Assembly: GCA_007693725.1 (NCBI GenBank)
Contig: REDD01000161.1
Coordinates: forward strand, 1-42,529
DNA length: 42,529 nucleotides
Reading direction: 5' to 3'
DNA from: Phycisphaeraceae bacterium
GTDB lineage: Bacteria; Planctomycetota; Phycisphaerae; Phycisphaerales; UBA1924
Within the stretch, counting starts at the first letter, position 1, and each line of letters starts with the position of its first letter. Of this stretch, positions 1 to 42,529 are shown piece by piece. The position numbers and the translations under genes were made by a program. The notes below the pieces were generated by a model that was not told the origin of the DNA, did no database searches, and saw nothing but the letters and a program-made list of their open reading frames with translations.

Positions 1-713
1 TCCTTGAGGTCGCGGCCCTGGATCTCGGAGATGGGGTTGCCTTGTGTGGAGTCCTGGAGGACATCGAGCTCGCAGACTTCGCGGCTGCCGTCGGACTGGT
101 AGCGCTGGCGGTTGAGTGAGTTGATGGTGACTGCGGAGCCGTCGCGGATGATCTTCTTGACTTCCTCGGCATCGACGCCGAGTGCTTCGGAGATTTCGGC
201 CTCGGTGGGGTTGCGGCCGAGGACGGTTTCGAGGCGTTGGCGGATCTTCTCGACTTTGGCGGAGCGTTGGCGGACGAGTCGGGGGACCCAGTCCATGGTG
301 CGGAGTTCGTCGAGGATGGCGCCGCGGATGCGTCCAACGCAGTAGGTTTCGAATTTGATGCCGCGGGCGGGATCGAAGAGCTCGATGGCTTCCATGAGGC
401 CCATGTCGCCGATCGAGATCAGGTCGTTGACATCGACCTGGCTGGGAAGGCGCTTGTGGATACGGTGGGCGTGGTAGACGACGAGGTGGTGCCAGCGCTC
501 GACGAGGAAGTTGCGGATCTGTTGTGTCGGATCTTGGCGGAAGAGGGACCAGACATCCTCGATGGGCATGGTGGCGAGGGTGGCACTGTCGACTGCATCG
601 GGTGCGGTGTGATCGGGGGTGGGACGGGATCTTCGGCGGCTGGTCTTTGTCGTGTGCGCGACAGAAGCACCGAGATTGTTGGGAAACCGAGCAGTCTCCC
701 GTGCGATGGGCAT
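1..713 (-). CDS. FliA/WhiG-type sigma factor, second copy (C-terminus beyond window)
   Basis: The minus-strand frame opens with ATG at 713 behind a good ribosome site (GGAGG, 6-7 bases upstream) and runs without a stop off the window start, giving 237 codons. The protein is a clear paralogue of the next upstream sigma factor (762-1715). It shares the region 2.4 block KFETYC..RIRGAILDELR and the region 3 blocks RPTEAEISEALGVD-like and SLNRQRYQSDGSREV. The N-terminal 45 residues and region 2.1-2.2 have diverged much more (for example LISIGDMGLMEAIELFD against LMSAGVFGLKDAIEAFD). Region 4 is mostly outside the window. It should direct RNA polymerase to sigma-28-type promoters. Whether it reads the same set as its neighbour cannot be told here. 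The gap to the upstream sigma gene is only 48 bases, so the two are probably co-transcribed. Confidence 0.9.
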   Translation of the reverse strand, partial: MPIARETARFPNNLGASVAHTTKTSRRRSRPTPDHTAPDAVDSATLATMPIEDVWSLFRQDPTQQIRNFLVERWHHLVVYHAHRIHKRLPSQVDVNDLISIGDMGLMEAIELFDPARGIKFETYCVGRIRGAILDELRTMDWVPRLVRQRSAKVEKIRQRLETVLGRNPTEAEISEALGVDAEEVKKIIRDGSAVTINSLNRQRYQSDGSREVCELDVLQDSTQGNPISEIQGRDLK

Positions 714-761
714 GGATCCCCTCCGCTGTATGGAGATGGTGAGTGGCAGGAGCTGCGTGGC

Positions 762-1715
762 TCAGTACGGTGCGACGGGCTCGAACTCGCGTTCGCGGTG
801 CTGCATCTGCGCCTTGAGGCGGGCGAGGATGGAGGAGTGCATCTGGCTGACGCGCGATTCGGAGAGGTCGAGGGTGGAGCCGATCTCCTTCATCGTCATC
901 TGCTCGTAGTAGTAGAGCACGACGATGAGGCGTTCGGCCCGGGAGAGGCCCTTGGTGAGCAGTTCCTTGAGGTCGCGGCCCTGGATCTCGGAGATGGGGT
1001 TGCCTTGTGTGGAGTCCTCGATGACATCGAGCTCGCGGACTTCGCGGCTGCCGTCGGACTGGTAGCGCTGGCGGTTGAGGGAGGTGGTGCTGACGGCGGA
1101 GCCGTCGCGGATGATCTTCTTGACTTCCTCATCGTCGACGCCGAGCGCTTCGGAGATTTCGGCTTCGGTGGGTCGGCGGCCGAGGCGCATTTCGAGGCGC
1201 TGGCGGACCTGCTCGACCTTCGCGGAGCGGTGGCGGACGAGTCGGGGGACCCAGTCCATGGAGCGGAGTTCGTCGAGGATGGCGCCGCGGATGCGCGGGG
1301 CGCAGTAGGTTTCGAACTTTACGCCGCGGTCGAGATCGAATGCCTCGATGGCGTCCTTGAGTCCGAAGACGCCCGCGGACATGAGGTCCTCGATGTCGAC
1401 TTCATCGGGGAGGCGTGTGTAGATGCGTTCCGCGTTGTAGCGGACGAGGGGGAGGTACTTCTCCATGAAGAAGTTGCGGATGGGCTCGGTGTGGCGTTCG
1501 CGGTAGAGGAGCCAGACTTCTTCGATGGGCATGGCGGCGAGGGTGGCTCTGTCAACAGTGTCGGGGTCGATGGCGCGCTTCGCAGACTTCCGCGACTTGG
1601 CGGAGGACTTCGCGGCAGGAGGATTCCTGTCGGCGGCTTGATCAGCGAGTTTTACGCTTCCCCGATTACTGACAGTGCTCGTCGCCTTGGCGACCGCCGC
1701 TTTTGCAGTTGGCAT
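762..1715 (-). CDS. fliA: Flagellar sigma-28 factor FliA (WhiG/SigD family)
   Basis: This 317-residue sigma-70-family protein has sigma region 2 at about 77-150 (core and -10 binding; FETYCAPRIRGAILDELR), region 3 at about 158-235 and region 4 at about 250-305 (YYYEQMTMKEIGSTLDLSESRVSQ, the -35-binding helix-turn-helix). FliA/SigD proteins are usually near 240-260 residues. The excess is a Lys/Ala-rich, probably disordered, first 50 residues. The start is supported by AAGGAG 7 bases upstream of ATG. It lies at the promoter-distal end of the flagellar locus after flhG and a small membrane protein, as in spirochetes. A sigma-28-type promoter ahead of the small protein (2240-2213) suggests autoregulation. 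In the 164-base leader I can only point to a weak sigma-70-like TTGTGT-N16-TATCCT. No FlgM anti-sigma gene is visible nearby. Confidence 0.95.
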   Translation of the reverse strand: MPTAKAAVAKATSTVSNRGSVKLADQAADRNPPAAKSSAKSRKSAKRAIDPDTVDRATLAAMPIEEVWLLYRERHTEPIRNFFMEKYLPLVRYNAERIYTRLPDEVDIEDLMSAGVFGLKDAIEAFDLDRGVKFETYCAPRIRGAILDELRSMDWVPRLVRHRSAKVEQVRQRLEMRLGRRPTEAEISEALGVDDEEVKKIIRDGSAVSTTSLNRQRYQSDGSREVRELDVIEDSTQGNPISEIQGRDLKELLTKGLSRAERLIVVLYYYEQMTMKEIGSTLDLSESRVSQMHSSILARLKAQMQHREREFEPVAPY

Positions 1716-1879
1716 GGTCGGCTCCTTGACCTCATCTGTCTGTCAGTCGGCGGCATGGCCGACTTGGATTGATGCCCGCCGATCCTTGGCGTGCTTTACA
1801 CCAAAGGATACAGCCGTTCTTACCGGACACAAGTCTTGAGTGGCAAGAATTGCATCGGCGTGAGTTTTCCACGAAAGAT

Positions 1880-2155
1880 TCACGGTCCGCTGATGAAATG
1901 TTGCGGGGGTGACTCGGAGGAGTCGACGGCCTCCGGTTGCGGGGCCTCGAGCGAGCGCTGGTACTCGGCGGTGATGGCCTGGAAGACCTTTCCGGCGATG
2001 TAGCCGACGAAGTAGCAGAGCAGGAGCGCAATGATTGCGTTGGTGAGGATCTGGGATGTGGGAGAGGCGGAAACCAGTCCGGAGATGATGGCGATGGCGA
2101 ACGCCGCGAGTGCGTAGCAGCCCGCGATGGTTGTGGACTGGGTGGTGTTGCTCAC
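1880..2155 (-). CDS. Small two-span membrane protein between flhG and fliA
   Basis: I do not recognise a named family. Starting at GTG 2155 (GGGAG 8 bases upstream) gives 91 residues. An upstream ATG at 2188 in frame is less well supplied with a ribosome site. Two hydrophobic segments are visible, about residues 10-30 (CYALAAFAIAIISGLVSA) and 35-57 (ILTNAIIALLLCYFVGYIAG), followed by a charged cytoplasmic-looking tail GKVFQAITAEYQRSLE. Its position inside a flagellar operon and its own sigma-28-like promoter at 2240-2213 suggest a role in late flagellar gene expression, motor assembly or the export apparatus, but this is inference from context only. Codon use and frame continuity support it over the longer 151-codon open frame that overlaps it in another register. 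Confidence 0.7.
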   Translation of the reverse strand: MSNTTQSTTIAGCYALAAFAIAIISGLVSASPTSQILTNAIIALLLCYFVGYIAGKVFQAITAEYQRSLEAPQPEAVDSSESPPQHFISGP

Positions 2156-2212
2156 CGCCTGTGCTCCCGCTCCGCAATGATTGCGCACTTCTACCCATAC
2201 GAACTGAAGTGG

Positions 2213-2240
2213 CTATCGGGGTTTTCGGCCCGATGCTTCA
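2213..2240 (-). promoter_or_regulatory. Sigma-28-type promoter for small protein-fliA unit
   Basis: On the minus strand TGAAG (2240-2236) is followed by exactly 15 bases and CCCGATAG (2220-2213). The known sigma-28 consensus is TAAAG/TAAA-N15-GCCGATAA. The same TGAAG-N15 layout recurs before flbD (14254-14227). The predicted start is about 50 bases upstream of GTG 2155. Confidence 0.65.
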
Positions 2241-2259
2241 GGTGGGGCGAAAGATTTTC

Positions 2260-3255
2260 TCAAGTTGCGGGCCTTGAGGGGCGTGAACGGTCCTTGCGGC
2301 GTTTGGAGGCGGGTGGCCAGGGGCATCCGACGGCGGGGGCGAGGCGTCCGGATAACTTGCGGACGGCCTTGGAGGCGCGGGCGCGGGGGGTGGCGATGAC
2401 GAAGGGGGTGCGCCTGCGGACGGCCTTGGCGACGGCCTCGTCGAAGGGGAGCCAGCCGGCCATGGGGACGGGCGTGTTGAGGAAGCGCTGGGCGACGGTG
2501 TCGATGCGTCGGTGGGCGGCGTCGGCCTCGCGCTCGGAGCGGGCCTGGTTGACGAGGAGGGCGAAGGCGTTGGTGCGTGCCTTCGGGCGGGTGATGAGGC
2601 ACTTGAGGAGTGCGTAGGCGTCGGCGATGGCGGTGGGCTCGGGCGTGGTGACGACGAGGCCCATGTCGGCGGCGTGGAGGAAGGAGAGGACCCCGGAGCC
2701 GATGCCCGCGCCGCAGTCGATGATGACGAGGTCGGCGTGGTGTTCGAGGGAGGCGATGGCGTTGATGACATCGACTCGGGATCGCTCGGGCATGTGGGCG
2801 AGGCGGGCGACGCCGGAGGAGCCGGAGACGAGATGGAACCCGCCGGGGGCTTCGATGGAGACCTGGCGGAGGGATCGGCCCTGTTCGAGGACCTGGCCGA
2901 TGTGCATGGGCGTGTTGATGCCGCAGAGGACTTCGGCGTTTGCGAGGCCGAAGTCGCCGTCGATGAGCCAGGTGCGGAGCCCCGCCTGAGCGCAGGACGC
3001 GGCGAGGTTGACGCAGAGGTTGGTCTTGCCGACGCCGCCCTTTCCGGAGGCGATGGTGATGATGCGTGGTGTGCGGCGGGGTTGGGGCGGTGCGACGATG
3101 CCGGGGTTGGGGCGTGGATGGTGATCGGGGGCGGCTGATCGGGTGTCGGCGGTGACGGTCGGGGTGTCGCGGAGTTGTTCGACGAGGGCGCGGAGGCGCG
3201 TGGCCTGATCGTCGCGGGCGAGGGGCTCGGAGGTGAGCGAGCGGGCGTGTGTCAT
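2260..3255 (-). CDS. flhG: Flagellar number regulator FlhG (MinD-like ATPase)
   Basis: This 331-residue P-loop ATPase of the MinD/ParA class carries a deviant Walker A KGGVGKT at residues 72-78 (ITIASGKGGVGKTNLCVNLA), then LIDGDFGLANA and LVIIDCGAGIG, the switch and Walker B segments. The N-terminus carries DQATRLR at residues 16-22, which fits the DQAxxLR helix by which FlhG stimulates the GTPase of FlhF. Known FlhG proteins control flagellar number and position together with FlhF. The start codon overlaps the flhF stop by 4 bases (ATGA) with GGAGG 9 bases upstream, indicating translational coupling. The C-terminal 25 residues are rich in Lys/Arg/Pro and may replace the usual membrane-targeting helix, which I do not clearly see. 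Confidence 0.95.
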   Translation of the reverse strand: MTHARSLTSEPLARDDQATRLRALVEQLRDTPTVTADTRSAAPDHHPRPNPGIVAPPQPRRTPRIITIASGKGGVGKTNLCVNLAASCAQAGLRTWLIDGDFGLANAEVLCGINTPMHIGQVLEQGRSLRQVSIEAPGGFHLVSGSSGVARLAHMPERSRVDVINAIASLEHHADLVIIDCGAGIGSGVLSFLHAADMGLVVTTPEPTAIADAYALLKCLITRPKARTNAFALLVNQARSEREADAAHRRIDTVAQRFLNTPVPMAGWLPFDEAVAKAVRRRTPFVIATPRARASKAVRKLSGRLAPAVGCPWPPASKRRKDRSRPSRPAT

Positions 3256-4676
3256 CGGATGGCGCCTCCGTCGAGGACGAGGCGCGCGAGGCGGTCGGCG
3301 CTGGCGGGCTCGATCTGGTCGGGGACTTCCTGGCCGGTGGTGACGAAGGAGAGCCGGGCGTTGACCTGGCGCATGACATTGACGAGGACGCCGAAGTTCA
3401 CGGCCTCGTCGAGCTTGGTGAAGATGACATGGGTGGGGTTGACGGATGTGAAGCGTTCGGCAGCGCGTCGGAGGACGGACTCGCCCGAAGCGCTGGAGAG
3501 GACGAGGTGGATCTCGTGGGGCGAAGCGGCGGCGAGGAAATCGGAGAGCTCGACAATCCGCTGCTGGTCGTGCTGGGACCGTCCCGCGGAGTCGATGAGG
3601 ATGACATCGCAGTCGCTGAGCGAGCGGCAGGCCTGGGCCATCTCGGCCGGGGTGAGGGCGACCTGGAGGGGGAGGCCGATGATGTTGGCGTAGGTGCGGA
3701 GCTGGTCGACGGCGGCGATGCGGTAGGTGTCGCTGGTGACGAGTCCGACCTTGCGGGCGTGGCGGAGTTTGTAAGTGGCCGCGAGCTTGGCAATGGTGGT
3801 GGTCTTGCCGACACCGGTGGGACCGACGAGGGCGATGGTGAGGGGACGGTCATCCTCGGCGCGTTCGGGCGGCGTGGGCGTGGTTGCACCCGGAATGAGG
3901 GATTCGAGGCGACGGAGGACAGCTCGGCGGACGATCTCGCGGTCGGCGAGTTCGTGCGTGTCGAGCTGGTCGCGGACGATGCCGACGATCTCGTCGGCGA
4001 TTTCGGCGGCGACTTCGGATTCGAGGAGGCGGAGGTAGCACTCTTCGAGGGCTTCGGGCATGTTGCCGCAGCGTGTGCTGCGTGTGGACTGGAGCACCTG
4101 TCCGACCATGCGCTTGAGGAGTTCCATCTCGCGTTCGAGGGAGATGGTGGATTGCGAGCGGGGCTCTGTGGCGATGCGATCCGGCGATGGTTGACGGGGC
4201 TGGGGCTGCTTGAGGGCGTCGAGGAGACCTGCTTCGCGCGCGAGTTGACGTGCGGGGCGGTCGTCGGGCTCGGTGGGGTCGGGATCGAGCGGGAGTTCGC
4301 GCGAGCGCCGGGCGGAGGCGGCGGTCTGCTGGACGGCTGCGGGCGAAGTCGTCGCGGGGGTGGGCTTCTGCTTCGGCGTCGGCCGAGTGGCGTTGATCGA
4401 GATTTCGACCTTGTCGGCGCGGGTTGGATCGGGCGAGAATTCCGGTGTGGGTTGGGGTGCGCGGCGCGGGGAGAGGCGGGGCGTGCAGGTTGTGGGCTGG
4501 TCGATGTGGTCACCGGCGGCGGCGGTGATCTCGGTGACGGTGTGCGCACCGATACCGAGGAATCCGCCGGTGCGATGGGTGCGGGTGTGGAGAATGACGG
4601 CGGAGGAGCCGAGTTCTTTTTTGATCTGTGAGAGTGCTTCTGCGGGGGTTCTGCCGCGGAATGTCTTGATCGCCAT
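3252..4676 (-). CDS. flhF: Flagellar SRP-like GTPase FlhF
   Basis: Starting at ATG 4676 (GGAGG with 6 bases spacing) gives 474 residues beginning MAIKTFRG, the typical FlhF N-terminus. An in-frame ATG at 4736 would add 20 unconserved residues and is rejected. The basic, Pro-rich B region spans about 55-180. The N domain precedes an SRP-type GTPase with P-loop GPTGVGKT at 285-292, DTYRIAAVDQL at 316-326, DSAGRSQHD at 362-370 (DTAGRS in most relatives) and TKLDE for guanine specificity. FlhF localises the flagellum and is activated by FlhG, which is encoded next and overlaps by 4 bases. A 132-base leader separates it from flhA and contains a small hairpin. Confidence 0.95.
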   Translation of the reverse strand: MAIKTFRGRTPAEALSQIKKELGSSAVILHTRTHRTGGFLGIGAHTVTEITAAAGDHIDQPTTCTPRLSPRRAPQPTPEFSPDPTRADKVEISINATRPTPKQKPTPATTSPAAVQQTAASARRSRELPLDPDPTEPDDRPARQLAREAGLLDALKQPQPRQPSPDRIATEPRSQSTISLEREMELLKRMVGQVLQSTRSTRCGNMPEALEECYLRLLESEVAAEIADEIVGIVRDQLDTHELADREIVRRAVLRRLESLIPGATTPTPPERAEDDRPLTIALVGPTGVGKTTTIAKLAATYKLRHARKVGLVTSDTYRIAAVDQLRTYANIIGLPLQVALTPAEMAQACRSLSDCDVILIDSAGRSQHDQQRIVELSDFLAAASPHEIHLVLSSASGESVLRRAAERFTSVNPTHVIFTKLDEAVNFGVLVNVMRQVNARLSFVTTGQEVPDQIEPASADRLARLVLDGGAIR

Positions 4677-4702
4677 TGTCGCCCTCCATGGCACCGGCGA
4701 GA

Positions 4703-4721
4703 CGGCCGCATCCTGCGGCTG
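4703..4721 (-). promoter_or_regulatory. Hairpin in flhF leader
   Basis: GCCGCA (4705-4710) and TGCGGC (4714-4719) form a perfect 6-bp stem with a 3-base loop, extendable by a C-G pair past a wobble. It lies about 25-40 bases upstream of the flhF start, in the 132-base flhA-flhF gap, and just downstream of a GATGCATC palindrome (4730-4737). There is no T-run, so it is not an obvious terminator. A role in translation control is a guess. Confidence 0.3.
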
Positions 4722-4808
4722 CCGGGTGTGATGCATCGTGCATCGGTGTGTGTCTATCTACACGATTCAGGTCTGCGGGGCAATTCCTTTTCTATGTGTC
4801 GTGCGGGA

Positions 4809-6968
4809 TCATGCCGCACCGGCGACGGAGGCATCTTCGGGGAGTGAGACGAGGCCGAGCGATTCGACCTCGACGCCGGAGACGATTTCGTTGTATCCGA
4901 GGACAGCGACATTCGGGAGATACGGTTCAAGGAGTTGGCGGACGGGAGCGCGGACGGCGGGCGAAGCGATGACGATCGGCGCGTGTCCGGCCTGTGTGAC
5001 CGCCCGCAGGGAATCGACGACGCAGCGTGCCATGAGGTTTGCGGTGGAGGCGGGGACGCTGACGGTGGTGCCGCCGCCGGTGCGGTCGATGTAGGCGGAG
5101 AGGGTGTCCTCGAATCCGGGGTCGAGGGTGACGCAGACGATGCGCGGCTTGTTGTATCCGTTCGCGGGATCGGGGGGCACGATGTGCTGCGAGCAGATGG
5201 AGCGCCGGAGGCCGTTGCGGACATACTCGACGAGGACATCGATGTCCTTGGTCTTCTTGGCCCACTCGGCGAGGACTTCGACGATGGTTTCGAGATCGCG
5301 GACGGGGACGCGCTCGCGGAGGAGCGCCTGCATGACCTTCTGGAGATCGCCGGGCGAGACGGTTTCGGGGATGGTCTGCTCGATGAGGCGTGGTGCGTGC
5401 TTCTTGAGTTGCTCGATGAGGTTGTTGACTTCCTCGCGTGTGAGGAGTTCATCGGCGTGGGTGCGGGCGAGTTCGGCCATGTGGGTGGTAAGGACGCTGG
5501 TGGGATCGACGACGGTGTAGTTCATGGTCTCGGCGCGCGTCTTGAGCGAGGGCGCGATCCACCATGCATCGAGTCCGAAGGCGGGCTCTCTGGTCTGCTC
5601 GCCCTCGATGGGTCCGGAGGCGATGCCGGAGTCCATCGCGAGGAGCATGTTGGCGCGAGTCTCGCCCTCTGCGACGACATTGCCGCGGATCTTGATGCGG
5701 TAGTGCTCCGGGGGGAGGGTCATGTTGTCGCGGATGCGGACGGGCGGGATGACGAGGCCGATCTCGGCGGCGAGCTGGCGCCGGATGGCTGCGATGCGTT
5801 CGAGGAGATCGCCGCCCTGATTCGTGTCGACGAGGGAAACAAGCGCGTAGCCGATTTCGAGTTCAAGCGTATCGACCTTGAGAAGGTCTTCGACGGGCGG
5901 CGTGGGCTGCGCAGCGCCCGCCTGCTCGTCGTCCTCGGCCTGCTGGACAGCGCGCTTGCTCTCGCGTTGTTCCTTGAGCGTGAACCATCCGATGCCGGCC
6001 ATGACAAGCGAGAGCGCTAGGAGTGGCGGTGCGGGGAGCGGGGTCAGGGCCAGCATGGCGATGAAGATGGCGGTGATGAACATCGTGCCGGGGCGCGCGG
6101 AGAGCTGGGCGGAGATTTCCTCGCCGAGCGCTTTCTTGGCGCCGGCACGGGTGACGATGAGCGCTGCGGCGATGGCGATGACGAATGAGGGAACCTGCGA
6201 TGCGATGCCGTCGCCGATCGTGAGGATGGTGAAGGCCTCGGCGGTTTCACCGGCGGCCCAACCCTTCTGGAGGGTGCCGATGGCGAAGCCGCCGACGATG
6301 TTGATGATGGTGATGATGATGCCCGCGATGGCATCGCCGCGGACGAACTTGGAGGCACCGTCCATGGCTCCGAAGAAGTCGGCCTCTCGGGCGATCTCCT
6401 CGCGCCGGCGGCGCGCCTCGGACTCATCGATGATTCCCGCGTTGAGATCGGCGTCGATGGCCATCTGCTTGCCGGGCATGGCGTCGAGGGTGAAGCGTGC
6501 GGCGACCTCGCTGATGCGCGTCGCGCCCTTGGTGATGACGATGAACTGCACGACGACGAGGATGAGGAAGATGATGACACCGACGATGAAGTTCCCGCTG
6601 GCGACGAAGGATCCGAACGCCTCGATGACCTTGCCTGCAACATCACGCACCTGATTGGCTGAGGCTGCCTCCGCGCTGAGGATGAGACGGGTGGAGGCGA
6701 TGTTGATGACGAGTCGGAGGAGCGTGGTCGCGAGGAGCAGCGACGGGAAGACGCTGAAGTCGAGGGGCCGCTCCATGTACATGGTGGTGAGGAGGATGAT
6801 GACGGCGATGGAGATGTTGATCGCGATGAGTATGTCCATCGCGAGGGGCGGAAGGGGGACGAGAATGACCGTGAGCATGAGGACGAAGGCAATGGGCACA
6901 AAGAGGCCGCGATGCTTCGTGATCATGCGAACCCATGCGGGCGCCGTGTTTTTCAGTCCGTCGGTCAT
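4809..6968 (-). CDS. flhA: Flagellar export gate protein FlhA
   Basis: This 719-residue member of the FHIPEP family has normal length for FlhA. The N-terminal third is a membrane domain with about eight hydrophobic spans (VPIAFVLMLTVILVPLPPLA and following) and the conserved cytoplasmic FHIPEP loop, including GAMDGASKFVRGDAIAG. The C-terminal half is the soluble FlhAC platform that receives chaperone-substrate complexes; EHYRIKIRGNVVAEGE and the motif around PETVSPGDLQKVMQALLRE are visible. FlhA forms the nonameric gate of the flagellar type III export machine with FlhB, FliP, FliQ and FliR. The 18-base gap after flhB indicates the same operon. Confidence 0.97.
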   Translation of the reverse strand: MTDGLKNTAPAWVRMITKHRGLFVPIAFVLMLTVILVPLPPLAMDILIAINISIAVIILLTTMYMERPLDFSVFPSLLLATTLLRLVINIASTRLILSAEAASANQVRDVAGKVIEAFGSFVASGNFIVGVIIFLILVVVQFIVITKGATRISEVAARFTLDAMPGKQMAIDADLNAGIIDESEARRRREEIAREADFFGAMDGASKFVRGDAIAGIIITIINIVGGFAIGTLQKGWAAGETAEAFTILTIGDGIASQVPSFVIAIAAALIVTRAGAKKALGEEISAQLSARPGTMFITAIFIAMLALTPLPAPPLLALSLVMAGIGWFTLKEQRESKRAVQQAEDDEQAGAAQPTPPVEDLLKVDTLELEIGYALVSLVDTNQGGDLLERIAAIRRQLAAEIGLVIPPVRIRDNMTLPPEHYRIKIRGNVVAEGETRANMLLAMDSGIASGPIEGEQTREPAFGLDAWWIAPSLKTRAETMNYTVVDPTSVLTTHMAELARTHADELLTREEVNNLIEQLKKHAPRLIEQTIPETVSPGDLQKVMQALLRERVPVRDLETIVEVLAEWAKKTKDIDVLVEYVRNGLRRSICSQHIVPPDPANGYNKPRIVCVTLDPGFEDTLSAYIDRTGGGTTVSVPASTANLMARCVVDSLRAVTQAGHAPIVIASPAVRAPVRQLLEPYLPNVAVLGYNEIVSGVEVESLGLVSLPEDASVAGAA

Positions 6969-6986
6969 GTGGTGCGGCTGCGGGTG

Positions 6987-8054
6987 TTACGAGGCCATTC
7001 TTCCTTCGAGGCGATAGACATATGCGAGGACTTCTGCGACCGCTTCGTAGTGCTCGGCGTGGACTTCCTGTCCGATTTCCACGGAGCGGTAGAGCGCTCG
7101 TGCGAGGGGTGGGCGTTCGACGATGGGCACGCCGTGCGCGGTGGCGATGTAGCGGATCTTGAGTGCGAGGTAGTCGCCGCCCTTGGCGACGACGCGGGGT
7201 GCGCCCATGGTTTTCGAGTCGTATTTGAGCGCAACGGCGAAGTGGGTCGGGTTGGTGACGATGACATCGGCCTTGGGGACATCGGTCTGGAGACGCTGCA
7301 TGGCGATCTGGCGGGCCATGCGCATGCGTCGACCCTTCATTTCGGGATCGCCGTCGGTGCTCTTGCGCTCGTCCTTGACCTCGTGCTTGGTCATCTTGAG
7401 GTCTTCGGTGTGCTGATGACGCTGGTAGAGGTAGTCGAGCACGCCGAGGATGAAGAGGACAAGGAGCACCCAGAGGGCGACGATGACGAGCGACTTGACG
7501 ACCTCGATGATCGCGGGCCAGAGCGGGAGCGCGGAGACGGCGATGATTCTCTCCCATCGGATCATGATGCAGAGAACCACGACGCCGCCGATGAGCGAGA
7601 GTTTTCCGAGATCGAGAAAGAGCTTCACGAGACTGCGCTTGGAGAAGAACTTCTTCATGCCGGTGATGACATTGAGTCGCGAGAGCTTCGGTTCGAGGGG
7701 CTGGAGCGTGAAAAGGAAGCCGACCTGTATGAGCTGCGCGATGCAGGAGACGAGGAGCATGATGAGCGCGACGGGTGCGACGATCCGTATGACCTGCCAG
7801 AAGGCGATCAGTCCTTCCGGCGCCGGGCCGCCGTGGAGGTTGGCCGCGAGCGTCTGCGGCTCCAGGATGTGACGCATGAGGATGGCCATGCCCGCGAATA
7901 TGTCGAAGCCGAAGGCGAGCATGACGACGGTGGCCCCGAGCATGATGAACGCGGCGGAGAGGTCCGTGCTCTTGGCGATGCGCCCCTTGGAGCGTGCATC
8001 GGAGAGTTTCTTGCCTGTTGGCGCTTCCGTCTTTTCGCCGAGTTCTTCAGCCAT
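6987..8054 (-). CDS. flhB: Flagellar export switch protein FlhB
   Basis: The 355-residue protein starts MAEELGEKTEAPTGKKLSDAR, typical of FlhB/YscU. Four hydrophobic spans follow (about 33-60, 85-115, 145-168, 180-208). The cytoplasmic domain holds the autocleavage motif NPTH at 268-271 in VIVTNPTHFAVALKYD, where known FlhB cleaves between Asn and Pro to switch from rod/hook to filament export in concert with FliK. The start overlaps the end of fliR by 8 bases. Confidence 0.97.
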   Translation of the reverse strand: MAEELGEKTEAPTGKKLSDARSKGRIAKSTDLSAAFIMLGATVVMLAFGFDIFAGMAILMRHILEPQTLAANLHGGPAPEGLIAFWQVIRIVAPVALIMLLVSCIAQLIQVGFLFTLQPLEPKLSRLNVITGMKKFFSKRSLVKLFLDLGKLSLIGGVVVLCIMIRWERIIAVSALPLWPAIIEVVKSLVIVALWVLLVLFILGVLDYLYQRHQHTEDLKMTKHEVKDERKSTDGDPEMKGRRMRMARQIAMQRLQTDVPKADVIVTNPTHFAVALKYDSKTMGAPRVVAKGGDYLALKIRYIATAHGVPIVERPPLARALYRSVEIGQEVHAEHYEAVAEVLAYVYRLEGRMAS

Positions 8055-8856
8055 CGCTGCCCTCCGCAGAAATGTGGAGCGATCCGACCCAGTCGCGGAG
8101 GATGACGAGGGAGTTGTCGAGATCGATCTCGGTGGTGTTGCGGATCATCTCGACCGAGCCGACGACGGCGAGCAGCCCGGCGAGGATGCGGAGCGGGAAG
8201 CCGAAGTTCATGATGTTGAGCGATGGGACGGTCTTCATCAGGAAGCCCATCGCGACATTCTCGATGAAGATGATGGCGATGACGGGGAGGGCCACGCGGA
8301 AGGCAAGGTTGAATCCGGAACCGAGGAGCCCGGCGATGAGATGGACGGGGGTCTGCTCCGGAGCCATGCCCCCGATGGGAATGGTGTGGAGCGTGTGAAC
8401 GACCGCACCGAAGAGAAACTCGATCCCCCCCACCATCGCGAAGGCGCCGAGCGCCATCAGGAAGAGGACCTGGCCGATGTTGTCGCCCTGGATGTCGGAT
8501 GCGGGGTTGAGCACCTGCGCGATGCCGAGGCCCATCTGCTGGCCCATGAGCAGGCCCGCGAGCTGCATGGCGTAGAGGGGGATGGCGGCGATGAGGCCGA
8601 TGGAAGCGCCGATCATGGTTTCCTGAAGCAGGAGCGGCGCGAGATCGATGAGGTCGAGGCGGAGGTCCGTGGGCATGTTGTCGATGGTGGTCGGGTAGAC
8701 GACGGCGGTGAGCGCCACCAGCATGAGGACGCGGATCTGGCGGGGAAGGATGGGGCTTGAGAGGATCGGCGCGAAGATGAAGAGTCCGCCGAGTCTCGTG
8801 AGGACGAGGAGCCACGGAGCGGCGTGCGGCAGGATGGACTCGATGAAGTACGGCAT
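8047..8856 (-). CDS. fliR: Flagellar export protein FliR
   Basis: This 269-residue membrane protein of the FliR/SpaR family has about six hydrophobic segments, starting with APWLLVLTRLGGLFIFAPIL. A conserved-looking SIGLIAAIPLYAMQLAGLLMG region follows, and the C-terminus carries the GFPLRILAG stretch. FliR completes the FliP-Q-R export pore. It lies 9 bases after fliQ and overlaps flhB by 8 bases, the conserved fliQ-fliR-flhB order. Confidence 0.96.
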   Translation of the reverse strand: MPYFIESILPHAAPWLLVLTRLGGLFIFAPILSSPILPRQIRVLMLVALTAVVYPTTIDNMPTDLRLDLIDLAPLLLQETMIGASIGLIAAIPLYAMQLAGLLMGQQMGLGIAQVLNPASDIQGDNIGQVLFLMALGAFAMVGGIEFLFGAVVHTLHTIPIGGMAPEQTPVHLIAGLLGSGFNLAFRVALPVIAIIFIENVAMGFLMKTVPSLNIMNFGFPLRILAGLLAVVGSVEMIRNTTEIDLDNSLVILRDWVGSLHISAEGSDG

Positions 8857-8865
8857 CGGTCGTGA

Positions 8866-9123
8866 TCAGAAAAGGACGAACATCTCCCTGCTGAACTCGA
8901 TGAGCCGCATGGCAATCCACGGGAGCAGGATGATGGCGACGGTGGTCATGACGAAGATCTTGGGAACGAGCGTCAGAGTCTGCTCCTGAATCTGGGTGAC
9001 GCTCTGGAAGACGCTGATGAGCAATCCGATGGTGATGCCCGCGGCGAGGACGGGGAAGGCGATCTTGAGCACGGTGACGAGCGTGTCACGAACAAGACTC
9101 AGGATGGAATCGTCGATGTACAT
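8866..9123 (-). CDS. fliQ: Flagellar export protein FliQ
   Basis: At 85 residues it has the standard FliQ length with two membrane spans (about 15-38 and 50-72). Characteristic segments are AGITIGLLISVFQSVTQIQEQT and LVPKIFVM. FliQ packs around FliP in the export gate. It is flanked by fliP (20-base gap) and fliR (9-base gap). Confidence 0.96.
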   Translation of the reverse strand: MYIDDSILSLVRDTLVTVLKIAFPVLAAGITIGLLISVFQSVTQIQEQTLTLVPKIFVMTTVAIILLPWIAMRLIEFSREMFVLF

Positions 9124-9143
9124 GGCGATTCAACGGCGGCCAG

Positions 9144-10043
9144 CTAGGTCTTGATGTGGGGCAGCGCCTCTCCGATGTGCGCAAGAACAGCGCCGAGGGC
9201 GGGCGTCATGGCGGTGGTCGCTTCGGATACTGCCCACGGATCGGCGGTGACGCTGGTCATGAGACTGCCGACGACGAGGGTCCAGCCGTCGACGAGCACG
9301 AAGAGGAGGATCTTGAAGGGGAGGGAGATGAGGACGGGCGGCAACATCATCATGCTCATGGAGATGAGGATGCTGGCGATGACCATGTCGATGACGAGGA
9401 ACGGAAGGTAGACACGGAACCCCATGAGGAAGGCGATCTTGAGTTCGCTGAGCATGTAGCCGGGGACGAGGGTGAGCATGTCGATGTCGGCGCGGGTGAG
9501 CGTTTCGGGCTCGGAGGTGTCCTGGCCGCGGTAGTTCATGACCATGTAGATGCTGGACCACCCATCGGCGGCCTCGATCTGCGCGAACATGAAGTCGCGC
9601 AGCGGCTGCTTGGCGGCGTTCCACATGTCGAGCTGGTTGGTGATCTCGCCGCGCTGATAGGGCAGGATGGCTTCTTCGTGGATGCGATTCACCGTGGGGG
9701 CCATCACGAGGAAGGTCATGAAGAGCGCGAGGGCGGTGACGACCTGCGGCGGCGGGAGGGACTGAGTGCCCATGGCCTGCTTGAGAAGGCCCAGAACGAT
9801 GATGAAGCGGACGAAGCATGTGCAGCAGACCATGATGGCCGGCGCGAGCGTCAGGATGGTGAGGAGAACGAGGATGTTGAGCGCACCGCTGAGCCCCCCC
9901 TCAAAACCGGGGATGGCTTCGGAGGCGTCTTCGAGCACCGAGATGGGATTCAGCGGCGCCTCGGCGGTCTGGGCGATGGCCTCGGGGGGTGCTGCCGCGA
10001 GCAGGAAGGCGACGAGGGTGAGGATCGGGAGGAAGCGGCTCAT
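9144..10043 (-). CDS. fliP: Flagellar export protein FliP
   Basis: The 299-residue protein has a cleavable-looking signal peptide (residues 1-24, FLPILTLVAFLLAAAPPEAIA), then the FliP membrane core: TCFVRFIIVLGLLKQAMG, PPPQVVTALALFMTFLVMAPT, and near the end MGFRVYLPFLVIDMVIASILISMSMMMLPP. Family members are about 245-255 residues. The extra length is in a C-terminal extension of about 45 residues after the last span. The start overlaps the fliO stop by 4 bases, so the pair is translationally coupled. Confidence 0.96.
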   Translation of the reverse strand: MSRFLPILTLVAFLLAAAPPEAIAQTAEAPLNPISVLEDASEAIPGFEGGLSGALNILVLLTILTLAPAIMVCCTCFVRFIIVLGLLKQAMGTQSLPPPQVVTALALFMTFLVMAPTVNRIHEEAILPYQRGEITNQLDMWNAAKQPLRDFMFAQIEAADGWSSIYMVMNYRGQDTSEPETLTRADIDMLTLVPGYMLSELKIAFLMGFRVYLPFLVIDMVIASILISMSMMMLPPVLISLPFKILLFVLVDGWTLVVGSLMTSVTADPWAVSEATTAMTPALGAVLAHIGEALPHIKT

Positions 10044-10870
10044 CGTGCGTACTCCCGGAGGGTGGAGAGTCTGCGGCGGAGCTCGCTTTCGGCGTCGACG
10101 ACCGAGGTGAACTGGAGCTGCTGTTCATCCTCCTCGGTGAATTCGTCGTGCATGTCCGGATCGGGTGCATCGGGGATGAGCCGGACGGGCTGGGCGGTCG
10201 CGCGGAGATCGTCGGTGTCGGCGATGGAGGGATCGCGTTCGAGGCCGCTCAGGAGCGAACTGAAGCGCGATGCCATGCTGAGACCTTCCTCATCGCGGCA
10301 GGCACGGAGGATGGAGGCGACCTCATCGGTATCAATGACTTCGCTGAGTGTCTTGAAGCCCTCGGGTGTCTGATTGAGGAGGAGTACCCGCCGGTCGAGC
10401 TTCAGGAGGACGAGCGTCTGGCCGCGTGCGATGGGGTAGCGGGCGAGGATCTGGAGGATGCCTGCGGGCGCTCTCCCGCCGGCGCCGAGTTGTGAGCGGA
10501 GGCCGCCCGTGATGCGTGAAGCGCGGGTGAGGAACCATCGCAATCCGAGGATGAGCGCGATGACGAGGGCGAGCGATCCGAGCGTCCGCACGACGGGATC
10601 GGATGCGATGGATCGGGGCGAGGTCGGCGCCTCGGCGGAACGCGATGCGCCGCGTTGTGCCGGGGCGGCCCGCAGGGGACGGGATTCGTGGGGCGGCGGG
10701 CTCCACACAGGAGCGGCCTGCTCGGTCCCCGCCGACTCGGGTTCGGGAGAGGTGGGGTGCTCTGAAAAGAAGGGAGGGAAGGGAGACTTAGCGGGCTGGG
10801 CGGCGAGAAGCGGCGCGGCGATGGCTGCTTGGAGCGTGAGCGCGAGAATGATGGATCTGGTCTGGGGCAT
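10040..10870 (-). CDS. fliO: Flagellar export assembly protein FliO
   Basis: ATG at 10870 (AGGA 7 bases upstream) gives 276 residues and starts directly with a signal-type sequence (RSIILALTLQAAIAAPLLAA). An in-frame ATG at 10903 has poorer support. A Pro/Glu-rich linker follows. The single span is at about residues 95-115 (SLALVIALILGLRWFL), and then comes the compact FliO cytoplasmic domain with ILARYPIARGQTLVLLKLDRRVLLLNQT, matching the family pattern of a small SH3-like fold after the membrane helix. FliO assists FliP pore assembly. The long acidic C-terminal tail is unusual. Identification rests on this domain plus position before fliP. Confidence 0.9.
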   Translation of the reverse strand: MPQTRSIILALTLQAAIAAPLLAAQPAKSPFPPFFSEHPTSPEPESAGTEQAAPVWSPPPHESRPLRAAPAQRGASRSAEAPTSPRSIASDPVVRTLGSLALVIALILGLRWFLTRASRITGGLRSQLGAGGRAPAGILQILARYPIARGQTLVLLKLDRRVLLLNQTPEGFKTLSEVIDTDEVASILRACRDEEGLSMASRFSSLLSGLERDPSIADTDDLRATAQPVRLIPDAPDPDMHDEFTEEDEQQLQFTSVVDAESELRRRLSTLREYAR

Positions 10871-10940
10871 CGGGCCATCCTGGCATCTGCCTGCCACCGG
10901 CATCCTGCCGATGGGTGCTGACGGGTGCGGTCAGCGGGTG

Positions 10941-11498
10941 TTATCCGGCTTTGCGCTCCTTGGGCTCCTTGGTGAGTGCTGGAGTCGAGAGGATCTCGTT
11001 GATGCGGACACAAAAGTTGTCGTTCAGGACGAGGACTTCGCCGCGGGCGACATGGCGGTCGTTCACATAGATGTCGACGGGGTCACCGGCGAGCTTGTCG
11101 AGTTCGACGACGGAACCTTCGCCGAGACGGAGAACATCCTCGACGAGCATCTCGGTGCGTCCGAGCTCGATGGTGACACGGAGGTTGACATCGGAGAGGA
11201 GGTCGATGCCGCCGGCGAGTTCGGAGCCCGCCTTGGGGGCGAAGCTGGGCATCTGGAAAGCGGAGGCGTTGTCGAGCTCTTCCTCTGTGGGAGACTCGAC
11301 GGTGGATGCGACTGCATCCTCGGTGTCGGCGGATTCGGGAGTGTCGGGGTTCTCGACGGAGGACATCGCTGCCTGGGCGGCATCGAGCGCTTCGGCGGCC
11401 GCGGCTTCGGCGGCGTTGAGGGAGGTCTCGGCATCCGGTGCGGATTCTGCCTGAGGTGGTTGTTGCTTGTCTTGTTCGTCTGCCATGCCCGTCGCCAT
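10941..11498 (-). CDS. fliN: Flagellar C-ring protein FliN
   Basis: The C-terminal ~85 residues are a typical SpoA/FliN domain ([20 protein letters not shown], then [19 protein letters not shown] and [16 protein letters not shown]). The N-terminal ~95 residues are an Ala/Glu/Ser-rich acidic low-complexity extension not present in short FliN proteins, giving 185 residues in all; the FliY phosphatase domain is not recognisable in it. FliN forms the base of the switch complex with FliM and FliG. The usual upstream neighbour fliM is missing here, and a 193-base untranslated gap occupies its place. ATG at 11498 or 11486 are both possible starts. Confidence 0.95.
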
Positions 11499-11549
11499 CC
11501 TGGCTCTTCCAGCCGCCTGGACTCAGATGAGACTCCGCCACAGTGTGTC

Positions 11550-11564
11550 GCGTTGGGCGTGCCC
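11550..11564 (-). promoter_or_regulatory. Weak sigma-54-like promoter ahead of fliN
   Basis: The minus strand reads GGGCACGCCCAACGC. GGCACG at -24 and GC at -12 are correctly spaced, but the -12 box is AACGC instead of TTGC and the first T is missing. The predicted start would be about 40 bases upstream of fliN, the same spacing as the stronger sites in this locus. Confidence 0.3.
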
Positions 11565-11565
11565 T

Positions 11566-11604
11566 GATACCCCGACACCGCACTCATCGCCAAGTGGGGG
11601 TATC
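11566..11604. repeat. Inverted repeat in the fliL-fliN gap
   Basis: GATACCCC (11566-11573) and GGGGTATC (11597-11604) are perfect 8-base inverted arms. An inner CACT/AGTG stem (581-584 with 593-596 of the 11,000 block) sits inside the 23-base loop. The repeat lies right next to the weak sigma-54-like site and in the slot where fliM is normally found. It could be an operator or an RNA structure. Confidence 0.4.
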
Positions 11605-11691
11605 GACCTCGGGGGATGGGATGCCGCAAAGATTGTCGGCAAGAGACGCGCGAGGGATGTAAGTCGCGCAGATCCTGCCGAGGACGGCGGG

Positions 11692-12225
11692 TCAATAGTC
11701 GGCGGGGAAGCCGATGCAGGACGGGATGAGGACATCCTTCACGCGCGGCTGGCCGTCGGATGCGGGCGGGATGATGGCGGATTCGGCGGAGGGACCGTTG
11801 AGGAACTCGAGGATCTGACGCCGGATGGTCTCGTAGCCGGGCTCCTCGAAGTAGCTGGCCTGTGCCGCGGTCATGATGCGGTTGACGCCGGACCGGATCT
11901 GGGCGCGCCGTGCATCGATCTGTGCAGTGACCGTCTCGACATGGTTCTCCTTGACGAGGATGATGACCTCAAGGTCGTAGATCCAGAGTCGGCCACGCCG
12001 GTTGTTTGTGAATTTCTCGTGTAGAAGTGATATCTCGCGGGCACGGTCCCCCATGAGGGCCTCGCCGGAATCGAAGTGCAGCGCATGAACGGACGATGGG
12101 CGTCCGAAGAGCATGACCGCGCCGATGATCAGCCCGGCCTCGGCGAGCAGCATCGCGAGGACCACGATGATGGTCTTGATGGGGAGAGCGCGGGCGGCGG
12201 GTGGTGCGGGGGTCTGGTCAGTCAT
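11692..12225 (-). CDS. fliL: Flagellar basal body-associated protein FliL
   Basis: ATG at 12225 is chosen because GAGGAA lies 6 bases upstream; the in-frame ATG 42 bases earlier lies within motB. The protein has 177 residues: a short Pro/Ala-rich cytoplasmic start, one span at about 17-38 (IIVVLAMLLAEAGLIIGAVML), and a periplasmic domain with LWIYDLEVIILVKENH and EPGYETIRRQILEFLN, fitting the stomatin-like FliL fold. FliL supports stator units. The start overlaps the motB stop by 8 bases, so it is translated together with its functional partner. Identification is by topology and position; FliL sequence is poorly conserved. Confidence 0.88.
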   Translation of the reverse strand: MTDQTPAPPAARALPIKTIIVVLAMLLAEAGLIIGAVMLFGRPSSVHALHFDSGEALMGDRAREISLLHEKFTNNRRGRLWIYDLEVIILVKENHVETVTAQIDARRAQIRSGVNRIMTAAQASYFEEPGYETIRRQILEFLNGPSAESAIIPPASDGQPRVKDVLIPSCIGFPADY

Positions 12226-13012
12226 TGTTGCTTCCTCTGGCGCTGGTCGAATCGACGCCGCCGGCAACGCCTTCGTCGGTGTACATGGAATCGGCGTGAT
12301 AGTCGGAGATCATGGACTCGAGCATGACGACCTCGACGCGTCGGTTTTCGGTGAGTTCATCCGGTGAGTAACGACGCAGGGCGATGGGCTCGGTCGCCCC
12401 GAGGGCCTCGAGAACGAGAACCCTGTCGAGAATGCCCCCCTCCTCTCGGAGAACATTGGCAACCGCGACGGCCCGTGCGTACGAGAGATCCCGAAGATCG
12501 GCGAAGGGTGATCCGCTCGGGAGGCGCTTGAGCGCGGCGTGGCCCCGAATGGCGATCTTGTTGTTTCGTCCCTGAAGCACCTGGGCAACGCGGATGAGTT
12601 CCTCGCGTGCCCCTTCCTTAAGAAGCGCGGACCCGGGCTCGAAAGTCAGACTGCCGCCGATGGTGAACATGAGCCCGTCGTGGACGCGGGTCACCTTCGT
12701 TTCACGCCCGGAGATGCCCTGCTCGGTCGTGTGGCTGACCTTGGACTCCTGGGCCTGTTTCATCGCGATCTCTTCGAGCGTCTGGATCATGGACCGCATG
12801 GGGGGATCGTCGGTGGGCATGACGCCGACGCCGCCGGAGAAGCCGAATGCCTCTTTGACGGCGGTGATGACCCGCTGGTACTCGTGGTCCTGCTTCAGCT
12901 CGCTGAAGGCAGCGAGGAGGATGAAGAAGCAGAGGAGGAGCGACATCAGATCGCCGTAGGTGACGACCCAGAGGGGGGCCCCCATGCTGGTTTTCTTCTT
13001 CCGCTTGGCCAT
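12218..13012 (-). CDS. motB: Flagellar stator protein MotB
   Basis: This 264-residue protein has a basic N-terminus (MAKRKKK), one membrane helix at about 14-38 and the ion-binding aspartate D21 in TYGDLMSLLLCFFILL. A plug/linker region follows, then an OmpA-like peptidoglycan-binding domain at about 150-240 (KIAIRGHAALKRL, LSYARAVAVANVL, ENRRVEVVML). With MotA it forms the stator channel anchored to the wall. The 27-base gap after motA and the overlap with fliL indicate one operon. Confidence 0.96.
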   Translation of the reverse strand: MAKRKKKTSMGAPLWVVTYGDLMSLLLCFFILLAAFSELKQDHEYQRVITAVKEAFGFSGGVGVMPTDDPPMRSMIQTLEEIAMKQAQESKVSHTTEQGISGRETKVTRVHDGLMFTIGGSLTFEPGSALLKEGAREELIRVAQVLQGRNNKIAIRGHAALKRLPSGSPFADLRDLSYARAVAVANVLREEGGILDRVLVLEALGATEPIALRRYSPDELTENRRVEVVMLESMISDYHADSMYTDEGVAGGVDSTSARGSNND

Positions 13013-13039
13013 TGATGCGGATCCTCGGGAGGTGCGGGG

Positions 13040-13828
13040 TCAGGCGGCTCTGCGCATGTCGCGCTCGTCCTCACCGGTGGATCTCCCCTTCGGCGGGAGA
13101 TAGGTGAGCAGCTTCTGCTGGACGACGCGGGGGTTGTCGCCCGCCTGGATGGCCATCACACCCTTGATGATGATGGTCTTGAAGAGGATCTCTTCCTCGT
13201 TGCGGACGGCGAGCTTGTCCGCGATGGGCATGAGCACCACATTTGCGATGACCGCGCCGTAGAGCGTGGTGAGCAACGCCGCGGCCATGCCTGCACCGAT
13301 CTTGGAGGGGTCGTCCATGTTCGCGAGCATGGCGACGAGGCCGATGAGCGTTCCGATCATGCCGAAGGCGGGGGCGTACCTCGCAGGTGCATCAACGAGT
13401 CCCTTTCCGATCTCGTGACGAATCTGCATGTTTTCGAGGTCGGCATCGAGGATCTGCTCGATGAGGGCCGGGTCCGTGCCGTCGACGGCCATCTTGATGC
13501 CGGTGATGAGGAGATCATCCTTCATCTCGGAGGTCATGCCTTCGAGCGCGAGGATGCCGTCGCGACGGGCGACCTCGGCGTACTGCACCATCTGGGTGAT
13601 GAGCTTCTCGGGGTCGTACTTGGTTTCCTTGACCGCCTTGGTGAGGACCGACGGCATCTTGAGCATTCGCGCGAGCGGGAACGCCGTGAGAGTGGCCGCG
13701 CCCGCACCTCCGACCACGATGAGCATGGAGGGGATGTCGACATAGGCGGGGAATGATCCACCGAGAGCGATGGCCATGAGAATCAGTGCTATCCCGAGCA
13801 CCAAGCCGACAAGTGTGGCCAGATCCAT
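13040..13828 (-). CDS. motA: Flagellar stator protein MotA
   Basis: ATG at 13828 has GGAG 6 bases upstream and gives 262 residues starting MDLATLVGLVLGIALILMAI. The four-span MotA/ExbB pattern is present, with conserved ARYAPAFGMIGTLIGLVAML (third span, with the family Pro) and GAGMAAALLTTLYGAVIANVVLMPIADKL (fourth span). The cytoplasmic loop between spans 2 and 3 (about residues 60-150) would contact FliG. It lies 99 bases after flbD and should be driven by the sigma-28-type promoter upstream of flbD. Confidence 0.96.
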   Translation of the reverse strand: MDLATLVGLVLGIALILMAIALGGSFPAYVDIPSMLIVVGGAGAATLTAFPLARMLKMPSVLTKAVKETKYDPEKLITQMVQYAEVARRDGILALEGMTSEMKDDLLITGIKMAVDGTDPALIEQILDADLENMQIRHEIGKGLVDAPARYAPAFGMIGTLIGLVAMLANMDDPSKIGAGMAAALLTTLYGAVIANVVLMPIADKLAVRNEEEILFKTIIIKGVMAIQAGDNPRVVQQKLLTYLPPKGRSTGEDERDMRRAA

Positions 13829-13927
13829 CGCGCACTCCAATCCCGTGGATCCGCCGGACTGGCACGAATCCGGTGGTGTTATCGAGCCGAGGAGGCCGGT
13901 GCTTGAGTCGGGGTGACGGAAATGGGA

Positions 13928-14125
13928 TCAGGACTGCATGACGACGCCGCGGAGGAGGCGTTCGTACTCGACGACGCGGTCGATGATCTCGTCCATCTGC
14001 TCCCGAACCATGACGGATTCGCCATTGGTGAGGCGAACGACGGTATCGGGCGTCCGCTCGACGGTGCGGATGAGCTGAGCATTCAGCACGAATTGTTCGC
14101 CGTTGAGGCGTGTGAGCGGTATCAC
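13928..14125 (-). CDS. flbD: FlbD-family flagellar protein
   Basis: This small protein of 65 residues, MIPLTRLNGEQFVLNAQLI followed by IRTVERTPDTVVRLTNGE and a C-terminal helix MDEIIDRVVEYERLLRG, matches the short FlbD/YlzI family found between flgE and motA in spirochetes and Firmicutes. The start codon is GTG with a G-rich ribosome site (AGGGGGG, about 7 bases away). Its role is not well defined in known systems; it is not the Caulobacter transcription regulator of the same name. A sigma-28-type promoter at 14254-14227 precedes it. Confidence 0.93.
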   Translation of the reverse strand: MIPLTRLNGEQFVLNAQLIRTVERTPDTVVRLTNGESVMVREQMDEIIDRVVEYERLLRGVVMQS

Positions 14126-14152
14126 AGATCTGCCCCCCTGCTTGTTGCGGGG

Positions 14153-14200
14153 ACCGGAGGGTCTCCGGAAATCCCGGGGGTTCCGGGGGTTCCGGGGGTG
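14153..14200. repeat. Short G/C-rich tandem repeat in flbD leader
   Basis: On the plus strand GGGGGTTCC is repeated in tandem, giving three G5 runs separated by TTCC, preceded by GGGG and GGG runs. On the coding (minus) strand this is repeated ACCCCCGGA within the untranslated leader of flbD. A similar ACCCCCGG repeat occurs at 36985-37028. Confidence 0.6.
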
Positions 14201-14226
14201 GTGGCGCGGACCGTCCGCGGCAGTGC

Positions 14227-14254
14227 TTATCGGCCCGATCGTCCGCGGCCTTCA
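14227..14254 (-). promoter_or_regulatory. Sigma-28-type promoter for flbD-motA-motB-fliL
   Basis: On the minus strand TGAAG (14254-14250), a 15-base spacer and GCCGATAA (14234-14227) are found in the gap just after the flgE stop. The -10 box is a perfect match to the known sigma-28 consensus. The predicted leader to flbD is about 95 bases. Stator genes are classical sigma-28 targets. Confidence 0.75.
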
Positions 14255-14260
14255 CTCGGG

Positions 14261-15988
14261 TTATCGCGCGATGGCGATCAACTGCTGGAGCAACTGATCA
14301 CTGGTGGTGATGACGCGCGAGGATGCGGAGTAGCCGGTCGAGGTCAGGATCATGTTGATGAATTCCTGGCTGAGATCGACATTGGAGAGTTCGAGCGCTC
14401 CACCGATGATGCGGCCGGTGCCGAAGCCGAGGGGCGTCGTCACGAGAGGCGTCCCGGAGTTGGGGCCGACCCGGAAGAGATTGCCGCCGGAGTCGATGAG
14501 GCCCTCGGGGTTGGTGAACTTCGCCATCGCGACCTGACCGAGCGTGCGTGTGAGGCCGTTGGTGAAGCCGCCGGTCACGATGCCGTTCTCGCCCACCGAG
14601 AAGGTTGACAGTGTTCCGAGGGGTGATCCGTCCTGGAAGGTCGCGGCGATCACCGACGATCCGGCTGCGCCCTCGGGGCTTGCGAAGGCGGTGACATTGC
14701 TGCCCTGGGTGTCGAACGAGAGTGTGAAGTTCAGCGGATCGGATGCTCCGGTGTCGAAGCGGTCGAGTTCGATCGGAATAGGAGTGGTGTCGATGAGCTT
14801 GCCGAAGTTGTCGAACGCGAGGGCGGGGACGATCTGGGTGAATGTCCCGTTGCGGTCTCCGATTTCGAGGTGTGATGCAAGGTCGGTATCGGCCTGGGAA
14901 TGTGCGAATGTTCGCCACTGCGTACCGGATGTGTCCTTGTTGTTCAGGACCACGGTGAGATCGACATTGATCGGGGTTCCGAGCGAGTCGTAGATGGTGA
15001 ATGTGGTTCGGACGGATTCGCCGTCGGCGGATGCGGTCTTGGTGGGCACGAAGAGATTGGGCGGGGTGCCGCCGCCGGCGGGGTTGAAGACGATGTTCTC
15101 TGCGGCAAGACGGAGGTCGTTGAGATCGCCGAAATTGCCTTCGAAACGGATCTCGCCTCCAACGATGCTCCATCCGGCGTTGTCGCCAGCGGAGGCGCCG
15201 GGGACCACACCGAGGACATCCTGCATCCAACCGAGCAGTTCGTTGACGGTGCTCGTCGCCTCGATGGTGAAGGTCGCATCGGGAATGATCTTGCCGCCGC
15301 GTTCCGCGCCTGAGAGCGTGATCCGATCACCGACGACATAGGTGCCGGGGGGGTCGAGGGCGGTCAGAAGCTCGGTGCCGGTGATGTTCACGCCTCCGGC
15401 CTGTATCTGCGGGAAAGTAAAGACGCTGCCGGTCGTGGGGAGTGTGCCGTCGGCGTTCAGGTTGCCGCTGAACTCCACATTGCGGGTGGCTTCGGCGAGA
15501 CTGAGACTCCCGAGGGGTATGTTGAGATCGACGAGCTGTCCCTCGACGATCTGGAAATTCGCATCGACGCCGTAGCCGCGCACGCGAGCGCCGGAGGAGG
15601 TGACGAGATCGTTGACGGCGTTGAACTGGAATGATCCGTCGCGCGTGTAGAACTGGGTTCCGTTGCGTTCGACGATGAAAAAGCCGTCTCCCTCGATGGC
15701 GAGGTCGCTGGCGATGCCGGTGGTGCTTGTGCCGCCGGTGAGGAAGTTGCGCTGCGTGGCCCCGACCCCGACTCCGAGACCGATCTGACTGGGATTGGAG
15801 CCGCCGCCGTTGGCTGTGGGGCCTGCTCCGAGGGAGAGATTCCGCTGGAGTTGAGGCGAGAAGAGCAGGCGGTTGCTCTTGAAGGCGGTGGTATTGACAT
15901 TGGAAATGTTGTTACCGATGACCTCGAGTCTTCGGGAGTTGGTGTTGAGTCCCGAAAGTCCGCTGAACATCGCTGTTGTTGAAGCCAT
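14261..15988 (-). CDS. flgE: Flagellar hook protein FlgE
   Basis: ATG at 15988 (GAGGAG about 8 bases upstream) starts MASTTAMFSGLSGLNTNSRR, the typical hook N-terminus; an upstream in-frame ATG at 16051 is rejected. The 575-residue protein has the conserved rod-type N-terminal heptad region (LEVIGNNISNVNTTAFKSNR), the FlgF/E N domain (ASDLAIEGDGFFIVERNGTQFYTRDG), variable D1/D2 middle domains, and the C-terminal helix GALELSNVDLSQEFINMILTSTGYSASSRVI. It is longer than enterobacterial FlgE (about 400), as is common outside Proteobacteria. I see no cysteine in the mature protein, so the lysinoalanine cross-link of spirochete hooks, which needs one, is not expected. A strong sigma-54 site lies in the upstream gap. 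Confidence 0.96.
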   Translation of the reverse strand: MASTTAMFSGLSGLNTNSRRLEVIGNNISNVNTTAFKSNRLLFSPQLQRNLSLGAGPTANGGGSNPSQIGLGVGVGATQRNFLTGGTSTTGIASDLAIEGDGFFIVERNGTQFYTRDGSFQFNAVNDLVTSSGARVRGYGVDANFQIVEGQLVDLNIPLGSLSLAEATRNVEFSGNLNADGTLPTTGSVFTFPQIQAGGVNITGTELLTALDPPGTYVVGDRITLSGAERGGKIIPDATFTIEATSTVNELLGWMQDVLGVVPGASAGDNAGWSIVGGEIRFEGNFGDLNDLRLAAENIVFNPAGGGTPPNLFVPTKTASADGESVRTTFTIYDSLGTPINVDLTVVLNNKDTSGTQWRTFAHSQADTDLASHLEIGDRNGTFTQIVPALAFDNFGKLIDTTPIPIELDRFDTGASDPLNFTLSFDTQGSNVTAFASPEGAAGSSVIAATFQDGSPLGTLSTFSVGENGIVTGGFTNGLTRTLGQVAMAKFTNPEGLIDSGGNLFRVGPNSGTPLVTTPLGFGTGRIIGGALELSNVDLSQEFINMILTSTGYSASSRVITTSDQLLQQLIAIAR

Positions 15989-16055
15989 GATCTGATCTCC
16001 TCTGCGGTCACCCGGAGCGCACTTCCGGGGCACTTCCGGGACACCGTGCAATATC

Positions 16056-16070
16056 GCAATCGCTATGCCA
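16056..16070 (-). promoter_or_regulatory. Sigma-54 promoter for flgE
   Basis: The minus strand reads TGGCATAGCGATTGC from 16070 to 16056, matching the known -24/-12 consensus TGGCAYR-N4-TTGC at every fixed position, with C before it. It lies in the intergenic gap, with the predicted start about 56 bases upstream of the flgE ATG. Confidence 0.85.
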
Positions 16071-16081
16071 GCGGGCGGCAG

Positions 16082-16603
16082 CTATTTGTTCGAGATGCGT
16101 TCGATGAGTTGTGAGACGCTCGTGTTCTCGACGCGCCCGAGACCTTCGATCCATCTTCCGGTCGAAGCTGCGCGGGCGGTGCCGCCCGAGAAGAGCGTTT
16201 CCGTGTTGAAGGGCTGGTCTTCGTTCGGGACATAGACGAAGGCCTCCAGGTCGCGGACCAGAACTCCCTCGAGATGGAGCGGTCCTTCGATGATGGTTCG
16301 GTCGGCAATGTTCATCCGTACGGCGATGCCGTCGATGGCCGCGACGATCTCGGCAAGCCCGGCTGCCTCGGCGGCATCCGCGACGATGCTGAGGCGTTCG
16401 AGCTGGGACACCGAAAGACTCACCTCGGCGCGCGGATCCACAGCAAGGGGCGATCCGCTGTGAACCTCACCGCGCCGAACACGCGCGAGAAGCTCGGAGA
16501 AAGTTGCGCTGTCGAGCTGGGGGCTCGGCGCGCCTGCGGATGCACCATCAGGACGGATTCCTGATGCGAGATGGCGGAGAAGCTCAGCGCCGGAAGCGTT
16601 CAC
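16082..16603 (-). CDS. Flagellar operon protein between flgD and flgE
   Basis: This 173-residue protein starts with a 4-base overlap (ATGA) on the flgD stop. The central part (about 62-125: SLSVSQLERLSIVADAAEAAG, then LAEIVAAIDGIAVRMNIADRTIIEG) resembles the small flagellar operon protein family (TIGR02530 type) that sits at this place in Firmicutes and spirochetes; the pattern is helix, short strand, then an R-T-I/V-I strand. The N-terminal ~45 residues contain FSELLARVRRGE, and the C-terminal ~45 residues are an extension. The function of the family is not established; the position suggests hook assembly. Family assignment is by eye and moderate. Confidence 0.7.
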   Translation of the reverse strand: MNASGAELLRHLASGIRPDGASAGAPSPQLDSATFSELLARVRRGEVHSGSPLAVDPRAEVSLSVSQLERLSIVADAAEAAGLAEIVAAIDGIAVRMNIADRTIIEGPLHLEGVLVRDLEAFVYVPNEDQPFNTETLFSGGTARAASTGRWIEGLGRVENTSVSQLIERISNK

Positions 16604-17364
16604 TCGGTTTCCTCCTCTTCGCCGGATGACTCAACGAACTTGATCGTGAATCCGGTGGAGACTCGGGCGTTGTGGGAATCGACTGCGGTGACGCGGAGGT
16701 TGATGGAGCCGGTCGCGTCCGCGGGCGGCGTGCCGTAGAACTCGCGGTTGATGGGGTCGAACTTGAGCCAGGCGGGGAGCGGGCTGCCGTCGGTGAGGGT
16801 GGCGGAGTAGGACAGCGACTCGACACCGCCATCGTCGGCGAAGGTTCCGATGTCGAAGCGGAAGCGGAACTCCTGACCGGGCACCGCGGCCTGCTCGGGA
16901 ATGCCCTTCACGACGCGGGGAGCATCATTGTCCGGAGAGCCGCCGACGAGTTCGGGATCAACGACCTCGACGATACGATTCATCGGCACCTTGAAGCCGC
17001 CGCTCAGATTGAGGACGACACCGTCGCGCGTCACGGAGACGGAGTCCACATAGCCGGCGACATCGGCGAGCGATTCGCTCTGCCCGAGGACGAACTTCCC
17101 GATGAGACTGCTGGATGCGGTGATCTCGTTCTGGCGGACCATCTCCGTGAGCCGTTCGCTCATGGCGAGATCCGACTCGATCTGTCGGATGGTGCTGATC
17201 TGGGCCAGAAGGTCTTTGGACTCGTTCGGCGAGAGCGGATCCTGATTCGTCAGTTCCGTGAACATGACACGGATGAAATCCTCACTCTTCATGGAGCTGA
17301 AGGCGTCGGACTTATTGGAGAGCGAGGTGCTTCTTGTCGCGAGGTCGGTGCCGATGGAGGGCAT
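16600..17364 (-). CDS. flgD: Hook-cap/scaffold protein FlgD with C-terminal CADG-type domain
   Basis: The 254-residue protein begins with the conserved FlgD N-region (DFIRVMFTELTNQDPLSPNESKDLLAQISTIRQIE, QDPL at residues 41-44) and the segment SSSLIGKFV. A middle part (100-140) replaces the usual tudor-like fold. From about 152 to 243 it carries a domain with the hallmarks of dystroglycan-type cadherin-like (CADG) modules: FRFDIGTFADDGG, LPAWLKFD, FYGTPPADATGSINLRVTAVDS. Ordinary FlgD ends with a FnIII/tudor hybrid. A clear CADG domain is unusual and may change how the hook cap forms. The start is supported by GGAG 8 bases upstream, and the gene is coupled to the next by a 4-base overlap. Confidence 0.93.
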   Translation of the reverse strand: MPSIGTDLATRSTSLSNKSDAFSSMKSEDFIRVMFTELTNQDPLSPNESKDLLAQISTIRQIESDLAMSERLTEMVRQNEITASSSLIGKFVLGQSESLADVAGYVDSVSVTRDGVVLNLSGGFKVPMNRIVEVVDPELVGGSPDNDAPRVVKGIPEQAAVPGQEFRFRFDIGTFADDGGVESLSYSATLTDGSPLPAWLKFDPINREFYGTPPADATGSINLRVTAVDSHNARVSTGFTIKFVESSGEEEETE

Positions 17365-17388
17365 GGGTCATGCTCCGTGGAGGTGTGG

Positions 17389-18726
17389 CTAGGCAACCGT
17401 CTCGAGCGCAAGTCGGATGCGCTCGAATCGTGTCGTGCTGTCTGTGATTTCGTCGTTGAACTCCGGATCTGCATCCGAGGTTTGCGGGGTCTGCTCCCGC
17501 TTGCCTCGGCTCTCGCCACCACCCGCGTTGGCGCGATCACCGAACGAGCGCGCATCGTCGTTGCGGGCGTTGTGCTGCTGTGATTGGGAGTTGTCGGTGT
17601 TCTGCGACTGGGGCGCGAGCTGCACCCCGATGCGTTCGACGGTGAGCCCCCGTGCTTCCAGCACCGCACGCAGCGACTGGAGATTGCGGTTGAGCATCTC
17701 CTGCGCTTCGGGGCGCACGGCCTCCATCGTCACGGAGACGCTGCCTGCATCGATGCTCATCGCGATGCGGAGCGAACCGAGCGAGGCGGGGTTGAGCAGC
17801 ATCGTGAGGGTGCCGCCCTTCTGATTCAGAACCGCCGCAAGCCCACGAGAAACGCCGGCCGCGAAGGCGGCATCACGCGCGGGAGACTCCGCTCCCGAGT
17901 CGGCGCGCATCGTCAGCGGCGTTGGAGGCGGCTGGGAGCCGGGGTCGTGTCCCGGAGCACCCGGGCGCACACGCGACGATTGCAGCGCGGCATCGAACGC
18001 ACCGGTCGGCTTGGCGACCTCGGCGGAGGTGGATTCCGCCCGCAGGAGGGTGCGTGCGCGGGCCTTCGAGTCGTCCTGGGATGCGGAGTCGTCCGGGGGG
18101 TGCTGGTCGGAGGTCGATCCTGCTTGCATCGCACGGGCATGCTCCGCGGGCGTGCGGTGATCGCCGGATGTGCGGAGCGACTGGGGCTCGCTCTCGGCGG
18201 TGGTTGGGCGAGCAACCTGGGCCTGCTGGCCTGCGGAAGAATCCGCGGATCGGGATGGCCCGCTCTGTGTCTGCACCTTCTGCGATCGCTCGGGCTGGGT
18301 CTTCTCGACGGCGTCCGAAGCCCCCTCCTTGGAGGCGCTGTCACTCGTCTGGCGTTGCTGCTGGGGCACTGGGCGCTGTGCGGATTCGTCCTTGGTCGGT
18401 TTGTCCGATTGTGAGTCGGCCTCGGATCGCGTTCGAGGCGTGTCGGCGCCGACGACGGCGCTCGATCCGGTGTCGGAATCCTCTCTTGAGGTTTCCGCGT
18501 CGGCCTGTTCCTCGGAGGACGGACGATCGGCATCCTCCAGCGCAGGTTCGTGCTCCTTGCGCAGGGATTGCGCGGCATCGTTGCGCGTCTTTGCATCGGG
18601 GGGGGCTGGTGTGGCGTGGTTGACGGCCTTGGCGAAGGGTGCCGCGAAGGATGCCTTCGGCTCGGCGGAGGGACGCTGAGCGTGCTGGAGGGCAAGATTT
18701 GGGGTGATTTGCGGAAGGACAATCAT
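17389..18726 (-). CDS. fliK: Flagellar hook-length control protein FliK
   Basis: This 445-residue protein has a long low-complexity N-terminal part (about 1-280, rich in Ser, Pro, Gln, Asp, Glu), as expected for the ruler segment. A compact C-terminal Flg_hook domain at about 300-385 has GGTLTMLLNPASLGSLRIAM, VSVTMEAVRPEAQEMLNRNL and LRAVLEARGLTVERIGVQL. FliK measures the hook and triggers the FlhB switch. The tail after 390 is Asn/Gln/Arg-rich. The ATG directly follows the stop of the preceding gene. A sigma-54 site lies inside the end of that gene. Confidence 0.93.
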   Translation of the reverse strand: MIVLPQITPNLALQHAQRPSAEPKASFAAPFAKAVNHATPAPPDAKTRNDAAQSLRKEHEPALEDADRPSSEEQADAETSREDSDTGSSAVVGADTPRTRSEADSQSDKPTKDESAQRPVPQQQRQTSDSASKEGASDAVEKTQPERSQKVQTQSGPSRSADSSAGQQAQVARPTTAESEPQSLRTSGDHRTPAEHARAMQAGSTSDQHPPDDSASQDDSKARARTLLRAESTSAEVAKPTGAFDAALQSSRVRPGAPGHDPGSQPPPTPLTMRADSGAESPARDAAFAAGVSRGLAAVLNQKGGTLTMLLNPASLGSLRIAMSIDAGSVSVTMEAVRPEAQEMLNRNLQSLRAVLEARGLTVERIGVQLAPQSQNTDNSQSQQHNARNDDARSFGDRANAGGGESRGKREQTPQTSDADPEFNDEITDSTTRFERIRLALETVA

Positions 18727-19419
18727 TCAGCCGTCTCCGAGCGACCGGGGATCGATCCCCAGTGCCCGGAGGCGTTCAAGCAAATCCGCTGCCAAACGGG
18801 CATCGCGCCCCTCGATGACACCGATGATGCGGGAGGCGGTGCGGGACTTCATCCGGCTCAGGTACATGACCGCCTGATCGATGTCCCCCCCATCGATGAG
18901 CTGCTGGAGGAGATTCGCCGCGGCATCCGGGCGGAGGGTTTCGTAGATGGTGAGTGCCTTGCGGAATTGCTCCGAGCCCTCCATCTCGCGGATCGCCTCA
19001 CGCTGTGCCAGCCACTGATCCCGCTCGGCCTCGAATGCGGCCTGCTCGGCATTGAGTTCGCGGAGCTGACGATCGAGCAGGCGGATGAGGTCTTCGGTCT
19101 CGCGCTGGGTGCGCCGGATGCGGTGATTCACGAGGTCCGCGTGCTCGTCGATGATGAGCATGCGCTGCTCGGCGGTGATCGGCGGCGTGCCGACCTTGGC
19201 CTGCTCGGCCTCCTCACCGGCGAGACGCTCGGCTTCGCGCTCCTCCTTGCGGAGTCGTTCCTCGGTTTCGCTGACCGTCTCAACGAAGATGGAACGGACG
19301 GTCTCGATCCGATCCGAGGAGAGCCGCTCCGTGCCCGCAAGCCACCCGAAAAACATGACCAGCGCGAGCATGTTGGCGAGGGCGAGAGAGGAGATGACCA
19401 ACCAGACCGAACGCATCAT
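18727..19419 (-). CDS. FlbB/MotE-like flagellar protein (MgtE N-domain type)
   Basis: The 230 residues comprise one N-terminal span (about 5-28, SVWLVISSLALANMLALVMFFGW), a long charged coiled coil (about 40-150, ERLRKEEREAERLAGEEAEQ and following) and a C-terminal helical domain (about 155-225) with IYETLRPDAAANLLQQL and AVMYLSRMKSRTASRIIGVI, the pattern of the MgtE N-terminal domain seen in MotE and spirochete FlbB. In known systems these anchor or stabilise stator/collar structures. Its place between fliJ and fliK matches spirochete flbB. It overlaps the fliJ stop by 4 bases. Confidence 0.85.
   Translation of the reverse strand: MMRSVWLVISSLALANMLALVMFFGWLAGTERLSSDRIETVRSIFVETVSETEERLRKEEREAERLAGEEAEQAKVGTPPITAEQRMLIIDEHADLVNHRIRRTQRETEDLIRLLDRQLRELNAEQAAFEAERDQWLAQREAIREMEGSEQFRKALTIYETLRPDAAANLLQQLIDGGDIDQAVMYLSRMKSRTASRIIGVIEGRDARLAADLLERLRALGIDPRSLGDG
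18780..18794 (-). promoter_or_regulatory. Sigma-54 promoter inside flbB/motE-like gene, for fliK
   Basis: The minus strand reads TGGCAGCGGATTTGC (18794-18780), with Y before and T after. It matches TGGCA-N6-TTGC with correct spacing. It lies within the last 70 bases of the preceding gene, in codons using two TTG leucines, which are uncommon in this GC-rich locus. The predicted start is about 42 bases ahead of the fliK ATG. Confidence 0.65.
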
Positions 19420-19949
19420 GGTTCACCTCCGGACGACTGCTGCGGGGCAGGTGCATTGAATGTGCCGATGAGCGAGGAGACGGTGTTGGCGGGCCGGGCG
19501 GCACGCTGGGTGGCGAGTTCATCGGTCTCCCGGTGCTCACGCCGCTTGGCTTCGGTGACCCACTCGCGATATCGGCGTTCCTTCAGAGCTTCCACGGCAC
19601 GCCGGCGCGTGGTGGCTTCGAGGAGCTGGGCGCGTGCTGCTTCGAGCCGCTGGTGAACACCGGCCAGCCGGAGGACTGCCTGCTGCGCCTTGATGTGCAG
19701 CCCCATCGCCGCACCGGCCTGGAGACGGAGCAGGGATGGATCCAGGAGCGTGCGCCCGTTGTCCATCGTGCGGGTCATGGCGGATTGCAGGTTGGTCTTG
19801 CAGTCCTTGATGGAGGATTGATACCCGCGGATCTCCGCCTCGATGACCGCACGATCCTGCTCCGCCCGGGCGACGACCACCTGACGGTCGCGCTCGATGC
19901 GACGCCGGTGTTCGAGGAGAGGATCGAGTGGGAAGCGAAATCGGGGCAT
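19416..19949 (-). CDS. fliJ: Flagellar export protein FliJ
   Basis: This 177-residue protein is predicted to be almost entirely coiled coil, starting PRFRFPLDPLLEHRRRIERD, typical of FliJ (residues F-x-L-x-x-L-L). FliJ is the stalk subunit that connects the FliI ATPase to FlhA. It follows fliI after 53 bases, and the next gene overlaps by 4 bases. Sequence conservation is low in the family, so position and the N-terminal motif carry the call. Confidence 0.88.
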   Translation of the reverse strand: MPRFRFPLDPLLEHRRRIERDRQVVVARAEQDRAVIEAEIRGYQSSIKDCKTNLQSAMTRTMDNGRTLLDPSLLRLQAGAAMGLHIKAQQAVLRLAGVHQRLEAARAQLLEATTRRRAVEALKERRYREWVTEAKRREHRETDELATQRAARPANTVSSLIGTFNAPAPQQSSGGEP

Positions 19950-20002
19950 GGCTTTGTCGTATCAGGAAAGTGAGGTGTTTCAGAAAGGATCGGCGGAGTC
20001 GG

Positions 20003-21367
20003 CTAGCGCGCTCGAGCGGGATTCCGGAGGTTTTTGATCTGCGACTGCTGCCGGGCCTGATGCGGTGTCTGGGCGATGCTCACGAGTGTTTTGATGGTCT
20101 GTTCGAAGGGGGCGGACTCGTCGACGGTCTGATTCAAGAGCGCATCCAGATGGGGCTTCAGGGCGATGGCACGGTCGGCCTCGGGATTGGAGCCGTGCGT
20201 GTACGCGCCGATCTGGAGGAGTTCTTCGATGTCCTTGTACGCGGCGAGGAGACGCTGTGCCTCGCGGCGCGCGCCCTTGTGCTCCTCGGTCGCGATCTCC
20301 TCGGCGAGTCGGGAGACCGAATCGAGAACATCGATGGCGGGGTAGTGGGCTCGCTGCGCCAGATGCCGGGAGAGCATGATGTGGCCGTCGAGGATGCCAC
20401 GCACCGCATCGGCGACGGGCTCGGTCATGTCGTCCCCCTCGACGAGAACGGTGTAGAAGGCGGTGATGGATCCGGTGCCATCGACCGCGCCCGCCCGCTC
20501 AAGGAGGACCGGGAGCGCCGCGAAGACGGACGGGGTGTAGCCGCGAGTGGCGGGCGGCTCCCCCACCGCAAGACCGATCTGACGCTGCGCGTGCGCGAAT
20601 CGCGTCACGGAGTCGAGCATCAGCAGGACATCCTTGCCTCGGTCGCGGAAGTGCTCCGCGATGGCGCAGGCGCCTTGGGCCGCGCGGACCCGCGCAAGGG
20701 GCGATTCATCGGAAGTCGAGACCACAACGACCGAGCGTGCGAGCCCCTCCGCACCGAGGGCGTGCTGGATGAAGTCGCGCACCTCACGCCCGCGCTCGCC
20801 GATCATGGCGATGACATTCACTTCGGAGGCGGCGTTGCGGGCGATCATGGCGAGCAGCGTTGACTTCCCGACACCCGGCCCAGCGAAGAGGCCGAGTCGC
20901 TGACCGCGCCCGATGGGCGTCATCGCATCGATCGCACGGACTCCGGTCGGCAGCGCGGTCCGGATCGGGGAACGGGCCATGGCCCCGATGGGCGGCGGAA
21001 TGATCGGGCGCGGAATGGTGTCGCGGATGGGAGGCCCGGCATCGATGGGCGCGCCGAAGGCGTTGACGACCCGCCCGAGCATGTGATCCGAGACGGGGAT
21101 GGAGGGCGTGGACTCGCGAGCAACGACACGATCGCCGGCACGGATACCGGCCGTGTGGCCGAGGAGCATGACGATGGTCCGCGCCCCGTCGAAGCCCACG
21201 ACCTCCGCGGGCTGGGCGCCATGCGTGGAGTGGACCTCGACGATGGAACCAACCGGCACGGGGAAATCCGCCACCAGGAGCGTCAGGCCGCGGAGCGACA
21301 GCACGGATCCGGAGATGCCTCGCGGCTCGGTGTGGCTGACGCGATGGAACGCTGCGGTAAGTGGCAT
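20003..21367 (-). CDS. fliI: Flagellum-specific ATPase FliI
   Basis: This 454-residue ATPase of the F1-beta-like type III class has Walker A GPGVGKST at 163-170, EVNVIAMIGERGREVRDFI, the Walker B region DVLLMLDSVTRFAHAQRQIGLA, and the C-terminal helical part (EIATEEHKGARREAQRLLAAYKD). It energises unloading of export substrates with FliH and FliJ. ATG at 21367 shares one base with the fliH stop (TGATG); GTG one codon earlier is also possible. Confidence 0.97.
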   Translation of the reverse strand: MPLTAAFHRVSHTEPRGISGSVLSLRGLTLLVADFPVPVGSIVEVHSTHGAQPAEVVGFDGARTIVMLLGHTAGIRAGDRVVARESTPSIPVSDHMLGRVVNAFGAPIDAGPPIRDTIPRPIIPPPIGAMARSPIRTALPTGVRAIDAMTPIGRGQRLGLFAGPGVGKSTLLAMIARNAASEVNVIAMIGERGREVRDFIQHALGAEGLARSVVVVSTSDESPLARVRAAQGACAIAEHFRDRGKDVLLMLDSVTRFAHAQRQIGLAVGEPPATRGYTPSVFAALPVLLERAGAVDGTGSITAFYTVLVEGDDMTEPVADAVRGILDGHIMLSRHLAQRAHYPAIDVLDSVSRLAEEIATEEHKGARREAQRLLAAYKDIEELLQIGAYTHGSNPEADRAIALKPHLDALLNQTVDESAPFEQTIKTLVSIAQTPHQARQQSQIKNLRNPARAR

Positions 21368-22113
21368 CACTGTGTCGGAGCAGAATCGGTGTCGCTGTCT
21401 GGTGGGGTGGCGAGATGCCGCTGGGGGAGGAGCGCCTCGACGAGGCGCGCGATCTGCGTGTCGATGGATGCATCGATGATGCCGTGCTCCGTGCGAATGA
21501 AGACCGAACCGCGCGCCAGAGCGGGATCGTCGTGGAGCTGCGCGTGCGTTGCGTGATGCAGACGCTGGAGGAGCGTCGGCAGCACTTCCTCAGCCGAGGC
21601 GCGATCGTCCGGATGGATGCAGATGATCAGTCGCGTCGGGCGCTGCACGAGTTCGAGTGCGCCTTCGAGCTGGCGCGTAACGAGCGCCTGATCGAGTTCG
21701 ACAACACGACGGGTGACCTTCTCGGCGACGAGGGCCGCGAGGCGAAGCATGTCGGCCCGTGCATCGTGCAGCATGTTCTCACGCGCCTGCTCGAAGCCGT
21801 CGAGCGCCTGCTGCCACGCTTCCAGCATTGTCTTTGCATCCTGCTGCGCCTGCTGCACGGCCTCGGCATGGCCCTCGGATCGCCCCTTTTCGAATCCCTC
21901 GGCGTAGCCCCGTTCTTGTCCGCTTGTATGACCCAGCGCATCCGCATCCGCGATGAGGCGCTCTCGCTCCTGTTTGGCTTCATCAACAATCCGGTTCGCG
22001 CGTGCGATCGCATCGGCCTCCAGCCGCTCGGCTTCGCGCCGGAGGTCTCCCAGGTGAAGAACGACCGCGCTCTGCATGTCGGGACCGTTGGTGGATGACT
22101 TGATGAGCGGCAT
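21367..22113 (-). CDS. fliH: Flagellar assembly protein FliH
   Basis: The 248-residue protein has a central coiled coil (DLRREAERLEADAIARANRIVDEAKQERE), glycine-containing repeats of GxxxG type (GQERGYAEGFEKGRSEGHAEA) and a C-terminal V-ATPase E-like domain (LVAEKVTRRVVELDQALVTRQLEGAL, LIICIHPDD), the standard FliH layout. FliH regulates FliI. I see no good ribosome site at ATG 22113 or at the next in-frame ATG, so the start is less sure. It follows fliG after 32 bases. Confidence 0.92.
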   Translation of the reverse strand: MPLIKSSTNGPDMQSAVVLHLGDLRREAERLEADAIARANRIVDEAKQERERLIADADALGHTSGQERGYAEGFEKGRSEGHAEAVQQAQQDAKTMLEAWQQALDGFEQARENMLHDARADMLRLAALVAEKVTRRVVELDQALVTRQLEGALELVQRPTRLIICIHPDDRASAEEVLPTLLQRLHHATHAQLHDDPALARGSVFIRTEHGIIDASIDTQIARLVEALLPQRHLATPPDSDTDSAPTQ

Positions 22114-22145
22114 GGCGGGGTGTTCAGAAGGTCTCCGGAATCAGA

Positions 22146-23186
22146 TCAGACAATGAGTTCCTCTGCGCCGCCGCGTCCGGCGATGATGATCTCTCCGGCC
22201 TCTTCGAGGCGGCGAACAATATCGACGATGCGCTGCTGGGCGGACTCGACATCCGAGACACGCACCGGACCCATGTACTCCATGTCCTCCTTGATGAGCT
22301 GCGAGGCACGCTCGGACATGTTCGTGAAGATGTGCTCCTGCAACTCCGGCGATGCGGTCTTGAGCGCGAGGGCGAGTTCGTCGTTGTCGACTTCGCGGAG
22401 CACCGCCTGGATGCCCTTGTCGTCGACAAGCTTGATGTCCTCGAAGACGAACATGAGCCGCCGGATCTCTTCGACAAGGTCCGGATCATCCGCTTCGAGA
22501 CCTTCGAGAATCGCCTTCTCGGTGGCGCGATCGGCGAGGTTCAGCACCTCGGCGACGGTGTTCACGCCGCCCGCCTTCTCCATCGACTGCGTGAGCATCG
22601 CGGACAGGCGAGATTCCAGCCCCTTCTCGACCTCGCGGATGACCTCCGGATTCGTCTGCTCCATGTTGGCGATGCGCTTGATCACCTCGATCTGCTTCTG
22701 CATCGGCAGACCCGCGAGGATCTCGGCGGCCTTGTGATGATTCAGGTGGCAGACGATCAGCGCGATGGTCTGCGGGTGCTCATCCTGAATGAAGGTCAAG
22801 AGATTCTCCGCCTCGGCCTTCTGGAGGAACGAGAAGGGCGCACGCGTCACCTGCGTCTGGATCTGCGAGAGGATACGGTCTGCAACGGACGGATCGAGCG
22901 CTTCACGCAGGAGATTCTTCGCGAAGTCGAGATTGCCCTCGTTGTCGGCATGGAAGGCCACGGAGAGGCCGTAGAACTCCTCGACCACTTCCATCCGGAG
23001 CTTCTCGGGAACGATGCCGAGCTGCGCGATCTCCCGCGTCAGCTCCTCGACCTGCTCGCCGGACATGTGCTTGAGAATCTTCGCGGAAGCTGCGTGATCC
23101 AGCGAAACGAACAGGATGGCCGACTTCGTGAGGCCGTCGAGCTCGCTTGCGGAGGTTGGGAGTTTTTCACCGGGCTTACGCGGCAT
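22146..23186 (-). CDS. fliG: Flagellar motor switch protein FliG
   Basis: The 346-residue protein has the three FliG domains. The N domain (LTKSAILFVSLDHAASAKILKHM) attaches to FliF. The middle domain has the EHPQT motif at 136-140 followed by IALIVCHL. The C-terminal torque domain has the charged helix DDPDLVEEIRRLMFVFEDIKLVDDKGIQAVLREVDNDELALALK, with the Arg/Asp residues that interact with MotA in known motors. It follows fliF after 25 bases. Confidence 0.97.
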   Translation of the reverse strand: MPRKPGEKLPTSASELDGLTKSAILFVSLDHAASAKILKHMSGEQVEELTREIAQLGIVPEKLRMEVVEEFYGLSVAFHADNEGNLDFAKNLLREALDPSVADRILSQIQTQVTRAPFSFLQKAEAENLLTFIQDEHPQTIALIVCHLNHHKAAEILAGLPMQKQIEVIKRIANMEQTNPEVIREVEKGLESRLSAMLTQSMEKAGGVNTVAEVLNLADRATEKAILEGLEADDPDLVEEIRRLMFVFEDIKLVDDKGIQAVLREVDNDELALALKTASPELQEHIFTNMSERASQLIKEDMEYMGPVRVSDVESAQQRIVDIVRRLEEAGEIIIAGRGGAEELIV

Positions 23187-23211
23187 GATCGATTCCGTTC
23201 CCCGGTGGGTC

Positions 23212-24930
23212 TTAGTTCTGAGCCATCATCCAGCGCGAGACCAGGCGTGCCGCATCATCGGGGTGCTCGTTGACCATGTTGGCCACCTGCTCCAACACCT
23301 TGCGTTGCCGCAGAGCATCCTCGCTCAACTCGATGCCCGCGAGTGCGGAGTCCGCGGCATCCGCCTCGCCGATCACGCCCTCATCCTTCTCAAGCGTGGG
23401 CGGGATGCCGACGAGTTCGGCCGCACTCGGCAACTCCTCGCGCTTGTTGGCTTTGACGGCGGTGAACACGACCAACCCCAAGGCGAGCACCGCGAGCGCC
23501 CCCAGCGCCACGGTCTTCACGACCTCAGAGAGGTCCGCAGTGGTGGTCCCGAAACCGAGAATGCTGCCGGGCCCGGTCCCCGCCGCGTTCGGGCCCATGC
23601 CGGGGGGATAGATGTCGAATGATGTCGGGATCATCGAAACGACGACTTCGCCCGGGTGCGTCCCATCGAACCCCGTGGTATCGACGATCCTGCGCACATC
23701 GTTCTCGATCCGCGTCAACTCATCATCAACGATCGGGTGCAGCAACTCGTCCGATGGGTCCGCCGGAGTTGCATCATCCTCGGCCTGACCGGAGCGGGCA
23801 CGCTGCTGCTTCCAGATCTCGACGAAGTACGAACGAGGGATGTTCACCACGGCGTTGATTTTCGTCGGATGGCCGCCGGGGTTCGTCTCGCTCTCCACAC
23901 GCTCGCCGAAGCGATTCTCGAATGTCGTATCGTTCTGCGTTTCCGTGCTCGTCATCCCCCCACCGCCCCCGGAGGCGACATCGGCTCCGGTGTTGGGGCG
24001 TACGCCCGGCTCACCCGCGGTACGCGACTCGCGGTCCTGTCGCTCCGTGATGCGCTCCATGGACACCATCGAGGTCGAACCCTGCCCCTCCGGCAGCACC
24101 GTGCGGGTCTGCGACTGACGAAGCGATGCATCGACCGCGGCCTGCACCGTCACGATCACACCGGGGATGTAGCGGAGCATGTCGGCGATCTGCTCCTGCT
24201 TGCGCTGCTCGATGTGCGAGACCAACTCCTGCGTGGTGGTCGCCGTGATCTGCCCGTCTTGGCGCGGCCGGTGCTGCCGCCCCGTCGTGCCGTCAACGAT
24301 GCGTATCCGCTCGGGCAGGAGTCCGGCGCGGGAACCCGCGACCAGACTCGCGATGGCATCGACCATCTGCTGGGAGAGCCCCGACTCCGTGATGAGATTG
24401 ACCGCCGCGGTCGGCTGGCGCGCCGGAGTGCCCAGCGACACCCGATCCGGAACATCGATGACGACCTGCGCCGAGCGCACGCCGGGCCAGAGCGAGATCA
24501 TCGCGCCGATCTCGTTCTGGAGAGCGATGATCTCGAGCTGTCGATTCTGCTGGTAGGACTTGGTCCACGACTGGCGATCGATGACATTGTTGAAGAGCAG
24601 ACGGGTATCCGACGGCAGTGTGCCCGGCTGACGGGCCATCTGCGCCAGGATCCGCTGGCGTGAACCCACCGGCACCATCACCGTACCGGAGGAATCGGTG
24701 CGGTAGACCAACCCCTGCTGATCGAGGTACGACGCGGCACGCTGCTGATCTTCCGGGCTGTACCCGGCGTCGAGCAGCGGCACGACCGCCGGCTTCGCGG
24801 TGTACTGCTGAACCACGAACAGCGTCATCAGCAGAACCACGACGACCGATGCGACAAGCAGACGCTGGCTCGTGGTGAGCTGCGCCAGGGCGCCCCGGAT
24901 CGTTTCCAGCGTCTTGCGCAGACGCTCCAT
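23212..24930 (-). CDS. fliF: Flagellar MS-ring protein FliF
   Basis: This 572-residue protein has two membrane spans (about 25-42 and 467-487) flanking a large periplasmic region with the ring-building motifs. These are seen in VPLLDAGYSPEDQQRAASYL (RBM1), the YscJ-like LEIIALQNEIGAMISLWPGVRSAQVVID (RBM2), and RBM3 with ITATTTQELVSHIEQRKQEQIADMLRYIPG. The short C-terminal cytoplasmic tail ending DAARLVSRWMMAQN is the FliG-binding segment. It is preceded by a 161-base gap after fliE that carries repeated motifs. Confidence 0.97.
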   Translation of the reverse strand: MERLRKTLETIRGALAQLTTSQRLLVASVVVVLLMTLFVVQQYTAKPAVVPLLDAGYSPEDQQRAASYLDQQGLVYRTDSSGTVMVPVGSRQRILAQMARQPGTLPSDTRLLFNNVIDRQSWTKSYQQNRQLEIIALQNEIGAMISLWPGVRSAQVVIDVPDRVSLGTPARQPTAAVNLITESGLSQQMVDAIASLVAGSRAGLLPERIRIVDGTTGRQHRPRQDGQITATTTQELVSHIEQRKQEQIADMLRYIPGVIVTVQAAVDASLRQSQTRTVLPEGQGSTSMVSMERITERQDRESRTAGEPGVRPNTGADVASGGGGGMTSTETQNDTTFENRFGERVESETNPGGHPTKINAVVNIPRSYFVEIWKQQRARSGQAEDDATPADPSDELLHPIVDDELTRIENDVRRIVDTTGFDGTHPGEVVVSMIPTSFDIYPPGMGPNAAGTGPGSILGFGTTTADLSEVVKTVALGALAVLALGLVVFTAVKANKREELPSAAELVGIPPTLEKDEGVIGEADAADSALAGIELSEDALRQRKVLEQVANMVNEHPDDAARLVSRWMMAQN

Positions 24931-24980
24931 GCTCGGCCTCCATGCCTCATCTCAGCGCGATCCTCACGCGGAGCGCGCGG

Positions 24981-25063
24981 ATGACGCGCTGATTGTGACT
25001 TTCGGCACTGTCGGAGATTGCGCTTGAATGACGCGCGATTTCTGCGCTAGAGACGCGCAGATT
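24981..25063. repeat. Three imperfect ATGACGCGC-GATT repeats between fliE and fliF
   Basis: Plus-strand copies begin at 24981 (ATGACGCGCTGATT), 25028 (ATGACGCGCGATTT) and about 25049 (GAGACGCGCAGATT). The minus-strand consensus is AATCnGCGCGTCAT. Starts are spaced 47 and about 22 bases apart. They fill the 161-base fliE-fliF gap and could be binding sites for a regulator. No promoter matching the sigma-54 or sigma-28 patterns was found in this gap. Confidence 0.5.
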
Positions 25064-25091
25064 CTGCCGTTCACCTTCATCGCGACGAGCA

Positions 25092-25418
25092 TCAGACCCG
25101 GATCTGCTTCACCTCGTCGTACGCATCCATCATCTTGTTGCGGAGGGCCTGAATGGTCCGGAACGCGAGATCGGCCTTCTGCGTCGCCAGCAGAACCGTC
25201 TCGACATCATCACGCCGACCGGACTGGAGATCCTCGATCGCCTGCGTGGCGTCCTGCTGCAACTGGTTGACCGAACGGAGGTTATCCATCAACAACTGCT
25301 TGAACGACGGCGCGTTCGGATCGGACGCCGCCGGACTGCTCGGCCTCGCCCCCGGCCCCTGCAACGGGTTGATGGGCGTGTTTCCGCCGGCATTGATCAG
25401 TCCGAGTGGGTCCGCCAT
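25092..25418 (-). CDS. fliE: Flagellar MS ring-rod junction protein FliE
   Basis: At 108 residues it has the standard length. It has a Pro/Gly-rich first 35 residues and the conserved C-terminal helices: SFKQLLMDNLRSVNQLQQDATQAI, then RDDVETVLLATQKADLAFRTIQALRNKMMDAYDEV. FliE joins the MS ring to the proximal rod and is an early export substrate. It follows flgC after 42 bases, with a strong sigma-54 site in the end of flgC. Confidence 0.96.
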   Translation of the reverse strand: MADPLGLINAGGNTPINPLQGPGARPSSPAASDPNAPSFKQLLMDNLRSVNQLQQDATQAIEDLQSGRRDDVETVLLATQKADLAFRTIQALRNKMMDAYDEVKQIRV

Positions 25419-25460
25419 GAGAGTGCCCGATCAGTCCTTCAGGAACCGAGAAGTCATTGA

Positions 25461-25877
25461 CTACGCGATGAGACGCAACGCCTGTGCCAGCATGGATTTC
25501 GTCGCATCCGCCGCCGAGACATTCGCCTCGTACGACCGCATCGCCTCCATCGCGTTGATCTCCTCCGTCACGGGGTCGATGTTCGGGTAGTAGACATACC
25601 CCGCGTCCGGGTGGTCACTCGGCTTGGCGTAGGGATTCGTCGGATCCCAGACCTTCCGCGGCTCGGAGTCCGCATCGATCTCGATGGAGTGGACCCGGAC
25701 GCCCTGCGGCGCATCGCGCCCCGCCGGGGCCAGCGTCACGAACCGACGCTTGAACTCCGACGGATTGCCGACCGCATCCAGAATGGTGTCGCGGTTCGCC
25801 AGATTCGCGGCGACAACATCCATGCGGGTGCGCTGGGCGATCATGCCGCTGACCGAGATGTCCAAGCTGCCGTACAT
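25461..25877 (-). CDS. flgC: Proximal rod protein FlgC
   Basis: The 138-residue protein has the rod N-terminal helix (LDISVSGMIAQRTRMDVVAANLANRDTI), the middle segment with GYVYYPNIDPVTEEINAMEAMRSYEANVSA, and the C-terminal helix ATKSMLAQALRLIA, a good match to FlgC. The last codons contain a sigma-54 promoter for fliE. It follows flgB after 58 bases. Confidence 0.96.
   Translation of the reverse strand: MYGSLDISVSGMIAQRTRMDVVAANLANRDTILDAVGNPSEFKRRFVTLAPAGRDAPQGVRVHSIEIDADSEPRKVWDPTNPYAKPSDHPDAGYVYYPNIDPVTEEINAMEAMRSYEANVSAADATKSMLAQALRLIA
25475..25489 (-). promoter_or_regulatory. Sigma-54 promoter inside the end of flgC, for fliE-fliF-
   Basis: The minus strand reads TGGCACAGGCGTTGC (25489-25475) with C before it, matching TGGCAYR-N4-TTGC at every fixed position. 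It occupies the final codons of flgC (the L-A-Q-A-L part), again using TTG for Leu. The predicted start is about 45 bases ahead of the fliE ATG. Confidence 0.75.
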
Positions 25878-25935
25878 GATTTCCTCACTCTATCCATGCC
25901 CGGAATGGGTCCGGGCCGTTCCGAACAATGGCAAA

Positions 25936-26376
25936 TTACAGGCGTTCACGGATGGCCGTGTTGAGGATGTCCACGCGAGACCGCAGCAACTCCGTCGCGA
26001 CCCGGAAGACCCCCGCATTCTCGACCAGATCCTGCATCGTTCTCTCAAGGTCTCGGTTGTTTCGATCGTGATAGAGAATCCCCTGCCCCGAGGCGCGAGG
26101 ACGAAGTTGCAGTCTCCCCCGCCCATCCTGCGCGACTTCGCGGGAGGAGGTGATGTTCAGATCCCCGCGGTGGCCGCCGAAGCGGGTCCGCCGACGGTCG
26201 ATCGCCTCCCCGAGCTGCCGCTGGAACGAGCGGGGATCGACATCCACGGGCTCGTAGTTCGGCGTGTTCAGGTTGGCGATGTTGTGCGTGATCAGCGCGT
26301 GACGCTGCGCGGCGAACTGGATCGTCGCCTGCAGCGAGGGTAGAGAGTCCGCATTGGTGACCTGAGCGATGAACAT
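25936..26376 (-). CDS. flgB: Proximal rod protein FlgB
   Basis: ATG at 26376 gives 146 residues starting MFIAQVTNADSLPSLQATIQ; an in-frame ATG 81 bases upstream lies inside the preceding regulator gene and would add unconserved residues. It shows the flagellar rod signature FAAQRHALITHNIANLNTPNYEPVDVDPRSFQ and the C-terminal helix FRVATELLRSRVDILNTAIRERL. The ribosome site (GGGAG, 10 bases away) is weak. It opens the structural part of the locus, after the regulator genes. Confidence 0.94.
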   Translation of the reverse strand: MFIAQVTNADSLPSLQATIQFAAQRHALITHNIANLNTPNYEPVDVDPRSFQRQLGEAIDRRRTRFGGHRGDLNITSSREVAQDGRGRLQLRPRASGQGILYHDRNNRDLERTMQDLVENAGVFRVATELLRSRVDILNTAIRERL

Positions 26377-26420
26377 GGCCGGACAACTCCCGCAAACGGC
26401 GCGCCGTTCCGCCCCAGACC

Positions 26421-27866
26421 TCAGAGGGTCTCGGCGACGAGCTGCATTTCCTTCCACTTCTTGAGCTTCAATCCGAGGGTCCGGACACCGATCCCCAGCG
26501 CGTGCGCGGTCTTCTGGCGGTGCCCGCCGAAGTGTTCGAGCGTCTGGACGATGACCTCCCGCTCGATGTCCGCAAGCGGACGCGGGGATTCCCCCGCCGC
26601 CGACCCGTTGGAGGACGCCTCGGGGCGCGTCTGCACGGGCTTGGGCTCACGGACCGAGTCGCTCCGAACGCCGTGGAGCCACGGCCCGATCAGATCCGCT
26701 CGGATGATGCCGCCGGTCGCCAGCACGACCGCACGCTCACAGAGGTTCTGCAGCTCGCGGACATTGCCCGGCCAGCGATAGGCCATCAGCAGGGAGATCG
26801 CCTCGGGGGTCAGTTCCAGCGGCTCGCGCCCGTCGCGGAGACACGCCTGCTCGACAAAGTGGGGCGCGAGCATGGCGACATCCGCGATGCGCTCACGCAG
26901 CGGCGGGAGATGGACCGGAAGCACATTCAGACGGAAGAACAGATCCTGCCGGAAAGATCCCCGCGCCGCTTCCTCCACGAGATCCCGATTCGTCGTGGCC
27001 ACCACACGAACATCCACACCGATCGTCACCGAAGACCCGACGCGCTCGAACGCCCGCTCCTGCAACACACGAAGCAGCTTGGCCTGGATCTGGGGCTTGA
27101 TCTCCGAGATTTCGTCAAGAAGCAGCGTGCCGCGGTTGGCAAGCTCGAAGCGACCCTTCCGCAGCTTCTCCGCGCCCGTGAACGAACCCCGCTCGTGACC
27201 GAACAACTCCGACTCAAGGAGCGCTTCGCTCATGGCGGCACAGTTCACCGCCAGAAACGGCTCCGGAGCCCGCGGACTGAGATCGTGGATGGCCCGCGCG
27301 ACAACCTCTTTGCCCGTGCCCGATTCGCCCGAGATCAGCACCGTGCCGTGCGAGCCCGCGATCGCCGGGAGTCGCTCCTTGACGATCTTCATCGCCTCGG
27401 ACTGCCCGATCAGGCGATCGAGCCCCATGGGCTGATCATCCTCATTCGATTGCGAGGACCGCGAGGGTGTGGAGCGACGGAACACCTCGTTGTCGCGCTT
27501 GAGCCGTGCGTGCTCGATCGCTCGCTTCACGGCGATCAGCAGCTCATCACCCTCGAACGGCTTGGTGATGTAGTCGTAGGCGCCCAGCTTGAGCGCCTGC
27601 ACGGCGGTATCAATCGTGCCGTAGGCGGTCATCAGAATGATCGGCAGATCGTCGTCGATCTCCCGGATCTTCCGGATGAGTTCGATGCCGGAAAGACCGG
27701 GCATCTTCAGATCCGTCACGACGACATCCGGTCGCTTTCGCGCGATCGCTTCGAGTGCGGATGCCCCGTCCGGCGCTGTCACGACGCTGAAACCCGGACG
27801 CTGGAGCGTGACCGCAATCGAGTCGCGCAGCATCTCTTTGTCGTCGACAACCAGAACCGTGTTCAT
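26421..27866 (-). CDS. Sigma-54-dependent response regulator (FlgR/NtrC type)
   Basis: The 481-residue protein has a receiver domain 1-120 with phosphoacceptor D52 (VVVTDLKMPG) and K102. An AAA+ sigma-54 interaction domain spans about 148-395 (Walker A GESGTGKE at 180-187, Walker B LLLDEI at 248-253, R-finger area FRQDLFFRLNVLPV). A Fis-type helix-turn-helix sits at about 435-475 (HRQKTAHALGIGVRTLGLKLKK). The sigma-54 contact loop reads GSFTGA (227-232) rather than GAFTGA, a conservative variant. It is presumably the activator of the sigma-54 sites found before fliE, fliK and flgE, comparable to FlgR of epsilonproteobacteria. The start overlaps the stop of the kinase gene by 4 bases. Confidence 0.95.
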   Translation of the reverse strand: MNTVLVVDDKEMLRDSIAVTLQRPGFSVVTAPDGASALEAIARKRPDVVVTDLKMPGLSGIELIRKIREIDDDLPIILMTAYGTIDTAVQALKLGAYDYITKPFEGDELLIAVKRAIEHARLKRDNEVFRRSTPSRSSQSNEDDQPMGLDRLIGQSEAMKIVKERLPAIAGSHGTVLISGESGTGKEVVARAIHDLSPRAPEPFLAVNCAAMSEALLESELFGHERGSFTGAEKLRKGRFELANRGTLLLDEISEIKPQIQAKLLRVLQERAFERVGSSVTIGVDVRVVATTNRDLVEEAARGSFRQDLFFRLNVLPVHLPPLRERIADVAMLAPHFVEQACLRDGREPLELTPEAISLLMAYRWPGNVRELQNLCERAVVLATGGIIRADLIGPWLHGVRSDSVREPKPVQTRPEASSNGSAAGESPRPLADIEREVIVQTLEHFGGHRQKTAHALGIGVRTLGLKLKKWKEMQLVAETL

Positions 27867-28861
27867 GTGACCTCTCCGTCGATGAGCGGGGCGGAATGTC
27901 CCGGTGTTTCCGATGTGTGTGGCAGCAACAGATCGACCACAGCGCCGCCGAGTGAGCGGTCGTGCGGTGCGAGTGTTTCTTCGTTGTCCTCGCCGATCAG
28001 AATCCGCCCGGAGTGCGCGTCGAGGATGCGATGCACGATGGCAAGACCCAGCCCGGTTCCCGCCTCACGAGTCGTGAAGAAGGGGTTGAACATCCGCGAA
28101 CGGATCTCGGGCGCGATCCCAGCACCCGAATCGGCGATCCGAAACGCCAGCATCCGCTGCCGGCGTGCATCTTCCGCGAGCACATGCCGCTCAACGAGCG
28201 ACAGCCGGACCACCCCCCCACCGCCGGAAGACTCGCCCGCCGCCTCGATCGCGTTGCGGATGATGTTCACCAGCGCCTGATGAAACAGCGACCGATCCGC
28301 GGTGATCACCCGATCGTCATCCTCGAAGAACGCATCGTCGATCGTGATGCCCATCGACCGCGCGACCGGAGCGCAGGACTCCGCCGCCTCGGAGAAGAGT
28401 TCGTGCGCGGAGCAATCCGCCAGCCGCGGCCGGATCTCGCGCGAGAAGCTCAGAACATCACCGACAACCGCATTCAGCCGATCCACTGCGCGGGCAATCT
28501 TCGTCGCCGTGGACTTCTCCTCCGGAAGATCCGCCAGATCCTCCACCAGCATCGACGCGTACAGCTTGATCGACCCCAACGGGTTCCGGATCTCGTGCGC
28601 GATGCCCGCGGCCATCTCGCCCAGCGCTGCAAGCTCCTGCGCCCGCCTGAGCCGTCCCTTGGTCTCGCTCAACTCACCCTGAAGACGCGACACCTCCGCA
28701 CCCAGCATCGCGTGAGTTTCCTGAAGGCGCACCGCCGTCTCGTTGAAGGCGCTCATCAACTCCGCGAGGTCTTCCGGAGAGATCCGAGCCAGATCCTCCT
28801 GATTCGTGCTCGCGAGAGGAAGCACCGCCGGATCGACATGGGTCGCAGTGGCGCTGTTCAT
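27863..28861 (-). CDS. Soluble sensor histidine kinase (FlgS/AtoS type)
   Basis: The 332-residue protein has no transmembrane segment. The N-terminal ~80 residues form a helical/coiled-coil input part. The dimerisation domain has the phosphoacceptor H89 in ALGEMAAGIAHEIRNPLGSIKL. The ATPase domain has the N box ALVNIIRNAIEAAGE (N203), the G1 box RIADSGAGI and the G2 box AGTGLGLAIVHRIL. It should phosphorylate the overlapping response regulator. A cytoplasmic kinase resembles FlgS and FleS, which sense the state of flagellar assembly rather than an external ligand. Its start overlaps the preceding flgN-like gene by 4 bases. Confidence 0.94.
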   Translation of the reverse strand: MNSATATHVDPAVLPLASTNQEDLARISPEDLAELMSAFNETAVRLQETHAMLGAEVSRLQGELSETKGRLRRAQELAALGEMAAGIAHEIRNPLGSIKLYASMLVEDLADLPEEKSTATKIARAVDRLNAVVGDVLSFSREIRPRLADCSAHELFSEAAESCAPVARSMGITIDDAFFEDDDRVITADRSLFHQALVNIIRNAIEAAGESSGGGGVVRLSLVERHVLAEDARRQRMLAFRIADSGAGIAPEIRSRMFNPFFTTREAGTGLGLAIVHRILDAHSGRILIGEDNEETLAPHDRSLGGAVVDLLLPHTSETPGHSAPLIDGEVT

Positions 28862-29361
28862 CCGGTTCGATCCTGAAACCGGGGTGTCGTCGACTTCGAC
28901 GAGGGCTGATTCGAGTAGGCGTTCGTCGCCCGCTGCGAGCGATCAATCGAGGCCAGATCCTTCGCCGCCGCATCACGCATCGCCGCGAGACGATGATGGT
29001 CCGCCTCATCACGCTGAACGATCTTCCGCATCAGCTCGCCCAGGCGCTCCAGGCGAGGCCGCAGTGTTTCCCGGTGCTGCTGCGGCAGCGTCGGCTCCAG
29101 AGCGGACCACTGCGAGGTGAACGGGTCGAGGTCCGCGGCGTGAGCCGTGATCCGGTCGACCAGCCCCTGACGCTCCCCGAGCACCCCCAGCAGGGCATCG
29201 TGATCCCCCGACTCGATCAGATCGGCCTGGCGTTGAGCGAGCTCGTCGAGCCGCTCGTACAGCGCGATCGCATCATCGAGCAGCCGAGCCAGCCGAGGCG
29301 CCCAGACCTCGGGGTCGGTGTGCGCGGAAACGCCGGACTGTGGGCTGCGTGCGGGGGTCAT
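28858..29361 (-). CDS. FlgN-like flagellar export chaperone
   Basis: ATG at 29361 gives 167 residues; a GTG at 29394 in frame is an alternative. The protein is mostly helical, with LARLLDDAIALYERLDELAQRQADLIESGDHDALLGVLGERQGLVDRI resembling the FlgN family pattern (a first helix, a -E-G/S-D- turn, and an ExQ-L helix). FlgN proteins escort hook-junction subunits. The gene leads the kinase-regulator pair with 4-base overlaps throughout, so all three form one translationally coupled unit. The C-terminal tail (Ser/Gln/Thr-rich) is unrelated. The family call is from pattern and context. Confidence 0.7.
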   Translation of the reverse strand: MTPARSPQSGVSAHTDPEVWAPRLARLLDDAIALYERLDELAQRQADLIESGDHDALLGVLGERQGLVDRITAHAADLDPFTSQWSALEPTLPQQHRETLRPRLERLGELMRKIVQRDEADHHRLAAMRDAAAKDLASIDRSQRATNAYSNQPSSKSTTPRFQDRTG

Positions 29362-29471
29362 CCTTGACCAATCCTGATTTTGGCGCGGCTCCACCGCGCG
29401 GTGTATGCCGATTGTTTCGGGCGACTCATGCCGGATGGTTCAGTTTTTGCGCGAAACCGTGGCCCAGCCGC

Positions 29472-31979
29472 TCAACCGGCGGTGGCCGCGGTCGTCCCCC
29501 GACTCCGGAGTTCGAACGACGACTCCAGCCACTGCTCCCAATGACGACGCGACATCGGGGTGTCCGCGTTCAGCCAGGCATCGTTCGGGATCTCCGCCAG
29601 GCGTGCCCGAGCCCGCTCGTGCGCCGTCGCCGCCTCCCGCCACTTCCCGAGCGCCACATAGCAGTTCACGATCTGGACCATCGCCACAAGGGAGGAGGGG
29701 TCGTCGGCGTACCGCTGGGCCGCCGCGTCGTAGTACCGGATGGCCTCCTCCAGCAGGCGCTCGCTCCGGGCCGGATCATCCGCATGGTGAAGCGCGAGGT
29801 CGTAGGCACAATCCCCCCGGAAAAACATCGAATTCCGCAGCATGGTCCGTTCGATCGGCGTCTGGACCTTCGAATCCTGCGTTGAGAGCGCCGCCCGGAC
29901 CAGATCGTACTGAGCCAGGGCCTGCTCGAGACGCTCCGTGCGGGCATCGAACATGATCCGACGCTCGGACTGCGGCATCGCCTCACGCAACCGCTCCCCC
30001 GCCTCCGCCGCCGCGAGACGATTCGACTCCGCCAGATTGAACAGGAACGAAGGCGAAGATTCGAGATCCGGGAATCGCGCCCGCGCCTCGCTCAGACGCC
30101 GAATCGCCTCGGGGTACCGAGCGGTCCGCCGATACAGGTTCGCCAGTTCAAGAAGCCCCTGCCGGAACTCCGGAGCATTCGGCTCGAACGGCTCCCCGCT
30201 GATCACATACAGCAGCCGCTGCTCCGCACGCGCCAGCGAATCCGCATCGCCCAGCAGGATGTAGCAATGCGCGAGCGGGATGTACGAGCGGTACGCCTCG
30301 ACCGAGCGCGGATGCTCGTCGATGATCCCCTCGTAGATCTTGATCGCGTCCATGTACTGACCGCGCGCCTTCAGCGTCCCGGCGTGTCGATACTGCCCCT
30401 CAAGCGCTCTGGGATCATTGTGCCGCGCCTGCACATACTCATTGAACAACTCCGCGGCACGGGCCAGATCGCCCGACTTCTCGGCGCACTCCGCCGCCAT
30501 CCACAACGCCGAGGCGGACAACTCCGGATCGGACAGCACCGTCGCGCGAGCGTGAGCCGCAGCGAACCGCGAAGCATCCGCATAATGCCGACGGGCATGC
30601 TCCAGCGTGATCGGATCCGTCTCACGGAGAATGATCGCCCCCTCGGAAGTCCGAGGCACCTCGGCGAGCAGTCGATCGCCCATCGCGCGATGCACCGCCG
30701 CGAGGCGCGCATGCACCTGCGCGGGCATCTGCCCATCCCGGTAGCACGCGGCGCTGAGACGCGCATATTCCAGCGCCGTTTCAAAGTCCCCACGCTCGAA
30801 ACGCTCGTCGTGACGCTCCCCCAGCGAAAACTCGATCTGATCCGCCCCGAGATCCGGCGGCAGCCGCCCCGCCCTCAGTCGATCCACCACCGCCCGGTAC
30901 GAGCTCTGCGCGATGTCGTGATGACCAAGCTCGGCGTTGATCTCTCCGAGCGCCAGATACGCCCGGGCCCCGGCGTCCGACTGCGGGAACCGCGTCGTCA
31001 CGATCGTGAACTGATCCCGCGCCTGCTCATACTCGCCCCGGATACGCAGCGCGCTACCCTGAAGCAGCGCCGCCTCGGCGACAAGAGGATCGGTATCCAG
31101 CAGAACGCCCAGCGCACGCTGCGCCTGCGTGTAGGCGTCATCGAACCTCCCGACATCGAGATACGCAGCCCCCAGGATCAGCAGCAGCTCCGCGCCCTGA
31201 CGCATGTCGTTCTCGGGCAGCCGTTGCAACTCCGGAAGCACCCGACGCATCGCATCCTCGGGATAGCCCGCCTGAAGCGAGAGCCGCGCCTCCCGAGCAA
31301 CGAGCCACCGCCGACCCGCATCGTCGAGCGTCGGATCCTTGTGCAGCTCCGCCAGCAGATCCGAGGCGAGCGCACGATCACGCGCCCTCGCATCATGCGC
31401 AAGACCCGCCTCGATCACACGCCGGAAGATCTCCCGCCGCTGGTTCGCCGCCTGATCCGAAAGCAGTCGCGCCTCGCTCAGCGCCTCATCCGCTCGGCCC
31501 AGCCGCAACAGGGTGTCCGCGTTCCTGTACAGACGCACATCTCCGAAGCTGGCCCCGAAGCGCCGCGCCTGCTCGTAGTTGCTCAGAATCTGCTCGTTGT
31601 TGGCCCGAAGATCGAGATTCCGGTCCCGCTGATCCAGGTACAGGGTGTCCGCCCGGAGCGTGTAGAAGTACGCCAGCGTGTCCGGATGAATCTCCGGATC
31701 CTGCATGTACGAGAGGATCGGCCCGTTCAGGATCGCCTTGGCCTCCTCGTACTCCTCAGCGCCCAGCAGCACCGCCACCGACTCCAACGCGGCATCAATG
31801 TCCACCGGGGCCGATGTCCGGACCCACATGAACACCCCCATCAACAGCAGCAGGATCGCGCCGAGCACCGTCGGGATCTGCCAAAGGTCGCGCAGACCCC
31901 GCAGACGCGACGCACTCTCCGCCGCTTGCTCACCCGCCGCCTCGGGCGCTTCCACTGGCTGTTGTCCGGACTTCTTCAC
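29472..31979 (-). CDS. Large membrane-anchored TPR protein
   Basis: The 835-residue protein begins at GTG with a short charged cytoplasmic head, one membrane span at about 37-53 (VLGAILLLLMGVFMWV) and then a long region made of tetratricopeptide-like helical pairs, for example LLRLGRADEALSEARLLSDQA, LNVGRFDDAYTQAQRALG-like, GEYEQARDQFTIVTTRFPQSDAGARAYLALGEI, TGDLARAAELFNEYVQARHND-like and GKWREAATAHERARARL. Such proteins are common scaffolds in planctomycete envelopes. Its partner is unknown. It is encoded after the RDD protein gene (78-base gap) and before the flgN-like gene on the same strand, so it may join the upstream signalling group or the flagellar group. I cannot choose between them. 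Confidence 0.85.
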   Translation of the reverse strand: MKKSGQQPVEAPEAAGEQAAESASRLRGLRDLWQIPTVLGAILLLLMGVFMWVRTSAPVDIDAALESVAVLLGAEEYEEAKAILNGPILSYMQDPEIHPDTLAYFYTLRADTLYLDQRDRNLDLRANNEQILSNYEQARRFGASFGDVRLYRNADTLLRLGRADEALSEARLLSDQAANQRREIFRRVIEAGLAHDARARDRALASDLLAELHKDPTLDDAGRRWLVAREARLSLQAGYPEDAMRRVLPELQRLPENDMRQGAELLLILGAAYLDVGRFDDAYTQAQRALGVLLDTDPLVAEAALLQGSALRIRGEYEQARDQFTIVTTRFPQSDAGARAYLALGEINAELGHHDIAQSSYRAVVDRLRAGRLPPDLGADQIEFSLGERHDERFERGDFETALEYARLSAACYRDGQMPAQVHARLAAVHRAMGDRLLAEVPRTSEGAIILRETDPITLEHARRHYADASRFAAAHARATVLSDPELSASALWMAAECAEKSGDLARAAELFNEYVQARHNDPRALEGQYRHAGTLKARGQYMDAIKIYEGIIDEHPRSVEAYRSYIPLAHCYILLGDADSLARAEQRLLYVISGEPFEPNAPEFRQGLLELANLYRRTARYPEAIRRLSEARARFPDLESSPSFLFNLAESNRLAAAEAGERLREAMPQSERRIMFDARTERLEQALAQYDLVRAALSTQDSKVQTPIERTMLRNSMFFRGDCAYDLALHHADDPARSERLLEEAIRYYDAAAQRYADDPSSLVAMVQIVNCYVALGKWREAATAHERARARLAEIPNDAWLNADTPMSRRHWEQWLESSFELRSRGTTAATAG

Positions 31980-32057
31980 AAGACCACCAAAATCGGGGGC
32001 GCAAGAATCACAACGACTCTGACCTGATCTCTGGTGCTTATCGGGGAGACACCCGGA

Positions 32058-33614
32058 TCAAGGTGAATCAGAACCCCCCGAACCCGACTCCGCCTCGCTC
32101 TCCGGGGGCGGCTCGCTCTCCGGGGGGATCTTCACCACCACCCGCGTCGCGAAAGACCCGGGATTCGGTGCGTACGGGGCGAGCACCGTCAGCAGCGCCA
32201 ACGGCGGGCACAGAATCTTCGCCGCGTTCCGACCCAGCGACTGCACCAGCGACGGGTTGCCCCCATCGTGCGAAACCGTCCGGCAGCGGCAGATCCACTT
32301 GCCCAGGGTCCGCCCGGCGAAGGCCTCGCTCAGCGCCGCATGCGGAATCGTGACCACAGCAAGCACCAGCAGCACCCCGACCACCCCATCGATCCACTTC
32401 TCCGCCCCCCAGACGGGGAGCACCCCCGAATCAAGGGCCATGCCCAGAGCGAGCCCCGGAGCCAGATCGATCATCGCGGCGACCGTCCTCCGAGCAGGAG
32501 GGGCCAGCGCCGTCTTCTCGGGAATCGCGAAGGTGCTCTCGTGCCGCGAGCCCGGGCGTGCGATGAAGATCACCGCCGTCAGAAAGATCGACGCCAGCAC
32601 CAGCATCAGCAGTTGAACATCCTCCGCGGTCACCGGCCCCACGACGGTCGCGGGCGCGGCTTGGCGAAGGATCCTCCCGTCCAGCCCCACCGCCGCGATG
32701 ATCGGCGGCCCCGGCTCACCCTCCGGCGCATCCCACGCAAGCACGATCGCGTTGCCGAGACCGAAGGCGCGAAACTCCCCGGGGATCCCCGACAGCCGCG
32801 CCCGCGTGATGGGGCTCTCCGAGCGCACGGCATCAATCCTGACCTCATCCGGACTCTCCCCGCGAGCGATCGCGAAGATCTGGTCATCGACCACGAGCAC
32901 CCGCTCGGCATCCGACGGAAACGCCAGCAGACGGCTGTTCCACTGTCCCGGCGAGGTGGCCTCCCCGCCCGGCGTGTACTGATGGATCCACGCCTCGCTG
33001 GTGCCGGGCGTGTGCGCGAGGATGGCGGGGCGCCCGGTGATCGGCAGGAGCGTCAGCGTGGCATCGTCGCCCAGGTCGTCCGGGAGTCGGGCCTGCCGCC
33101 ACTCCCCACGCTCGAAGAGGAGCATGCGGAGGTCCCGGTCGTGCTCGATCAGAACCGCCGGTATGGGGGTATTGACGATCCCGACGAGCCGCCCCGGCCC
33201 CTCGATCGGGGGAAGCGCCCGCGGCCCACGGATGACGGTCTGAGTCGGGGTCACCGCGTGCGCCTCGAAGCGCCGCACGGCCCGCAGGATGCGCGACGGG
33301 GTGCCCGAGGCGTCCTCCGAACCGGCCCGCTCGGACTCGAACGGCGCGTAGACCGCGAGGAGTTCCATGCCGCGCGCGCTGATCGCCTGCGGCAGCGGCT
33401 CCAGCGCGATCCCGGGGCGGATCGAGCCGATCGGATCCTCACGCAGCATCAGGAGCAGCGCGGGGCTCTCATCCGATCGACGCGTGACGAACCACGCGCC
33501 CGAGGACGAACCCGCCCCCAGATGCGACAACGCGATGGCCGGGTCCGCACACAGCAGGAACAGCACGCTCGCGAGCAAAATCAGGGGATGGCGCTGACGG
33601 GAGAATTGCTTCAC
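32058..33614 (-). CDS. RDD-family membrane protein with large extracytoplasmic N-domain
   Basis: The 518-residue protein (GTG start) has a signal peptide at about 8-28 (LILLASVLFLLCADPAIA). A ~300-residue extracytoplasmic domain with strand-rich repeats follows (RPAILAHTPGTSEAWIHQY, DAERVLVVDDQIFAIARGE, NAIVLAWDAPEGEPGPPIIAAVG), suggesting a beta-propeller. A span lies at about 333-352. The RDD domain at about 370-495 has ARRTVAAMIDLAPG, where R and D give the family its name, and AFAGRTLGKWICRCRTV. RDD proteins are usually 150-250 residues, and some act in ion transport. The tail is Pro/Glu/Ser-rich. It lies between the kinase gene and the TPR gene. Confidence 0.8.
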   Translation of the reverse strand: MKQFSRQRHPLILLASVLFLLCADPAIALSHLGAGSSSGAWFVTRRSDESPALLLMLREDPIGSIRPGIALEPLPQAISARGMELLAVYAPFESERAGSEDASGTPSRILRAVRRFEAHAVTPTQTVIRGPRALPPIEGPGRLVGIVNTPIPAVLIEHDRDLRMLLFERGEWRQARLPDDLGDDATLTLLPITGRPAILAHTPGTSEAWIHQYTPGGEATSPGQWNSRLLAFPSDAERVLVVDDQIFAIARGESPDEVRIDAVRSESPITRARLSGIPGEFRAFGLGNAIVLAWDAPEGEPGPPIIAAVGLDGRILRQAAPATVVGPVTAEDVQLLMLVLASIFLTAVIFIARPGSRHESTFAIPEKTALAPPARRTVAAMIDLAPGLALGMALDSGVLPVWGAEKWIDGVVGVLLVLAVVTIPHAALSEAFAGRTLGKWICRCRTVSHDGGNPSLVQSLGRNAAKILCPPLALLTVLAPYAPNPGSFATRVVVKIPPESEPPPESEAESGSGGSDSP

Positions 33615-33642
33615 GCACCCATCGTACTTGACCGCGACCGAA

Positions 33643-36138
33643 TCATCGATTGCCGGATTCCGAGCGGACGGATGCCCGGATCGCTCTCGTCGCGCTGCGG
33701 ATCGCGTTCGCCCGCGAGGACTCCCGGTCGGACGCCTCGCTGGGGGAGTAGAAGGGCTGCATCAAGGAGTTCTCGCGCAGATCGCGCTGGGTGACGAGGT
33801 GGATGGTGGCCGGCTCGGTCGAGCCGTACTGCTGCACCAGCGCCCCGCCCGCGCTGTCGGAGTACCAGATCAGGTCGGTGATTCGGGGATCGGATGTCCC
33901 CCGCAGCAGTTCGACCAGTCGGTCGGTGGTGTCCGCATCCGGATCGCGATTCACCCCGAGGATGGCGAGCGCCTCGGCGACGAATGTGTCGCTGACATAG
34001 TCACTCGTGTTCGTGCTGGATGCATACACCACGGGGCGTCCGAGATCCCCGGTGAACGCACGAAGCTGTTCCGATGGCGGGGCGGCGTTGCTGTCCAACA
34101 CGAGCACCATGCCGGCATCGGGAGACGGATCGATGAGGAGGTCTCTGATGTACTTCCCGATGGTGTCGAATTCTGCGGGGAAATCCGCGCGCAGCACCTG
34201 ATGCCCCCGAGAATCGGGCATCCCGATCGGATGCACACGGAAGGTGTAGGGCTGGGAGAACGCCACGGGAGCCGGACGGCTTGTCCGCAAAACCGCAGGC
34301 AGCACGATCAGCACAACCAGAAGCAGAGAAACGACGGCGATGCCGATACCGGCACGCTCGGAAGTCCGCAGACGCTTCCCGCTGGTTCGGTGCATGCGCT
34401 CCTGAGCACGCGTCCGCATCTCACGGACGCGCGCGCGCGCCGAGTGCAGTTGCTCTTTGGCCGCAGGGCGGTGACCCGCACCGTGCCCCCTGTGAGGGCG
34501 GGGCCGCACCGAGCGAGCCCGGTGGCCCGGTGAGGCCGCGGGCATGACGACCTCGCTCGGATGCACCGGCTCCGGGCGATTCGCACGCTGGAACTGGTCC
34601 GAGCGGTACTTGCCCGTCCACCAATCCGCGATCACCAGCTTCGGGCGTGTTTTCCCCACGCGGGGAGCCGACTCGGGCCGCGCCGGAGATGGCCGCGGAG
34701 CGGGCCTCGGTGAGTGTGCGGCGGGGCCGGGGGATCTGGGTGTAAAGGACGAGGCCGGATCGGGAAAGTCCTGGGCGTCGCGATGATCGCCACGGGGCAG
34801 ATCATCTTCAGAAATGCCGCCCTTCATGGATGGCAGGTCGGCCGGGCGGAGGGCGAACGGATCCTTCGCTTGAGCAACAACCCGCAGGTCCGCAAGCATC
34901 TCACGCGCCGAGCCGTACCGCTGGTGGATGTCTGCCATCGCACGACGCACGATCCACCGCAGCGCTTCCGGGCACCGCTTGGTGATCCGAGAGAGCCCGG
35001 CGTGGGCGGGGAATGAGTTCTCCAGCATCGAATAGAGGACGGCCCCCGCTCCGTAGAGGTCGAACTTGACGCCGTCGACCTCGTGCACCTTCACGCCCCG
35101 CAGAGCGAGGCGGACAAGCTCGGGATCGCGGAAGTATTCGGTGCCGTGGGTCGTGAGCGTCATCGCCGAGCGCAGCGGCGTCACGAGCCCGAGGTCCACA
35201 AGATGCGCCTCGCCATCGGCGACAATGATGTTGTCCGGCTTGATGTCCTTGTGCCAGAGTCCGCCGGTGTGATAGCGGTCGAGCGTCACGAGCAGATCGG
35301 CGATGTACGACAGCGCCGACTGGAGCGGTTCGGGGTCGAGCCCCTGCGGCGACGAGCGGGAGTGCAGGCGCTGTGTTTCGGTGGTCAGGTCGATGCCCGG
35401 CACATACGGAGTGACATAGAAGAACCGCTCGTCCGACAGTTCGTGATCAAGAATGAGATTGAGCCGGCGGGCGGCTTCCAGAGCACGCGATTCGCGGATG
35501 ATCTGAGCGAGGGTCGAACCGTCAGCGCTGGAGAACGACTTGATGACGACGCGATCCACATCGTGCGCACCCGCCCGCTCGTAGGCGGCACGCTTTTCGG
35601 GCAACGGCTCCGCGATGAACAGCCGACCGCCCGATCCGCCCCCCTTGAGCGAACCGACGATCGTGTAGCCGGGGAACTGCCCTGTTCGGCGCGATGGCTT
35701 GTCAGAACCCGGAGCATGGGCGATCGCATTCGGTATGCGCTGCTCGATGCCTTCGAGGGCGCCCTCCATCAGCAGCAGGCGGGCCGGGTTGCCCAGGAAG
35801 AGCCGGTACAAGGCTCTGCCCACGGATGAGACCTCGTCGGTCAGGGCGCGGGCGAAGTGCCCCGCGGCGGACCATCGCCCGATGACGATGTTGATGAGAA
35901 TCAGCGGCAGGAAGATCACCGCGGTGATGGTGGCCCCGAGGGCTCGCAGGGTGTCGGAGAAGGTCCGTCCGATGAACCTGGCGATGTGCGCGATCAGCCA
36001 GCCGACGCCCCTGAAGCACCATCCGATGGCCCGGAACAACGGAACGATGAGGAGGACCGTCGCGACGATGAGAATGACCAGACCGACGGTCGCCCCGAAG
36101 AAAAGCAGAATGGGTGCAGGTCCTGCCACGATGAGCAC
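33643..36138 (-). CDS. Membrane Ser/Thr protein kinase with extracytoplasmic C-domain
   Basis: The 831-residue protein has two N-terminal spans (about 8-33 and 66-87) and a eukaryotic-type kinase domain at about 155-425: Gly-rich loop LKGGGSGGRLF, catalytic K200 (RVVIKSF), E216, catalytic loop HKDIKPDN at 296-303, and DLG (315-317) in place of DFG. A long Pro/Arg-rich linker follows, then another span at about 612-634 (AGIGIAVVSLLLVVLIVLPAVL) and a ~195-residue outer domain that I do not recognise (MVLVLDSNAAPPSEQL, GRPVVYASSTNTSDYVSD). All key catalytic residues are present, so it is probably active. A start at GTG 36129 has better ribosome-site spacing (GGAAGG, 8 bases) than GTG 36138. It follows the ECF sigma gene after 41 bases. 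Confidence 0.9.
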   Translation of the reverse strand: MLIVAGPAPILLFFGATVGLVILIVATVLLIVPLFRAIGWCFRGVGWLIAHIARFIGRTFSDTLRALGATITAVIFLPLILINIVIGRWSAAGHFARALTDEVSSVGRALYRLFLGNPARLLLMEGALEGIEQRIPNAIAHAPGSDKPSRRTGQFPGYTIVGSLKGGGSGGRLFIAEPLPEKRAAYERAGAHDVDRVVIKSFSSADGSTLAQIIRESRALEAARRLNLILDHELSDERFFYVTPYVPGIDLTTETQRLHSRSSPQGLDPEPLQSALSYIADLLVTLDRYHTGGLWHKDIKPDNIIVADGEAHLVDLGLVTPLRSAMTLTTHGTEYFRDPELVRLALRGVKVHEVDGVKFDLYGAGAVLYSMLENSFPAHAGLSRITKRCPEALRWIVRRAMADIHQRYGSAREMLADLRVVAQAKDPFALRPADLPSMKGGISEDDLPRGDHRDAQDFPDPASSFTPRSPGPAAHSPRPAPRPSPARPESAPRVGKTRPKLVIADWWTGKYRSDQFQRANRPEPVHPSEVVMPAASPGHRARSVRPRPHRGHGAGHRPAAKEQLHSARARVREMRTRAQERMHRTSGKRLRTSERAGIGIAVVSLLLVVLIVLPAVLRTSRPAPVAFSQPYTFRVHPIGMPDSRGHQVLRADFPAEFDTIGKYIRDLLIDPSPDAGMVLVLDSNAAPPSEQLRAFTGDLGRPVVYASSTNTSDYVSDTFVAEALAILGVNRDPDADTTDRLVELLRGTSDPRITDLIWYSDSAGGALVQQYGSTEPATIHLVTQRDLRENSLMQPFYSPSEASDRESSRANAIRSATRAIRASVRSESGNR

Positions 36139-36179
36139 CTTCCGTGCCGGCGGGACGGGCGACGCTTGCCCGTACCCGG

Positions 36180-36929
36180 TCAGTCCGTCGCGGAGAGCCC
36201 GGCTCTCCGTTGCTGGGCATCCGTGTGATAGATCTCCGCGATGGCCTCATCAAAGAGGGCGTCATCTGGCTTGTTGGGATCGAGGACGAGTCCGTTTCGC
36301 GAGGGCTCGCTCAACTCCTCCTCCGTGAAGGAATAGGTAGAGATAATTTCGGCGAGGCGACCGCGGAGGGCCGTCCGCACCTTCGCCAGCCGACGCGAGA
36401 CCGTCGGCTCGGAGGTACCCAGATCGTTGGCGACATCCTTGCCGGAACGCCCGTCGAGCACGCGCATCTGGAAGATCGCGAAATCCTGAAAATCGCACTC
36501 CTTCTCGACGGCACGGATGGCGGCGGTGACCTTGGCTCGGAAGACCGCGGCCTCGTAGTCCGCGCCCGGAGAAACCGCCGCGGAAGCGGTCATCCACGCC
36601 TCATCCAGCGATGAGGCCCGCTTCCCGGAGCCGCGCTTCTGGGCCATGCGACGGTCGATCTCATCGCCGAGGGTGTGCTTCGCGATGGCCAGCAGCCAGG
36701 TCGAGAACCGAGCCCCCTTGGAAGGGTCGAAACGGTCGATCGAGTCGGAGAGCGCCGCCAGCGTCTCCTGCGACAGATCGCGGACGGTCTCGTTTCCGAT
36801 CCGGCCCTTGCCCCACTTCGAGAGCTGCGCTTCGAGCACGGGTCCGAAAATCTCCCAGAGCTCGAACCATGCGTTCGGGTCTCTCGCGCGGAGTCGGGCC
36901 ACGAAGGATGTGGTCATTGCATTCAGCAT
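36180..36929 (-). CDS. ECF-type sigma factor with C-terminal extension
   Basis: The 249-residue protein has sigma region 2 at about 10-95 (NAWFELWEIFGPVLEAQL, VRDLSQETLAALSDSIDRFDPSKGARFSTWLLAIAKHTLGDEIDRR) and region 4 at about 135-190 (FQDFAIFQMRVLDGRSGKDVANDLGTSEPTVSRRLAKVRTALRGRL, with a helix-turn-helix). About 55 residues follow that are not part of the sigma fold (SFTEEELSEPSRNGLVLDPNKPDD) and may bind a partner. ECF genes next to Ser/Thr kinases are a known planctomycete/actinobacterial pattern in which the kinase can modify the sigma factor. ATG at 36929 has GAGG about 10 bases upstream; the ATG four codons later lacks one. Confidence 0.85.
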   Translation of the reverse strand: MLNAMTTSFVARLRARDPNAWFELWEIFGPVLEAQLSKWGKGRIGNETVRDLSQETLAALSDSIDRFDPSKGARFSTWLLAIAKHTLGDEIDRRMAQKRGSGKRASSLDEAWMTASAAVSPGADYEAAVFRAKVTAAIRAVEKECDFQDFAIFQMRVLDGRSGKDVANDLGTSEPTVSRRLAKVRTALRGRLAEIISTYSFTEEELSEPSRNGLVLDPNKPDDALFDEAIAEIYHTDAQQRRAGLSATD

Positions 36930-37274
36930 GAAATCGCTACCTCACACCCTTTCCGGGGATGCGCCCAGACACCCCACCGCACACCCCCGCAGATACCCCC
37001 GGATACCCCCGGAGACCCCCGGAGACCCGAGGTCCGATCCGGCACCCCACAAGGATACGACGAGAACCCGAGTAATGAAACCGAAAACAGCCGATTCGGA
37101 CGCGGAGAGTCCCGGAGAGGGGAGAGATACCGGTGATTCGGTGGGGGTGAAATCGCCCGCGGCGGATTCCCAAAGAGGTGGTGACGGATGGCATGAATGT
37201 GCGGCTGATCCGTCCCAACCGAACTCAGTCCCGCCCCCACTCCGGCGTGCGGGCCAAGGCGAAGGGATGACGCC
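36930..37274. promoter_or_regulatory. Divergent intergenic region with C-rich repeats
   Basis: This 345-base gap lies between the ECF sigma gene (minus) and the coiled-coil gene (plus), so it should hold both promoters. The notable content is a C-rich tandem repeat at about 36985-37028. I see no convincing sigma-70, sigma-54 or sigma-28 promoter. The ribosome site of the plus gene (AAGGGATGACGCC before ATG 37275) is ordinary. Confidence 0.5.
36985..37030. repeat. ACCCCCGG tandem repeat; G-quadruplex-capable on minus strand
   Basis: The plus strand has CCCCC runs separated by 5 bases (GGATA or GGAGA), four of them in a row, plus flanking CCC runs. The minus strand therefore has GGG-N5-G5-N5-G5-N5-G5-N7-G5, which fits the usual G-quadruplex rule of at least four G3 runs with loops up to 7. 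It lies about 55-100 bases upstream of the ECF sigma start, on its coding strand. Confidence 0.65.
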
Positions 37275-38201
37275 ATGACACTTTGCAGAACAATCACGCG
37301 TGTAGCGGTCATCGGTGGACTGGCGACAGGAGCGGCGCTGCTCGTCGTCGGACCCGAACGCATCGGCGCCCTCGCCTCGCAGGCGAGGACACAGGTGGTC
37401 CAGAGAGTCGATCGGCACATTCAGGATCCCGTCCTGCTGCGCCAGAACCTCCGGGCCCTGGAGCGCGAGTATCCCCAGCGGATCGGCGAGGTTCGCGGCG
37501 AACTGACCGAGGTCCGCGAGCAGCTCGCCCAACTCGAACGGGAGCGGGGCATCGCCAAGCGCGTGGTGGACCTGGCCTCCAACGACCTCGGCGAATTGAA
37601 GTCACTCATCGAGCAGGCGGAAGCGGCGCGCAGCAGCGAACCGACACGCACCATCCGCGTCGCCTACGACTCGCGGACACTCTCCCTTGAGGATCTGTAC
37701 GACCGCGCGACAAAGGTCGCGGCCACAGTGCAGACATACCAGCAGCGATCCCAGATGGCCGAGCGTTCGCTTGAGTCGCTGGCGAAGCAGGCCGAGCGCC
37801 TCGGCGACCTGCTCACGAAGCTCGAGACCGAGCGTGCAACGCTCCAGAGCCAGCTCTGGCAGCTCGACGGCGAGATCGCCATGATCGAGCGCAACGAAAA
37901 GCTGCTTGACCTGACCGAGAAGCGCCAGCAGATCATCGATCGCTTCGAGCGCTTCGAGACACACTCGCTGGATCACCTGACCAGCCGCCTCGCGAAGATC
38001 AAGGCGGAGCAGGAGGCACGCTTCGAGGCGCTGACCGGGACCACAGACCGCGAGGGCTACGAGGACCGTGCCCGGGCGATGCTCGAAGCGGAGCAGGCCG
38101 CTCGCAATGTGTATCAGCGGACAACACGCCCGACACAGCCGCGTGGCGAGGAACCGCTGATCATCGGCAAGGATGGGCCGAAGCCGGTCGCCTCACGGTA
38201 A
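37275..38201 (+). CDS. Membrane-anchored coiled-coil protein, unknown function
   Basis: The 308-residue protein has an N-terminal hydrophobic stretch at about 8-26 (TRVAVIGGLATGAALLVV) that may be a signal anchor. Long coiled-coil segments follow at about 50-120 (QNLRALEREYPQRIGEVRGELTEVREQLAQLERERG) and 150-240 (QQRSQMAERSLESLAKQAERLGDLLTKLETERATLQSQL). A low-complexity Arg/Pro tail ends the protein. I do not recognise the family. It is encoded divergently from the ECF sigma gene and could be its target or unrelated. A strong intrinsic terminator lies 38 bases after its stop. Confidence 0.85.
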   Translation: MTLCRTITRVAVIGGLATGAALLVVGPERIGALASQARTQVVQRVDRHIQDPVLLRQNLRALEREYPQRIGEVRGELTEVREQLAQLERERGIAKRVVDLASNDLGELKSLIEQAEAARSSEPTRTIRVAYDSRTLSLEDLYDRATKVAATVQTYQQRSQMAERSLESLAKQAERLGDLLTKLETERATLQSQLWQLDGEIAMIERNEKLLDLTEKRQQIIDRFERFETHSLDHLTSRLAKIKAEQEARFEALTGTTDREGYEDRARAMLEAEQAARNVYQRTTRPTQPRGEEPLIIGKDGPKPVASR

Positions 38202-38238
38202 CGACCGTTTCGGGCCGGAAATCAAAGGACTGTCACAG

Positions 38239-38268
38239 ACCCGCGAGCCGCTTGTGCTCGCGGGTTTT
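38239..38268 (+). terminator. Rho-independent terminator
   Basis: ACCCGCGAGC (38239-38248) pairs with GCTCGCGGGT (38256-38265): a perfect 10-bp GC-rich stem with a 7-base loop, followed by TTT. It terminates the plus-strand coiled-coil gene. For the convergent minus-strand lipoprotein gene, stopping at 38276, it lacks a U-run in that direction. Confidence 0.9.
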
Positions 38269-38275
38269 GCATGGG

Positions 38276-39169
38276 TCAGGGCATGGCCACTGATGCATCG
38301 AGATCAACGACTTCATCCATGGGGCCGAGGGCATTCAGCAGGCCTTCAAGGTTGAAGGCGTTGCGGCGGGGACGCCCGGTCCGGCGGCCGTCGAAGAGTT
38401 CGGCATCGAAGTTGATGGTCAGGGATGCATCCGCCGCGGGATAGGAGATGGAGATGGCCCGGGCGATGTGGTCGAAATCGGAGGATCGCTCGTAGCGGAT
38501 GATGGCGGGGCGAACGACTGTGTGTTCCGCGCGGAGAATGACAGCGCCGTCGGCGTCGAGCAGTTCGACGGTTTCCGGGAGGCGGGTGTCCGGAGCGAGT
38601 TCGGCGCGCCACGAGGATGCGGAGTTCGGCTCGCGGATCGTGAGCAGGGTGGCGCCGGACTTGGTTCTGGATGTCGTCCAATCGGCATCCGGATCGAGCG
38701 GCGCGAGGCCCATGAGCACGAGCAGTTCGCGGGGTGCAATGGGCAGGCCGATGCGCTCGCCTTTCGCGCGGGTGAACGACTCGTGCGCCCCGAACCACGC
38801 CCGACGCTGCTCGAACCGCTCGATGAGCCAGTAGCGGGTCTCATCCGAACCGATCCAGAGCATGACCTCGCTGAGCTTGCCGACGGAGAGTGCGAGATGG
38901 GCGCCGTCCAGCAGTTGGAAATGCCCCTCGCCCTGCTCGAAACGTCGGCGGCCGTCCTGATCCGTGAAGCGGAAGGTGACGGCGACGCGCCCCCAGAGGC
39001 GGTCGAGTCGCTCCGCCCGCTCGTTCCAGTGTTCCACGACCTCGACGGGCGGCGGCACGGGCGCATCGGTGCCAGGGCGGGGTCCGCTGCGGCAACCCAT
39101 CTGGAACAGGCAGCCCGTCGCCAGGGCGGTGAGCAGGAGCCGGGAAAGGGTGTGTCGGCGGATCACCAT
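38276..39169 (-). CDS. Predicted lipoprotein, LolA/LolB-like fold possible
   Basis: ATG at 39169 gives 297 residues and starts MVIRRHTLSRLLLTALATGC, a lipoprotein signal ending in a lipobox (LFQMGC is the most likely site, with LATGC nearby). A longer in-frame opening upstream is non-conserved and overlaps the preceding gene, so it is rejected. The mature part is strand-rich (LWGRVAVTFRFTDQDGRRRFEQGEGHFQLLDGAHLALSVG, MLWIGSDETRYWLIERFEQRRAWFG), reminiscent of the half-barrel of LolA/LolB-type carriers, but this is a visual impression only. The start shares a base with the stop of the upstream gene (TGATG), so they are coupled. Confidence 0.75.
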   Translation of the reverse strand: MVIRRHTLSRLLLTALATGCLFQMGCRSGPRPGTDAPVPPPVEVVEHWNERAERLDRLWGRVAVTFRFTDQDGRRRFEQGEGHFQLLDGAHLALSVGKLSEVMLWIGSDETRYWLIERFEQRRAWFGAHESFTRAKGERIGLPIAPRELLVLMGLAPLDPDADWTTSRTKSGATLLTIREPNSASSWRAELAPDTRLPETVELLDADGAVILRAEHTVVRPAIIRYERSSDFDHIARAISISYPAADASLTINFDAELFDGRRTGRPRRNAFNLEGLLNALGPMDEVVDLDASVAMP

Positions 39170-39705
39170 CAGACCTCTGGGGTGAGCAGGCCGGCGAGTT
39201 GCTGGGTGAGGTCGCCCACCAGTTCGGGGGTGATCTCGGGGGCCAGCACCCGATCCGGGGGGGCGTCCTGCGGGGCGCCGCGTCGCTTGACGAGGATGGC
39301 TCGGCTGCCGCTGTCCGTGGGCTTTCCGGCACCGATCTGGATCAGCAGCCGCTTGCGGACGAGCACCAAGGCCAGCAGGTGGCGGAAGGCGAGCCGGCGA
39401 TGGTCGGTCTCGTCGGAATCGGCGAGCGAGTCGAAGAGATCGAGGAGGGCATCGTCGTCGATGAAGGGATTGGGGCGGGCATCGGAAGTGGGGACAACGG
39501 TCCGCCAGTGGGCGAAGAGCCGCTCCGGACGCCAACCACCCTCCCACTGCTCGGAGAGGGCATCGACGCGATCGAACCCTTCCTCGCCCTCACGCTCGAC
39601 GAGGGCGGCGATGATCACATCGCCGGGGCTCAGGGTCTGGCCGGTGGCGGCGCAGGCGCTGGTGGACCGACGCAGCTCGTATGGATTCGAGGTCATCCTT
39701 GACAT
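39169..39705 (-). CDS. Conserved-looking hypothetical protein
   Basis: The 178-residue protein lacks signal peptide and membrane spans. The N-terminus (NPYELRRSTSACAATGQTLSPGDVIIAALVERE) has two cysteines close together and a T-G-x-x-L-x-P-G motif. The rest is charged and helical (DDDALLDLFDSLADSDETDHRRLAFRHLLALVLVRKRLL). It is not a family I can name. The start is uncertain: ATG 39705 and ATG 39696 both lack a well spaced ribosome site. It is translationally coupled to the lipoprotein gene. Confidence 0.75.
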   Translation of the reverse strand: MSRMTSNPYELRRSTSACAATGQTLSPGDVIIAALVEREGEEGFDRVDALSEQWEGGWRPERLFAHWRTVVPTSDARPNPFIDDDALLDLFDSLADSDETDHRRLAFRHLLALVLVRKRLLIQIGAGKPTDSGSRAILVKRRGAPQDAPPDRVLAPEITPELVGDLTQQLAGLLTPEV

Positions 39706-39845
39706 GCGTGGACTGTAGCGTGCTGCCCGGAGGGGATCAGAGCCGCTCTCGCCCAGTGGCCGCCAGACGGCTGAATTCGCAGAGTTTCCGGCACATGGGT
39801 GGGTCGGCTACCGAAAATGCGGGGTGGAGGGTATGCTGACGGGTC

Positions 39846-39857
39846 TACCTACGGGTA
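39846..39857 (+). promoter_or_regulatory. UACG-tetraloop hairpin in infA leader
   Basis: TACC-TACG-GGTA makes a 4-bp stem closed by the very stable C(UACG)G tetraloop. It lies about 120 bases upstream of the infA start in a 272-base gap. Otherwise the gap (39706-39977) shows no promoter I can defend. Confidence 0.3.
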
Positions 39858-39977
39858 TGTGGCGGTCGGGGGATCGATCAAGGCCCGGTCGGTCGGTGGT
39901 CCACGATGTGAAGGGTGTGACTGCCGGAGTATGTGTTCGGTCGCGTGCCTCAGCGCGTGGTCGGACGAGGAGAGTGC

Positions 39978-40205
39978 ATGACGAAGCAGGATGACAAGTT
40001 CACGGTGGAAGCATTGGTGGTTGAGGCATTGCCGAACGCGATGTTCACAGTCCGTCTGCCGGACGAGAAGAAGACGGAAATCACCGCCTATCTGAGCGGG
40101 AAGATGCGGAAGAACTTCATCCGGGTGCTGCCGGGGGATACCGTGACGGTCGAGCTGAGCCCGTACGACCTGACCAAGGGGCGGATCACCTTCCGCGGGC
40201 GGTGA
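39978..40205 (+). CDS. infA: Translation initiation factor IF-1
   Basis: ATG at 39978 is supported by GAGGAG about 6 bases upstream and gives 75 residues (family about 72). It is an S1/OB-fold protein: [59 protein letters not shown] matches the IF-1 core including the KMRKN-IRV-PGD and DLTKGRI motifs. IF-1 occupies the ribosomal A site during initiation. An in-frame ATG 45 bases upstream is not supported. It is followed by hairpins and then a tRNA gene. Confidence 0.97.
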
Positions 40206-40210
40206 TCGCA

Positions 40211-40229
40211 GACAGGCGGGACGCCTGTC
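40211..40229 (+). terminator. Hairpin just after infA
   Basis: GACAGGCG (40211-40218) and CGCCTGTC (40222-40229) form a perfect 8-bp stem with GGA loop, 5 bases after the infA stop. No T-run follows (CCCACTGTC), so it is a stable hairpin that may end infA transcription, protect the mRNA 3' end, or be a REP-like repeat. Confidence 0.5.
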
Positions 40230-40280
40230 CCACTGTCATTAGCAAAGTGCCTGTCCGAGCGGAGAAGGCTCTCTGGCGGG

Positions 40281-40319
40281 TCTCCTGCTAAAATGGATAA
40301 AATCCGGTTTTGCAGGAGA
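40281..40319 (+). promoter_or_regulatory. Large imperfect hairpin between infA and tRNA-Lys
   Basis: TCTCCTGC/GCAGGAGA (8 bp), AAAA/TTTT and GGAT/ATCC stack around a 3-base loop, with single-base bulges and a GG, giving about 16 pairs in 39 bases. It is A/T-richer than its surroundings. It lacks a terminal T-run. Confidence 0.5.
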
Positions 40320-40368
40320 GGCGACTGCCCGTGTCGGGGCGGCTCTGAGCGGTCACCGGATGGATTGG

Positions 40369-40397
40369 TGGACGGCGCCCCGGGTGGCGGTTATCCT
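40369..40397 (+). promoter_or_regulatory. Possible sigma-70 promoter for tRNA-Lys
   Basis: TGGACG (40369-40374), 17 bases, then TATCCT (40392-40397) lies 27 bases before the tRNA. Each hexamer matches the consensus at four positions. Confidence 0.35.
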
Positions 40398-40423
40398 GTT
40401 TGCCTTGCGGCGCTTGCCCCAAG

Positions 40424-40496
<73 letters not shown>

Positions 40497-40592
40497 CTGT
40501 CCGCATCGGTGGCCGCGTACCGATGTTCGGTTGTTGATGGTCGCGGATTTCCCCGACTGCGCTTAATGTGTGGCGGGTCTTGGAGCGTAACG

Positions 40593-40790
40593 ATGCATCC
40601 CACACATAGAACAAGTCCCGGCCGCAAGCGTCGTCGTCGGAGTCATCTTGCGCTCGAGGCGACTCTGCAGACGATGTGCCCGTTGACCGGCCAGCCGAAG
40701 CAGCACCATCGTGTGTGCAAGGAATCGGGCTATGTCCGTCCGGGCCTGGTGATCCGAGTGCCGAAGCTCGGCATCGGTACCGAAGACTGA
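40593..40790 (+). CDS. rpmF: 50S ribosomal protein L32
   Basis: The 65-residue protein MHPTHRTSPGRKRRRRSHLA continues LEATLQTMCPLTGQPKQHHRVCKESGYVRPGLVIRV. The basic N-terminus and the C-P-x-T-G...HHRVC...GY pattern are those of L32. ATG at 40593 has GGAG 7 bases upstream; the longer in-frame opening includes the tRNA and is rejected. Only two of the four zinc-ribbon cysteines remain (C of CPLTG and C of HRVC), so zinc binding is doubtful. Location just before plsX is the widely conserved rpmF-plsX arrangement. Confidence 0.95.
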   Translation: MHPTHRTSPGRKRRRRSHLALEATLQTMCPLTGQPKQHHRVCKESGYVRPGLVIRVPKLGIGTED

Positions 40791-40822
40791 TTTTCTGACT
40801 CTCTACAGGAGGTAGACCGTCG

Positions 40823-41893
40823 ATGCGCTTTGCAATCGATGCGATGGGCGGTGATGACGCGCCGGACGCCATCGTTCGCGGTTGCCTGGATGCGCTGTCA
40901 TTCCTGGAAGCGGATGACAGGATCCTGCTGATCGGCGATGAGTCGGTGATTCGCGACATCATGCACGAGCGTGGCGTGCGGGATGGGCGGATCCAGGTGA
41001 TGCACGCGTCTCAGAACATTGAGATGCACGAGACGCCCGTTGAGGCGGTTCGGAGTAAGCCGGATTCTTCGATCGTGCGGATGGCGTTGATGGGCTCGGC
41101 CCGGAAGACGCCGGATCCGTGGGATGTCGTGATCTCGGCGGGCAACACCGGCGCGTGCGTGTCGGCGGCGACGATGCACATGAAGCGGCTGCCGGGCGTG
41201 CATCGTCCGGGGATCGGCTGTGTGATTCCCGCGTTGCATGGTCCGGTGGTGATGTGCGATGTGGGAGCGAATCCCGAGCCGCGGCCGCAGCATCTCGCGC
41301 AGTACGCGCTGATGGCGGAGGTGTACGCACAGAAGGTGCTGCATATCGATCATCCGCGTGTCGCCCTGATGAACATCGGCTCTGAGGAGAGCAAGGGCAC
41401 GGGGATGATCAAGGAAGTGCGCGACATGCTGCGCAGCACGCCCAAGCTGAACATGATCGGGTATGTCGAGGGGCGTGATCTGTTCGAGGGCAAGGCGGAT
41501 GTGGTGGTCACCGACGGCTTTGTCGGGAACATCACACTGAAGCTCGCCGAGGGGCTGGCGAAGAGTCTCTTCAGCACGATTGCGCATGAGGTGTTCGATT
41601 ACGATCCGGACCTTGCACTGCAACTGCAGCCGGTGACCGATCGGCTCTTCAAGAAGAACGATTATCACGAGTACGGCGGCGCCCCTCTGCTGGGCGTGAA
41701 TGGCGTGTGCATGATCTGCCACGGCTCGAGCCAGCCGCGGACGATCGCCGCGACGATCCGCAACGCGCGGGAGTATGTCAGTCGCGGGGTGAATCAGGCG
41801 ATTGTCCAGCGTCTCTCGCAGCTTGACGAGCACCTGCACCATACCGAAGAAACGGTGCAAACCGAAGTGGAACTTGGCGGTGCCAAGCGATGA
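40823..41893 (+). CDS. plsX: Phosphate acyltransferase PlsX
   Basis: This 356-residue enzyme makes acyl-phosphate from acyl-ACP at the start of phospholipid synthesis. It begins MRFAIDAMGGDDAPDAIVRG, the classic PlsX motif, with VISAGNTGACVSAATMHMKRLPGVHRPGIGCVIP and VVTDGFVGNITLKLAEGLAKSL also diagnostic. The length is normal. The ribosome site AGGAGG is 10 bases upstream. Its stop overlaps the fabH start by 4 bases. Confidence 0.97.
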   Translation: MRFAIDAMGGDDAPDAIVRGCLDALSFLEADDRILLIGDESVIRDIMHERGVRDGRIQVMHASQNIEMHETPVEAVRSKPDSSIVRMALMGSARKTPDPWDVVISAGNTGACVSAATMHMKRLPGVHRPGIGCVIPALHGPVVMCDVGANPEPRPQHLAQYALMAEVYAQKVLHIDHPRVALMNIGSEESKGTGMIKEVRDMLRSTPKLNMIGYVEGRDLFEGKADVVVTDGFVGNITLKLAEGLAKSLFSTIAHEVFDYDPDLALQLQPVTDRLFKKNDYHEYGGAPLLGVNGVCMICHGSSQPRTIAATIRNAREYVSRGVNQAIVQRLSQLDEHLHHTEETVQTEVELGGAKR

Positions 41894-42529
41894 GCAAGGA
41901 TGGAGGCTCGGCCTCCGTACAACGCGGTCGGGGCGTTCGGCGTGTTCCCGATGTCGGCGTTCGTCTGCTGGGGACGGGGCACCATGTTCCGAAGGGGGTT
42001 GTGCACAACACGGATCTTGAGCGGTTCATGGACACCTCGGACGAGTGGATCTCCCAGAGGACGGGTATCCGCACCCGCCATGCGTGCAACCCTGAGAAGG
42101 GCGAGAACACGACCTGGCTCTGCACGGAAGCGCTCAAGAGCGCCTTGGCTGATGCGGGGGTGAGCGGGGAATCGCTCGATCTGGTGATCGTGGCCACGGT
42201 GACGGGGGAAATGACCTGTCCATCGACGGCCTGCCGCGTCGCGAGCAATGTCGGCGCCAAACATGCCGGTGCGTTTGATGTGGTTGCGGCGTGCTCGGGC
42301 TTTGTCTACTCCCTGAATGTGGCGCACGACATGATCCGTGCGGGAACGGCTCGGCGCGTGGGCGTCATCGGCTGTGATGTGATGACGCGGCTGATGGACT
42401 ACGGGAATCGTGCCATCTCAGTCCTCTTCGGGGACTCGGCGGGGGCCGCGATTCTCGAAGCGTGCGACGATCCGAGCAAGGGTCTTCTGGCGAACCGCCT
42501 GTACGCGGACGGATCGCGCTGGCACGATC
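41890..42529 (+). CDS. fabH: Beta-ketoacyl-ACP synthase III FabH (partial, 3' end beyond window)
   Basis: 213 codons are present. After the start comes a ~25-residue non-conserved head, then LLGTGHHVPKGVVHNTDLERFMDTSDEWISQRTGI, the usual FabH beginning. The catalytic cysteine is C135 in VVAACSGFVYSL, followed by CDVMTRLMDY and LFGDSAGAAILE. FabH condenses acetyl-CoA with malonyl-ACP to start fatty-acid synthesis. The His and Asn of the triad lie beyond the window. The start codon overlaps plsX by 4 bases (ATGA). A start further in would remove the odd head, but I see no better one. Confidence 0.95.
   Translation, partial: MSKDGGSASVQRGRGVRRVPDVGVRLLGTGHHVPKGVVHNTDLERFMDTSDEWISQRTGIRTRHACNPEKGENTTWLCTEALKSALADAGVSGESLDLVIVATVTGEMTCPSTACRVASNVGAKHAGAFDVVAACSGFVYSLNVAHDMIRAGTARRVGVIGCDVMTRLMDYGNRAISVLFGDSAGAAILEACDDPSKGLLANRLYADGSRWHD

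Follow-up and report, generated by a model that had tools for sequence, protein, structure and literature searches.

The flagellar genes of a Phycisphaerales bacterium form a long row that is very probably transcribed as nested blocks. Starts by sigma-54 RNA polymerase, activated by a kinase and a response regulator, would come first and starts by FliA (sigma-28) second, and several of the predicted promoters lie within genes, where synonymous codons appear to hold them. The row was analyzed in a window of 42,529 nucleotides (contig C286) from a 2.71 Mb genome bin that, among named relatives, is closest to Phycisphaerales bins of the Planctomycetota. A search of open-access papers turned up no map of flagellar promoters for these Planctomycetota.

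The flagellar gene row

On the minus strand, from high to low coordinate, the row begins with flgN, a histidine kinase gene, a gene for a sigma-54-dependent response regulator, flgB, flgC, fliE, fliF, fliG, fliH, fliI and fliJ. It continues with a motE-like gene, fliK, flgD, an unknown gene, flgE, flbD, motA, motB and a gene in the fliL position, and ends with fliN, fliO, fliP, fliQ, fliR, flhB, flhA, flhF, flhG, a gene for a small membrane protein, and fliA.

28858..29394, minus strand: flgN-like export chaperone gene (Pfam FlgN, 1.9e-8)
27863..28861, minus strand: histidine kinase, candidate sensor (Pfam HisKA and HATPase_c)
26421..27866, minus strand: sigma-54-dependent response regulator with REC, AAA+ and Fis HTH domains and a GSFTGA loop (Pfam and sequence)
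25936..26457, minus strand: flgB (TIGR01396 below cut-off; position and synteny; true start probably near 26376)
25461..25877, minus strand: flgC, host of the predicted fliE promoter (rod-protein Pfam domains and synteny)
25092..25418, minus strand: fliE (Pfam)
19416..24930, minus strand: fliF, fliG, fliH, fliI, fliJ (Pfam)
18727..19419, minus strand: motE-like gene, host of the predicted fliK promoter (position and conserved order)
16600..18726, minus strand: fliK and flgD (Pfam)
14261..15988, minus strand: flgE, start taken at MASTT (Pfam)
11692..14125, minus strand: flbD, motA, motB and the gene in the fliL position (Pfam for flbD, motA and motB)
2260..11498, minus strand: fliN, fliO, fliP, fliQ, fliR, flhB, flhA, flhF, flhG (Pfam)
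1880..2188, minus strand: conserved membrane protein of about 100 residues ahead of fliA (by tblastn, upstream of fliA in 21 of 29 relatives)
762..1715, minus strand: fliA, sigma-28 (TIGR02479, 245.6 bits, cut-off 189.6; also Pfam)

A Pfam search of the motE-like gene (18727..19419) returned no match, and in a Pfam search of the small membrane protein every family stayed below its cut-off. ORF 1743-2198 was considered as the gene before fliA and rejected: it had no homologues, and it is the overlapping ORF 1880-2188 that is conserved. The absence of fliM from the cluster is ordinary, as relatives encode FliM elsewhere.

The kinase and the response regulator

A sigma-54 activator and a kinase had been proposed at the head of the cluster, and both assignments were upheld by Pfam and NCBIfam. 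The regulator is of the NtrC type, with PF00072 (REC), PF00158 (AAA+ sigma-54 interaction) and PF02954 (Fis-type HTH) above their cut-offs. The rpoN gene, whose presence the original prediction had left to be checked, lies elsewhere in the same genome (G000:C47, E 1.7e-57). It was found in 61 of 61 genomes, and FliA in 59 of 61.

The cluster had also been likened to the FlgS/FlgR-RpoN-FliA cascade. RpoN, FliA and the conserved sites described below agree with this likeness, but the two regulatory proteins are not equivalogs of the known pair, and the allocation of genes differs. The regulator scored 306 bits against the FlgR family NF049963 (cut-off 750), and the kinase 87.5 bits against the FlgS family NF049962 (cut-off 600). 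In Campylobacter, the FlgSR checkpoint is fliF-fliG assembly with the export gate (PMC7064773). Here, fliF-fliG lie behind the sigma-54 site ahead of fliE and fliPQR-flhBA behind sigma-28-like sites. With MS-ring/rotor genes and export-gate genes placed in this way, the checkpoint logic cannot be identical to that of Campylobacter.

It is conceivable, though unlikely, that the sites are real and that a different activator drives the flagellar sigma-54 regulon, with the adjacent kinase and regulator serving elsewhere. The scores of both proteins, below the curated flagellar-regulator cut-offs, would fit this, as would a search for a conserved regulator operator near the sites, which found no conserved block outside the site in the flgB set (the coding sets were dominated by protein constraint). 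The order kinase-regulator-flgB-flgC-fliE, kept in most loci that cover the region, and the REC, AAA+ and HTH domains of the regulator argue instead for the adjacent pair as the activating system.

Sigma-54 sites in the window

The three sigma-54 sites predicted before fliE, fliK and flgE are all present. The flgE site is intergenic; the other two are embedded in coding sequence, at the 3' end of flgC and at that of the motE-like gene.

25489-25474, minus strand: sigma-54 −24/−12 site TGGCACAGGCGTTGCG in the last flgC codons, predicted fliE promoter (PWM 15.3, the top score in the window; expected start ~25463)
18794-18779, minus strand: sigma-54 −24/−12 site TGGCAGCGGATTTGCT in the 3' end of the motE-like gene, predicted fliK promoter (sixth base G, not C; expected start ~18768)
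16070-16055, minus strand: intergenic sigma-54 site TGGCATAGCGATTGCG before flgE (PWM 15.0; expected start ~16044)

A loose sigma-54 consensus scan of the window alone gave 12 matches against 13.4 expected. This is not above chance, and the window on its own therefore proves nothing. The exact form TGGCAY-N5-TTGC occurs 11 times in the whole 2.7 Mb genome; two of these copies are in the window (fliE and flgE), and one is within flgL at a second flagellar locus. Matching sites were also found ahead of dnaK and clpB. The sigma-54 matrix was drawn up from background knowledge, and the sigma-28 matrix was fitted to sites of this clade. Absolute scores are therefore approximate; neither the antisense controls nor the codon scan described below depends on the choice of matrix. 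For the significance of these predicted promoters, the exact forms and, above all, the relatives are decisive.

Conservation in relatives and codon selection

In a comparison set of 107 non-redundant FliG loci of relatives, strong sigma-54 matches numbered 271 in sense and 25 in antisense orientation. At a score of at least 11.5, the site at the 3' end of the motE-like gene was found in 86 of 99 loci and the site before fliE in 41 of 93, with no antisense match in either case. The flgE site reached this score in 4 of 89 loci and is lineage-specific. Conservation at the same places was confirmed for the fliE and fliK sites and was limited to few relatives for the flgE site. GG and GC at −24/−12, with fixed spacing and at orthologous places, mark the former two, and in few relatives the latter. 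Sense-strand sites within the upstream gene were found for flgC, motE, fliK and flgL. In the region between the regulator gene and flgB, a site was present at score 11 in 42 of 92 genomes, against 1 in antisense.

Since the flgC, motE and fliK sites lie inside coding sequence, protein constraint was tested as an explanation. An unbiased codon scan covered 568 leucine and 576 alanine alignment columns, over which TTG makes up 0.09 of the leucine codons and GCA 0.10 of the alanine codons (about 9-10%). The three top TTG columns reached 96%, 77% and 64%, and the three top GCA columns 85%, 73% and 51%. These two sets of columns coincide at the end of flgC, at the end of motE and inside fliK, and the spacing of the paired columns yields GGCA-N5-TTGC. 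At the flgC place, GCA was used in 38/74 and TTG in 58/91 cases; the corresponding counts are 84/99 and 95/99 for motE, and 49/67 and 48/62 for fliK. Altogether, 22 flagellar genes contain 223 in-frame copies of GGCA-N5-TTGC, 164 of them in these three places. The residues between and around the fixed codons vary, and the site nucleotides stay. Four-fold third positions in fliG have a median identity of 0.47 to the window, where composition expects 0.41. These positions are near saturation, and shared ancestry therefore does not explain the GCA and TTG codons. The embedded sigma-54 motifs are under nucleotide-level selection and are kept by synonymous codon choice.

A second flagellar locus, on contig C122 of the same genome, holds flgI, flgK, flgL, fliW, csrA and flagellin together. 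Within flgL, in the window's genome and in most of the 20 loci examined, a fourth conserved sigma-54 site sits 267-270 bases upstream of the stop and ahead of fliW-csrA-flagellin. One codon of the site is fixed as NTT whatever the residue (V, L, I or F), which again points to a nucleotide-level signal. Equating late with sigma-28 is too simple, given this conserved sigma-54 site and the weak sigma-28 signals before flagellins.

Nucleotide-level conservation could in principle reflect RNA structure, translational coupling or an mRNA processing site. The sites do lie near gene junctions, and conservation alone names no reader of the signal. We nevertheless consider such a reason very improbable. 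The conserved bases follow the 16-base −24/−12 geometry, with a free spacer and in sense orientation; hundreds of bases separate the fliK-internal site from the gene that follows; a gene for an activator lies alongside; and the dnaK and clpB sites in the same genome fit the sigma-54 heat-shock control predicted for Planctomycetota (PMC12316311). Least probable of all is that the strings have no promoter role and follow from codon usage and conserved protein (LAQAL in FlgC, LAADLL in MotE, ARELL in FliK), a view that draws on their position in conserved peptide motifs and on the chance-level scan of the window, and that is largely refuted by the codon scan, as two rare codons reach 51-96% only at these columns, middle residues change under constant nucleotides, the fixed NTT of flgL encodes different residues, and the same motif recurs in the regulator-flgB region.

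Sigma-28-like sites and FliA

Sigma-28-like sites had been predicted before flbD-motAB and before the fliA unit. Both are present and are conserved at the same places in relatives; a further site, between flbD and motA, had been missed.

14254-14227, minus strand: sigma-28-like site TGAAG-N15-GCCGATAA, after flgE and before flbD (score 22.0, best in the window)
13906-13879, minus strand: second sigma-28-like site TCAAG-N15-CTCGATAA, between flbD and motA (score 20.0)
2240-2213, minus strand: sigma-28-like site TGAAG-N15-CCCGATAG, before the unit of the small membrane protein and fliA (score 19.1)

At score 12, a site after flgE was found in 47 of 90 relatives (1 in antisense) and a site after flbD in 36 of 47 (0 in antisense). 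At score 10, the fliA-unit site was found at the same place in 20 of 30 relatives, again with no antisense match. Of the four copies of the exact form TSAAG-N15-SYCGATAR in the genome, three lie in the window and in the right orientation (flbD, motA, fliA unit); this form was read off these sites and those of relatives, so that the count shows rarity and is not an independent test. The −10 element of the site that follows flgE is, in many genomes, part of the last flgE codons (GGC CGA TAA). Elsewhere, CGA accounts for 10% of arginine codons and TAA is a minority stop.

For a FliA regulon, both a FliA/WhiG-family sigma factor and a conserved −35/−10 motif before motility genes were found. The placement of fliA at the cluster tail (762-1715) was supported by Pfam as well as NCBIfam (TIGR02479). 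Flagellin starts gave weak matches (at score 12, 5 of 39 in sense and 0 in antisense), and a sigma-28 site directly before flagellins is probably not a general rule. The FlgM match in the window's genome scored 21.8 bits (cut-off 25); 47 of the 61 genomes had one above this cut-off. Four relatives lacking FliG or flagellin still carry a FliA orthologue, suggesting that the factor is not purely flagellar everywhere.

Gain, loss and turnover of sites

The fliK-internal sigma-54 site, intact in about 45 (44-47) relatives, is decayed in the window.

17708-17693, minus strand: decayed fliK-internal sigma-54 site, here GCG CAG GAG ATG C (window score 2.9)

A downstream site between fliK and flgE was present in 13 of 33 genomes without the fliK-internal site against 5 of 44 with it (p 0.006), and counterparts of the flgE site were mostly found among relatives without the fliK-internal site. 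These counts suggest that promoters have been exchanged within the hook block. The window's genome has kept the flgC and motE sites and lost the fliK one, and carries a strong flgE-proximal site in its place.

On a FliG+FliI tree, each sigma-54 site changed state at least 10-15 times. Strict mutual exclusion of the sites before flgB, flgC and fliE was not supported: with the flgB start corrected, B and E occur together in 15 genomes (Fisher p 0.06). Among distant Planctomycetota the commonest site is the pre-flgB one, and phylum-wide occurrence of the same intragenic sites was rejected because mainly the pre-flgB site was seen outside the order. The in-gene sigma-54 sites seem to have arisen in this order. 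We lean slightly towards an account in which sigma-54 control in Phycisphaerales shifted from the pre-flgB site, which is common across the phylum at large, to within the coding sequence of flgC, motE, fliK and flgL, where it would be kept by codons and often lost or replaced. The basal body, hook and fliW-csrA-flagellin would thereby be assigned to sigma-54, and the motor, the export-gate genes and fliA to sigma-28.

Proposed working and relation to known systems

Beyond the sites themselves, we infer the transcription starts, their activation by the adjacent regulator, the extents of the transcripts and the signal to which the kinase would respond. Sigma-54 RNA polymerase would be switched on by the kinase and response regulator, whose genes lie immediately upstream. 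A start in the 3' end of flgC would then read fliE, fliF and onward, and one in the 3' end of the motE-like gene would read fliK, flgD and onward. In this genome a further sigma-54 start may lie immediately ahead of flgE; most relatives would serve the same hook genes from a site within fliK or one ahead of flgD. FliA would start transcription after flgE and after flbD, reading flbD, motA and motB and possibly continuing into the export-gate genes, and would also start its own unit, giving positive feedback. In most relatives, an FlgM-like anti-sigma factor would be part of the chain. The first basal bodies would come from basal or read-through transcription, or else the sensed checkpoint would differ.

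A spirochete-like megaoperon cut by internal promoters had been proposed, and the conserved gene order is indeed interrupted by promoter-like sites at the same places in relatives. Spirochete-type flagellar megaoperons have the order flgB-flgC-fliE-...-flbD-motAB-fliL-...-flhA-flhF-flhG, apparently the same as here, and are run from a sigma-70 promoter. Unlike in these operons, internal sigma-54 and sigma-28 sites divide the row analyzed here.

The overall programme resembles the FlgSR-RpoN-FliA cascades of Campylobacter and Helicobacter and the FleSR/FlrBC cascades of Pseudomonas and Vibrio (PMC7064773). It differs from them in that predicted promoters lie within coding sequence and fliW-csrA-flagellin lies behind a sigma-54 site. 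Promoters of this kind are already known: in E. coli, intragenic sigma-54 promoters with long leaders lead from nagB to nagE, from yqeC to yqeB, and from rlmD to relA (PMC4591121). As in E. coli, the sites are on the sense strand inside a gene ahead of the next gene and are conserved across species; those of E. coli were found by ChIP-seq (PMC4591121), whereas ours are predicted from sequence. Unlike in E. coli, several sites here split one flagellar row, order-wide, and are visible as codon anomalies. Among predicted sigma-54 regulons, motility genes are enriched in Planctomycetia and heat-shock genes in Planctomycetota; for motility, the available text of PMC12316311 names Planctomycetia and not Phycisphaerae, and it contains no mention of FliA or of "intragenic".

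The novelty lies in an order-wide, codon-locked set of sites inside a flagellar gene row. Within the literature searched, this is the first promoter-level map, albeit a predicted one, of flagellar control in this part of the Planctomycetota. It indicates that protein-coding sequence can hold regulatory signals in place across a whole order, and that codon anomalies can reveal such signals without experiment, an approach that can be applied to any uncultured group. One question also becomes testable, namely how a flagellar checkpoint would work with the MS-ring genes behind a predicted sigma-54 promoter and the export-gate genes behind a predicted sigma-28 promoter.

The neighborhood of fliA

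Two genes adjoin fliA (762-1715, minus strand) in the window:

3-740, minus strand: second FliA-like sigma factor gene, directly downstream of fliA
1880-2188, minus strand: membrane protein gene (product roughly 100 aa long), with the sigma-28-like site on one side and fliA on the other

The FliA-like product is 67% identical to FliA over 12-250, its gene being incomplete and broken off by the contig end; in family f4, fliA pairs in tandem were found in three genomes. The membrane protein, which has no Pfam family, is kept in the same position in most relatives and is a candidate partner of FliA.

Sites and gene order along the row

The flbD-motA-motB block is missing between flgE and fliL in about half of the relatives, and the sigma-28-like site after flgE often persists in relatives without the block there. 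Sigma-28-like sites also occur after fliE, before fliF, in relatives (13 of 93 loci, versus 0 in antisense orientation). FlgD (16600-17364) carries an Ig-like He_PIG domain at its C-terminal end. Upstream of the row, at 33643-36929, a protein-kinase-domain gene adjoins an ECF sigma factor gene.

Sites and genes beyond the row

A lone sigma-54-like match in the window, TGGCGCCGACATTGCT (42259-42244, score 13.4), lies beyond the flagellar row. Elsewhere in the same genome, exact sigma-54 sites were found close upstream of dnaK and clpB (L258 and L262, the two loci concerned), genes that were recognized by eye from sequence. The second flagellar locus (L216, contig C122) encodes FlgI-FlgK-FlgL-FliW-CsrA-flagellin, with a sigma-54 site within flgL. 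At their ribosome-binding sites, flagellin leaders have the conserved sequence CACGGAGGA in common, which is likely a CsrA target.

FliA orthologues are kept in four relatives (G042, G048, G050, and G054) from which FliG and flagellin are both absent, and two of these genomes also contain a FlgM match. In such relatives, FliA may possibly have a non-flagellar role.
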